A stretch of DNA of 64,000 nt from assembly GCA_946699065.1 (NCBI GenBank), contig CAMPDV010000011.1, positions 1 to 64,000 of the forward strand. The letters are read 5' to 3'. A program made the position numbers and the translations under genes. Positions 1-64,000 of the stretch are shown in pieces (position 1 is the first letter of the stretch; each line of letters starts with the position of its first letter). This stretch comes from Loxodes magnus (Eukaryota > Ciliophora > Karyorelictea > Loxodida > Loxodidae). Below the pieces are notes generated by a model, which was not told the DNA's origin, ran no database searches, and worked only from the letters and a program-made list of their open reading frames with translations.

Positions 1-3000
1 ATACTCCTTAAAACTGAAATTCTAACTTATTTTCTTAATTTGCTTCTTATCTTTTATAAATACTTATTACTTCTCAAAGCATACTCCTTAAAACTGAAAT
101 TCTATCTTCTTTTTTTACTTTGCTTCTTCACATTTTTAAATACTTATTACTTCTCAAAGCATACTCCTTAAAACTGAAATTCTATCTTCTTTTCTTACTT
201 TACTTCTTCATTTTTCTAAATACTTATTACTTCTCAAAGCATACTCCTTAAAACTGAAAATCTATCTTCTTTTCTTACTTTACTTCTTCACTTTTTTAAA
301 TACTTATTACTTCTCAAAGCATACTCCTTAAAACTGAAATTCTAACTTATTTTCTTACTTTACTTCTTCACTTTTCTAAATACTTATTACTTCTCAAAGC
401 ATACTCCTTAAAACTGAAATTCTATCTTCTTTTCTTACTTTACTTCTTCACTTTTTTAAATACTTATTACTTCTAAAAGCATACTCCTTAAAACTGAAAT
501 TCTATCTTTTATTCTTACTTTACTTCTTCACTTTTTTAAATACTTATTACTTCTCAAAGCATACTCCTTAAAACTGAAATTCTAACTTATTTTCTTACTT
601 TACTTCTTCACTTTTCTAAATACTTATTACTTCTCAAAGCATACTCCTTAAAACTGAAATTCTATCTTCTTACTTTACTTCTTATCTTTTATAAATACTT
701 ATTACTTCTCAAAGCATACTCTTAAAACTGAAATTCTATCTTCTTTTCTTACTTTACTTCTTCACTTTTTTAAATACTTATTACTTCTCAAAGCATACTC
801 CTTAAAACAAAAATTCTATCTTCTTTTCTTACTTTACTTCTTCACTTTTTTAAATACTTATTACTTCTCAAAGCATACTCCTTAAAACTGAAATTCTATC
901 TTCTTTTCTTACTTTACTTCTTCACTTTTCTAAATACTTATTACTTCTCAAAGCATACTCCTTAAAACTGAAATTCTATCTTCTTTTCTTACTTTACTTC
1001 TTATCTTTTATAAATACTTATTACTTCTCAAAGCATACTCCTTAAAACTGAAATTCTATCTTCTTTTCTTACTTTGCTTCTTCACTTTTCTAAATACTTA
1101 TTACTTCTCAATGCATACTCCTTAAAACTGAAATTCTATCTTCTTTTCTTACTTTACTTCTTCACTTTTTTAAATATTTATTACTTCTCAAAGCATACTC
1201 CTTAAAACTGAAATTCTATCTTCTTTTCTTACTTTACTTCTTCACTTTTTTAAATACTTATTACTTCTCAAAGCATACTCCTTAAAACTGAAAATCTATC
1301 TTTTATTCTTACTTTACTTCTTCACTTTTTTAAATACTTATTACTTCTCAAAGCATACTCCTTAAAACTGAAAATCTATCTTCTTTTCTTACTTTGCTTC
1401 TTCACTTTTTTAAATACTTATTACTTCTCAAAGCATACTCCTTAAAACTGAAATTCTATCTTCTTTTCTTACTTTGCTGCTTCACTTTTTTAAATACTTA
1501 TTACTTCTAAAAGCATACTCCTTAAAACTGAAATTCTATCTTCTTTTCTTACTTTGCTTCTTCACTTTTCTAAATACTTATTACTTCTCAAAGCATACTC
1601 CTTAAAACTGAAATTCTATCTTCTTTTCTTACTTTACTTCTTCACTTTTTTAAATACTTATTACTTCTCAAAGCATACTCCTTAAAACTGAAAATCTATC
1701 TTCTTTTCTTACTTTGCTTCTTCACTTTTTTAAATACTTATTACTTCTCAAAGCATACTCCTTAAAACTGAAATTCTATCTTCTTTTCTTACTTTGCTGC
1801 TTCACTTTTTTAAATACTTATTACTTCTAAAAGCATACTCCTTAAAACTGAAATTCTATCTTTTATTCTTACTTTACTTCTTCACTTTTTTAAATACTTA
1901 TTACTTCACAAAGCATACTCCTTAAAACTGAAAATCTATCTTCTTTTCTTACTTTGCTTCTTCACTTTTTTAAATACTTATTACTTCTCAAAGCATACTC
2001 CTTAAAACTGAAATTCTATCTTCTTTTCTTACTTTGCTGCTTCACTTTTTTAAATACTTATTACTTCTAAAAGCATACTCCTTAAAACTGAAATTCTATC
2101 TTCTTTTCTTACTTTACTTCTTCACTTTTCTAAATACTTATTACTTCTCAAAGCATACTCCTTAAAACTGAAATTCTATCTTCTTTTCTTACTTTACTTC
2201 TTATCTTTTATAAATACTTATTACTTCTCAAAGCATACTCCTTAAAACTGAAATTCTATCTTCTTTTCTTACTTTGCTTCTTCACTTTTCTAAATACTTA
2301 TTACTTCTCAATGCATACTCCTTAAAACTGAAATTCTATCTTCTTTTCTTACTTTACTTCTTCACTTTTTTAAATATTTATTACTTCTCAAAGCATACTC
2401 CTTAAAACTGAAAATCTATCTTCTTTTCTTACTTTGCTTCTTCACTTTTTTAAATACTTATTACTTCTCAAAGCATACTCCTTAAAACTGAAATTCTATC
2501 TTCTTTTCTTACTTTGCTGCTTCACTTTTTTAAATACTTATTACTTCTCAAAGAATACTCCTTAAAACTGAAATTCTATCTTCTTTTCTTACTTTACTTC
2601 TTCACTTTTTTAAATACTTATTACTTCTAAAAGCATACTCCTTAAAACTGAAATTCTATCTTTTATTCTTACTTTACTTCTTCACTTTTTTAAATACTTA
2701 TTACTTCTCAAAGCATACTCCTTAAAACTGAAAATCTATCTTTTATTCTTACTTTACTTCTTCACTTTTTTAAATACTTATTACTTCTCAAAGCATACTC
2801 CTTAAAACTGAAAATCTATCTTCTTTTCTTACTTTGCTTCTTCACTTTTTTAAATACTTATTACTTCTCAAAGCATACTCCTTAAAACTGAAATTCTATC
2901 TTCTTTTCTTACTTTGCTGCTTCACTTTTTTAAATACTTATTACTTCTAAAAGCATACTCCTTAAAACTGAAATTCTATCTTTTATTCTTACTTTACTTC

Positions 3001-3724
3001 TTCACTTTTTTAAATACTTATTACTTCACAAAGCATACTCCTTAAAACTGAAATTCTATCTTTTATTCTTACTTTACTTCTTCACTTTTTTAAATACTTA
3101 TTACTTCTCAAAGCATACTCCTTAAAACTGAAAATCTATCTTCTTTTCTTACTTTGCTTCTTCACTTTTTTAAATACTTATTACTTCTCAAAGCATACTC
3201 CTTAAAACTGAAATTCTATCTTCTTTTCTTACTTTGCTGCTTCACTTTTTTAAATACTTATTACTTCTAAAAGCATACTCCTTAAAACTGAAATTCTATC
3301 TTCTTTTCTTACTTTACTTCTTCACTTTTCTAAATACTTATTACTTCTCAAAGCATACTCCTTAAAACTGAAATTCTATCTTTTATTCTTACTTTGCTTC
3401 TTCACTTTTCTAAATACTTATTACTTCTCAAAGAATACTCCTTAAAACTGAAATTCTATCTTCTTTTCTTACTTTGCTTCTTCACTTTTTTAAATACTTA
3501 TTACTTCTCAAAGCATACTCCTTAAAACTGAAATTCTAACTTATTTTCTTACTTTACTTCTTCACTTTTTTAAATACTTATTACTTCTCAAAGCATACTC
3601 CTTAAAACTGAAATTCTATCTTCTTTTCTTACTTTGCTTCTTCACTTTTCTAAATACTTATTACTTCTCAATGCATACTCCTTAAAACTGAAATTCTATC
3701 TTCTTTTCTTACTTTACTTCTTCA

Positions 3725-6700
3725 CTTTTTTAAATACTTATTACTTCTCAAAGCATACTCCTTAAAACTGAAATTCTAACTTATTTTCTTAATTTGCTTC
3801 TTCACTTTTTTAAATACTTATTACTTCTCAAAGCATACTCCTTAAAACTGAAATTCTATCTTCTTTTCTTACTTTGCTTCTTCACTTTTTTAAATACTTA
3901 TTACTTCTCAAAGCATACTCCTTAAAACTGAAATTCTATCTTTTATTCTTACTTTGCTTCTTCACTTTTTTAAATACTTATTACTTCTCAAAGCATACTC
4001 CTTAAAACTGAAATTCTATCTTCTTTTCTTACTTTGCTTCTTCGCTTTTTTAAATACTTATTACTTCTCAAAGCATACTCCTTAAAACTGAAATTCTATC
4101 TTCTTTTCTTACTTTGCTTCTTCACTTTTCTAAATACTTATTACTTCTCAAAGCATACTCCTTAAAACTGAAATTCTATCTTCTTTTCTTACTTTACTTC
4201 TTCACTTTTCTAAATACTTATTACTTCTCAAAGCATACTCCTTAAAACTGAAATTCTATCTTTTATTCTTACTTTGCTTCTTCACTTTTCTAAATACTTA
4301 TTACTTCTCAAAGCATACTCCTTAAAACTGAAATTCTATCTTCTTTTCTTACTTTACTTCTTCACTTTTTTAAATACTTATTACTTCTCAAAGCATACTA
4401 CTTAAAACTGAAATTCTATCTTTTATTCTTACTTTGCTTCTTCACTTTTTTAAATACTTATTACTTCTCAAAGCATACTCCTTAAAACAGAACTTCTATC
4501 TTTTATTCTTACTTTACTTCTTCACTTTTCTAAATACTTATTACTTCTCAAAGCATACTCCTTAAAACTGAAATTCTATCTTCTTTTCTTACTTTGCTTC
4601 TTCACTTTTCTAAATACTTATTACTTCTAAAAGCATACTCCTTAAAACTGAAATTCTATCTTTTATTCTTACTTTACTTCTTCACTTTTTTAAATACTTA
4701 TTACTTCTCAAAGCATACTCCTTAAAACTGAAATTCTATCTTATTTTCTTACTTTACTTATTATCTTTTATAAATACTTATTACTTCTCAAAGCATACTC
4801 CTTAAAACTGAAAATCTTTCTTCTTTTCTTACTTTACTTCTTATCTTTTATAAATACTTATTACTTCTCAAAGCATACTCCTTAAAACTGAAATTCTATC
4901 TTCTTTTCTTACTTTACTTCTTCACTTTTTTAAATACTTATTACTTCTCAAAGCATACTCCTTAAAACTGAAATTCTATCTTTTATTCTTACTTTGCTTC
5001 TTCACTTTTTTAAATACTTATTACTTCTCAAAGCATACTCCTTAAAACTGAAATTCTATCTTCTTTTCTTACTTTGCTTCTTCACTTTTTTAAATACTTA
5101 TTACTTCTCAAAGCATACTCCTTAAAACTGAAATTCTATCTTCTTTTCTTACTTTGCTTCTTCACTTTTTTAAATACTTATTACTTCTCAAAGCATACTC
5201 CTTAAAACTGAAATTCTATCTTTTATTCTTACTTTACTTCTTCACTTTTTTAAATACTTATTACTTCTCAAAGCATACTCCTTAAAACTGAAATTCTATC
5301 TTCTTTTCTTACTTTGCTTCTTCACTTTTTTAAATACTTATTACTTCTCAAAGCATACTCCTTAAAACAGAACTTCTATCTTTTATTCTTACTTTACTTC
5401 TTCGCTTTTTTAAATACTTATTACTTCTCAAAGCATACTCCTTAAAACTGAAATTCTAACTTATTTTCTTAATTTGCTTCTTCACTTTTTTAAATACTTA
5501 TTACTTCTCAAAGCATACTCCTTAAAACTGAAATTCTATCTTCTTTTCTTACTTTGCTTCTTCACTTTTTTAAATACTTATTACTTCTCAAAGCATACTC
5601 CTTAAAACTGAAATTCTATCTTTTATTCTTACTTTACTTCTTCACTTTTTTAAATACTTATTACTTCTCAAAGCATACTCCTTAAAACTGAAATTCTATC
5701 TTCTTTTCTTACTTTGCTTCTTCGCTTTTTTAAATACTTATTACTTCTCAAAGCATACTCCTTAAAACTGAAATTCTATCTTCTTTTCTTACTTTGCTTC
5801 TTCACTTTTCTAAATACTTATTACTTCTCAAAGCATACTCCTTAAAACTGAAATTCTATCTTCTTTTCTTACTTTACTTCTTCACTTTTCTAAATACTTA
5901 TTACTTCTCAAAGCATACTCCTTAAAACTGAAATTCTATCTTTTATTCTTACTTTGCTTCTTCACTTTTCTAAATACTTATTACTTCTCAAAGCATACTC
6001 CTTAAAACTGAAATTCTATCTTCTTTTCTTACTTTACTTCTTCACTTTTTTAAATACTTATTACTTCTCAAAGCATACTACTTAAAACTGAAATTCTATC
6101 TTTTATTCTTACTTTGCTTCTTCACTTTTTTAAATACTTATTACTTCTCAAAGCATACTCCTTAAAACAGAACTTCTATCTTTTATTCTTACTTTACTTC
6201 TTCACTTTTCTAAATACTTATTACTTCTCAAAGCATACTCCTTAAAACTGAAATTCTATCTTCTTTTCTTACTTTGCTTCTTCACTTTTCTAAATACTTA
6301 TTACTTCTAAAAGCATACTCCTTAAAACTGAAATTCTATCTTTTATTCTTACTTTACTTCTTCACTTTTTTAAATACTTATTACTTCTCAAAGCATACTC
6401 CTTAAAACTGAAATTCTATCTTATTTTCTTACTTTACTTATTATCTTTTATAAATACTTATTACTTCTCAAAGCATACTCCTTAAAACTGAAAATCTTTC
6501 TCTTATTCTTACTTTACTTCTTATCTTTTATAAATACTTATTACTTCTCAAAGCATACTCCTTAAAACTGAAATTCTATCTTCTTTTCTTACTTTACTTC
6601 TTCACTTTTTTAAATACTTATTACTTCTCAAAGCATACTCCTTAAAACTGAAATTCTATCTTTTATTCTTACTTTGCTTCTTCACTTTTTTAAATACTTA

Positions 6701-7080
6701 TTACTTCTCAAAGCATACTCCTTAAAACTGAAATTCTATCTTCTTTTCTTACTTTGCTTCTTCACTTTTTTAAATACTTATTACTTCTCAAAGCATACTC
6801 CTTAAAACTGAAATTCTATCTTCTTTTCTTACTTTGCTTCTTCACTTTTTTAAATACTTATTACTTCTCAAAGCATACTCCTTAAAACTGAAATTCTATC
6901 TTTTATTCTTACTTTACTTCTTCACTTTTTTAAATACTTATTACTTCTCAAAGCATACTCCTTAAAACTGAAATTCTATCTTCTTTTCTTACTTTGCTTC
7001 TTCACTTTTTTAAATACTTATTACTTCTCAAAGCATACTCCTTAAAACAGAACTTCTATCTTTTATTCTTACTTTACTTC
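3725..7080 (+). repeat. 1680-bp higher-order tandem duplication within the satellite
   Basis: Positions 3725-5400 and 5405-7080 match almost base for base at an offset of 1680 bp, which is 21 units. Shared rare markers include the ttcgcttttt unit (4021 and 5701), the aagcatacta unit (4381 and 6061) and the aacttctatc unit (4501 and 6181). Only a handful of differences were seen by eye, for example in the unit at 4801 against 6481. A partial third copy follows at about 7381-7920 at an offset of 960 bp (12 units). Confidence 0.85.
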
Positions 7081-8699
7081 TTCACTTTTCTAAATACTTA
7101 TTACTTCTCAAAGCATACTTCTTAAAACTGAAATTCTATCTTCTTTTCTTACTTTGCTTCTTCACTTTTTTAAATACTTATTACTTCTCAAAGCATACTC
7201 CTTAAAACAGAACTTCTATCTTTTATTCTTACTTTACTTCTTCACTTTTCTAAATACTTATTACTTCTCAAAGCATACTTCTTAAAACTGAAATTCTATC
7301 TTCTTTTCTTACTTTGCTTCTTCACTTTTTTAAATACTTATTACTTCTAAAAGCATACTCCTTAAAACTGAAATTCTATCTTATTTTCTTACTTTACTTA
7401 TTATCTTTTATAAATACTTATTACTTCTCAAAGCATACTCCTTAAAACTGAAAATCTTTCTTTTATTCTTACTTTACTTCTTATCTTTTATAAATACTTA
7501 TTACTTCTCAAAGCATACTCCTTAAAACTGAAATTCTATCTTCTTTTCTTACTTTACTTCTTCACTTTTTTAAATACTTATTACTTCTCAAAGCATACTC
7601 CTTAAAACTGAAATTCTATCTTTTATTCTTACTTTGCTTCTTCACTTTTTTAAATACTTATTACTTCTCAAAGCATACTCCTTAAAACTGAAATTCTATC
7701 TTCTTTTCTTACTTTGCTTCTTCACTTTTTTAAATACTTATTACTTCTCAAAGCATACTCCTTAAAACTGAAATTCTATCTTCTTTTCTTACTTTGCTTC
7801 TTCACTTTTTTAAATACTTATTACTTCTCAAAGCATACTCCTTAAAACTGAAATTCTATCTTTTATTCTTACTTTACTTCTTCACTTTTTTAAATACTTA
7901 TTACTTCTCAAAGCATACTCCTTAAAACTGAAATTCTATCTTCTTTTCTTACTTTACTTATTATCTTTTATAAATACTTATTACTTCTCAAAGCATACTC
8001 CTTAAAACTGAAAATCTATCTTCTTTTCTTACTTTACTTCTTCACTTTTTTAAATACTTATTACTTCTCAAAGCATACTCCTTAAAACTGAAATTCTATC
8101 TTTTATTCTTACTTTACTTCTTCACTTTTCTAAATACTTATTACTTCTCAAAGCATACTCCTTAAAACTGAAATTCTAACTTATTTTCTTAATTTGCTTC
8201 TTATCTTTTATAAATACTTATTACTTCTCAAAGCATACTCCTTAAAACTGAAATTCTATCTTCTTTTTTTACTTTGCTTCTTCACTTTTTTAAATACTTA
8301 TTACTTCTCAAAGCATACTCCTTAAAACTGAAATTCTATCTTCTTTTCTTACTTTACTTCTTCATTTTTCTAAATACTTATTACTTCTCAAAGAATACTC
8401 CTTAAAACTGAAATTCTATCTTCTTTTCTTAATTTGCTTCTTCACTTTTTGTAATACTTATTACTTCTCAAAGCATACTCCTTAAAACTGAAATTCTAAC
8501 TTATTTTCTTAATTTGCTTCTTCACTTTTTTAAATACTTATTACTTCTCAAAGCATACTCCTTAAAACTGAAATTCTATCTTCTTTTCTTACTTTGCTTC
8601 TTCACTTTTTTAAATATTTATTACTTCTCAAAGCATACTCCTTAAAACTGAAATTCTATCTTCTTTTCTTACTTTGCTTCTTCACTTTTTGTAATACTT

Positions 8700-11600
8700 A
8701 TTACTTCTCAAAGCATACTCCTTAAAACTGAAATTCTATCTTTTATTCTTACTTTACTTCTTCACTTTTTTAAATTCTTATTACTTCTCAAAGCATACTC
8801 CTTAAAACTGAAAATCTATCTTCTTTTCTTACTTTACTTCTTCACTTTTTTAAATACTTATTACTTCTAAAAGCATACTCCTTAAAACTGAAATTCTATC
8901 TTTTATTCTTACTTTACTTCTTCACTTTTTTAAATACTTATTACTTCACAAAGCATACTCCTTAAAACTGAAATTCTATCTTCTTTTCTTACTTTACTTC
9001 TTCACTTTTTTAAATACTTATTACTTCTCAAAGCATACTCCTTAAAACTGAAAATCTATCTTCTTTTCTTACTTTGCTTCTTCACTTTTTTAAATACTTA
9101 TTACTTCTCAAAGCATACTCCTTAAAACTGAAATTCTATCTTCTTTTCTTACTTTGCTGCTTCACTTTTTTAAATACTTATTACTTCTCAAAGCATACTC
9201 CTTAAAACTGAAATTCTATCTTCTTTTCTTACTTTGCTTCTTCACTTTTTTAAATACTTATTACTTCTCAAAGCATACTCCTTAAAACTGAAATTCTATC
9301 TTCTTTTCTTACTTTGCTTCTTCACTTTTTTAAATATTTATTACTTCTCAAAGCATACTCCTTAAAACTGAAATTCTATCTTATTTTCTTACTTTGCTTC
9401 TTCACTTTTTTAAATACTTATTACTTCTCAAAGCATACTCCTTAAAACTGAAATTCTATCTTCTTTTCTTACTTTGCTTCTTCACTTTTTTAAATACTTA
9501 TTACTTCTCAAAGCATACTCCTTAAAACTGAAATTCTATCTTCTTTTCTTACTTTGCTTCTTCACTTTTTTAAATACTTATTACTTCTCAAAGAATACTC
9601 CTTAAAACTGAAATTCTATCTTCTTTTCTTACTTTACTTCTTCACTTTTTTAAATACTTATTACTTCTCAAAGCATACTCCTTAAAACTGAAATTCTATC
9701 TTTTATTCTTACTTTGCTTCTTCACTTTTTTAAATACTTATTACTTCTCAAAGCATACTCCTTAAAACTGAAATTCTATCTTCTTTTCTTACTTTGCTTC
9801 TTCACTTTTTTAAATACTTATTACTTCTCAAAGCATACTCCTTAAAACTGAAATTCTATCTTCTTTTCTTACTTTACTTCTTCACTTTTTTAAATACTTA
9901 TTACTTCTCAAAGCATACTCCTTAAAACTGAAAATCTATCTTCTTTTCTTAATTTGCTTCTTCACTTTTTGTAATACTTATTACTTCTCAAAGCATACTC
10001 CTTAAAACTGAAATTCTAACTTATTTTCTTAATTTGCTTCTTCACTTTTTTAAATACTTATTACTTCTCAAAGCATACTCCTTAAAACTGAAATTCTATC
10101 TTCTTTTCTTACTTTGCTTCTTCACTTTTCTAAATACTTATTACTTCTCAAAGCATACTCCTTAAAACTGAAAATCTATCTTCTTTTCTTACTTTACTTC
10201 TTCACTTTTCTAAATACTTATTACTTCTCAAAGAATACTCCTTAAAACTGAAATTCTATCTTTTATTCTTACTTTGCTTCTTCACTTTTTTAAATACTTA
10301 TTACTTCTCAAAGAATACTCCTTAAAACTGAAATTCTATCTTCTTTTCTTACTTTGCTTCTTCACTTTTTTAAATACTTATTACTTCTCAAAGCATACTC
10401 CTTAAAACTGAAATTCTATCTTCTTTTCTTACTTTACTTCTTCACTTTTCTAAATACTTATTACTTCTCAAAGCATACTCCTTAAAACTGAAAATCTATC
10501 TTCTTTTCTTACTTTACTTCTTCACTTTTTTAAATACTTATTACTTCTCAAAGCATACTCCTTAAAACTGAAATTCTTTCTTTTATTCTTACTTTACTTC
10601 TTATCTTTTCTAAATACTTATTACTTCTCAAAGCATACTCCTTAAAACTGAAATTCTATCTTCTTTTCTTACTTTGCTGCTTCACTTTTTTAAATACTTA
10701 TTACTTCTCAAAGCATACTCCTTAAAACTGAAATTCTATCTTCTTTTCTTACTTTACTTCTTCACTTTTTTAAATACTTATTACTTCACAAAGCATACTC
10801 CTTAAAACTGAAATTCTATCTTCTTTTCTTACTTTACTTCTTCACTTTTTTAAATACTTATTACTTCTCAAAGCATACTCCTTAAAACTGAAAATCTATC
10901 TTCTTTTCTTACTTTACTTCTTCACTTTTTTAAATACTTATTACTTCTAAAAGCATACTCCTTAAAACTGAAATTCTATCTTCTTTTCTTACTTTGCTTC
11001 TTCACTTTTTTAAATACTTATTACTTCTCAAAGCATACTCCTTAAAACTGAAATTCTATCTTCTTTTCTTACTTTACTTCTTCACTTTTCTAAATACTTA
11101 TTACTTCTCAAAGCATACTCCTTAAAACTGAAAATCTATCTTCTTTTCTTACTTTACTTCTTCACTTTTTTAAATACTTATTACTTCTCAAAGCATACTC
11201 CTTAAAACTGAAATTCTTTCTTTTATTCTTACTTTACTTCTTATCTTTTCTAAATACTTATTACTTCTCAAAGCATACTCCTTAAAACTGAAATTCTATC
11301 TTCTTTTCTTACTTTGCTGCTTCACTTTTTTAAATACTTATTACTTCTCAAAGCATACTCCTTAAAACTGAAATTCTATCTTCTTTTCTTACTTTACTTC
11401 TTCACTTTTTTAAATACTTATTACTTCACAAAGCATACTCCTTAAAACTGAAATTCTATCTTCTTTTCTTACTTTACTTCTTCACTTTTTTAAATACTTA
11501 TTACTTCTCAAAGCATACTCCTTAAAACTGAAAATCTATCTTCTTTTCTTACTTTACTTCTTCACTTTTTTAAATACTTATTACTTCTAAAAGCATACTC

Positions 11601-14140
11601 CTTAAAACTGAAATTCTAACTTATTTTCTTAATTTGCTTCTTCACTTTTTTAAATACTTATTACTTCTCAAAGCATACTCCTTAAAACTGAAATTCTATC
11701 TTCTTTTCTTACTTTGCTTCTTCACTTTTCTAAATACTTATTACTTCTCAAAGCATACTCCTTAAAACTGAAAATCTATCTTCTTTTCTTACTTTACTTC
11801 TTCACTTTTTTAAATACTTATTACTTCTCAAAGCATACTCCTTAAAACTGAAATTCTTTCTTTTATTCTTACTTTACTTCTTATCTTTTCTAAATACTTA
11901 TTACTTCTCAAAGCATACTCCTTAAAACTGAAATTCTATCTTCTTTTCTTACTTTGCTGCTTCACTTTTTTAAATACTTATTACTTCTCAAAGCATACTC
12001 CTTAAAACTGAAATTCTATCTTCTTTTCTTACTTTACTTCTTCACTTTTTTAAATACTTATTACTTCTCAAAGCATACTCCTTAAAACTGAAATTCTATC
12101 TTTTATTCTTACTTTACTTCTTCACTTTTTTAAATTCTTATTACTTCTCAAAGCATACTCCTTAAAACTGAAAATCTATCTTCTTTTCTTACTTTACTTC
12201 TTCACTTTTTTAAATACTTATTACTTCTAAAAGCATACTCCTTAAAACTGAAATTCTATCTTTTATTCTTACTTTACTTCTTCACTTTTTTAAATACTTA
12301 TTACTTCACAAAGCATACTCCTTAAAACTGAAATTCTATCTTCTTTTCTTACTTTACTTCTTCACTTTTTTAAATACTTATTACTTCTCAAAGCATACTC
12401 CTTAAAACTGAAAATCTATCTTCTTTTCTTACTTTGCTTCTTCACTTTTTTAAATACTTATTACTTCTCAAAGCATACTCCTTAAAACTGAAATTCTATC
12501 TTCTTTTCTTACTTTGCTGCTTCACTTTTTTAAATACTTATTACTTCTCAAAGCATACTCCTTAAAACTGAAATTCTATCTTCTTTTCTTACTTTGCTTC
12601 TTCACTTTTTTAAATACTTATTACTTCTCAAAGCATACTCCTTAAAACTGAAATTCTATCTTCTTTTCTTACTTTGCTTCTTCACTTTTTTAAATATTTA
12701 TTACTTCTCAAAGCATACTCCTTAAAACTGAAATTCTATCTTCTTTTCTTACTTTGCTTCTTCACTTTTTTAAATACTTATTACTTCTCAAAGCATACTC
12801 CTTAAAACTGAAAATCTATCTTCTTTTCTTACTTTGCTTCTTCACTTTTTTAAATACTTATTACTTCTCAAAGCATACTCCTTAAAACTGAAATTCTATC
12901 TTCTTTTCTTACTTTGCTTCTTCACTTTTTTAAATACTTATTACTTCTCAAAGAATACTCCTTAAAACTGAAATTCTATCTTCTTTTCTTACTTTACTTC
13001 TTCACTTTTTTAAATACTTATTACTTCTCAAAGCATACTCCTTAAAACTGAAATTCTATCTTTTATTCTTACTTTGCTTCTTCACTTTTTTAAATACTTA
13101 TTACTTCTCAAAGCATACTCCTTAAAACTGAAATTCTATCTTCTTTTCTTACTTTGCTTCTTCACTTTTTTAAATACTTATTACTTCTCAAAGCATACTC
13201 CTTAAAACTGAAATTCTATCTTCTTTTCTTACTTTACTTCTTCACTTTTTTAAATACTTATTACTTCTCAAAGCATACTCCTTAAAACTGAAAATCTATC
13301 TTCTTTTCTTAATTTGCTTCTTCACTTTTTGTAATACTTATTACTTCTCAAAGCATACTCCTTAAAACTGAAATTCTAACTTATTTTCTTAATTTGCTTC
13401 TTCACTTTTTTAAATACTTATTACTTCTCAAAGCATACTCCTTAAAACTGAAATTCTATCTTCTTTTCTTACTTTGCTTCTTCACTTTTCTAAATACTTA
13501 TTACTTCTCAAAGCATACTCCTTAAAACTGAAAATCTATCTTCTTTTCTTACTTTACTTCTTCACTTTTCTAAATACTTATTACTTCTCAAAGAATACTC
13601 CTTAAAACTGAAATTCTATCTTTTATTCTTACTTTGCTTCTTCACTTTTTTAAATACTTATTACTTCTCAAAGAATACTCCTTAAAACTGAAATTCTATC
13701 TTCTTTTCTTACTTTGCTTCTTCACTTTTTTAAATACTTATTACTTCTCAAAGCATACTCCTTAAAACTGAAATTCTATCTTCTTTTCTTACTTTACTTC
13801 TTCACTTTTCTAAATACTTATTACTTCTCAAAGCATACTCCTTAAAACTGAAAATCTATCTTCTTTTCTTACTTTACTTCTTCACTTTTTTAAATACTTA
13901 TTACTTCTCAAAGCATACTCCTTAAAACTGAAATTCTTTCTTTTATTCTTACTTTACTTCTTATCTTTTCTAAATACTTATTACTTCTCAAAGCATACTC
14001 CTTAAAACTGAAATTCTATCTTCTTTTCTTACTTTGCTGCTTCACTTTTTTAAATACTTATTACTTCTCAAAGAATACTCCTTAAAACTGAAATTCTATC
14101 TTCTTTTCTTACTTTACTTCTTCACTTTTTTAAATACTTA
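8700..14140 (+). repeat. About 2.1-kb satellite segment duplicated at 3360-bp offset
   Basis: Positions about 8700-10780 recur at about 12060-14140, offset 3360 bp (42 units), with only a few differences noticed. Shared rare markers are taaattctta (8761, 12121), taaatattta (9301, 12661) and gtaatactta (9961, 13321). Between the two copies a 640-bp (8-unit) block carrying aaattctttc is repeated, near 10571, 11211 and 11851. Confidence 0.8.
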
Positions 14141-17100
14141 TTACTTCTCAAAGCATACTCCTTAAAACTGAAATTCTATCTTTTATTCTTACTTTGCTTC
14201 TTCACTTTTTTAAATACTTATTACTTCTCAAAGCATACTCCTTAAAACTGAAATTCTATCTTTTATTCTTACTTTGCTTCTTCACTTTTTTAAATACTTA
14301 TTACTTCTCAAAGAATACTCCTTAAAACTGAAATTCTATCTTCTTTTCTTACTTTGCTTCTTCACTTTTTTAAATACTTATTACTTCTCAAAGCATACTC
14401 CTTAAAACTGAAATTCTATCTTTTATTCTTACTTTGCTTCTTCACTTTTTTAAATACTTATTACTTCTCAAAGCATACTCCTTAAAACTGAAATTCTATC
14501 TTTTATTCTTACTTTACTTCTTCACTTTTTTAAATACTTATTACTTCTCAAAGCATACTCCTTAAAACTGAAATTCTATCTTCTTTTCTTACTTTACTTC
14601 TTATCTTTTATAAATACTTATTACTTCTCAAAGCATACTCCTTAAAACTGAAATTCTATCTTCTTTTCTTACTTTACTTCATTACTTTTTTAAATACTTA
14701 TTACTTCTCAAAGCATACTCCTTAAAACTGAAAATCTATCTTCTTTTCTTACTTTACTTCTTCACTTTTTTAAATACTTATTACTTCTCAAAGCATACTC
14801 CTTAAAACTGAAATTCTATCTTTTATTCTTACTTTACTTCTTCACTTTTTGTAATACTTATTACTTCTCAAAGAATACTCCTTAAAACTGAAATTCTATC
14901 TTCTTTTCTTACTTTGCTTCTTCACTTTTTTAAATACTTATTACTTCTCAAAGAATACTCCTTAAAACTGAAATTCTATCTTCTTTTCTTACTTTACTTC
15001 TTCACTTTTTTAAATACTTATTACTTCTCAAAGAATACTCCTTAAAACTGAAATTCTATCTTCTTTTCTTACTTTGCTTCTTCACTTTTTTAAATACTTA
15101 TTACTTCTCAAAGCATACTCCTTAAAACTGAAATTCTATCTTCTTTTCTTACTTTGCTTCTTCACTTTTTTAAATACTTATTACTTCTCAAAGCATACTC
15201 CTTAAAACTGAAATTCTATCTTTTATTCTTACTTTACTTCTTCACTTTTTGTAATACTTATTACTTCTCAAAGAATACTCCTTAAAACTGAAATTCTATC
15301 TTCTTTTCTTACTTTGCTTCTTCACTTTTTTAAATACTTATTACTTCTCAAAGAATACTCCTTAAAACTGAAATTCTATCTTTTATTCTTACTTTACTTC
15401 TTCACTTTTTGTAATACTTATTACTTCTCAAAGAATACTCCTTAAAACTGAAATTCTATCTTCTTTTCTTACTTTGCTTCTTCACTTTTTTAAATACTTA
15501 TTACTTCTCAAAGCATACTCCTTAAAACTGAAATTCTATCTTCTTTTCTTACTTTACTTCATTACTTTTCTAAATACTTATTACTTCTCAAAGCATACTC
15601 CTTAAAACTGAAATTCTATCTTCTTTTCTTACTTTACTTCTTCACTTTTTTAAATACTTATTACTTCTCAAAGCATACTCCTTAAAACTGAAATTCTATC
15701 TTCTTTTCTTACTTCTTCACTTTTCTAAATACTTATTACTTCTCAAAGCATACTCCTTAAAACTGAAATTCTATCTTCTTTTCTTACTTTACTTCTTCAC
15801 TTTTCTAAATACTTATTACTTCTCAAAGCATACTCCTTAAAACTGAAATTCTATCTTTTATTCTTACTTTGCTTCTTCACTTTTTTAAATACTTATTACT
15901 TCTCAATGCATACTCCTTAAAACTGAAATTCTATCTTCTTTTCTTACTTTACTTCTTCACTTTTTTAAATATTTATTACTTCTCAAAGCATACTCCTTAA
16001 AACTGAAATTCTATCTTCTTTTCTTACTTTGCTTCTTCACTTTTCTAAATACTTATTACTTCTCAAAGCATACTCCTTAAAACTGAAATTCTATCTTTTA
16101 TTCTTACTTTGCTTCTTCACTTTTTTAAATACTTATTACTTCTCAAAGCATACTCCTTAAAACTGAAATTCTATCTTCTTTTCTTACTTTACTTCTTCAC
16201 TTTTCTAAATATTTATTACTTCTCAAAGCATACTCCTTAAAACTGAAATTCTATCTTCTTTTCTTACTTTACTTCTTCACTTTTCTAAATACTTATTACT
16301 TCTCAAAGCATACTCCTTAAAACTGAAATTCTATCTTCTTTTCTTACTTTGCTTCTTCACTTTTTTAAATACTTATTACTTCTCAAAGAATACTCCTTAA
16401 AACTGAAATTCTATCTTTTATTCTTACTTTGCTTCTTCACTTTTTTAAATACTTATTACTTCTCAAAGCATACTCCTTAAAACTGAAATTCTATCTTCTT
16501 TTCTTACTTCTTCACTTTTCTAAATACTTATTACTTCTCAAAGCATACTCCTTAAAACTGAAATTCTATCTTCTTTTATTACTTTACTTCTTCACTTTTC
16601 TAAATACTTATTACTTCTCAAAGAATACTCCTTAAAACTGAAATTCTATCTTTTATTCTTACTTTGCTTCTTCACTTTTTTAAATACTTATTACTTCTCA
16701 AAGCATACTCCTTAAAATTGAAATTCTAACTTATTTTCTTAATTTGCTTCTTCACTTTTTTAAATACTTATTACTTCTCAAAGCATACTCCTTAAAACTG
16801 AAATTCTATCTTTTATTCTTACTTTACTTCTTCACTTTTCTAAATACTTATTACTTCTCAAAGCATACTCCTTAAAACTGAAATTCTAACTTATTTTCTT
16901 AATTTGCTTCTTCACTTTTTTAAATACTTATTACTTCTCAAAGCATACTCCTTAAAACTGAAATTCTATCTTCTTTTCTTACTTTACTTCTTCACTTTTT
17001 GTAATACTTATTACTTCTCAAAGCATACTCCTTAAAACTGAAATTCTAACTTATTTTCTTACTTTACTTCTTCACTTTTCTAAATACTTATTACTTCTCA

Positions 17101-20100
17101 AAGCATACTCCTTAAAACTGAAATTCTAACTTATTTTCTTACTTTACTTCTTCACTTTTCTAAATACTTATTACTTCTCAAAGCATACTCCTTAAAACTG
17201 AAATTCTATCTTCTTTTCTTACTTTACTTCTTCACTTTTCTAAATACTTATTACTTCTCAAAGCATACTCCTTAAAACTGAAATTCTATCTTCTTTTCTT
17301 ACTTTGCTTCTTCACTTTTTTAAATACTTATTACTTCTCAAAGCATACTCCTTAAAACTGAAATTCTATCTTCTTTTCTTACTTTACTTCTTCACTTTTT
17401 TAAATACTTATTACTTCTCAAAGAATACTCCTTAAAACTGAAATTCTATCTTCTTTTCTTACTTTACTTCTTCACTTTTTTAAATACTTATTACTTCTCA
17501 AAGCATACTCCTTAAAACTGAAATTCTAACTTATTTTCTTACTTCTTCACTTTTTTAAATACTTATTACTTCTCAAAGCATACTCCTTAAAACTGAAATT
17601 CTATCTTCTTTTCTTACTTTACTTCTTCACTTTTCTAAATACTTATTACTTCTCAATGCATACTCCTTAAAACTGAAAATCTATCTTCTTTTCTTACTTT
17701 GCTTCTTCACTTTTCTAAATACTTATTACTTCTCAAAGCATACTCCTTAAAACTGAAATTCTATCTTCTTTTCTTACTTCTTCACTTTTTTAAATACTTA
17801 TTACTTCTCAAAGCATACTCCTTAAAACTGAAATTCTATCTTCTTTTCTTACTTTACTTCTTCACTTTTCTAAATACTTATTACTTCTCAAAGAATACTC
17901 CTTAAAACTGAAATTCTAACTTATTTTATTACTTTACTTCTTCACTTTTTTAAATACTTATTACTTCTCAAAGCATACTCCTTAAAACTGAAATTCTATC
18001 TTCTTTTCTTACTTTACTTCTTCACTTTTCTAAATACTTATTACTTCTCAATGCATACTCCTTAAAACTGAAAATCTATCTTCTTTTCTTACTTTACTTC
18101 TTCACTTTTCTAAATACTTATTACTTCTCAATGCATACTCCTTAAAACTGAAAATCTATCTTCTTTTCTTACTTTGCTTCTTCACTTTTCTAAATACTTA
18201 TTACTTCTCAAAGCATACTCCTTAAAACTGAAATTCTATCTTCTTTTCTTACTTCTTCACTTTTTTAAATACTTATTACTTCTCAAAGCATACTCCTTAA
18301 AACTGAAATTCTATCTTCTTTTCTTACTTTACTTCTTCATTTTTCTAAATACTTATTACTTCTCAAAGCATACTCCTTAAAACTGAAATTCTAACTTATT
18401 TTATTACTTTACTTCTTCACTTTTTTAAATACTTATTACTTCTCAAAGCATACTCCTTAAAACTGAAATTCTATCTTCTTTTCTTACTTTGCTTCTTCAC
18501 TTTTTTAAATACTTATTACTTCTCAAAGCATACTCCTTAAAACTGAAATTCTATCTTCTTTTCTTACTTTGCTTCTTCACTTTTTTAAATACTTATTACT
18601 TCTCAATGCATACTCCTTAAAACTGAAATTCTATCTTTTATTCTTACTTTGCTTCTTCACTTTTTTAAATACTTATTACTTCTCAAAGCATACTCCTTAA
18701 AACTGAAATTCTATCTTCTTTTCTTACTTTGCTTCTTCGCTTTTTTAAATACTTATTACTTCTCAAAGCATACTCCTTAAAACTGAAATTCTATCTTCTT
18801 TTATTACTTTACTTCTTCACTTTTCTAAATACTTATTACTTCTCAAAGAATACTCCTTAAAACTGAAATTCTATCTTTTATTCTTACTTTGCTTCTTCAC
18901 TTTTTTAAATACTTATTACTTCTCAAAGCATACTCCTTAAAACTGAAATTCTAACTTATTTTCTTACTTTGCTTCTTCACTTTTTTAAATACTTATTACT
19001 TCTCAAAGCATACTCCTTAAAACTGAAATTCTATCTTTTATTCTTACTTTGCTTCTTCACTTTTTTAAATACTTATTACTTCTCAAAGCATACTCCTTAA
19101 AACTGAAATTCTAACTTATTTTCTTACTTCTTCACTTTTTTAAATACTTATTACTTCTCAAAGCATACTCCTTAAAACTGAAATTCTAACTTATTTTCTT
19201 ACTTTGCTTCTTCACTTTTCTAAATACTTATTACTTCTCAAAGCATACTCCTTAAAACTGAAATTCTATCTTTTATTCTTACTTTGCTTCTTCACTTTTT
19301 GTAATACTTATTACTTCTCAAAGCATACTCCTTAAAACTGAAATTCTATCTTTTATTCTTACTTTGCTTCTTCACTTTTTTAAATACTTATTACTTCTCA
19401 AAGCATACTCCTTAAAACTGAAATTCTATCTTCTTTTCTTACTTTGCTTCTTCACTTTTTTAAATACTTATTACTTCTCAAAGCATACTCCTTAAAACTG
19501 AAATTCTATCTTCTTTTCTTACTTTGCTTCTTCACTTTTTTAAATACTTATTACTTCTCAAAGCATACTCCTTAAAACTGAAATTCTATCTTCTTTTCTT
19601 ACTTTACTTCTTCACTTTTTTAAATACTTATTACTTCTCAAAGAATACTCCTTAAAACTGAAATTCTATCTTCTTTTCTTACTTTACTTCTTCACTTTTT
19701 TAAATACTTATTACTTCTCAAAGCATACTTCTTAAAACTGAAATTCTATCTTTTTTCTTACTTTACTTCTTCACTTTTCTAAATACTTATTACTTCTCAA
19801 AGCATACTCCTTAAAACTGAAATTCTATCTTCTTACTTTACTTCTTCACTTTTTAAATACTTATTACTTCTCAAAGCATACTACTTAAAACTGAAATTCT
19901 ATCTTCTTTTCTTACTTCTTCACTTTTCTAAATACTAACTTCTTTTATATGCTTACTACTTAAAACAAAAATTATATCTTCTTTTCTTACTTTGCTTCTT
20001 TTATTTTTAAATACTTATTACTTCTCAAAGCATACTCCTTAAAACTGAAATTCTATCTTCTTTTCTTACTTTGCTTCTTCACTTTTTTAAATACTTATTA

Positions 20101-23100
20101 CTTCTTTTAAAGCTTACTCCTTAAAACTGAAATTCTATCTTCTTTTCTTACTTTGCTTCTTCACTTTTCTAAATACAAATTCTTTCAAAGCTTACTCCTT
20201 AAAACTGAAATTCTATCTTCTTTTCTTACTTTACTTCTTCACTTTTTTAAATACTTATTACTTCTCAAAGCATACTCCTTAAAACTGAAATTCTATCTTC
20301 TTTTCTTACTTTACTTCTTCACTTTTTTAAATACTTATTACTTCTCAAAGAATATTCCTTAAAACTGAAATTCTATCTTTTTTCTTACTTTACTTCTTCA
20401 CTTTTTGTAATACTTATTACTTCTCAATGCATACTCCTTAAAACTGAAATTCTATCTTTTATTCTTACTTTACTTCTTCACTTTTTTAAATACTTATTAC
20501 TTCTCAAAGCATACTCCTTAAAACTGAAATTCTATCTTCTTTTCTTACTTTACTTCTTCACTTTTCTAAATACAAATTACTTTTAAATGCATACTCCTTA
20601 AAACAAAAATTCTATCTTCTTTTCTTACTTTACTTCTTCACTTTTCTAAATACTTATTACTTCTCAAAGCATACTCCTTAAAACTGAAATTCTATCTTCT
20701 TTTCTTACTTTACTTCTTCACTTTTTTAAATACTTATTACTTCTCAAAGCATACTCCTTAAAACTGAAATTCTATCTTCTTTTCTTACTTTACTTCTTCA
20801 CTTTTCTAAATACTTATTACTTCTCAAAGCATACTCCTTAAAACTGAAATTCTATCTTTTATTCTTACTTTACTTCTTCACTTTTTTAAATACTTATTAC
20901 TTCTCAAAGCATACTCCTTAAAACTGAAATTCTATCTTTTATTCTTACTTTACTTCTTCACTTTTTTAAATACTTATTACTTCTCAAAGCATACTCCTTA
21001 AAACTGAAATTCTATCTTCTTTTCTTACTTTACTTCTTCACTTTTCTAAATACTTATTACTTCTCAAAGCATACTCCTTAAAACTGAAATTCTATCTTTT
21101 ATTCTTACTTTGCTTCTTTATTTTTAAATACTTATTACTTCTCAAAGCATACTCCTTAAAACTGAAATTCTATCTTCTTTTCTTACTTTGCTTCTTCACT
21201 TTTCTAAATACTTATTACTTCTCAAAGCATACTCCTTAAAACTGAAATTCTATCTTCTTTTCTTACTTTGCTTCTTCACTTTTTAAATACTTATTACTTC
21301 TCAAAGCATACTCCTTAAAACTGAAATTCTATCTTCTTACTTTGCTTCTTCACTTTTTTAAATACTTATTACTTCTCAAAGCATACTCCTTAAAACTGAA
21401 ATTCTATCTTCTTTTCTTACTTCTTCACTTTTTTAAATACTTATTACTTCTTAAAGCATACTCCTTAAAACAAAAATTATATCTTCTTTTCTTACTTTAT
21501 TACTTTTACTTTTCTAAATACTTATTACTTCTCAAAGCATACTCCTTAAAACTGAAATTCTATCTTCTTTTCTTACTTTACTTCTTCACTTTTCTAAATA
21601 CTTATTACTTCTTAATGCATACTCCTTAAAACTGAAATTCTATCTTCTTTTCTTACTTTACTTCTTCACTTTTTTAAATACTTATTACTTCTCAAAGCAT
21701 ACTCCTTAAAACTGAAATTCTAACTTATTTTCTTATTTGCTTCTTCACTTTTTTAAATACTTATTACTTCTCAAAGCATACTCCTTAAAACTGAAATTCT
21801 ATCTTCTTTTCTTACTTTACTTCTTCACTTTTCTAAATACTTATTACTTCTCAAAGCATACTCCTTAAAACTGAAATTCTAACTTATTTTCTTAATTTGC
21901 TTCTTATCTTTTATAAATACTTATTACTTCTCAAAGCATACTCCTTAAAACTGAAATTCTATCTTCTTTTTTTCTTTGCTTCTTCACTTTTTTAAATACT
22001 TATTACTTCTCAAAGAATACTCCTTAAAACTGAAATTCTATCTTTTTTCTTACTTTACTTCTTCATTTTTCTAAATACTTATTACTTCTCAAAGCATACT
22101 CCTTAAAACTGAAAATCTATCTTCTTTTCTTAATTTGCTTCTTCACTTTTTGTAAATACTTATTACTTCTCAAAGCATACTCCTTAAAACTGAAATTCTA
22201 TCTTTTATTCTTACTTTACTTCTTCACTTTTTTAAATACTTATTACTTCTCAAAGCATACTCCTTAAAACTGAAATTCTATCTTTTATTCTTACTTTGCT
22301 TCTTCACTTTTTTAAATACTTATTACTTCTCAAAGCATACTCCTTAAAACTGAAATTCTATCTTTTATTCTTACTTTACTTCTTCACTTTTTTAAATACT
22401 TATTACTTCTCAAAGCATACTCCTTAAAACTGAAAATCTATCTTCTTTTCTTACTTTGCTTCTTCACTTTTTTAAATACTTATTACTTCTCAAAGCATAC
22501 TCCTTAAAACTGAAATTCTAACTTATTTTCTTACTTTACTTCTTCACTTTTTTAAATACTTATTACTTCTAAAAGCATACTCCTTAAAACTGAAATTCTA
22601 TCTTCTTTTCTTACTTTACTTCTTCACTTTTCTAAATACTTATTACTTCTAAAAGCATACTCCTTAAAACTGAAATTCTAACTTATTTTCTTAATTTGCT
22701 TCTTATCTTTTATAAATACTTATTACTTCTCAAAGCATACTCCTTAAAACTGAAATTCTATCTTCTTTTCTTACTTTACTTCTTCACTTTTCTAAATACT
22801 AATTCTTTTAAATGCTTACTACTTAAAACAAAAATTCTATCTTCTTTTCTTACTTTACTTCTTCACTTTTTAAATACTTATTACTTCTCAAAGCATACTC
22901 CTTAAAACTGAAATTCTATCTTCTTTTCTTACTTTACTTCTTCACTTTTTTAAATACTTATTACTTCTCAAAGCATACTCCTTAAAACTGAAAATCTATC
23001 TTCTTTTCTTACTTTGCTTCTTCACTTTTTTAAATACTTATTACTTCTCAAAGCATACTCCTTAAAACTGAAATTCTATCTTCTTTTCTTACTTTGCTGC

Positions 23101-26100
23101 TTCACTTTTTTAAATACTTATTACTTCTAAAAGCATACTCCTTAAAACTGAAATTCTATCTTCTTTTTTTCTTTGCTTCTTCACTTTTTTAAATACTTAT
23201 TACTTCTCAAAGCATACTCCTTAAAACTGAAATTCTATCTTCTTTTTTTCTTTGCTTCTTCACTTTTTTAAATACTTATTACTTCTCAAAGCATACTCCT
23301 TAAAACTGAAATTCTATCTTCTTTTCTTACTTTACTTCTTCACTTTTTTAAATACTTATTACTTCTCAAAGCATACTCCTTAAAACTGAAATTCTAACTT
23401 ATTTTCTTAATTTGCTTCTTCACTTTTTTAAATACTTATTACTTCTCAAAGCATACTCCTTAAAACTGAAATTCTATCTTCTTTTCTTACTTTGCTTCTT
23501 CACTTTTTTAAATACTTATTACTTCTCAAAGCATACTCCTTAAAACTGAAATTCTATCTTTTATTCTTACTTTGCTTCTTCACTTTTTTAAATACTTATT
23601 ACTTCTCAAAGCATACTCCTTAAAACTGAAATTCTATCTTCTTTTCTTACTTTGCTTCTTCGCTTTTTTAAATACTTATTACTTCTCAAAGCATACTCCT
23701 TAAAACTGAAATTCTATCTTCTTTTCTTACTTTGCTTCTTCACTTTTCTAAATACTTATTACTTCTCAAAGCATACTCCTTAAAACTGAAATTCTATCTT
23801 TTATTCTTACTTTACTTCTTATCTTTTATAAATACTTATTACTTCTCAAAGCATACTCCTTAAAACTGAAATTCTTTCTTTTATTCTTACTTTACTTCTT
23901 ATCTTTTATAAATACTTATTACTTCTCAAAGCATACTCCTTAAAACTGAAATTCTATCTTCTTTTCTTACTTTACTTCTTCACTTTTTTAAATACTTATT
24001 ACTTCTCAAAGCATACTCCTTAAAACTGAAATTCTAACTTATTTTCTTAATTTGCTTCTTATCTTTTATAAAATACTTATTACTTCTCAAAGCATACTCC
24101 TTAAAACTGAAATTCTATCTTCTTTTTTTCTTTGCTTCTTCACTTTTCTAAATACTTATTACTTCTCAAAGAATACTCCTTAAAACTGAAATTCTATCTT
24201 CTTTTCTTACTTTACTTCTTCATTTTTCTAAATACTTATTACTTCTCAAAGCATACTCCTTAAAACTGAAAATCTATCTTCTTTTCTTACTTTACTTCTT
24301 CACTTTTCTAAATACTTATTACTTCTCAAAGCATACTCCTTAAAACTGAAATTCTAACTTATTTTCTTAATTTGCTTCTTATCTTTTATAAATACTTATT
24401 ACTTCTCAAAGCATACTCCTTAAAACTGAAATTCTATCTTCTTTTCTTACTTTACTTCTTCACTTTTCTAAATACTTATTACTTCTCAAAGAATACTCCT
24501 TAAAACTGAAATTCTATCTTCTTTTCTTACTTTACTTCTTCACTTTTCTAAATACTTATTACTTCTCAAAGCATACTCCTTAAAAATGAAATTCTAACTT
24601 ATTTTCTTAATTTGCTTCTTATCTTTTATAAATACTTATTACTTCTCAAAGCATACTCCTTAAAACTGAAATTCTATCTTCTTTTTTTCTTTGCTTCTTC
24701 ACTTTTTTAAATACTTATTACTTCTCAAAGAATACTCCTTAAAACTGAAATTCTATCTTTTTTTCTTACTTTACTTCTTCACTTTTTTAAATACTTATTA
24801 CTTCTAAAAGCATACTCCTTAAAACTGAAATTCTATCTTTTATTCCTACTTTACTTCTTCACTTTTTTAAATACTTATTACTTCTCAAAGCATACTCCTT
24901 AAAACTGAAATTCTATCTTCTTTTCTTACTTTACTTCTTCACTTTTCTAAATACTTATTACTTCTCAAAGCATACTCCTTAAAACTGAAATTCTATCTTC
25001 TTTTCTTACTTTGCTTCTTCACTTTTTTAAATACTTATTACTTCTCAAAGCATACTCCTTAAAACTGAAATTCTATCTTCTTTTCTTACTTTGCTTCTTC
25101 GCTTTTTTAAATACTTATTACTTCTCAAAGCATACTCCTTAAAACTGAAATTCTATCTTCTTTTCTTACTTTACTTCTTCACTTTTCTAAATACTTATTA
25201 CTTCTCAAAGCATACTTCTTAAAACTGAAATTCTATCTTCTTTTCTTACTTTGCTTCTTCACTTTTTTAAATACTTATTACTTCTCAAAGCATACTCCTT
25301 AAAACTGAAATTCTATCTTCTTTTCTTACTTTACTTCTTCACTTTTCTAAATACTTATTACTTCTCAAAGCATACTCCTTAAAACTGAAATTCTAACTTA
25401 TTTTCTTAATTTGCTTCTTATCTTTTATAAATACTTATTACTTCTCAAAGCATACTCCTTAAAACTGAAATTCTATCTTCTTTTCTTACTTTACTTCTTC
25501 ACTTTTCTAAATACTTATTACTTCTAAAAGCATACTCCTTAAAACTGAAATTCTAACTTATTTTCTTAATTTGCTTCTTATCTTTTATAAATACTTATTA
25601 CTTCTCAAAGCATACTCCTTAAAACTGAAATTCTATCTTCTTTTTTTCTTTGCTTCTTCACTTTTTTAAATACTTATTACTTCTCAAAGCATACTCCTTA
25701 AAACTGAAATTCTATCTTCTTTTTTTCTTTGCTTCTTCACTTTTTTAAATACTTATTACTTCTCAAAGCATACTCCTTAAAACTGAAATTCTATCTTCTT
25801 TTCTTACTTTACTTCTTCACTTTTCTAAATACTTATTACTTCTCAAAGCATACTCCTTAAAAATGAAATTCTAACTTATTTTCTTAATTTGCTTCTTATC
25901 TTTTATAAATACTTATTACTTCTCAAAGCATACTCCTTAAAACTGAAATTCTATCTTCTTTTTTTCTTTGCTTCTTCACTTTTTTAAATACTTATTACTT
26001 CTCAAAGAATACTCCTTAAAACTGAAATTCTATCTTTTTTTCTTACTTTACTTCTTCATTTTTCTAAATACTTATTACTTCTCAAAGCATACTCCTTAAA

Positions 26101-28339
26101 ACTGAAATTCTATCTTTTATTCCTACTTTGCTTCTTCACTTTTTTAAATACTTATTACTTCTCAAAGCATACTCCTTAAAACTGAAATTCTATCTTCTTT
26201 TCTTACTTTGCTTCTTCACTTTTTTAAATACTTATTACTTCTCAAAGCATACTCCTTAAAACTGAAATTCTATCTTCTTTTCTTACTTTGCTTCTTCACT
26301 TTTTTAAATACTTATTACTTCTCAAAGCATACTCCTTAAAACTGAAATTCTATCTTCTTTTCTTACTTTGCTTCTTCGCTTTTTTAAATACTTATTACTT
26401 CTCAAAGCATACTCCTTAAAACTGAAATTCTATCTTCTTTTCTTACTTTACTTCTTCACTTTTCTAAATACTTATTACTTCTCAAAGCATACTTCTTAAA
26501 ACTGAAATTCTATCTTCTTTTCTTAATTTGCTTCTTATCTTTTATAAATACTTATTACTTCTCAAAGCATACTCCTTAAAACTGAAATTCTATCTTCTTT
26601 TCTTACTTTACTTCTTCACTTTTCTAAATACTTATTACTTCTCAAAGCATACTCCTTAAAACTGAAATTCTAACTTATTTTCTTAATTTGCTTCTTATCT
26701 TTTATAAATACTTATTACTTCTCAAAGCATACTCCTTAAAACTGAAATTCTATCTTCTTTTTTTCTTTGCTTCTTCACTTTTTTAAATACTTATTACTTC
26801 TCAAAGCATACTCCTTAAAACTGAAATTCTATCTTCTTTTTTTCTTTGCTTCTTCACTTTTTTAAATACTTATTACTTCTCAAAGCATACTCCTTAAAAC
26901 TGAAATTCTATCTTTTATTCTTACTTTGCTTCTTCACTTTTTTAAATACTTATTACTTCTCAAAGCATACTCCTTAAAACTGAAATTCTATCTTCTTTTC
27001 TTACTTTGCTTCTTCACTTTTTTAAATACTTATTACTTCTCAAAGCATACTCCTTAAAACTGAAATTCTATCTTCTTTTCTTACTTTGCTTCTTCACTTT
27101 TTTAAATACTTATTACTTCTCAAAGCATACTCCTTAAAACTGAAATTCTATCTTCTTTTCTTACTTTGCTTCTTCGCTTTTTTAAATACTTATTACTTCT
27201 CAAAGCATACTCCTTAAAACTGAAATTCTATCTTCTTTTCTTACTTTGCTTCTTCACTTTTCTAAATACTTATTACTTCTCAAAGCATACTCCTTAAAAC
27301 TGAAATTCTATCTTTTATTCTTACTTTACTTCTTATCTTTTATAAATACTTATTACTTCTCAAAGCATACTCCTTAAAACTGAAATTCTTTCTTTTATTC
27401 TTACTTTACTTCTTATCTTTTATAAATACTTATTACTTCTCAAAGCATACTCCTTAAAACTGAAATTCTATCTTCTTTTTTTCTTTGCTTCTTCACTTTT
27501 TTAAATACTTATTACTTCTCAAAGAATACTCCTTAAAACTGAAATTCTATCTTTTATTCTTACTTTACTTCTTATCTTTTATAAATACTTATTACTTCTC
27601 AAAGCATACTCCTTAAAACTGAAATTCTATCTTCTTTTCTTACTTTACTTCTTCACTTTTCTAAATACTTATTACTTCTCAAAGCATACTTCTTAAAACT
27701 GAAATTCTATCTTCTTTTCTTACTTTACTTCTTCACTTTTCTAAATACTAACTTCTTTTATATGCTTACTATTTAAAACTGAAATTCTATCTTCTTTTCT
27801 TACTTTACTTCTTCACTTTTTTAAATACTTATTACTTCTCAAAGCATACTCCTTAAAACTGAAATTCTATCTTCTTTTCTTACTTTGCTTCTTCACTTTT
27901 CTAAATACTTATTACTTCTCAAAGCATACTCCTTAAAACTGAAATTCTATCTTCTTTTCTTACTTTACTTCTTCACTTTTCTAAATACTTATTACTTCTC
28001 AAAGCATACTCCTTAAAACTGAAATTCTAACTTATTTTCTTAATTTGCTTCTTATCTTTTATAAATACTTATTACTTCTCAAAGCATACTCCTTAAAACT
28101 GAAATTCTATCTTCTTTTTTTCTTTGCTTCTTCACTTTTTTAAATACTTATTACTTCTCAAAGAATACTACTTAAAACTGAAATTCTATCTTCTTTTCTT
28201 ACTTTACTTCTTCATTTTTCTAAATACTTATTACTTCTCAAAGCATACTCCTTAAAACTGAAAATCTATCTTCTTTTCTTAATTTGCTTCTTCACTTTTT
28301 GTAATACTTATTACTTCTCAAAGCATACTCCTTAAAACT

Positions 28340-31300
28340 GAAATTCTATCTTTTATTCTTACTTTACTTCTTCACTTTTTTAAATACTTATTACTTCTCA
28401 AAGCATACTCCTTAAAACTGAAATTCTATCTTCTTTTCTTACTTTGCTTCTTCACTTTTTTAAATACTTATTACTTCTCAAAGCATACTCCTTAAAACTG
28501 AAATTCTATCTTTTATTCTTACTTTACTTCTTCACTTTTTTAAATACTTATTACTTCTCAAAGCATACTCCTTAAAACTGAAAATCTATCTTCTTTTCTT
28601 ACTTTGCTTCTTCACTTTTCTAAATACTTATTACTTCTCAAAGCATACTCCTTAAAACTGAAATTCTATCTTCTTTTCTTACTTTACTTCTTCACTTTTT
28701 TAAATACTTATTACTTCTAAAAGCATACTCCTTAAAACTGAAATTCTATCTTCTTTTCTTACTTTACTTCTTCACTTTTTTAAATACTTATTACTTCTCA
28801 AAGCATACTCCTTAAAACTGAAATTCTATCTTCTTTTCTTACTTTGCTTCTTCACTTTTCTAAATACTTATTACTTCTCAAAGCATACTCCTTAAAACTG
28901 AAATTCTATCTTCTTTTCTTACTTTACTTCTTCACTTTTCTAAATACTAACTTCTTTTAAATGCTTACTACTTAAAACAAAAATTCTATCTTCTTTTCTT
29001 ACTTTACTTCTTCACTTTTTTAAATACTTATTACTTCTCAAAGCATACTCCTTAAAACTGAAATTCTATCTTCTTTTCTTACTTTACTTCTTCACTTTTT
29101 TAAATACTTATTACTTCTCAAAGCATACTCCTTAAAACTGAAAATCTATCTTCTTTTCTTACTTTGCTTCTTCACTTTTTTAAATACTTATTACTTCTCA
29201 AAGCATACTCCTTAAAACTGAAATTCTATCTTCTTTTCTTACTTTGCTGCTTCACTTTTTTAAATACTTATTACTTCTAAAAGCATACTCCTTAAAACTG
29301 AAATTCTATCTTCTTTTCTTACTTTACTTCTTCACTTTTCTAAATACTTATTACTTCTCAAAGCATACTCCTTAAAACTGAAATTCTATCTTCTTTTCTT
29401 ACTTTGCTTCTTCACTTTTCTAAATACTTATTACTTCTCAAAGCATACTCCTTAAAACTGAAAATCTATCTTCTTTTCTTACTTTGCTTCTTCACTTTTT
29501 TAAATACTTATTACTTCTCAAAGCTTATACTTAAAACTGAAATTCTATCTTCTTTTCTTACTTTACTTCTTCACTTTTCTAAATACTTATTACTTCTCAA
29601 AGCATACTCCTTAAAACTGAAATTCTAACTTATTTTCTTAATTTGCTTCTTATCTTTTATAAATACTTATTACTTCTCAAAGCATACTCCTTAAAACTGA
29701 AATTCTATCTTCTTTTTTTCTTTGCTTCTTCACTTTTTTAAATACTTATTACTTCTCAAAGCATACTCCTTAAAACTGAAATTCTATCTTCTTTTTTTCT
29801 TTGCTTCTTCACTTTTCTAAATACTTATTACTTCTCAAAGCATACTCCTTAAAACTGAAATTCTTTCTTTTATTCTTACTTTGCTTCTTCACTTTTTTAA
29901 ATACTTATTACTTCTCAAAGCATACTCCTTAAAACTGAAATTCTATCTTCTTTTCTTACTTTGCTTCTTCACTTTTTTAAATACTTATTACTTCTCAAAG
30001 CATACTCCTTAAAACTGAAATTCTATCTTCTTTTCTTACTTTGCTTCTTCACTTTTTTAAATACTTATTACTTCTCAAAGCATACTCCTTAAAACTGAAA
30101 TTCTATCTTCTTTTCTTACTTTGCTTCTTCGCTTTTTTAAATACTTATTACTTCTCAAAGCATACTCCTTAAAACTGAAATTCTATCTTTTATTCTTACT
30201 TTACTTCTTCACTTTTTTAAATACTTATTACTTCTCAAAGCATACTCCTTAAAACTGAAATTCTATCTTCTTTTCTTACTTTGCTTCTTCACTTTTTTAA
30301 ATACCTATCACTTCTCAAAGCATACTCCTTAAAACTGAAATTCTATCTTTTATTCTTACTTTACTTCTTCACTTTTTTAAATACTTATTACTTCTCAAAG
30401 CATACTCCTTAAAACTGAAAATCTATCTTCTTTTCTTACTTTGCTTCTTCACTTTTCTAAATACTTATTACTTCTCAAAGCATACTCCTTAAAACTGAAA
30501 TTCTATCTTCTTTTCTTACTTTACTTCTTCACTTTTTTAAATACTTATTACTTCTAAAAGCATACTCCTTAAAACTGAAATTCTATCTTCTTTTCTTACT
30601 TTACTTCTTCACTTTTTTAAATACTTATTACTTCTCAAAGCATACTCCTTAAAACTGAAATTCTATCTTCTTTTCTTACTTTACTTCTTCACTTTTTTAA
30701 ATACTTATTACTTCTCAAAGCATACTCCTTAAAACTGAAATTCTATCTTCTTTTCTTACTTTACTTCTTCACTTTTCTAAATACTAACTTCTTTTAAATG
30801 CTTACTACTTAAAACAAAAATTCTATCTTCTTTTCTTACTTTACTTCTTCACTTTTTTAAATACTTATTACTTCTCAAAGCATACTCCTTAAAACTGAAA
30901 TTCTATCTTCTTTTCTTACTTTACTTCTTCACTTTTTTAAATACTTATTACTTCTCAAAGCATACTCCTTAAAACTGAAAATCTATCTTCTTTTCTTACT
31001 TTGCTTCTTCACTTTTTTAAATACTTATTACTTCTCAAAGCATACTCCTTAAAACTGAAATTCTATCTTCTTTTCTTACTTTGCTGCTTCACTTTTTTAA
31101 ATACTTATTACTTCTAAAAGCATACTCCTTAAAACTGAAATTCTATCTTCTTTTCTTACTTTACTTCTTCACTTTTCTAAATACTTATTACTTCTCAAAG
31201 CATACTCCTTAAAACTGAAATTCTATCTTCTTTTCTTACTTTGCTTCTTCACTTTTCTAAATACTTATTACTTCTCAAAGCATACTCCTTAAAACTGAAA

Positions 31301-31540
31301 ATCTATCTTCTTTTCTTACTTTGCTTCTTCACTTTTTTAAATACTTATTACTTCTCAAAGCTTATACTTAAAACTGAAATTCTATCTTCTTTTCTTACTT
31401 TACTTCTTCACTTTTCTAAATACTTATTACTTCTCAAAGCATACTCCTTAAAACTGAAATTCTAACTTATTTTCTTAATTTGCTTCTTATCTTTTATAAA
31501 TACTTATTACTTCTCAAAGCATACTCCTTAAAACTGAAAT
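28340..31540 (+). repeat. 1837-bp higher-order duplication in the irregular part of the array
   Basis: The stretch around 28500-29700 recurs around 30340-31540 at an offset of 1837 bp. It includes an unusual unit with aaatactaacttctttt (about 28945 and 30782) and a unit shortened to aaagcttatactt (about 29520 and 31357). The offset is not a multiple of 80, because the copied block contains short units. Confidence 0.8.
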
Positions 31541-32819
31541 TCTATCTTCTTTTTTTCTTTGCTTCTTCACTTTTTTAAATACTTATTACTTCTCAAAGCA
31601 TACTCCTTAAAACTGAAATTCTATCTTCTTTTTTTCTTTGCTTCTTCACTTTTTTAAATACTTATTACTTCTCAAAGCATACTCCTTAAAACTGAAATTC
31701 TATCTTTTATTCTTACTTTGCTTCTTCACTTTTTTAAATACTTATTACTTCTCAAAGCATACTCCTTAAAACTGAAATTCTATCTTTTATTCTTACTTTG
31801 CTTCTTCACTTTTTTAAATACTTATTACTTCTCAAAGCATACTCCTTAAAACTGAAATTCTATCTTCTTTTCTTACTTTGCTTCTTCACTTTTTTAAATA
31901 CTTATTACTTCTCAAAGCATACTCCTTAAAACTGAAAATCTATCTTCTTTTCTTACTTTGCTTCTTCACTTTTTTAAATACTTATTACTTCTCAAAGCAT
32001 ACTCCTTAAAACTGAAATTCTATCTTCTTTTCTTACTTTGCTTCTTCACTTTTCTAAATACTTATTACTTCTCAAAGCATACTCCTTAAAACTGAAATTC
32101 TATCTTTTATTCTTACTTTACTTCTTATCTTTTATAAATACTTATTACTTCTCAAAGCATACTCCTTAAAACTGAAATTCTATCTTTTATTCTTACTTTA
32201 CTTCTTCACTTTTTTAAATACTTATTACTTCTCAAAGCATACTCCTTAAAACTGAAAATCTATCTTCTTTTCTTACTTTGCTTCTTCACTTTTCTAAATA
32301 CTTATTACTTCTCAAAGCATACTCCTTAAAACTGAAATTCTTTCTTTTATTCTTACTTTACTTCTTATCTTTTATAAATACTTATTACTTCTCAAAGCAT
32401 ACTCCTTAAAACTGAAATTCTATCTTCTTTTCTTACTTTACTTCTTCACTTTTTTAAATACTTATTACTTCTCAAAGCATACTCCTTAAAACTGAAATTC
32501 TATCTTTTATTCTTACTTTACTTCTTATCTTTTATAAATACTTATTACTTCTCAAAGCATACTCCTTAAAACTGAAATTCTATCTTCTTTTCTTACTTTA
32601 CTTCTTCACTTTTCTAAATACTTATTACTTCTCAAAGCATACTTCTTAAAACTGAAATTCTATCTTCTTTTCTTACTTTACTTCTTCACTTTTCTAAATA
32701 CTAACTTCTTTTATATGCTTACTATTTAAAACTGAAATTCTATCTTCTTTTCTTACTTCTTCACTTTTCTAAATACTTATTACTTCTCAAAGCATACTCC
32801 TTAAAACTGAAATTCTATC

Positions 32820-33840
32820 TTTTATTCTTACTTTACTTCTTATCTTTTATAAATACTTATTACTTCTCAAAGCATACTCCTTAAAACTGAAATTCTTTCT
32901 TTTATTCTTACTTTACTTCTTATCTTTTATAAATACTTATTACTTCTCAAAGCATACTCCTTAAAACTGAAATTCTATCTTCTTTTCTTACTTTACTTCT
33001 TCACTTTTTTAAATACTTATTACTTCTCAAAGCATACTCCTTAAAACTGAAATTCTAACTTATTTTCTTAATTTGCTTCTTATCTTTTATAAATACTTAT
33101 TACTTCTCAAAGCATACTCCTTAAAACTGAAATTCTATCTTCTTTTTTTCTTTGCTTCTTCACTTTTCTAAATACTTATTACTTCTCAAAGAATACTCCT
33201 TAAAACTGAAATTCTATCTTCTTTTCTTACTTTACTTCTTCATTTTTCTAAATACTTATTACTTCTCAAAGCATACTCCTTAAAACTGAAAATCTATCTT
33301 CTTTTCTTACTTTACTTCTTCACTTTTCTAAATACTTATTACTTCTCAAAGCATACTCCTTAAAACTGAAATTCTAACTTATTTTCTTAATTTGCTTCTT
33401 ATCTTTTATAAATACTTATTACTTCTCAAAGCATACTCCTTAAAACTGAAATTCTATCTTCTTTTCTTACTTTACTTCTTCACTTTTCTAAATACTTATT
33501 ACTTCTCAAAGAATACTCCTTAAAACTGAAATTCTATCTTCTTTTCTTACTTTACTTCTTCACTTTTCTAAATACTTATTACTTCTCAAAGCATACTCTT
33601 AAAAATGAAATTCTAACTTATTTTCTTAATTTGCTTCTTATCTTTTATAAATACTTATTACTTCTCAAAGCATACTCCTTAAAACTGAAATTCTATCTTC
33701 TTTTTTTCTTTGCTTCTTCACTTTTTTAAATACTTATTACTTCTCAAAGAATACTCCTTAAAACTGAAATTCTATCTTTTTTTCTTACTTTACTTCTTCA
33801 TTTTTCTAAATACTTATTACTTCTCAAAGCATACTCCTTA
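32820..33840 (+). repeat. Satellite block also present about 9 kb upstream
   Basis: This block carries the same order of variant units as about 23820-24800: two atcttttata units, an aattctttct unit, an aattctaact/ttaatttgct unit, a tctttttttc unit, an aagaatactcc unit and a catttttcta unit. The shared order over about 1 kb indicates block copying across about 9 kb of the array and not independent mutation. Confidence 0.7.
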
Positions 33841-35029
33841 AAACTGAAATTCTATCTTTTATTCCTACTTTGCTTCTTCACTTTTTTTAAATACTTATTA
33901 CTTCTCAAAGCATACTCCTTAAAACTGAAATTCTATCTTCTTTTCTTACTTTGCTTCTTCACTTTTTTAAATACTTATTACTTCTCAAAGCATACTCCTT
34001 AAAACTGAAATTCTATCTTCTTTTCTTACTTTGCTTCTTCACTTTTTTAAATACTTATTACTTCTCAAAGCATACTCCTTAAAACTGAAATTCTATCTTC
34101 TTTTCTTACTTTGCTTCTTCGCTTTTTTAAATACTTATTACTTCTCAAAGCATACTCCTTAAAACTGAAATTCTATCTTCTTTTCTTACTTTACTTCTTC
34201 ACTTTTTTAAATACTTATTACTTCTCAAAGCATACTCCTTAAAACTGAAATTCTATCTTCTTTTCTTACTTTGCTTCTTCACTTTTTTAAATACTTATTA
34301 CTTCTCAAAGCATACTCCTTAAAACTGAAATTCTATCATTCTTTTCTTACTTTACTTCTTCACTTTTCTAAATACTTATTACTTCTCAAAGCATACTCCT
34401 TAAAACTGAAATTCTATCTTCTTTTTTTCTTTGCTTCTTCACTTTTTTAAATACTTATTACTTCTCAAAGAATACTCCTTAAAACTGAAATTCTATCTTT
34501 TTTTCTTACTTTACTTCTTCATTTTTCTAAATACTTATTACTTCTAAAAGCATACTCCTTAAAACTGAAATTCTAACTTATTTTCTTAATTTGCTTCTTA
34601 TCTTTTATAAATACTTATTACTTCTAAAGCATACTCCTTAAAACTGAAATTCTATCTTCTTTTTTTCTTTGCTTCTTCACTTTTTTAAATACTTATTACT
34701 TCTCAAAGCATACTCCTTAAAACTGAAATTCTATCTTCTTTTTTTCTTTGCTTCTTCACTTTTTTAAATACTTATTACTTCTCAAAGCATACTCCTTAAA
34801 ACTGAAATTCTATCTTCTTTTCTTACTTTACTTCTTCACTTTTCTAAATACTTATTACTTCTCAAAGCATACTCCTTAAAAATGAAATTCTAACTTATTT
34901 TCTTAATTTGCTTCTTATCTTTTATAAATACTTATTACTTCTCAAAGCATACTCCTTAAAACTGAAATTCTATCTTCTTTTTTTCTTTGCTTCTTCACTT
35001 TTTTAAATACTTATTACTTCTCAAAGAAT

Positions 35030-35390
35030 ACTCCTTAAAAAACTAAACTTCTTATCTAAATACTTTTTTCTCAAGCATACTCCTTTACTATCTTCACTTT
35101 GCTTTTCTAAATACTTATTACTTCTCAAAGCATACTCCTTGAAAATCTTCTTTTCTTACTTTGACTTAACTTCTCATATCTTTTTATCTTCCTACTTTGC
35201 TTCTTCACTTTTTTAAATACTTATTACTTCTCAAAGCATACTCCTTAAAACTGAAATTCTATCTTCTTTTCTTACTTTGCTTCTTCGCTTTTTTTACTTA
35301 TTACTTCTCAAAGCATTCTAAAACTGAATTCTATCTTTTATTCTTACTTTGCTTCTTACTTTTCTCTTATTACTTCTCAAAGCATACTCC
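35030..35390 (+). repeat. Scrambled satellite patch
   Basis: For about 350 bp the units are broken into short pieces with small deletions and joins, while the sequence remains recognisably satellite. Regular units resume at both sides. It resembles repeated small-scale slippage or imperfect end joining within an otherwise homogeneous array. Confidence 0.75.
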
Positions 35391-38300
35391 TTAAAACTGA
35401 AATTCTATCTTCTTTTCTTACTTTGCTTCTTCACTTTTTTAAATACTTATTACTTCTCAAAGCATACTCCTTAAAACTGAAATTCTATCTTCTTTTCTTA
35501 CTTTGCTTCTTCACTTTTCTAAATACTTATTACTTCTCAAAGCATACTCCTTAAAACTGAAATTCTATCTTCTTTTCTTACTTTACTTCTTCACTTTTTT
35601 AAATACTTATTACTTCTCAAAGCATACTCCTTAAAACAGAACTTCTATCTTTTATTCTTACTTTGCTTCTTCACTTTTTTAAATACTTATTACTTCTCAA
35701 AGCATACTCCTTAAAACAGAACTTCTATCTTTTATTCTTACTTTGCTTCTTCACTTTTTTAAATACTTATTACTTCTCAAAGCATACTCCTTAAAACTGA
35801 AAATCTATCTTCTTTTCTTACTTTGCTTCTTCACTTTTTTAAATACTTATTACTTCTCAAAGCATACTCCTTAAAACTGAAATTCTATCTTCTTTTCTTA
35901 CTTTACTTCTTCACTTTTTTAAATACTTATTACTTCTCAAAGCATACTCCTTAAAACTGAAATTCTATCTTTTATTCTTACTTTGCTTCTTCACTTTTTT
36001 AAATACTTATTACTTCTCAAAGCATACTCCTTAAAACTGAAATTCTATCTTCTTTTCTTACTTTGCTTCTTCACTTTTTTAAATACTTATTACTTCTCAA
36101 AGCATACTCCTTAAAACTGAAATTCTATCTTCTTTTCTTACTTTGCTTCTTCACTTTTATAAATACTTATTACTTCTCAAAGCATACTCCTTAAAACTGA
36201 AATTCTATCTTCTTTTCTTACTTTGCTTCTTCACTTTTTTAAATACTTATTACTTCTCAAAGCATACTCCTTAAAACTGAAATTCTATCTTCTTTTCTTA
36301 CTTTGCTTCTTCACTTTTTCTAAATACTTATTACTTCTCAAAGCATACTCCTTAAAACTGAAATTCTATCTTCTTTTCTTACTTTACTTCTTCACTTTTT
36401 TAAATACTTATTACTTCTCAAAGCATACTCCTTAAAACTGAAATTCTTTCTTTTATTCTTACTTTACTTCTTATCTTTTATAAATACTTATTACTTCTCA
36501 AAGCATACTCCTTAAAACTGAAACTCCTTCTATCTTCTTTTCTTACTTTGCTTCTTCACTTTTTTAAATACTTATTACTTCTCAAAGCATACTCCTTAAA
36601 ACTGAAACTTCTATCTTTTATTCTTACTTTACTTCTTATCTTTTATAAATACTTATTACTTCTCAAAGCATACTCCTTAAAACTGAAATTCTATCTTCTT
36701 TTCTTACTTTACTTCTTCACTTTTCTAAATACTTATTACTTCTCAAAGCATACTCCTTAAAACTGAAATTCTATCTTCTTTTCTTACTTTGCTTCTTCAC
36801 TTTTTTAAATACTTATTACTTCTCAAAGCATACTCCTTAAAACTGAAATTCTATCTTCTTTTCTTACTTTGCTTCTTCACTTTTTTAAATACTTATTACT
36901 TCTCAAAGCATACTCCTTAAAACTGAAATTCTATCTTCTTTTCTTACTTTGCTTCTTCACTTTTTTAAATACTTATTACTTCTCAAAGCATACTCCTTAA
37001 AACTGAAATTCTATCTTCTTTTCTTACTTTACTTCTTCACTTTTTTAAATACTTATTACTTCTCAAAGCATACTCCTTAAAACTGAAATTCTATCTTCTT
37101 TTCTTAATTTGCTTCTTATCTTTTATAAATACTTATTACTTCTCAAAGCATACTCCTTAAAACTGAAATTCTATCTTCTTTTTTACTTTGCTTCTTCACT
37201 TTTTTAAATACTTATTACTTCTCAAAGCATACTCCTTAAAACTGAAATTCTATCTTCTTTTCTTACTTTACTTCTTCACTTTTTTAAATACTTATTACTT
37301 CTCAAAGCATACTCCTTAAAACTGAAATTCTATCTTCTTTTCTTACTTTACTTCTTCACTTTTTTAAATACTTATTACTTCTCAAAGCATACTCCTTAAA
37401 ACTGAAATTCTATCTTCTTTTCTTACTTTACTTCTTCACTTTTTTAAATACTTATTACTTCTCAAAGCATACTCCTTAAAACTGAAATTCTATCTTCTTT
37501 TCTTACTTTACTTCTTCACTTTTTTAAATACTTATTACTTCTCAAAGCATACTCCTTAAAACTGAAATTCTATCTTCTTTTCTTAATTTGCTTCTTATCT
37601 TTTATAAATACTTATTACTTCTCAAAGCATACTCCTTAAAACTGAAAATCTATCTTCTTTTCTTACTTTACTTCTTACTTTTATAAATACTTATTACTTC
37701 TCAAAGCATACTCCTTAAAACTGAAATTCTATCTTCTTTTCTTACTTTACTTCTTCACTTTTCTAAATACTTATTACTTCTCAAAGCATACTCCTTAAAA
37801 CTGAAATTCTATCTTCTTTTCTTACTTTGCTTCTTCACTTTTTTAAATACTTATTACTTCTCAAAGCATACTCCTTAAAACTGAAATTCTATCTTCTTTT
37901 CTTACTTTACTTCTTCACTTTTTTAAATACTTATTACTTCTCAAAGCATACTCCTTAAAACTGAAATTCTATCTTTTATTCTTACTTTGCTTCTTCACTT
38001 TTTTAAATACTTATTACTTCTCAAAGCATACTCCTTATTAAAACTGAAACTTCTATCTTCTTTTCTTACTTTACTTCTTCACTTTTCTAAATACTTATTA
38101 CTTCTCAAAGCATACTCCTTAAAACTGAAATTCTATCTTCTTTTCTTACTTTGCTTCTTCACTTTTTTAAATACTTATTACTTCTCAAAGCATACTCCTT
38201 AAAACTGAAATTCTATCTTCTTTTCTTACTTTGCTTCTTCACTTTTTTAAATACTTATTACTTCTCAAAGCATACTCCTTAAAACTGAAATTCTATCTTT

Positions 38301-39249
38301 TTTCTTACTTTGCTTCTTCACTTTTTTAAATACTTATTACTTCTCAAAGCATACTCCTTAAAACTGAAATTCTATCTTTTTTCTTACTTTGCTTCTTCAT
38401 CTTTTATAAATACTTATTACTTCTCAAAGCATACTCCTTAAAACTGAAATTCTATCTTTTTTCTTACTTTACTTCTTCACTTTTTTAAATACTTATTACT
38501 TCTCAAAGCATACTCCTTAAAACTGAAAATCTATCTTCTTTTCTTACTTTACTTCTTCACTTTTTTAAATACTTATTACTTCTCAAAGCATACTCCTTAA
38601 AACTGAAATTCTATCTTCTTTTCTTACTTTACTTCTTCACTTTTTTAAATACTTATTACTTCTCAAAGCATACTCCTTAAAACTGAAATACTCTAAATCT
38701 TCTTTTCTTACTTTACTTCTTCACTTTTATAAATACTTATTACTTCTCAAAGCATACTCCTTAAAACTGAAATTCTATCTTTTTTTTTTACTTTGCTTCT
38801 TCACTTTTTTAAATACTTATTACTTCTCAAAGCATACTCCTTAAAACTGAAATTCTATCTTCTTTTCTTACTTTACTTCTTCACTTTTTTAAATACTTAT
38901 TACTTCTCAAAGCATACTCCTTAAAACTGAAATTCTATCTTCTTTTCTTACTTTACTTCTTCACTTTTTTAAATACTTATTACTTCTCAAAGCATACTCC
39001 TTAAAACTGAAATTCTATCTTCTTTTCTTACTTTACTTCTTCACTTTTTTAAATACTTATTACTTCTCAAAGCATACTCCTTAAAACTGAAATTCTATCT
39101 TCTTTTCTTACTTTGCTTCTTCACTTTTTTAAATACTTATTACTTCTCAAAGCATACTCCTTAAAACTGAAATTCTATCTTCTTTTCTTACTTTGCTTCT
39201 TCACTTTTTTAAATACTTATTACTTCTCAAAGCATACTCCTTAAAACTG

Positions 39250-39425
39250 AAATTCTACTTCTTCACTTTTTTAAATACTTTTCTCAAAGCATACTTTACT
39301 ATCTTCACTTTTTAAATACTTATTACTTCTCAAAGCATACTCCTTAAAAAAACTGAATTCTTACTTTGCTTCTTCTATCTTTCTCAAAGCATTCTTACTT
39401 CTATCTTCTTCACTTCTTTTAAATA
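39250..39425 (+). repeat. Second scrambled satellite patch
   Basis: Satellite-derived fragments are shuffled and shortened here, with normal 80-bp units on each side. A milder disturbance with a duplicated gaaattctatcttctt segment lies at about 40440-40480. Confidence 0.7.
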
Positions 39426-41056
39426 CTTATTACTTCTCAAAGCATACTCCTTAAAACTGAAATTCTATCTTCTTTTCTTACTTTGCTTCTTCACTTTTTT
39501 AAATACTTATTACTTCTCAAAGCATACTCCTTAAAACTGAAATTCTATCTTCTTTTCTTACTTTACTTCTTCACTTTTTTAAATACTTATTACTTCTCAA
39601 AGCATACTCCTTAAAACTGAACTTCTATCTTTTATTCTTACTTTGCTTCTTCACTTTTTTAAATACTTATTACTTCTCAAAGCATACTCCTTAAAACTGA
39701 AAATCTATCTTCTTTTCTTACTTTGCTTCTTCACTTTTTTAAATACTTATTACTTCTCAAAGCATACTCCTTAAAACTGAAATTCTATCTTCTTTTCTTA
39801 CTTTACTTCTTCACTTTTTTAAATACTTATTACTTCTCAAAGCATACTCCTTAAAACTGAAATTCTATCTTTTATTCTTACTTTGCTTCTTCACTTTTTT
39901 AAATACTTATTACTTCTCAAAGCATACTCCTTAAAACTGAAATTCTATCTTTTATTCTTACTTTGCTTCTTCACTTTTCTAAATACTTATTACTTCTCAA
40001 AGAATACTCCTTAAAACTGAAATTCTATCTTCTTTTCTTACTTTGCTTCTTCACTTTTTTAAATACTTATTACTTCTCAAAGCATACTCCTTAAAACTGA
40101 AATTCTATCTTTTATTCTTACTTTGCTTCTTCACTTTTTTAAATACTTATTACTTCTCAAAGCATACTCCTTAAAACTGAAATTCTATCTTCTTTTCTTA
40201 CTTTACTTCTTCACTTTTTTAAATACTTATTACTTCTCAAAGCATACTCCTTAAAACTGAAATTCTATCTTCTTTTCTTACTTTGCTTCTTCACTTTTTT
40301 AAATACTTATTACTTCTCAAAGAATACTCCTTAAAACTGAAATTCTATCTTCTTTTCTTACTTTACTTCTTCACTTTTTTAAATACTTATTACTTCTCAA
40401 AGCATACTCCTTAAAACTGAAATTCTATCTTCTTTTCTTACTTTGAAATTCTATCTTCTTCTTACTTTTACTTTTCTAAATACTTATTACTTCTCAAAGC
40501 ATACTCCTTAAAACTGAAATTCTATCTTCTTTTCTTACTTTACTTCTTCACTTTTTTAAATACTTATTACTTCTCAAAGCATACTCCTTAAAACTGAAAT
40601 TCTATCTTCTTTTCTTACTTTGCTTCTTATCTTTTCTAAATACTTATTACTTCTCAATGCATACTCCTTAAAACTGAAATTCTATCTTTTATTCTTACTT
40701 TGCTTCTTCACTTTTCTAAATACTTATTACTTCTCAAAGCATACTCCTTAAAACTGAAATTCTATCTTCTTTTCTTACTTTACTTCTTCACTTTTTTAAA
40801 TACTTATTACTTCTCAAAGCATACTCCTTAAAACTGAAATTCTATCTTCTTTTCTTACTTTGCTTCTTATCTTTTATAAATACTTATTACTTCTCAAAGC
40901 ATACTCCTTAAAACTGAAATTCTATCTTCTTTTCTTACTTTACTTCATTACTTTTTTAATATTTCAAATCATCTTATTTTTGCCACTCTTCATTTATTCG
41001 TTTTTTTTTATTTTGCAAAAAATTATATTTTTTTATTTTCTTATATATTATTTTTA

Positions 41057-41290
41057 AGCTTTATGCTTTTCGGACTGCAACTTCTTGCAGTTGTTGATCT
41101 CTACACTGCCTTCGTTGTATATCTTGGTTATCTTGTTGTATGTGAAAAGCCACTGCCATGGAGCTCCATCACTATGAGCAGCCATGTTTCACGCCCCTAC
41201 CGTGAGTGGATAATCTAGAGGAAGGCGTTTCCTTGCAAAGGTGCACTTTGACAAGGTATTCTCACTTCATTAAAGGTACTTGTTCCTAGC
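41057..41290. ncRNA. Candidate structured RNA or hairpin-rich island at the satellite edge
   Basis: Base composition changes abruptly to about half GC between two very AT-rich regions. Several inverted repeats occur in about 200 bp. A 7-bp perfect stem closes a CTTC loop (41074-41091). A 12-bp palindrome lies at 41158-41169. A TCACG/CGTGA stem lies at 41189-41205, and an AGGAA/TTCCT stem at 41219-41233. A 10-bp stem with one bulged A and a GTGCA loop spans 41231-41256. I do not recognise it as tRNA, 5S, a spliceosomal RNA, SRP or RNase P RNA. Both strands can also be read as short peptides, so a protein-coding remnant is possible. The strand is unknown. Confidence 0.35.
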
Positions 41291-42078
41291 CATAAAAATA
41301 GAAAGTATAATTCAGAAAGTTAATCTCAACTCCAACCATTTTTATAATTATCATTTCTTACTTTTCTTCATTTTGTTATTTTATTTATTTTATCATTATT
41401 TTTAAATATTTCTTCTTTGTAAAATATTTTATCCCTTTTTTTTGTTTGTCAAGATTTTTTATTCTTTTTTTTAACCCTAAGAATCAAAAAATTTCATCAC
41501 CCTAAAATCAAAAAAATTATCACAACCCAATTCAAAATAAATTAGCACAAACCAAAATCAAAAATTTCGAAACCTAATTCGGTTATTTTCAAAACCAAAA
41601 TCAAAAAATTCAAAACCAAACTCAAAAAAAATCAAAACCAATATTAAAAAAAATCAAAACCAATATAAGAAAGATCAATACCAATATAAGAAAAATCAAA
41701 ACCAATATAAAAAAATAAAACCAAAATTAAAAAAAATAAAACCAAGATTAAAAAAAATAGTATTAAAATTTTTTATTCCCATTTTTTCCAAAATCCTTTT
41801 ATATTTTAAAATTTTTTCTCAAAAAGTTTATTCCTTTCTGACCTTCTACTTATCCCGAAATCCCCAATTTGTTCCGTCCCAACTCAGCTCTATAGTGTAA
41901 AACGCTGAGTAAAAAAAGACTTTGACACTTTTTGCCTTTTTCAGGCTTCTAACTCATGAAAATTTAATCTGCTGCACATTAAATGCAGTACGCTAAATTT
42001 TTCCTATCGTTAAAAACACATAATGCAACTTAAAAATAATAACAAACGTAATAAAATTTTATAACAAATTAAAAAAAA
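41291..42078. other. AT-rich intergenic stretch with CAAAACCAA-type degenerate repeat
   Basis: No gene is supported here. From about 41450 to 41760 the plus strand is rich in A with scattered CC and shows a loose repeat of about 21 bp around atcaaaaccaatat. A 7-bp inverted repeat, ACTCAGC at 41882-41888 with GCTGAGT at 41904-41910, lies in a less AT-rich patch. Confidence 0.5.
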
Positions 42079-42365
42079 ACTTTGCTCTTACACGTAACTC
42101 AAAAAATTTTCTAAGACTATGATATAAAGATAAAAAATTTTTGGCTCTAGTACATAACTCAAAAATTTTCCTAACACTAGAAAAATTTAGAACTTTTTGA
42201 TCTAGTATATACCTCAAAAATTTTTCCAACATTGGAAAATTTAAAACTTTTCAGCTCTAGTACGTGCTTCACAAATTTTTCAGACACTATAAAAATTTAA
42301 ACTTTTTTACTCTAGTATGTACTTCAAAAATTTTTCTAAACACTAGAAAATTTGAAATTTCTCTA
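42079..42365 (+). repeat. Five degenerate 55-60-bp tandem repeats
   Basis: Copies begin near 42084, 42144, 42199, 42254 and 42309. Each has a core like ctctagtacataactcaaaa followed by atttttc, a cactag motif and a run of A and T. Copies differ at many sites, so the repeat is old compared with the 80-bp satellite. The region to 42580 beyond it is plain AT-rich sequence, probably the 3' flank of the next gene. Confidence 0.75.
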
Positions 42366-42580
42366 ACACTTGATTTTAAAATTAAATTAAAAAAATTATT
42401 AATAAAAATAACTAAGTTCAGAAAAGACTTAGAAAAAATTACGAACTTTAAAATTTTTTTAAATTTAATTGTAATTATGATATTAAGAAGAACATAATTC
42501 TAATTTAATAAAGAATTAGAAAGATTTAAATTCTTAAATGTAAATATTAAAATAGTTTAAATAGTTAAAAATCGAATAGG

Positions 42581-44953
42581 TCACTTGATGTATCTCTACT
42601 TGTCCTCAACACTCATTGTAATGTTAGTCATTACGCAATTCTAAAATTATAGACCATAGTCAACATATACTTTGCTCCAGTCATTCTAAATGTGGTGTGT
42701 TAAATTCAAACTTTCCTATTACTAGTTGTTAGTATCTACTCCATTCAATAACCTTCCTAAGTTCCATCTTCGGAAATTGTAGTCTTTTGTTTAAGAATTT
42801 CATTTTTGTGTATTACTCGATACTAACCAATTGTTGTCCTTAGATAATGATAAACTACCCACAGTTTCCGTATGACCCAAAATTGTACAGATACATTCTT
42901 CATTATTGATATTTCATATTCTTATGGTCTAGTCAAGTGATCCTGATAAGATATACTTGTTGTTGCTCGAGAATATTACCGAAAAGATATAAGGGGTGTC
43001 ACCCGATAAGACCTTGGTACAAGACAGAGTTCGAGAGTTCCATAAACGAATAGTTTTGTCAGCAGATCCAGATATGATTAAGCTTGAATCACTGGATATA
43101 GCCACAGATAATACATTACTAGTGTGACCACTCATGGTCTTACAGGTACCTGTCTTGACGTCCCATAGTCTCACCGTCTAATCATCACTTCCCGATACAA
43201 TGAACTCTGAATCACTGGATATAGCCACAGATATTACATAATATGTGTGACCTCTCATGGTCTTACAGGTACCTGTCTTGACGTTCCATAGTCTCACCGT
43301 CTTATCATAACCTCCCGATACGATGAACTCTGAATCACTGGATATAGCAACTTATGATACAGAACCTTTGTGACCACTCATGGTCTTACAGGTACCTGTC
43401 TTGACGTCCCATAGTCTCACCGTAGAATCTTCACTTCCCGATACGATGAACTCTGAATCACTGGATATAGCCACAGATAATACAGAATCTGTGTGACCAC
43501 TCATGGTCTTACAGGTACCTGTAGCTATGTTGTAGATTCTAAGAGTAGTGTCAAATGATCCAGATACTATTAAGTTAGAGTTTGGTGAGATGGCAACCGA
43601 AGTGACTGAATTTGTATGTCCAGTGAAAATATGGGGGTGTTCGGAGGAGATTGATGTTAGATTGGCGTTGGAGAGGTCGCAGTTAATGAATTTTGTGTTA
43701 CGGAGGTTAGCTGAAGTTAGGTTGGAGTTGGAGAAATTGCATGAAGTGAAGGTGGTGTCCGATAAATCAGAGTTAGATAGGTCGATATTTTCGTAATTTT
43801 GATTAGCGAATGTGAAATTCATGTAATTTAGCAAAGTCAAGGAATTGGCTGCTGCTATTTGAATTTTTGGTTGATTCTTAGCAAGATTCAAGATCTGCAA
43901 CATGTATTGCTAGTTCTTTGCTGAATTTAGTTATATTAAATCGTAAAGAATCATTTATTTTTAGCATAAGTTGATTGTGTTCAATGGATTGTTCAAAATG
44001 GAACTCTTGTCGATTTATCTGTTTTGGAATTCATTGATGATATTCTAAAGTTGCTGAGTGCTTTCTATTTTGAACTCTTAAAGTGGTTATTTTGGGATTT
44101 AAACTGCTTTTATTTTTTTTGGAACTTTAGGCTGGCTTTTTTATGAAACTTGCTGACCTTAGATTTATTTTTTTGCTTCTTCTTAAGGTTGTCTCACTTC
44201 TTATGCTTGATTTTATTTGAGTTAGTTCTATAGATCGATGCATTTTCTTATTACAACTGAGAAATCTTACATATTTGCTCTTTGTTCAGGATTCATAGAC
44301 ATAATCTCTTTGAAGACCTTGAATGAAATTTCTGAAATTGATTTTTAGTTTTGACTTGCGTCTTAGTAACTCAAAGACTTTACTCTATTCATTTCATTCT
44401 ACATGCTTTCAAATCCTTTTACTACCTCATTCAATGCATTTATATTACGATTGAATTCCTAACTGGTTACCATCTTTTAAGTTTTTATTTGCTGATACTT
44501 TTCATTGAGAGCATTTATCTTTCTTAAGACTTACTCAATTTCATTTACGATCTTTTTTCTCTCATCTATTTCACTTTAACATAGTATCCACGTAACTTAT
44601 TTTACTATTTCATTGAAGATTTTTTGGAAATCTACACATGTTTTCTTGATGCTTAGGATATATGCCTTTTAGATATTGGCTTGTCCCGATAAGTCTTAAA
44701 TCAATTAAATCAGATTGGCTTAATGTTCAAACTTATTTAACTACTACTTGAAATGATCCTTTATGTCAAAATTCTTTAGATTTTTTTCTTAAATATTTAC
44801 TTTTTTGTTGTGAATCTGACAATTAATTGTATGAGCTTCTTGTAACTTTTAAAGACATTTAGTGCAACTAACACATCCACATTATAATTCTTTTGGCTAT
44901 CTTTTATTTTAGTCGAAAACTTTTTTACATTTTTAACAGAAGGTTAAATCCAT
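42581..44953 (-). CDS. RING-like, coiled-coil, pentapeptide-repeat and WD40 protein
   Basis: The frame runs from ATG at 44953 using TAA and TAG as Gln throughout. Near the N-terminus are paired Cys/His ligands (C6, C9, C25, C27, C30, C33, C45, H48) spaced like a RING finger. A long Gln/Lys/Glu-rich, probably coiled-coil region follows to about residue 370. Pentapeptide repeats of the A(N/D)LxX type cover about 380-435, and WD40 repeats start at about 442. Four blades carry RLWD or RLWN with TGG. Blade six reads DQTIRI, then TGA (codon 680), then NI, where WD40 proteins have Trp. A seventh blade follows, with a second TGA at codon 718 and FRRWNL. The frame ends at TGA 42583-42581, where coding composition stops. 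Read through, it is 790 residues with seven blades. Stopped at the first TGA, it is 679 residues with under six. The architecture suggests a ubiquitin-ligase-like scaffold, which is inference. No introns are needed. Confidence 0.85.
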
Positions 44954-47690
44954 TACTTATAATTTACTTAAAATAACTCTCTGAATAAATACCCAATATT
45001 ACAATGAAAATAAAATTGATAAAAAATAAATATTAATTAAAAATAAGAATTTATTAAAATTAGTAATTGTTTTTGATTAAAAAAAGATGCTAAAGAAAAT
45101 TAAAGATATTGATAACTATTAGATAAAAATATTAAACGCGAACAATAAAATTTTGCATAAATAATAAAATTACATATCAAAATCTATTTTTTAATCAAAC
45201 TAAAAAAAAATTTTTAATACAATTTTTAAAAAATATATTATTTTAAAATAAGTTATAAATTTTAATTAAAATTTTATAACTTATTTTTAAATAAATACAA
45301 TTAAAAATAATTTGCTTTAATATTAAAAAAATTATTAAAAACAAAAACTACTAATGATAAAATTAAAAAAAATTATAATAATAAAAATATAGTTTAAATC
45401 ATAATTAAAAAATTTATTTTTTTTTAAATGTAAAAACAAAACATATATTAATTAAAATCAAATTAATTTTTTATTATTTTAAAAGAATGAAAATATATAA
45501 GAAATGTATGTAATATAAAATTTAATTATTAAAAAAAAATCATATTATTTCAAGCTTAAAAATCAAAAATAAATGTTTTTATTAGTATATAACGTAAATT
45601 ATTTAAAAAAAATTAGAATAAAAAATCTTTATTCATCTGCAAAAAACTTGTATACTTAAACCTAAATAAAAAAATGTTTTAATACATAAAAAAATTTATT
45701 TAATACTGGAAATTATTTAATATCAAACAATAATGAAATAAATTATCTAAAATTAAATAGTAAAATTTATTTGTTTAAAAATTCAAATAATATTTAAATT
45801 TATTAGATATAATTTATTTAAAAAAATAGAGAAATAAACTAATATACAATTTGAAAAAAATATTCATTATATTAATAAAATTAAAACATCCTAAAAAGTA
45901 AACTCAAAATTAAATAATTTAAAAAAAATTAATTAATATTAAAAGAAAAAATAAAACAATAGATAAAAAAATTATGCTAATAAAATAAAAATGAAAATCA
46001 TAAATAAAAATTTACTTAAAAAAATATTAAAAAAAATAAAAAAGTGTAAAACTATAATAAAAATAGATATTCTAAAAATAAGAAAAATAATTCAATATGA
46101 TTAAAAATGATAAAAGAAGTAAACAAAAAAAAGAAAATTTAATTTATCTGAATGAAATTAAAAGTTTTAATTAAAATAAGAAAAACATATAAGGCTAATA
46201 AAGCCATATAATAATTAATTAAAAAAACAAATAATAATATTTATTAGCTTTATAAGCATTCTAAATATCTTCTTGGTATTTTATAAAATTCTACTAAGTA
46301 TGTTTCATATTTTATCTTTTATTAATTTTCTTAATTGTATTGCTTAATTAATTTTTCAAAAAAACTGAGCATAGTTATTTTACAATTAAATTAGATTTTT
46401 TTCAATTAAATCGGAATTATAAATTTCTACATTTATTCTATATCAGAATGCTATTTGAATCTATTAATATAAATTCCTCATTTTATATAGATTTTTTTGT
46501 TTTAATTAATAAAATCCTAAAATTTAGCATAGAAATTTAGAATAATTTATTATTAAGTTTATTTTAAGATATATTGGAAGAAAATATAAAAATGAGATTC
46601 ATTTTATTTGGTTTTCTTAATTATCTAATTTAACTTGTATGTTTTATTTACAACTAACATTACCAATTAATATATTTTATTTATATACCTTATTTAAGCT
46701 ACGAAACAAAGTGTATGAGGATTATAATGATAAAATAAAGCAGACGATATTTGCTATCTGTTTTAAGACTAGCTTTCATAAGAAAATAATTAAATCTACA
46801 TAGACTTAAATAAATAAAGATAACTAAAATTATAGAATTATAAATAATCAGATTGATAAATAAATATTAAGCTTACAAATAGTAGCTTAAAATAATTAAA
46901 TTCATAAAGTTATATTTATACCTTATTTATTTTTTATATTTTAGCTACTTTTAAATGTGATAATTATTTATTATGGAAGGCTTGTGATTGGCTTAATGAT
47001 TTATTTTATTTTTAAATTTTAAGAACATAATAATTTTTAGTTATATAAGGGAAATTTATTTATCTAAATTTATTAATACTATTTAGATAAAACTTTGATT
47101 AAATTATTTTAAAAGTTTATATTCCTGCGAGATTGATGTTATTAATAGTGAAAATGAATAATAATTTAACAACTAAAATTGAAATTTCAAGATCTTTTTG
47201 AAGAATGGAAAGTAAAGAAAGTAAGAAAAGAGGATCAAATAGTGAAAATATAAAGAAAATGTTTATAAGCAAGATAAAAATAGATAATTAGGTCATATTT
47301 ATACTCTAAAATTTATTAGAGTTATTTGGCAACAAATAATAAATAAAGCAAAATCTTTATTTTATTAACTTAATTTATTACTTTAAAGTTTCTTTTCGAT
47401 ATTACGAAAATACTTAGTAATATTTATTTTATTTTATTTCTTTATTATGCACTGATAGATGTATGCTTCGCTACTAAATTAACGTTTCGATATTAAAGTA
47501 AAAAAAGATCCTTAATATTACAATTTAATTATCTATCAAGCACTTTAATATTTTAATTTAATACTAGAGTTAATTTTCAAATAATTTCAATTATTCTTTT
47601 ATTATTTAAAGTAACTCTTTTAATAACTTACGTAGTTATTTAAAATTACTCCAAACCATATAAATTCACTTTGGTATTTAACATGTATAA
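44954..47690. other. Very AT-rich intergenic region
   Basis: This 2.7-kb stretch is dominated by A and T runs. From about 46560 to 47130 some frames look faintly protein-like, with a membrane-like segment and a YYG motif, but nothing recognisable was supported. I see no RNA gene or clear repeat. Confidence 0.5.
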
Positions 47691-48459
47691 ATGAAAATTT
47701 CCTTCTTATTGATATTGGCTATTATAGGCTTTTCTCAAAGTCACAGAATAGATAAGTTCTTTAAGTAAAAGCAAAGCTATATTCAAGAAAGACTTAGTAT
47801 CAAATCTATGAGAGATACAAATGGAAATGTTTATGAAGTAGGATTTTCATAAATTAGTTCTAATAATTAAGATTGCTGAATTAGGAAAGTAGATAGTTAA
47901 GAAAATGAACTGTACAAAACTTTCTTATATTCAAGCCCAGATGATTGTAGAGGTTTTACATTGATTTTAGACAGCAATGATAGACCATATGCAGCATTTT
48001 CGATTGATGGAGGCTTATATGATGCAGGATATATCACCAAAAAATCAGTTATAACTGGTGCTTTTTCAGGATCTATTTTTGATATTTAGGGTTCAGGATG
48101 AGGTCCTAAAGTTTCAGTTCTAGCTGGATTAAGAATTGATAACGGATTTATCGAACAAGCTACATTTTTAAGAGCTTAACTTTCTACAGGAAAAGCGAAT
48201 TAGTACTTAGTTTAAGAAATAAGTTTCTGTGCAGATTAAGTTTCAAGTTTACTCTTAGAGTTGGTATAAATATTTCGATAAAAATTCTTCAAATAATAAG
48301 TTCATAGGTTACCCAGAAGCAGACTTGATAAAAGTAAGTACGGAAGGATTTTTCAGACATTATATTCATTTAGACAGAAATATGACGATAATTACATAGG
48401 CTTCAGTTAAAGATCTTTTAACATGTTAAATTTTCTTTTAGGTAGAAGTTAGGAAATGA
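47691..48459 (+). CDS. Secreted protein of unknown function, probably with one 25-nt intron
   Basis: The ATG at 47691 opens a frame starting MKISFLLILAIIGFSQS, a typical signal peptide, so the product should enter the secretory pathway. TAA and TAG fall at Gln-compatible positions. Two in-frame TGA codons (47877-47879 and 48099-48101) fall in DC-x-IRKVD and GSG-x-GPKVSV contexts, where Trp would fit. The middle part, with DDCRGFTLILDSNDRPYAAF, SIDGG and KVSVLAGLRIDNG, resembles secreted beta-propeller-like repeat proteins from memory only. The frame shifts near 48210, and removing a GT-AG segment of 25 nt restores a coding frame that ends at TGA 48457-48459 (247 residues). If TGA is only a stop in this organism, the locus is a pseudogene. 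No partner gene is adjacent. Confidence 0.6.
48210..48234 (+). other. Candidate 25-nt intron
   Basis: The segment starts with GT (gtttaagaaa) and ends with CAG (ctgtgcag). Its length of 25 nt leaves remainder one on division by three, which is what is needed to join the coding frames on each side. Introns of this size are known in ciliates such as Paramecium. A plain one-base insertion would look the same in DNA. Confidence 0.4.
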
Positions 48460-50280
48460 ACTTAATTTGTTTTAATTAAATCCTATCTTTTAAGTACAAA
48501 TTTAAATAAAAAGCCCAAGTTAATAATTAAATATTGCTTAAGGAATATAATTTAAATTTAAAGATTCACTAAATGTTTATATATCTTAAGTATTTGTACT
48601 CTATGGCTTATTTGTAAAATGATTATTAATTTGATATATTTAATTTATATATTATAGTCAAAATAACCTTAACTTAATAATAATTATGCTAGTAGCCTTC
48701 ATTTTAATAAGCTATATCTCTTATGATTAAACTAATAGTATAAGAGTATTAGCCTTAATTATTCTTAGTATAATATCTTTATATTTTAATTAAGGAAATT
48801 ATGCAAAGGTAAGTAGGATTTGTTTTAATATTGCTATTATGGTATTTTTGTATAATTAACTAAGCTTCTTTAGTTACTATCTTTAATTCCTAAGAAAGAT
48901 AGTAGTATTTAATTTATTGTTGAATATAATTAGATTTAAGTAATAAATAGTATAATATTAATAATATAACTAGCTTTGGAAATAGATAATAAAAATAAGG
49001 CTTAATATTAATTTAATATTATAGCTACTAATTTAATAGTGTCTAGCTAATTTCTAAAATTAGTACTTACATTGATATTAGAATCTAAGAGCTTGTGCTT
49101 ATAAGATAGTAAATAGTTATAAGTTAAGTTTTAAAGATTCTAATAAAGAGAATAATGAAATAGTTTATTGAATATACTTGCATTTATATTAAATTCTTAG
49201 AGTTATCTAATATTATCTAACCTTTAGAAACTACTACCTATTTAGAATTTATTTGCTTAATTGCTTCATTTTTATTTAGAATGTAATTCAATTCTTTTAA
49301 GCATGTACCTCATTAAGAAAATCTACTCTTTACATTTATTTAAGAATTTTAAATTTAAAAGAGGGAAATTAAAAATATCAAGCTATAATACAATTAGGAT
49401 CATCCTATTTAGATAAAAATTAGAAAATAGCTAAACTTAATTCTTAATGACTCTTATATTTTATCCTTTTAGCCTTAAATAGACAAAAAGTATATTTAAC
49501 TATGCATTATACTAGAATTTATAAAGCAAAATAATAACTTAAAAGATTTAAATTAATAAATTATAGCAATAGGAATAAACAAGCTTTAAGATTTATTATA
49601 AATTAACTAAGAAGATTAAGAAATTATTATACTTTATAAAATATAAACTAATCAATCAACTAAAGCTAGAGTTATGAATCATTATATATTAGTGCCTACT
49701 TCATTAGGTCTTTTACTAAATTATATTTAATTCTAAGCTTATATCATTTTAAACTTTAAGCATCTCTTTAATTAAAATTTTGATTCATCATTTCTTTGCA
49801 AATAACTTTGAAGCATTTTTAATTAGAAGATATTAATAATCTATTTGCAAATATTTAATACCTAAAGCAGAATCTAATCTAGATTTAAATAAATTAGATA
49901 TTAGTGCTTTTTTTAATTTTATTCAAATTCAAAACTATGTAGATAAGACAACAATCTTTCCAAATATTTGGTAAATAAAAGATATATATAAAGTTAACTA
50001 TTTTTAGAGGTATTTTATAAGTGAATAGAGTCATTTCATCCCCAAATTCTTAGTATAAATATACATTTTTTAATTACTATTTAATCTTATAATTTTTTAT
50101 TCTCATCACTTTATTCACTTTAATTTTAAGAACGCCTAGTTTTCTTTAAACTATATCTAAAAGTTAAATAGTTTATTTAAAATATGACAACAAAAAGATT
50201 TATTAATCATTTAATAGTTATGTTCGCAATATATTTATTTTAACTTTACATTTTAATGAGAATCATAATATATTAGAAGA
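48460..50280. other. AT-rich sequence without a supported gene
   Basis: Long frames without TGA exist, for example 48686-49075 on the plus strand starting MLVAFILISY. They have low-complexity hydrophobic content and no motif I recognise, and frames of this length are expected by chance in DNA this AT-rich. No RNA gene was seen. Confidence 0.5.
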
Positions 50281-50670
50281 ATAAATAAACGTTTAATAGA
50301 TGGTACAAATAAATAGGTTTATAAAGATTTTAGATGATAAATTATTAGGTAATATTAACTAATAGATTAAAGAAATGTATTATATATTTATTCCCATGAA
50401 ACACATATATAAATAGACTTAATTTTTACTAATATTTAATTATTTAAAATATTAGTAATGATATACCAATAACCAGAATATTTAATTCAATCATATTTAA
50501 AAAATAATTTAAATTTTGTAATTTAGATTTAACTTAAATAAGAGATAAAACAGTATCAAATTAGTTGAAATAAATATTAATGAATCTTATAATAGATATC
50601 TTATGAATAATTTATAAAGATTATTAAATAAAAGTATTTCCTGTATTTTAAAATTAATGTAAGGTATCTG
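50281..50670 (+). mobile_element. LINE-like endonuclease relic
   Basis: One plus-strand frame with TAA and TAG as Gln contains, in order, a D-F-R stretch, then SHETHIQIDLIFTN at 50392-50433, then SWNKYQWILQQISYEQF at about 50563-50613. The first two resemble the C-terminal part of an L1-type apurinic endonuclease (D-x2-R, then a Ser/Arg-Ile-Asp motif). The last resembles the W-x-L-N-x2-L-L linker before the reverse transcriptase. The TGA codons at 50566 and 50581 are at Trp-like positions. No reverse transcriptase motif such as YADD was found downstream, so the copy is truncated or badly decayed. The similarity is short and the call is tentative. Confidence 0.35.
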
Positions 50671-52432
50671 AGTTTTCATTGAAAAGATTAAAATTAAAAT
50701 TTTAAATAAAAGTAATGAAATGTTTCAGATACATTGAAATTATATCTTTCATAATAGCATTTTTACTTTAATAATAAAAATCACTTTTTCTTAATAAAAA
50801 GAAGCTATAAAATTGCTTAATCTATTATCTATAGCTTAAAATGTAAAAATAATCTTTATTTTTTAAATAAAAACAATTTATAATAAACGTCTGGTATAAT
50901 TATGATTTGGTGGTTATCTCTTTTTTAATATAAACTTTTTGTAATAAGATAAAGCACTTTATCTATTTATAACTCTTTTACAAAAAATAGAATTTATAAA
51001 TGATATGCTTAATTAAATAAATTTATTTCTAAACTTTAATCAATAGAATTATCATTATAAGGTACATTGATAACTTTGATAGACTTTGAAACTAAAATTA
51101 GATAAAACTAAGAAATATCTTTAATTATAGATACAATTTAAATTAATAAAATCTTAAATATAACTAGCAAGCATTGTCTAATAATTTGTAAATGAAAGAG
51201 ATATTTATCTCATATAGTTAACGAATAGAAATATATAATTATTATTTTTTATTTAAAATACAACTTAGATTATATAATTTAATTTAGCTTTCCTTTATTA
51301 AACTTACATTTAATTAGATTTAAAATTATTAAATATCATATTAACTATTTATTACAATTAGAATATAATATAGTTATAAGGTTTTAAAATAATTAGTTCT
51401 AGTAAAAGATTAAATAATCTTGCTTTTTATAAAGCTATTAAATTTTTAGCTGAAATAATAGTTAAATGTAATTTTAAAAGTTAGTTAGATGTTTATTAGT
51501 AGATATAATAATTGCATAATTGTTTATTTTAAATAAAATATAATAATAAAGCTATAAATCTCCTAACTAAATAATTAATAGCTTAATATTATATTATATC
51601 TAATATTTTAATTCTTTCTAAGCTTTTATTATATTTATTCTACTATAAAAAACTTAATCTATCAAACTGAAAAAACTAAAAGTAAAAGGAAATTAATGAT
51701 TTAAAGTCTATTTGTTTCATAATTTTAAGAAATAGTGTGATATTAAAATAAACTAAGCTCTAAATAATTATTAATAAGTTATTAATTAATTTAATAAGCT
51801 TAAGCTTTAGATATCTAGATATATAACTTAAACATTAAACAAATTTAATTATATTAATTAATACACTTATATTTAGAACTTCACTTTAGTGAAATATCTG
51901 CTTAAATAAGAGAAACAGGCTTTCTTTCTTATTTAAAGTGAATTTTAATTAATGAATAGAATACTTTAATAAGATTAAATAAATTTGAAATTTAGTTCTT
52001 AAGAATCGTTAAAAGTAAGCAGTTGAAGTATTTTCTATATAATAATTTAATTATTAAAATATCCATTTCAGAAATGTTTAGCAGCTTAATGATATACTCT
52101 AATAGAATAAGAAACTTAATAATTATTAAATTAGCAATATTATTATATTAGCATTTAAAAGCTAATTAAGGTTATTCATTTAATTTTAAAGAAAAAGAAA
52201 AATATAAGGATGTTGAAACTTTTTAGAGTAAAATAGCTTTTAGATATAAGTGCTATCAATTAAAAGTTTTATTTAATATAACTATTTATTTACTAACTTG
52301 ATAAGCATAAAGGTTTAAGTTTTTAAGATAAAGAATGAATGCTTATTATAATAAAAACTATTTATAAGCAACCTTTAATTAATTAGTTTCTAAGTTAGAA
52401 TATTTAAAGAAACTAATATCCTATTAATAACA
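50671..52432. other. AT-rich sequence, possible further LINE decay
   Basis: No motif-supported gene was found. Plus-strand frames remain open for long stretches and are Leu/Ile/Asn/Gln-rich, which the composition alone can produce. It may include the degraded downstream part of the LINE-like element. Confidence 0.4.
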
Positions 52433-52499
52433 GACAGTGTGGCCGAGTGGTCTAAGGCGCTAGTCTTTTGGGGCGTGGGCTCAAATCCCACCGCTGTCA
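52433..52499 (+). tRNA. tRNA-Leu-like gene lacking its anticodon arm (probable pseudogene)
   Basis: The acceptor stem pairs GACAGTG with CGCTGTC and is followed by A as discriminator. TGGCCGAGTGGTCTAAGGC gives a Leu-type D arm and A box. GTGGG-CTCAAAT-CCCAC gives a normal T arm, apart from C where T54 is usual. Between the D stem and the T stem only a CTAG (52460-52463) plus a variable arm TCTTTTGGGGC remain. A normal tRNA-Leu has about 17 nt of anticodon stem and loop here. The gap looks like a roughly 13-nt deletion across a CTAG microhomology of the two stem strands. It is 67 nt long and cannot decode. The Leu assignment rests on the D arm and the long variable-arm remnant. Confidence 0.8.
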
Positions 52500-52500
52500 C

Positions 52501-52504
52501 TTTT
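52501..52504 (+). terminator. RNA polymerase III T-tract
   Basis: Four T residues follow the discriminator base by one nucleotide, the usual minimal terminator for a tRNA gene. Its presence suggests that transcription signals were intact when the anticodon arm was lost. Confidence 0.5.
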
Positions 52505-54119
52505 AATAAAAAATAGAGCATTAAAATGATAATAATAAATAAGCTATCAAGCATAAGTAATAACTTACATAAAATAGTATCATCATATAAGCAAACCTCT
52601 ATTATTTATTAAGAACATAAAATGAAACTTTATGATTAAATTTACTTAACTTAAATACTTAGATTATGGATCTTCTATAGAAAAAATAGATATTAGTTAT
52701 ATTAGTAGTATTAAATAAATGAAGAAAAATAAGTTTAATAATAAAATAATGCTATTATTTCTAAAATTGCTAGATAATTAAAAATAACATTATTATCTAT
52801 ATAGCTCTCTAACTATTTCTCTTTAAGAGAATATTATTTTAAATTAAATGGCTATTCTATCTATAAAAATACATTATAGTTATGCATTATTGACAATTTT
52901 TTAATTTTTAATAGTTAAATTTGTTAAAATATATAAATACAAATGTATTTTAAATTTATTACGAAATAAGTTAAAAACTTTATAAAATAATTTAGAGTTT
53001 CAAAAAATAAGAAACAAAGTATTCAAATTATAATAAATTTTTTTCGTTAAATAAATAATTAAGGAATTTATTGAATAATTAAAGTAAATTATAAATTTTA
53101 GTAAGAGAATATAAAAACGTGAACTGATTGTATTTTCTTACAATAATGCTACTTAAACCACTAGATTCATTCTAAAATTCAAAAATTTTAAAATTAAAGC
53201 ATATTTAACTTGATTTTTTATATTTATCTTTATAGAAGAAATTTTAAATTTTACCTCTAAAATTTATTTTTTTATTTACTAAGATTAATGAAGTTTCAAA
53301 TTATTCTTTAATATCTAGAATGCTAAATTTTAATTAATTAAAATACTTTTATACAACTAATTTCAATTATGGTTTGCCAAGCATTCTATTTTTATTTATT
53401 GATCAATTAAAATTGAAATAATTGTAAAGCTAAGGTATATTTCATAAGAGGCATTTATTAAAAATTATTTTAGGATAATTAACTTATTTATTTATTTTTA
53501 CTAAGATAAAAAATAAGAAAATTAGCAAAATAACATTTAGTTGTTATCTTTTAAAGTATCTCTTATTATTTTAACCTTATCTTACTAAATAGATTAATAT
53601 AGCTCTATTATTTTCTATAGAGTTAAAATTCTCTTATTGCTTTTTAGATATATTTAAGTTTAAGTTAACAGAATAATTAACTAATTTAAACTACTTAATA
53701 AAGTTAACTTTAAACCTTGCATTATGATGCTTAAGCATTTTCTGAATTAAAAAATAATATATTCTTTAATTATTTTAATTATATAAAATAATAGCTTCTG
53801 ATAAAGTTTAAATAAAGATTGTAAGTATCCTTTATATAAAACTCTAAAATTAATTTTTTTTAGCATTAAAATTAAAGTAAGTATCTTTAATTAAGTTATA
53901 TTTGAAAAACTCTTTTGCTTAAATGCAGAACATTAGTATAGTTATATCAATCAAGTATATTACTTTAATCTTTTACGTTGTATTTTTTATCTCTAAAGTA
54001 TATATTGAATCATGAAAAAGTTATTAGGCAAGTCTAATCAAGTTTTATAACTATATTTGTATTCAATTATCTTTGTAATATTTTCATTATATCATACTTT
54101 TAAATGAATTGAATCAATA
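52505..54119. other. AT-rich sequence without a supported gene
   Basis: This is simple AT-rich sequence with no recognisable motif, RNA gene or tandem repeat. Open frames are not informative at this composition. Confidence 0.5.
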
Positions 54120-54420
54120 TAAATAAGACAAACTTTTGACTTCTTAATAAAAGCAGTCAGACAATCAAATTAAATGCTTCTGACACTTAGGTTATAAAAA
54201 TGAATGCTAAAAGTATCAAGAAAAGGAATACTATAAAAGCAAAACTCAAAAAAAAAATTTTAATTGAAAGCTTATTGAGTCAAATATAAATTCAAGAATA
54301 TAAACAATTTGATCCTGTATAAATAATTTACATAAAAAATTAAATGAGATAAATTATAATATGCAACGTAGCATAAATACTTAAAACTGTAAAAGATTTA
54401 ATAATCATTAAATAAAAATT
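54120..54420 (+). mobile_element. Possible zinc-knuckle relic of a gag-like element
   Basis: A plus-strand stretch around 54175-54207 has Cys, Gly and Cys at roughly the spacing of a degenerate CCHC zinc knuckle. Lys- and Glu-rich sequence with many TAA/TAG Gln codons follows. It may be an old, badly eroded fragment related to the larger fossil on the opposite strand near 56700. The match is short and could be chance. Confidence 0.2.
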
Positions 54421-54628
54421 TTAAAATTATAGAAAAAAAATAAAAAAATAAAAACATAAAAACTAAAATAATCTTTCTTCGAGAATGTAACATATATCTC
54501 AAAAAAAAAATCTTCTGTAAAAAAATAGATAAAATTTTCTATTAAATTTGCTCAGGATCTATTAATTAAAAAATAAAATTAAAAAATAATAAAATACTTA
54601 CGAAAAAAAATTACTTTTCTTTGTTTTT

Positions 54629-54754
54629 ATGTAAGATAAAAATAGTTAGATTTAAATTTTATTTAATTTTATGTAAGATAAAAATAGTTAGATTTAAATT
54701 TTATTTAATTTTATGTAAGATAAAAATAATTAGATTTAAATTTTATTTACTATA
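54629..54754 (+). repeat. Three tandem copies of a 42-bp unit
   Basis: The unit beginning atgtaagataaaaatagtta occurs at 54629, 54671 and 54713, an exact period of 42 bp. Copies one and two are identical. The third has one substitution near its middle and diverges at its end. The sequence from here to about 55070 is T-rich with no gene. Confidence 0.9.
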
Positions 54755-55069
54755 TTTTATTAATTTCTTATAAGTTTTAATCAATAAATTTCTTTTTCTT
54801 TTTTTGATTTTTTTTTGCTAACATATTTTATGTATAATTTTTTTTTCAGTAAAAAATATTTAAATTTTAAATTATTTTTTTCTAATTTTTTGATCTTTTC
54901 TTTCATTTTTTTTTTATTTCTTATTATTTTTTCATTAAGTAATATTTTTCTTGTATTCATTTGTTACTTCAGATTATTGCATTAATAAGTCAAAAATGAC
55001 AATAAAATTTTTCACTTTTTTTTTAAGTTATTTAATTAAGAAAAAATTAATTTTTTTATTAAATTCTTG

Positions 55070-58060
55070 ACAAGTGGCTCAGTTAGTTTTTAAATAGTAA
55101 AATGCGAACATAACAAGCTAAAAGATATCTAGTAAATTTTTTCCATCTTTTTATAACTCTTGCGTTCATGACATAATTGTAAGCAGTAGTTGAAAATATG
55201 AAGAAAATTCAGTTTTACTTTTCTATTTTTCCGAGACTTTCTTTAGTTTTATCTATGTTTCTTAAATATTCGCAAAAGTTAGGTCCTTCATCATCAAGAT
55301 TGTTATCAACTGCGTCTTTTGACTAATTTGTCAGCTTCCACTGTTCAAGCTGTTATTATCAGAGTTTATATTAGGTCTTATATCTTAAATTAATTTAGCG
55401 AGTCAGAAAGAGTGACATGCCTATGTTGCTTTTTTAGATTGGTTTCTTTACTTGGAACCTAAACTTTCTTACGTTCCTCTTTTTCTAGATAAATCCACCT
55501 TCAAGAGCTTAAGTTTTTTTATTTTTAACATAAGATCTTATATATTCTTAGTAGATATTTTTTATGGTAATAGTTTATTTATAAAAATCAACCATTATAT
55601 ATCTTTTAAAAATAAAATAATTATTATTTATTTTTTTTTATGCAGCCGATTACACATCTGCCGCTTATAGTAAACTTATATTTCCATTCTTCTCTCCATT
55701 TGTTTTGGTCCTACTGTATTATGCATCCATGTCCTATTAACAGCACTTTTATTTTTCTTGGTTTCCTTTTTTCTGTATATTTCTCCTTCTTTATTGCATT
55801 ATAGTTTTTCTTGTTTTTGTCTATAGTTCTTCCAATATTGCTTTGAAATTTTTAAAATTTCTTCTTTCTGGAGGTTAATACAATTTTTATGGTCTAATCT
55901 ATGCTAATCTGGCCAGAAGGATTAAAATCCGTTACATTCTGATGGGAGATGGACTTCGCTTACTTCCTCGGTTTTTCCTCCAAGTTTGATTTCATTCAGC
56001 GTGAATAATTTCTGCAGCTTTGTCTACTTCTAGTAATTCTATTGCGTTTAGGACTCCTAGTTCCTTGGAGCAGGAAAGAATCCCTTTCTGAATTCCGGTA
56101 TCTTTTTTTATACAATATAATAAGTTAATATATTATAAATTATTTACTTAATGATATGATCACTTAATTTTAATTAAGTTTAAGATAATATAAATTAAAG
56201 ATATTTAACTAATAGAATATTTAATTTTTATAATTTTATAATATTTAACAAAAGCATTATAAGTAAAATAAAAAGCTATTTATTTATTTTTAATTATAAA
56301 ATTATTCATTTTAATTTAATTTCTAATTTTTATCATTCTATTCCTTTAAATTTATGTTTTCTTATATTTTTAAGCTATAATTAAAAGGATTAATATCTTT
56401 TTATCTGATAATTTAAATTTAATACATTTTTAATAATTTTTAATAATTTTAGCAAAATAAAGAGATTAAGATTTAAATTTAATTTGAAGTTAATTGTAAA
56501 TTTAAGTTTATTCTCAGCTCTTCATTTATAAGTTTTCCTTTTTACTTACAGAACTTCTCTTGTTTTCTTCAAAATAATACGAATCTTAAAACTCTTCTAT
56601 TACTAATTTAATAATTTTATCTTAATCCTATTATTTTATAAGTCCAGATTTTTCATCTTGTTCTTAATTATTCTCTTTTCTTTTAGTCTAAATTGTAAAC
56701 AATTTTGTACTTTATGTCCTGGCCTCTTACAATATCAACATCTAATTATTTTCTGATAGGGAATATAATTTATCGTAGGTTGTAGTTCCACATCCATCAA
56801 ATAATTTATCGATATCTTTTAGAGGAGTATGCTTTCCATCAGCTCTTCGAATTAATTGAATTTTGCTTCTAATTAAACCATTTTGATATTCGCTGTCTAT
56901 TTATTTTCAGTTTTTTTTGTAGATTTGTATTAGTCATCAAGTATTCAATTTTTATTTCTAGTTCTTATACTTGCATTAAAAGTTAAAAATTTTCTTTTTG
57001 CATTATTTTGAGATCTTAAAGTATTTTTACTGATCGTAGTTTGACAAAAATGAATCCTTTTAAGAAGAAACTTTTTCAAGAAATTCCCCATTTTATTATA
57101 TTCCTGTAAATAATTAATAGCTCATTAAGGTCTTGCTTAGATACAAATGCTTAAAAATTTTAAATTAAAATTAATGAAATATCTCTCTTTTTACTCGCAT
57201 GTAATTAACATCAAATTTAGATGACTTAAAAAATCGGTTAAACGTTAATTAAAATTGTCATCTTATTACTAATTTTCATCCATTAAACAAATTTTTTAAA
57301 TAGTTAAAGAAAACAACTCATAGAATTATTTTTATATTTTTATATTTTTATTTATTATTAGAGAATTTCTATTACTCTGTTAGTGTAATTTTTACTAAGT
57401 AAAAAAATAATAACTCCATTATTAGTTAAATGTAATTTTAAAAATTCTTTATATGTGTTTTTAGAAAATGTTAGTTGCATGCACTCATCAAAATTGTAAA
57501 TTTATTCTTAGTTTGCAGATTTATTTATTTGAAGGCACTAATAAATAAGTTTTAGTGTTCTTAAATGTTCAATCTAACTCTCCTAGTTTTTCGTTAATTT
57601 AAAGATCTTTTCTCTTTTGGTTTAGGTTATTGGTACTATTAATCAATTAATTTACTTATCTAAACACAAAATTTGACTTTGGATAATAGGATTAGCAATT
57701 TATTAACTTCCTTTTTATGCTTTTTTATATAGTTAATTTCTGTTTTATTATAATTTTATTTCATTAAAATGTTTGCGAAAAAAATTATAAACATCTTCAA
57801 TCAACTTTCAATAGTATCTGATTTCTCTATAATTATTAGCTTTAATGACCTCCTTCCCTCTTAGCTATTTTTCTTTTAGCCTCCTCTTAAAAACCTTCAG
57901 TTAATTAACTTTATGAAAGAGCTAGAATCTTTCATTTTCTCTCTTCTTCTTAAATTCAAATTTTTTCTACCCCTTTCAGCATTTAGAAGTGTTTGCCTCT
58001 TTAAATTATCTATCTACAGTCATAATTTTATTATCTTTTAGAGTCTATTTTTAACTAAAA
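55070..58060 (-). mobile_element. Fossil of a gag-like retroelement
   Basis: The minus strand keeps long stretches of protein-like sequence in ciliate code, with many TAA and TAG Gln codons. A CCHC zinc knuckle (C-x2-C-x4-H-x4-C) lies at 56699-56740, flanked by basic residues, as in gag nucleocapsid regions. The upstream part (about 57000-58060) is Lys- and Gln-rich. The part at about 55450-56110 is less AT-rich and carries further Cys/His-containing sequence. No reverse transcriptase, integrase or terminal repeats were recognised, so the family cannot be settled and an LTR or non-LTR origin is open. It is broken, with several interruptions, and looks old. The short plus-strand frame at 55452-55670 is antisense to it. 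Confidence 0.45.
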
Positions 58061-60107
58061 TATTTTAATAATTTTTCCTTCAAAAATAAGTCACCAGATT
58101 TAGTAATTTCTATAAAGATGTCTTTAAGGAATTATAAAATCGGAAAATTCTTTTATGGCAAAGATTATAAAAAGCTAATTCTGTACGACTAAAATTATAT
58201 AAATTCGAACTTTATAAAAAAATAAAATCCCTAAGATTGACAAATACATACAAATTCTCATAAAAAATTGCTTAAAAAAGATAGCAATTAAAAAATATAA
58301 TTTAAGAAAGTAACTTAATAATGATTGTGCAAAAAATAAATAAGAAGATGAAATTAGAAGAGAGAGAAGAAAATGCGAGGACACATTTAGATCTAATATA
58401 GAAGAAACAAAAGAACAGGATCAGGAAGAATTAACTATAGGCTGATTATAAACATACATTAACTCTTACTTAACATAATTCACAGAAAATAAAACTATAA
58501 GTAGTGCAATTATGTCCCAATACTCAAAGTAATGAAATTTTTTTATCTTATTTTTATTATTTTTTTATTTCGAATTATTCTAAACAAATTTCTACTAATT
58601 TTCTTAAATAACATATTAAGTCTATTAAAAAAATCTAAGTAGTTTTTTAATTTTATTAATAAATGAATATACTCAAGCGTTCTATTCTATTATTCATATT
58701 TAAATAAATATCCATCTATTAAAAACCATTATTATAAGGAGTTTAAAATTAATTATACTAAAATATAAAAATAACTACTAACTATATGTTGGATATTTTA
58801 AGTTAAGTTTACTTTTTATTTTTTATAAGTATTTCTTGTTAATTTTTATTTACATTAAAAATATTTTTAAATAAAAATGGTTATCATAAATTAGCATATG
58901 TCAATGTAATAAATTAAGTTGGAGATTCTTTTACTGTTTGCAATTACATTTGTTCGATATTTTTACTTTGTCGGAAATTTTTTACTTCTAACTATTTTGT
59001 TTTTATAAGTAAAATTTTAATTCGACAATTTTTGAAAATCTTATTTTAATAATTATTTAAATTACAAAATAAAATTTTAGTTTTGCTATTTTGTACTAAC
59101 ATATAAATACAATTGTTTTTCGATCATTCAGTTATGTTTAAATTAAAAGCAAATTACAAGGATCTATAAATTTGGACGGATTTCAACTTAAAATATTTTT
59201 ATAATTAGTTCGAAATTAAATCAAATTAAACGATTAAATTCTTCTCTATCATCAATTTCTAATAATCTATTTTAATTAGTTGGATCTGCTTATCTTTATG
59301 GAAATAAAAAAGGAAATTACATATTTACTATATTTTATGTTTAATAAATTGCTTATTAATTTAAAAAATATAATTATTCTTATTAAGATAAAAAATTTTA
59401 TTTTACTTTTATAAATTTTTTATTTCAACTGAATTAGTAATAATTGTTTTAACTGCAAAGTAATCAAAATTTATACCATTTTCTTTATATTTAGATTATT
59501 TTATTTGATTCTCTAAATATTATGTACTAAATTTTAATAAATTTGATTATTTTTTCTGTTAAAATAAAAAATTAAGAACTTTAGTTATTATTTTAATTTA
59601 ACATTTTCGCTAATTTTTTTTAATTTTGTTAATATTTAATTTGCTTAATTTCTTTTATCTGATAATTATTATTTTTAATTCTATTAACTATATTTAGTTT
59701 AAAATGTTAATAAAACTCTAAATCTATTTAATTTTTTTGAATATTAGAAATTTGAATGTCTTCTTTCTGCCTAAAAATTTTAATATTTTATTATTTATTA
59801 AATTTCTTCATTATTCATTCAAAAAATACATTAACCTATTAATTAATAACTATTACTTTTAACTATTACTTTTAAGGTTTATAAATTTCTAGTTAAGCAC
59901 GCAATCTTAAAATTATTTTTTTTATTTATCAATAGCTTCATTATTCTAATTTATATCAATTGATATCAATTTTATAAGTTTATTAATCTTTTCCTGCAAT
60001 AAGTTGTATATCTTCTTTTTCGTATAGATTACATGGCAAATTTATTGATATGGTAAATAAATTTTTATTAACTATTAAAATTTCCCCCTTTTTTTTATTT
60101 ATTTTAA
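58061..60107. other. AT-rich sequence with no supported gene
   Basis: The stretch is mostly A and T homopolymer mixtures. A minus-strand frame at 58175-58384 encodes only Leu/Phe/Ile-rich low-complexity sequence and is not convincing. Some minus-strand sequence at about 59870-60100 may continue the cysteine-rich frame that follows, if TGA is sense. Confidence 0.45.
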
Positions 60108-60467
60108 TCATCTTAAAAATTATTTATAATTAAGCAACTCTTCTAGCAACTAATAATTACTCAATTTAATTTAAATCTCCTAATTCTAAAAAAATTTCAA
60201 AAAAGGATTATTTTCTTTTCTTTTTCGAATTTAAAAAGAAGCTTTATTAATAATTTTTCGAACTTTATTTATATTATTATCGTAATTGCAAATCATTTTT
60301 GTTTTACATAATTTGCAATTTTTATTTTTAAACTCTTTTTAACATCGTAAGCAAAATAAATTTTTAAAATTTCGAACTTTTATCTGGGTTTCTTCACAAC
60401 CCAGACATTTATAAAGGTTTTAATTTTCTGAAGTACTAGTGAAAAATAAAAATCTAGAAGCATACAT
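60108..60467 (-). CDS. Small cysteine-rich, zinc-ribbon-like protein
   Basis: A 119-codon frame from ATG 60467 to TGA 60110-60108 (TAA and TAG as Gln) has Cys residues at 21, 24, 39, 42, 51, 54 and 60. This gives three CxxC pairs plus one Cys within 40 residues. The pattern LYKCLGC, FCLRCQK, CKLCKTKMIC is typical of a zinc-binding domain. A Lys-rich tail follows. It could be a small host zinc protein or the N-terminal zinc module of a decayed transposase. Protein-like sequence continues past the TGA, so the true end depends on the meaning of TGA. The start is uncertain, since the first 15 residues are not distinctive. An 8-bp inverted repeat (TCTGGGTT/AACCCAGA, 60383-60405) lies inside it. 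Confidence 0.45.
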
Positions 60468-60904
60468 AAATTTTTGCTTTCAAAATTTTTCATTTTAAAC
60501 TTTAAAATTTTATTATTAATTTATTTTTAATTTATTTAATGTATCATTGCTTACTTATTTATTTATTTATTTATTCTTTCGTTTAAATATTATTAAAATC
60601 AATAACTGTTGACTCATTTTTATTTTTTTATTATAACTTATTTTGATAATTGTTTAATTAAAATAACTAATCTAAATAATTTCCTAACTTAATTTCAATG
60701 CAAATAAATAATTAAATAATTATTTATTATTATTCTTATGAACACTCTTTTTTAATACTTTTAACTAAAAATTCTATTTTTGCCTTAAATCTAGGCAGAT
60801 ATTAAAACTTGTTCTAAATAGTCAGTTCACAAGCTTTTACAATTTAAATTATTTTATATTTTTTAAATTTAAATAAAAAGATAAATTATTATATTATTTA
60901 AATT
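60468..60904. other. AT-rich spacer
   Basis: Simple AT-rich sequence, including a run of TTTA repeats at about 60555-60580. No gene or RNA is supported. Confidence 0.5.
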
Positions 60905-61177
60905 TTATTTAAATAGGGTGTCCTTACCTTTTAAGGTCGCGAGAAGAATTTCCCAGATATGAACTGACTGTGAAGCAACCTTTTCTAAATGTTGGACCGT
61001 ATTAATCTCTTCATCATCATGGATTGGAAATCTACCTGTAATCGCCTGTTGGCGTCCTGTTTTTTGGAGATTTTGAACCGCATCCTTGCCCACAAATAGA
61101 AGAGAGAAATATTGAAGATTAATGAGACTTATAATTAACATTTTTAAAGAGATTCGCCCTATTGTAGGGCTACTCAC
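60905..61177 (-). CDS. Unknown protein with standard-code-like codon use
   Basis: A frame of 90 codons starts at GTG (61177) or at an internal ATG (codon 13) and ends at TAA. It lies in an island far richer in GC than its surroundings. About seven or eight Gln codons are present and all are CAA or CAG, none TAA or TAG, unlike the WD40 gene, where TAA and TAG dominate. Codons such as CGC, GCG and CTC are also out of style. The protein has no recognised domain. Its C-terminal half (ITGRFPIHDDEEINTVQHL, then SVHIWEILLATLKGKD) looks like soluble helical sequence. It may be foreign DNA, for example of bacterial origin, or an RNA-coding island with a chance frame. If TAA is Gln here, the frame would run on into AT-rich sequence. 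Confidence 0.4.
   Translation of the reverse strand: MSSPTIGRISLKMLIISLINLQYFSLLFVGKDAVQNLQKTGRQQAITGRFPIHDDEEINTVQHLEKVASQSVHIWEILLATLKGKDTLFK
61156..61170. repeat. Perfect hairpin GCCCTA-TTG-TAGGGC
   Basis: A 6-bp perfect stem with a 3-nt loop sits at the 5' end of the minus-strand GC-richer ORF. It could be an RNA hairpin or a cruciform-prone site. It follows no T-tract that would mark a simple terminator on the minus strand. Confidence 0.5.
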
Positions 61178-61377
61178 TCTATAATAACATTTTTTTTAAT
61201 ATCAAAAGCTTTATAACGAAGAATTTATATCCTTATTATAATAAATTTTATATTTATTTATTAATTATAACTATTCTTAGTTTTAAATCAAAGAATCTTA
61301 TTAAAAAACCTTATTTTTAAATTATAAACAAAATAAGACATAAATAAATAAATAATAAATAAATAAAAATGAATATA

Positions 61378-61770
61378 GAGCGCGTAGTTCCTCATTGGCG
61401 CGCAGCTCTTTCAATATTAATATTTAATATTAAGAAAAATGTTCTCATGTTTTTTGTTAAAATTCTAGAAATTCAATGAGTCATGTTAGCTTCTCCAAAT
61501 GGGGGAATCTTCTTATTAAAAATTATTCTTAAATCTTGAGTCGAATGATTCAGTCTTCTTAAATAAGATCCAAATAAGAATTAGTTTTTAGGTCATTAAG
61601 GCCCGTCAGTCAAACTTTCATACTGCTAGAGAGAACCCTTGGGGTAAGTTAGGCATGTCTCAACGGAACTTATCCATCCTTCCCGTTGTGGCATCTAGTT
61701 CGAGATTACTCGCAGTGCAGTATGCACTGCACCAGATTACCTACTAATTTATCTGACGCGGCCAACATCC
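61378..61770. other. GC-richer island with several hairpins, function unknown
   Basis: The island is bounded by AT-rich sequence on both sides. It opens with GAGCGCG and, 14 nt on, CGCGCAGCTC, which nearly complement each other. It contains CAACGG/CCGTTG (61661-61688), an 8-bp perfect stem GCAGTGCA-GTA-TGCACTGC (61712-61730) and CAGAT/ATCTG near 61733-61756. All three minus-strand frames are mostly free of ciliate stops, and no protein family was recognised. It could be a structured RNA gene, or part of the same foreign segment as the ORF at 60905-61177. Confidence 0.35.
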
Positions 61771-62479
61771 ATTTTATATATTTAATAATGATTTAAAATC
61801 TACTGTTATTAATAATTAACTAAAATCAATCATTACTTATAATTAAGGCTTATTCTATGCTATATTGGTTATAGAAATTTAGTAAATAAGATAAAATTGA
61901 AGAAATTAAATATTTAAACTAACTAGAAATGAAATGCTTACAACATCACTATTTAGTTTACAGATTTTAAATAGTACTATTCTATTTTATTTTTCAAATA
62001 AGTTTTAATATTTTTATTTTGTCTATTAAAGTGCTTCAACTAACTATTTATAAATTTATAGTATTATTTTATATTTTTTCTAAATGAAGATGAGAAAATA
62101 TATTGTGTAATTATAAAAGTAATTTATAAGCAAGCTAAATAATTAATTTATATTCGATAAGTAATGTCATAACTAGATTTTTATTTGACTAAAACTAAGA
62201 AGTAAATTACTTGATCTCACTTCAGCCTAATATTAATCAATAGAAGTGCTTGCTTTTTCTAAAATTTTTTTATTTAAACTCACAATAAAGTTATTTTAAT
62301 TAACTTAGGAAGATTTTCAATAAAATCAAGAAGCCTAATTAATTCAAACCAATTATGAATCCATAAACCTTTTATTATAATATTTCTATCAATTATGTCA
62401 GATTATTAAACTTGGCAAACTTAAAAAATAGATCCATAAACTTAAATTAAAAAATAAATTAAGCAACAGTTATCTAAAA
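61771..62479. other. AT-rich sequence, perhaps the decayed 3' end of the dehydrogenase pseudogene
   Basis: No independent gene is supported. Minus-strand sequence next to 62480 may hold eroded C-terminal codons of the neighbouring alcohol dehydrogenase-like gene, but I could not align it with confidence. Confidence 0.4.
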
Positions 62480-63125
62480 ATTTTAGTCATAGAACCTTCA
62501 ACTGAAACATAACCTTGACTAATATCCTTATTTTTACATTAATTAATTAAATGATATGTTTGCCTCCTTAATTTCACATATTATCATATATATCAATTTC
62601 AAAATCTGTGTTAGAAAAAGTAAATACATATTAAATTCTTCCTGGGTAGAAACTACTTCTTAATCTTAGAAAATCTAATAATGCTTTTTTTCTTATAATA
62701 TACTGCTTAGCAAGTCTGATAAACATGGTATAAAATTAAGAAGCGGCATTAATTTAGAAATAGGATTGAATTTTATCTTTAAAAACCACATTTAGCATAT
62801 AGAATACGTAAAATGGATTAACAAATCCGCAAGTTGCTTAATCTAAACTTAAATAACATCAATATAATTTTTTCATAACTGTAAGTTCTCATCATAATTC
62901 GTAATAACTATCTTCCGAAGCTAAATATCAGAAATTTGTACCATTTTTTCCCTTCACTTGCAACAACTCCTGATCTCTCAAAATTTGTTAGTGTAGACTT
63001 AGTTTTTTGAAGATAAGCTGTACTATAATGACCATTCAAAAAATAAATAGATGGATTTATAGTAGCATAATGCGTTTAAACAACAACTTCTCCTGACTCA
63101 GGTTTTGAAAGTTAAACATTTGCAT
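62480..63125 (-). pseudogene. Broken zinc-type alcohol dehydrogenase/quinone oxidoreductase gene
   Basis: The minus strand encodes clear pieces of a medium-chain dehydrogenase/reductase. The N-terminal GroES-like part reads SKPESGEVVVQTHYATINPS, then IYFLNGHYS and SGVV. In another frame come ASEDSYYELW-like sequence, LDQATCGFVNPF, INAAS, MFIRLAKQ and YVFTFSNTDFEID. These match, in order, the substrate-channel and NAD(P)H-binding regions of quinone oxidoreductase-like proteins. At least one frame change lies near 62930. A pair of consecutive TGA codons sits in the second piece, the first at a usual Trp position. The expected Asp after INPS is missing. The first 20-30 codons and the C-terminus are not recognisable. 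Family members use NAD(P)H to reduce quinones or enones in the cytosol. This copy is very likely inactive. Confidence 0.75.
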
Positions 63126-63346
63126 AAAATATAATTAATCTATTTTTATTTAGAATTAAAATATTCAAATTTTATCTTTTTATCTTTTTATCTTTTTGAG
63201 TTATTAATTTAAATTTAATTTCGCTTTATTTTAATTTATAATGATATTAGATTAATTATAATTAATATATTTTATTATATCACTTTCTCCTTTTTATAGA
63301 AAACTAACATTTATTATATCTACTATTGATGTTATTTTTGGAGTTA
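63126..63346. other. AT-rich spacer
   Basis: Short AT-rich stretch with a tctttttatcttttta run at about 63175-63196. Nothing else was seen. Confidence 0.5.
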
Positions 63347-64000
63347 TCATTTAAAATTAATAATAGATTTATGATTTTACTTAATGCTTATTACAGTTAC
63401 TTCTTTTTTCTATTATTCTATACTTATTTTAAATAATCTAGTTAACACTTTTAATACTCTCTTACTTGAAATAAGTTGTTTGCTACTAAGAAAATTATAA
63501 GCTTTTATGAAAACATATTTTTAATATCTTCTATTACTATTTTAAGATTAATAGAAAGAGTAATCTTTGCATCGTATATATCTTAGTACTAAGTTTGAGA
63601 TAATAAAAGTATTAGATTAGCTTATATAAATTATTAAAAACTAGTCCAATAGATTATTATTTACTCTTAATACATTTTATTTTATTAATCCTCCATTTAT
63701 CTTAAAACGAAGTGATGAATAGATTACGCCCTCCTTTACTTACTCATTTAGTAATTTTTTTTTAATTAAAAGAGAAATTCTTTTTTACTTTAACAGTACT
63801 TAAGAATATTCTAGATTATATTAATTAAATGCAAATTCTTTATTGTAATGAGTATCTACATTATTAGTATCTAATTTTCATATTCGCATTATTTTATTTC
63901 TTTTTACATATATTAATTCACCTCCTAATTTATACAAATACATTTGATGATAATTGGATCATTCATTTATTCTTTCAGTTTTTTTAGCGCTGCTATTTGT
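63347..64000 (-). CDS. Possible partial coding region at the right edge
   Basis: A minus-strand frame enters from the right edge (codon 1 at 64000-63998) and runs 217 codons to TGA at 63349-63347. Two earlier TGA codons are read as Trp, at codon 14 and in an IMRI-x-KLDT context that resembles the end of a WD40 blade. The first 80 codons have balanced composition (for example YLYKLGGELIYVKRNK). The rest is low in complexity and may not be coding. No family can be assigned. If TGA is only a stop, this is a decayed fragment or chance. Confidence 0.25.

Follow-up and report, generated by a model that had tools for sequence, protein, structure and literature searches.

Evidence that a Loxodes magnus locus is read with the karyorelict nuclear code, in which UGA is both tryptophan and stop

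The question raised by this locus is whether TAA, TAG, and TGA can all be sense codons in its genes. An earlier note, made from the sequence, had proposed that TAA and TAG encode Gln, and TGA Trp as well as stop, with TGG-to-TGA decay in pseudogenes as the alternative explanation for in-frame TGAs. The window, i.e. the whole stretch of 64,000 nucleotides that was analyzed, consists of 41 kb of an 80-bp satellite followed by sparse genes, and this layout fits the Loxodes magnus MAC assembly, which is described in the available part of PMC11441545 as tandem-repeat-rich and 706 Mbp in size; the assembly analyzed here has 705,730,643 bases. The satellite itself, at the start of contig C11 (window positions 1-40959), is present in ~500 copies and has a strong strand asymmetry.

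The longer of the two genes in Table 1 extends past the part that was quoted in the earlier note. Its product has a Cys-rich, RING-like N terminus (assigned by eye), then a middle part, and then WD40 blades, for which Pfam gives a WD40 match at 1e-69 in seven stretches; seven blades can also be counted by eye. TAA and TAG fall throughout the frame, as had been claimed, with 34 and 15 occurrences, respectively, compared with means of 27.8 and 12.8 in 500 dinucleotide shuffles of 42583-44953 (one base beyond the gene), i.e. at the level expected by chance. TGA, by contrast, occurs only twice within the gene, against a shuffle mean of 17.3 and minimum of 7, with none of the 500 shuffles giving two or fewer; the remaining five frames of the same stretch contain from 17 to 30 TGAs each. 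Thus, TAA and TAG appear to be free sense codons in the WD40 gene, whereas TGA is tolerated only rarely.

Table 1. Coordinates of the genes and in-frame TGA codons considered in the window
Feature	Position	Strand	Evidence
WD40 protein-coding gene, 790 codons in one frame	42584-44953	minus	Reading frame and Pfam
In-frame TGA, probably read as Trp (RI-W-NI, blade six)	42914-42916	minus	TGA in 5/5 family members compared
Second in-frame TGA, variable loop	42800-42802	minus	Aligned codon in five copies: TGA 3, TAT (Tyr) 1, TTA (Leu) 1
Closing TGA, putative stop of the WD40 gene	42581-42583	minus	Inferred from the letters of the sequence
Copy of a small protein gene from a large repeated family; start signal-peptide-like by eye	47691-48459	plus	Closure needs an assumed intron
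In-frame TGA, DC-x-IRKVD	47877-47879	plus	TGA in 17/21 copies
In-frame TGA, GSG-x-GPK	48099-48101	plus	TGA 7, GGA (Gly) 13 among 21 copies

The rarity of in-frame TGA in this gene is also what would be expected of a ciliate using code 6, in which TAA and TAG encode Gln and TGA is only a stop, the internal TGAs then being the result of TGG-to-TGA decay in pseudogenes. The constraint beyond the two TGAs argues against this reading. The first, which had been reported correctly in the RI-x-NI motif of blade six, is at the WD40 Trp site, where blades two to five read LWD, LWN, LWD, and LWN, and blade one IYN. The window gene was compared with four relatives of its 3' part (L139-L142), chosen from 150 scored places, which align with it in the frame of the gene with gap lengths that are multiples of three; at the RI-x-NI site there is no TGG counterpart among these five sequences. 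In the same five sequences dN/dS falls from 0.41 ahead of the first TGA to 0.33 past it and 0.26 past the second, compared with 1.01 and 0.76 when the family DNA is read in the two wrong frames. Translation across both TGAs thus appears to be under selection, as judged from only five sequences, and since constraint persists past both, the WD40 gene is not a pseudogene; for this gene the decay alternative can be rejected. Elsewhere in the assembly, contigs C1503, C119, C9, C1832, and C6957, and others, carry long arrays of WD40 repeats with a spacing of 126 bases, some with open frames of >2000 codons.

A second line of evidence on codon meaning comes from protein kinase domains, 70 of which were read (30 + 40 loci) from 136 listed, with near-duplicates kept and with TAA, TAG, and TGA all masked before alignment; one of 67 TGAs was dropped because it fell in a thin column. 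The mean Trp frequency in the columns of the remaining 66 TGAs is 57.8%, with Trp the modal residue in 50, compared with 58.8% for 109 TGGs, with Trp modal in 83. Trp is not the commonest residue in the columns of 16 of the TGAs, and likewise of 26 of the TGGs. In the three columns with >40% Trp, TGG occurs 39, 14, and 30 times and TGA 23, 18, and 9 times. Judged from these alignments, TGA falls on conserved Trp sites as strongly as does TGG. Scattered decay in pseudogenes would not make TGA follow Trp columns in the manner of TGG and, taken with the constraint on the WD40 gene, this makes code 6 with decay a very improbable explanation. The columns of TAA (338 codons) and TAG (161) are enriched in Gln 4.3- and 4.8-fold, respectively, compared with 6.2-fold for CAA and 4.3-fold for CAG. 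The commonest modal residue in the columns of all four codons is Lys or Glu, because Gln varies in these domains.

The TGAs of the second window gene, a putative secreted-protein gene, are of a different type. Both of those reported earlier are present, but their proposed status as Trp positions is not borne out. Among the window copy and 20 paralogs, the first site has TGA in 17, GGA in two, and CGA and TTA in one each; the second has GGA in 13, TGA in seven, and GAG in one, the Glu coming from one frameshifted copy. TGG is absent from both sites in all 21 copies, and the residue at the second is mostly Gly; on this comparison, the secreted-family sites are not conserved-Trp positions. The paralogs were read from 20 of the 149 other places among 150 scored (the window's own included), which came from 277 first-look candidates. 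The numbers of TGA, TAA, and TAG codons in 47691-48209 are no different from those in shuffles, with 112, 207, and 69 of 500, respectively, at or below the observed count.

Nor is there visible constraint on the secreted family. Five of the 21 copies have a frameshifted appearance, and with these dropped, the other 16 have an overall dN/dS of 0.93 in frame, the two wrong frames giving 0.68 and 0.64. Before the first TGA the in-frame value is 0.66, and after it 1.06 (wrong frames 0.62 and 0.59 before; 0.71 and 0.66 after). Loss of constraint past the first TGA fits a stop there, although before it the values for the wrong frames are much the same as the in-frame one. The apparent frameshifts and the lack of in-frame constraint count in favor of code 6 with decay. 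A narrower proposal is that the code is as set out below, with UGA as Trp or stop, and that the window copy belongs to a repeated family but is itself dead, its two TGAs being uninformative on the code. The in-frame dN/dS of 0.93, which is not below that of other frames and which is the reason for considering the copy possibly non-functional, favors this proposal, as do the predominance of GGA at the second site and the presence of the family at 150 scored places in the genome. Against it, diversifying selection would likewise give a ratio near 1, and the frame is open under NCBI table 27 and can be closed via a short intron, after which it ends in TGA. This closure, at 48457-48459, requires that a GT-AG intron, either 19 or 25 nt long, be assumed within 48210-48258, a region in which four candidates of these lengths can be recognized. 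Very short introns are usual in Loxodes magnus, with a mode of 17 nt and 93% being ≤25 nt according to the passages available from PMC11441545. On balance, we consider it reasonably probable that the window copy is dead. Its TGAs could be either sense codons or the result of decay, and as evidence on the code they are weak.

In at least seven other contigs (C2670, C1358, C884, C112, C165, C4880, and C1778), relatives of the WD40 and secreted-protein genes form divergent pairs with ~5 kb between them, at several places close to a contig end; they are perhaps a subtelomeric gene-pair family.

The earlier note also placed a TGA at the Trp position of a dehydrogenase pseudogene, for which we found no support. 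Pfam detects no dehydrogenase in six frames of 45000-47700, 48400-54900, 54900-58700, and 60000-64000, nor in three frames of 40900-42582 (minus) and 58300-60100 (plus), nor in the reading frames of the two genes. A fragment at approximately 62640-62885 (minus), outside the region 42581-48459 with which the earlier note was concerned, recalls by eye a medium-chain dehydrogenase. Searches of 62580-63200 (minus) against the PDB with phmmer, however, found no dehydrogenase, returning 0, 0, and 1 matches, with E 1.9 for the single one. When 62640-62885 (minus) was searched against the genome, 68 matches including itself were obtained; it is a fragment of a repeated gene, without a profile hit.

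With respect to termination, the assembly has two eRF1 copies (L115 and L116) of 436 codons each, with 13 and 15 TAA codons, 7 and 6 TAG codons, and no internal TGA. Both have the motif RAQNIKS, which corresponds to TASNIKS in human eRF1; a third match (L114) is Pelota-like by eye. Both copies close with TGA, with another in-frame TGA two codons later. The two window genes also end in TGA, so that all of the few gene ends looked at, as read from the sequence, have this codon. These ends bear on the Condylostoma-type code, table 28, in which TAA, TAG, and TGA are all possible stops as well as sense codons. Table 28 likewise has UAR as Gln and UGA as Trp (PMC4967479, in the part available), and so shares the sense meanings found here. 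However, the eRF1 copies and window genes close with TGA, albeit that only a few ends were examined, there is no shortage of TAA or TAG in the WD40 gene, and UGA is the sole stop in Loxodes according to the accessible text of PMC11441545; we therefore regard a table 28 code as highly unlikely.

The earlier note suggested a search for a tRNA-Trp with anticodon UCA. A tRNA-Trp pattern search gave 129 matches; all 100 of the matches listed have CCA, and none has UCA, although the pattern leaves divergent forms uncovered. What is present instead is a tRNA-Trp(CCA) with a 4-bp anticodon stem. Of these 100, contig C148 accounts for 72, C67 for 26, and C110 for two. In two C148 copies the 27-43 pair is broken, as seen in Rfam alignments with cmscan non-pair marks, and the other 70 listed copies on this contig, the array on which was reached through a BLAST search (40 rows), are identical in their letters over the matched stretch. 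The mismatch at 27-43 is U-C on C148 and A-C on C67, as read from the matched letters, while the C110 copies are paired at 27-43 and have a 5-bp anticodon stem. A broken top anticodon-stem pair is shared with the 4-bp-stem tRNA-Trp(CCA) of Blastocrithidia nonstop and Condylostoma magnum; the particular mismatches, and the presence of the two listed 5-bp C110 copies, differ. Such a 4-bp-stem tRNA-Trp(CCA) has been found in Blepharisma and Loxodes (PMC13092985, as far as the part available goes).

The tRNA-Trp(CCA) genes form head-to-tail arrays at C148 157310-173051, with a period of ~241 bases, and on C67 over at least 482309-487030, with a period of ~187 bases. It is conceivable, but in our view improbable, that there are two tRNA-Trp(CCA) pools, the 4-bp arrays (C148 and C67) reading UGA and UGG and the few 5-bp copies (C110) reading only UGG, the balance of which tunes UGA readthrough near gene ends. 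A first Trp pattern had given five matches: four with CCA, of which three are on C110 and the other is on C7736, and a fifth that ARAGORN calls Arg; the C7736 match was not called a tRNA. Three tRNA-like genes on C110 (L109 706-778, L109 1481-1553, and L138 13-85) have nearly identical acceptor, D, and T arms and differ in their anticodon arms, ARAGORN calling them Met(CAT), Trp(CCA), and Arg(CCT). Among 169 matches to a Gln-type pattern, a UUA anticodon loop is present in all 21 of those shown with letters, these being tRNA-like and candidates for Gln. ARAGORN, applied to 16 of 30 tRNA loci, called tRNA-Lys(TTT) at the match in all 16. Within the window, a tRNA match at 52433-52499 (plus; 43.9 bits), which ARAGORN does not call and whose anticodon arm is incomplete, is a truncated tRNA, by eye perhaps of Leu type.

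The kinase test, the WD40 constraint past the TGAs, the eRF1 genes, and the tRNAs together sustain the assignment with which the earlier note began. The window is almost certainly karyorelict ciliate nuclear DNA read with NCBI table 27, in which UAA and UAG encode Gln, and UGA encodes Trp within coding sequence and is a stop near the mRNA end. This is the published code of Loxodes magnus, in which UGA is the sole stop and is also Trp where the poly(A) tail is sufficiently distant (PMC11441545, in the part available); the reassignment was described in Parduczia and Condylostoma in 2016 (PMC4967479, likewise in part). We found no departure from table 27, nor any difference from the code as given for Loxodes magnus and Parduczia sp. 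in the available parts of these two sources. With regard to mechanism, the literature suggests that a shortened anticodon stem would let tRNA-Trp(CCA) read UGA, and that termination at UGA would win only near the poly(A) tail.

As a discovery, these results add little to the published code. Through them, a nuclear code that lacks a dedicated stop codon has been recovered independently from raw sequence, and they distinguish the types of evidence that bear on it: conserved kinase columns and constraint past a TGA hold, while TGAs in a repeated family on which no constraint is visible do not.
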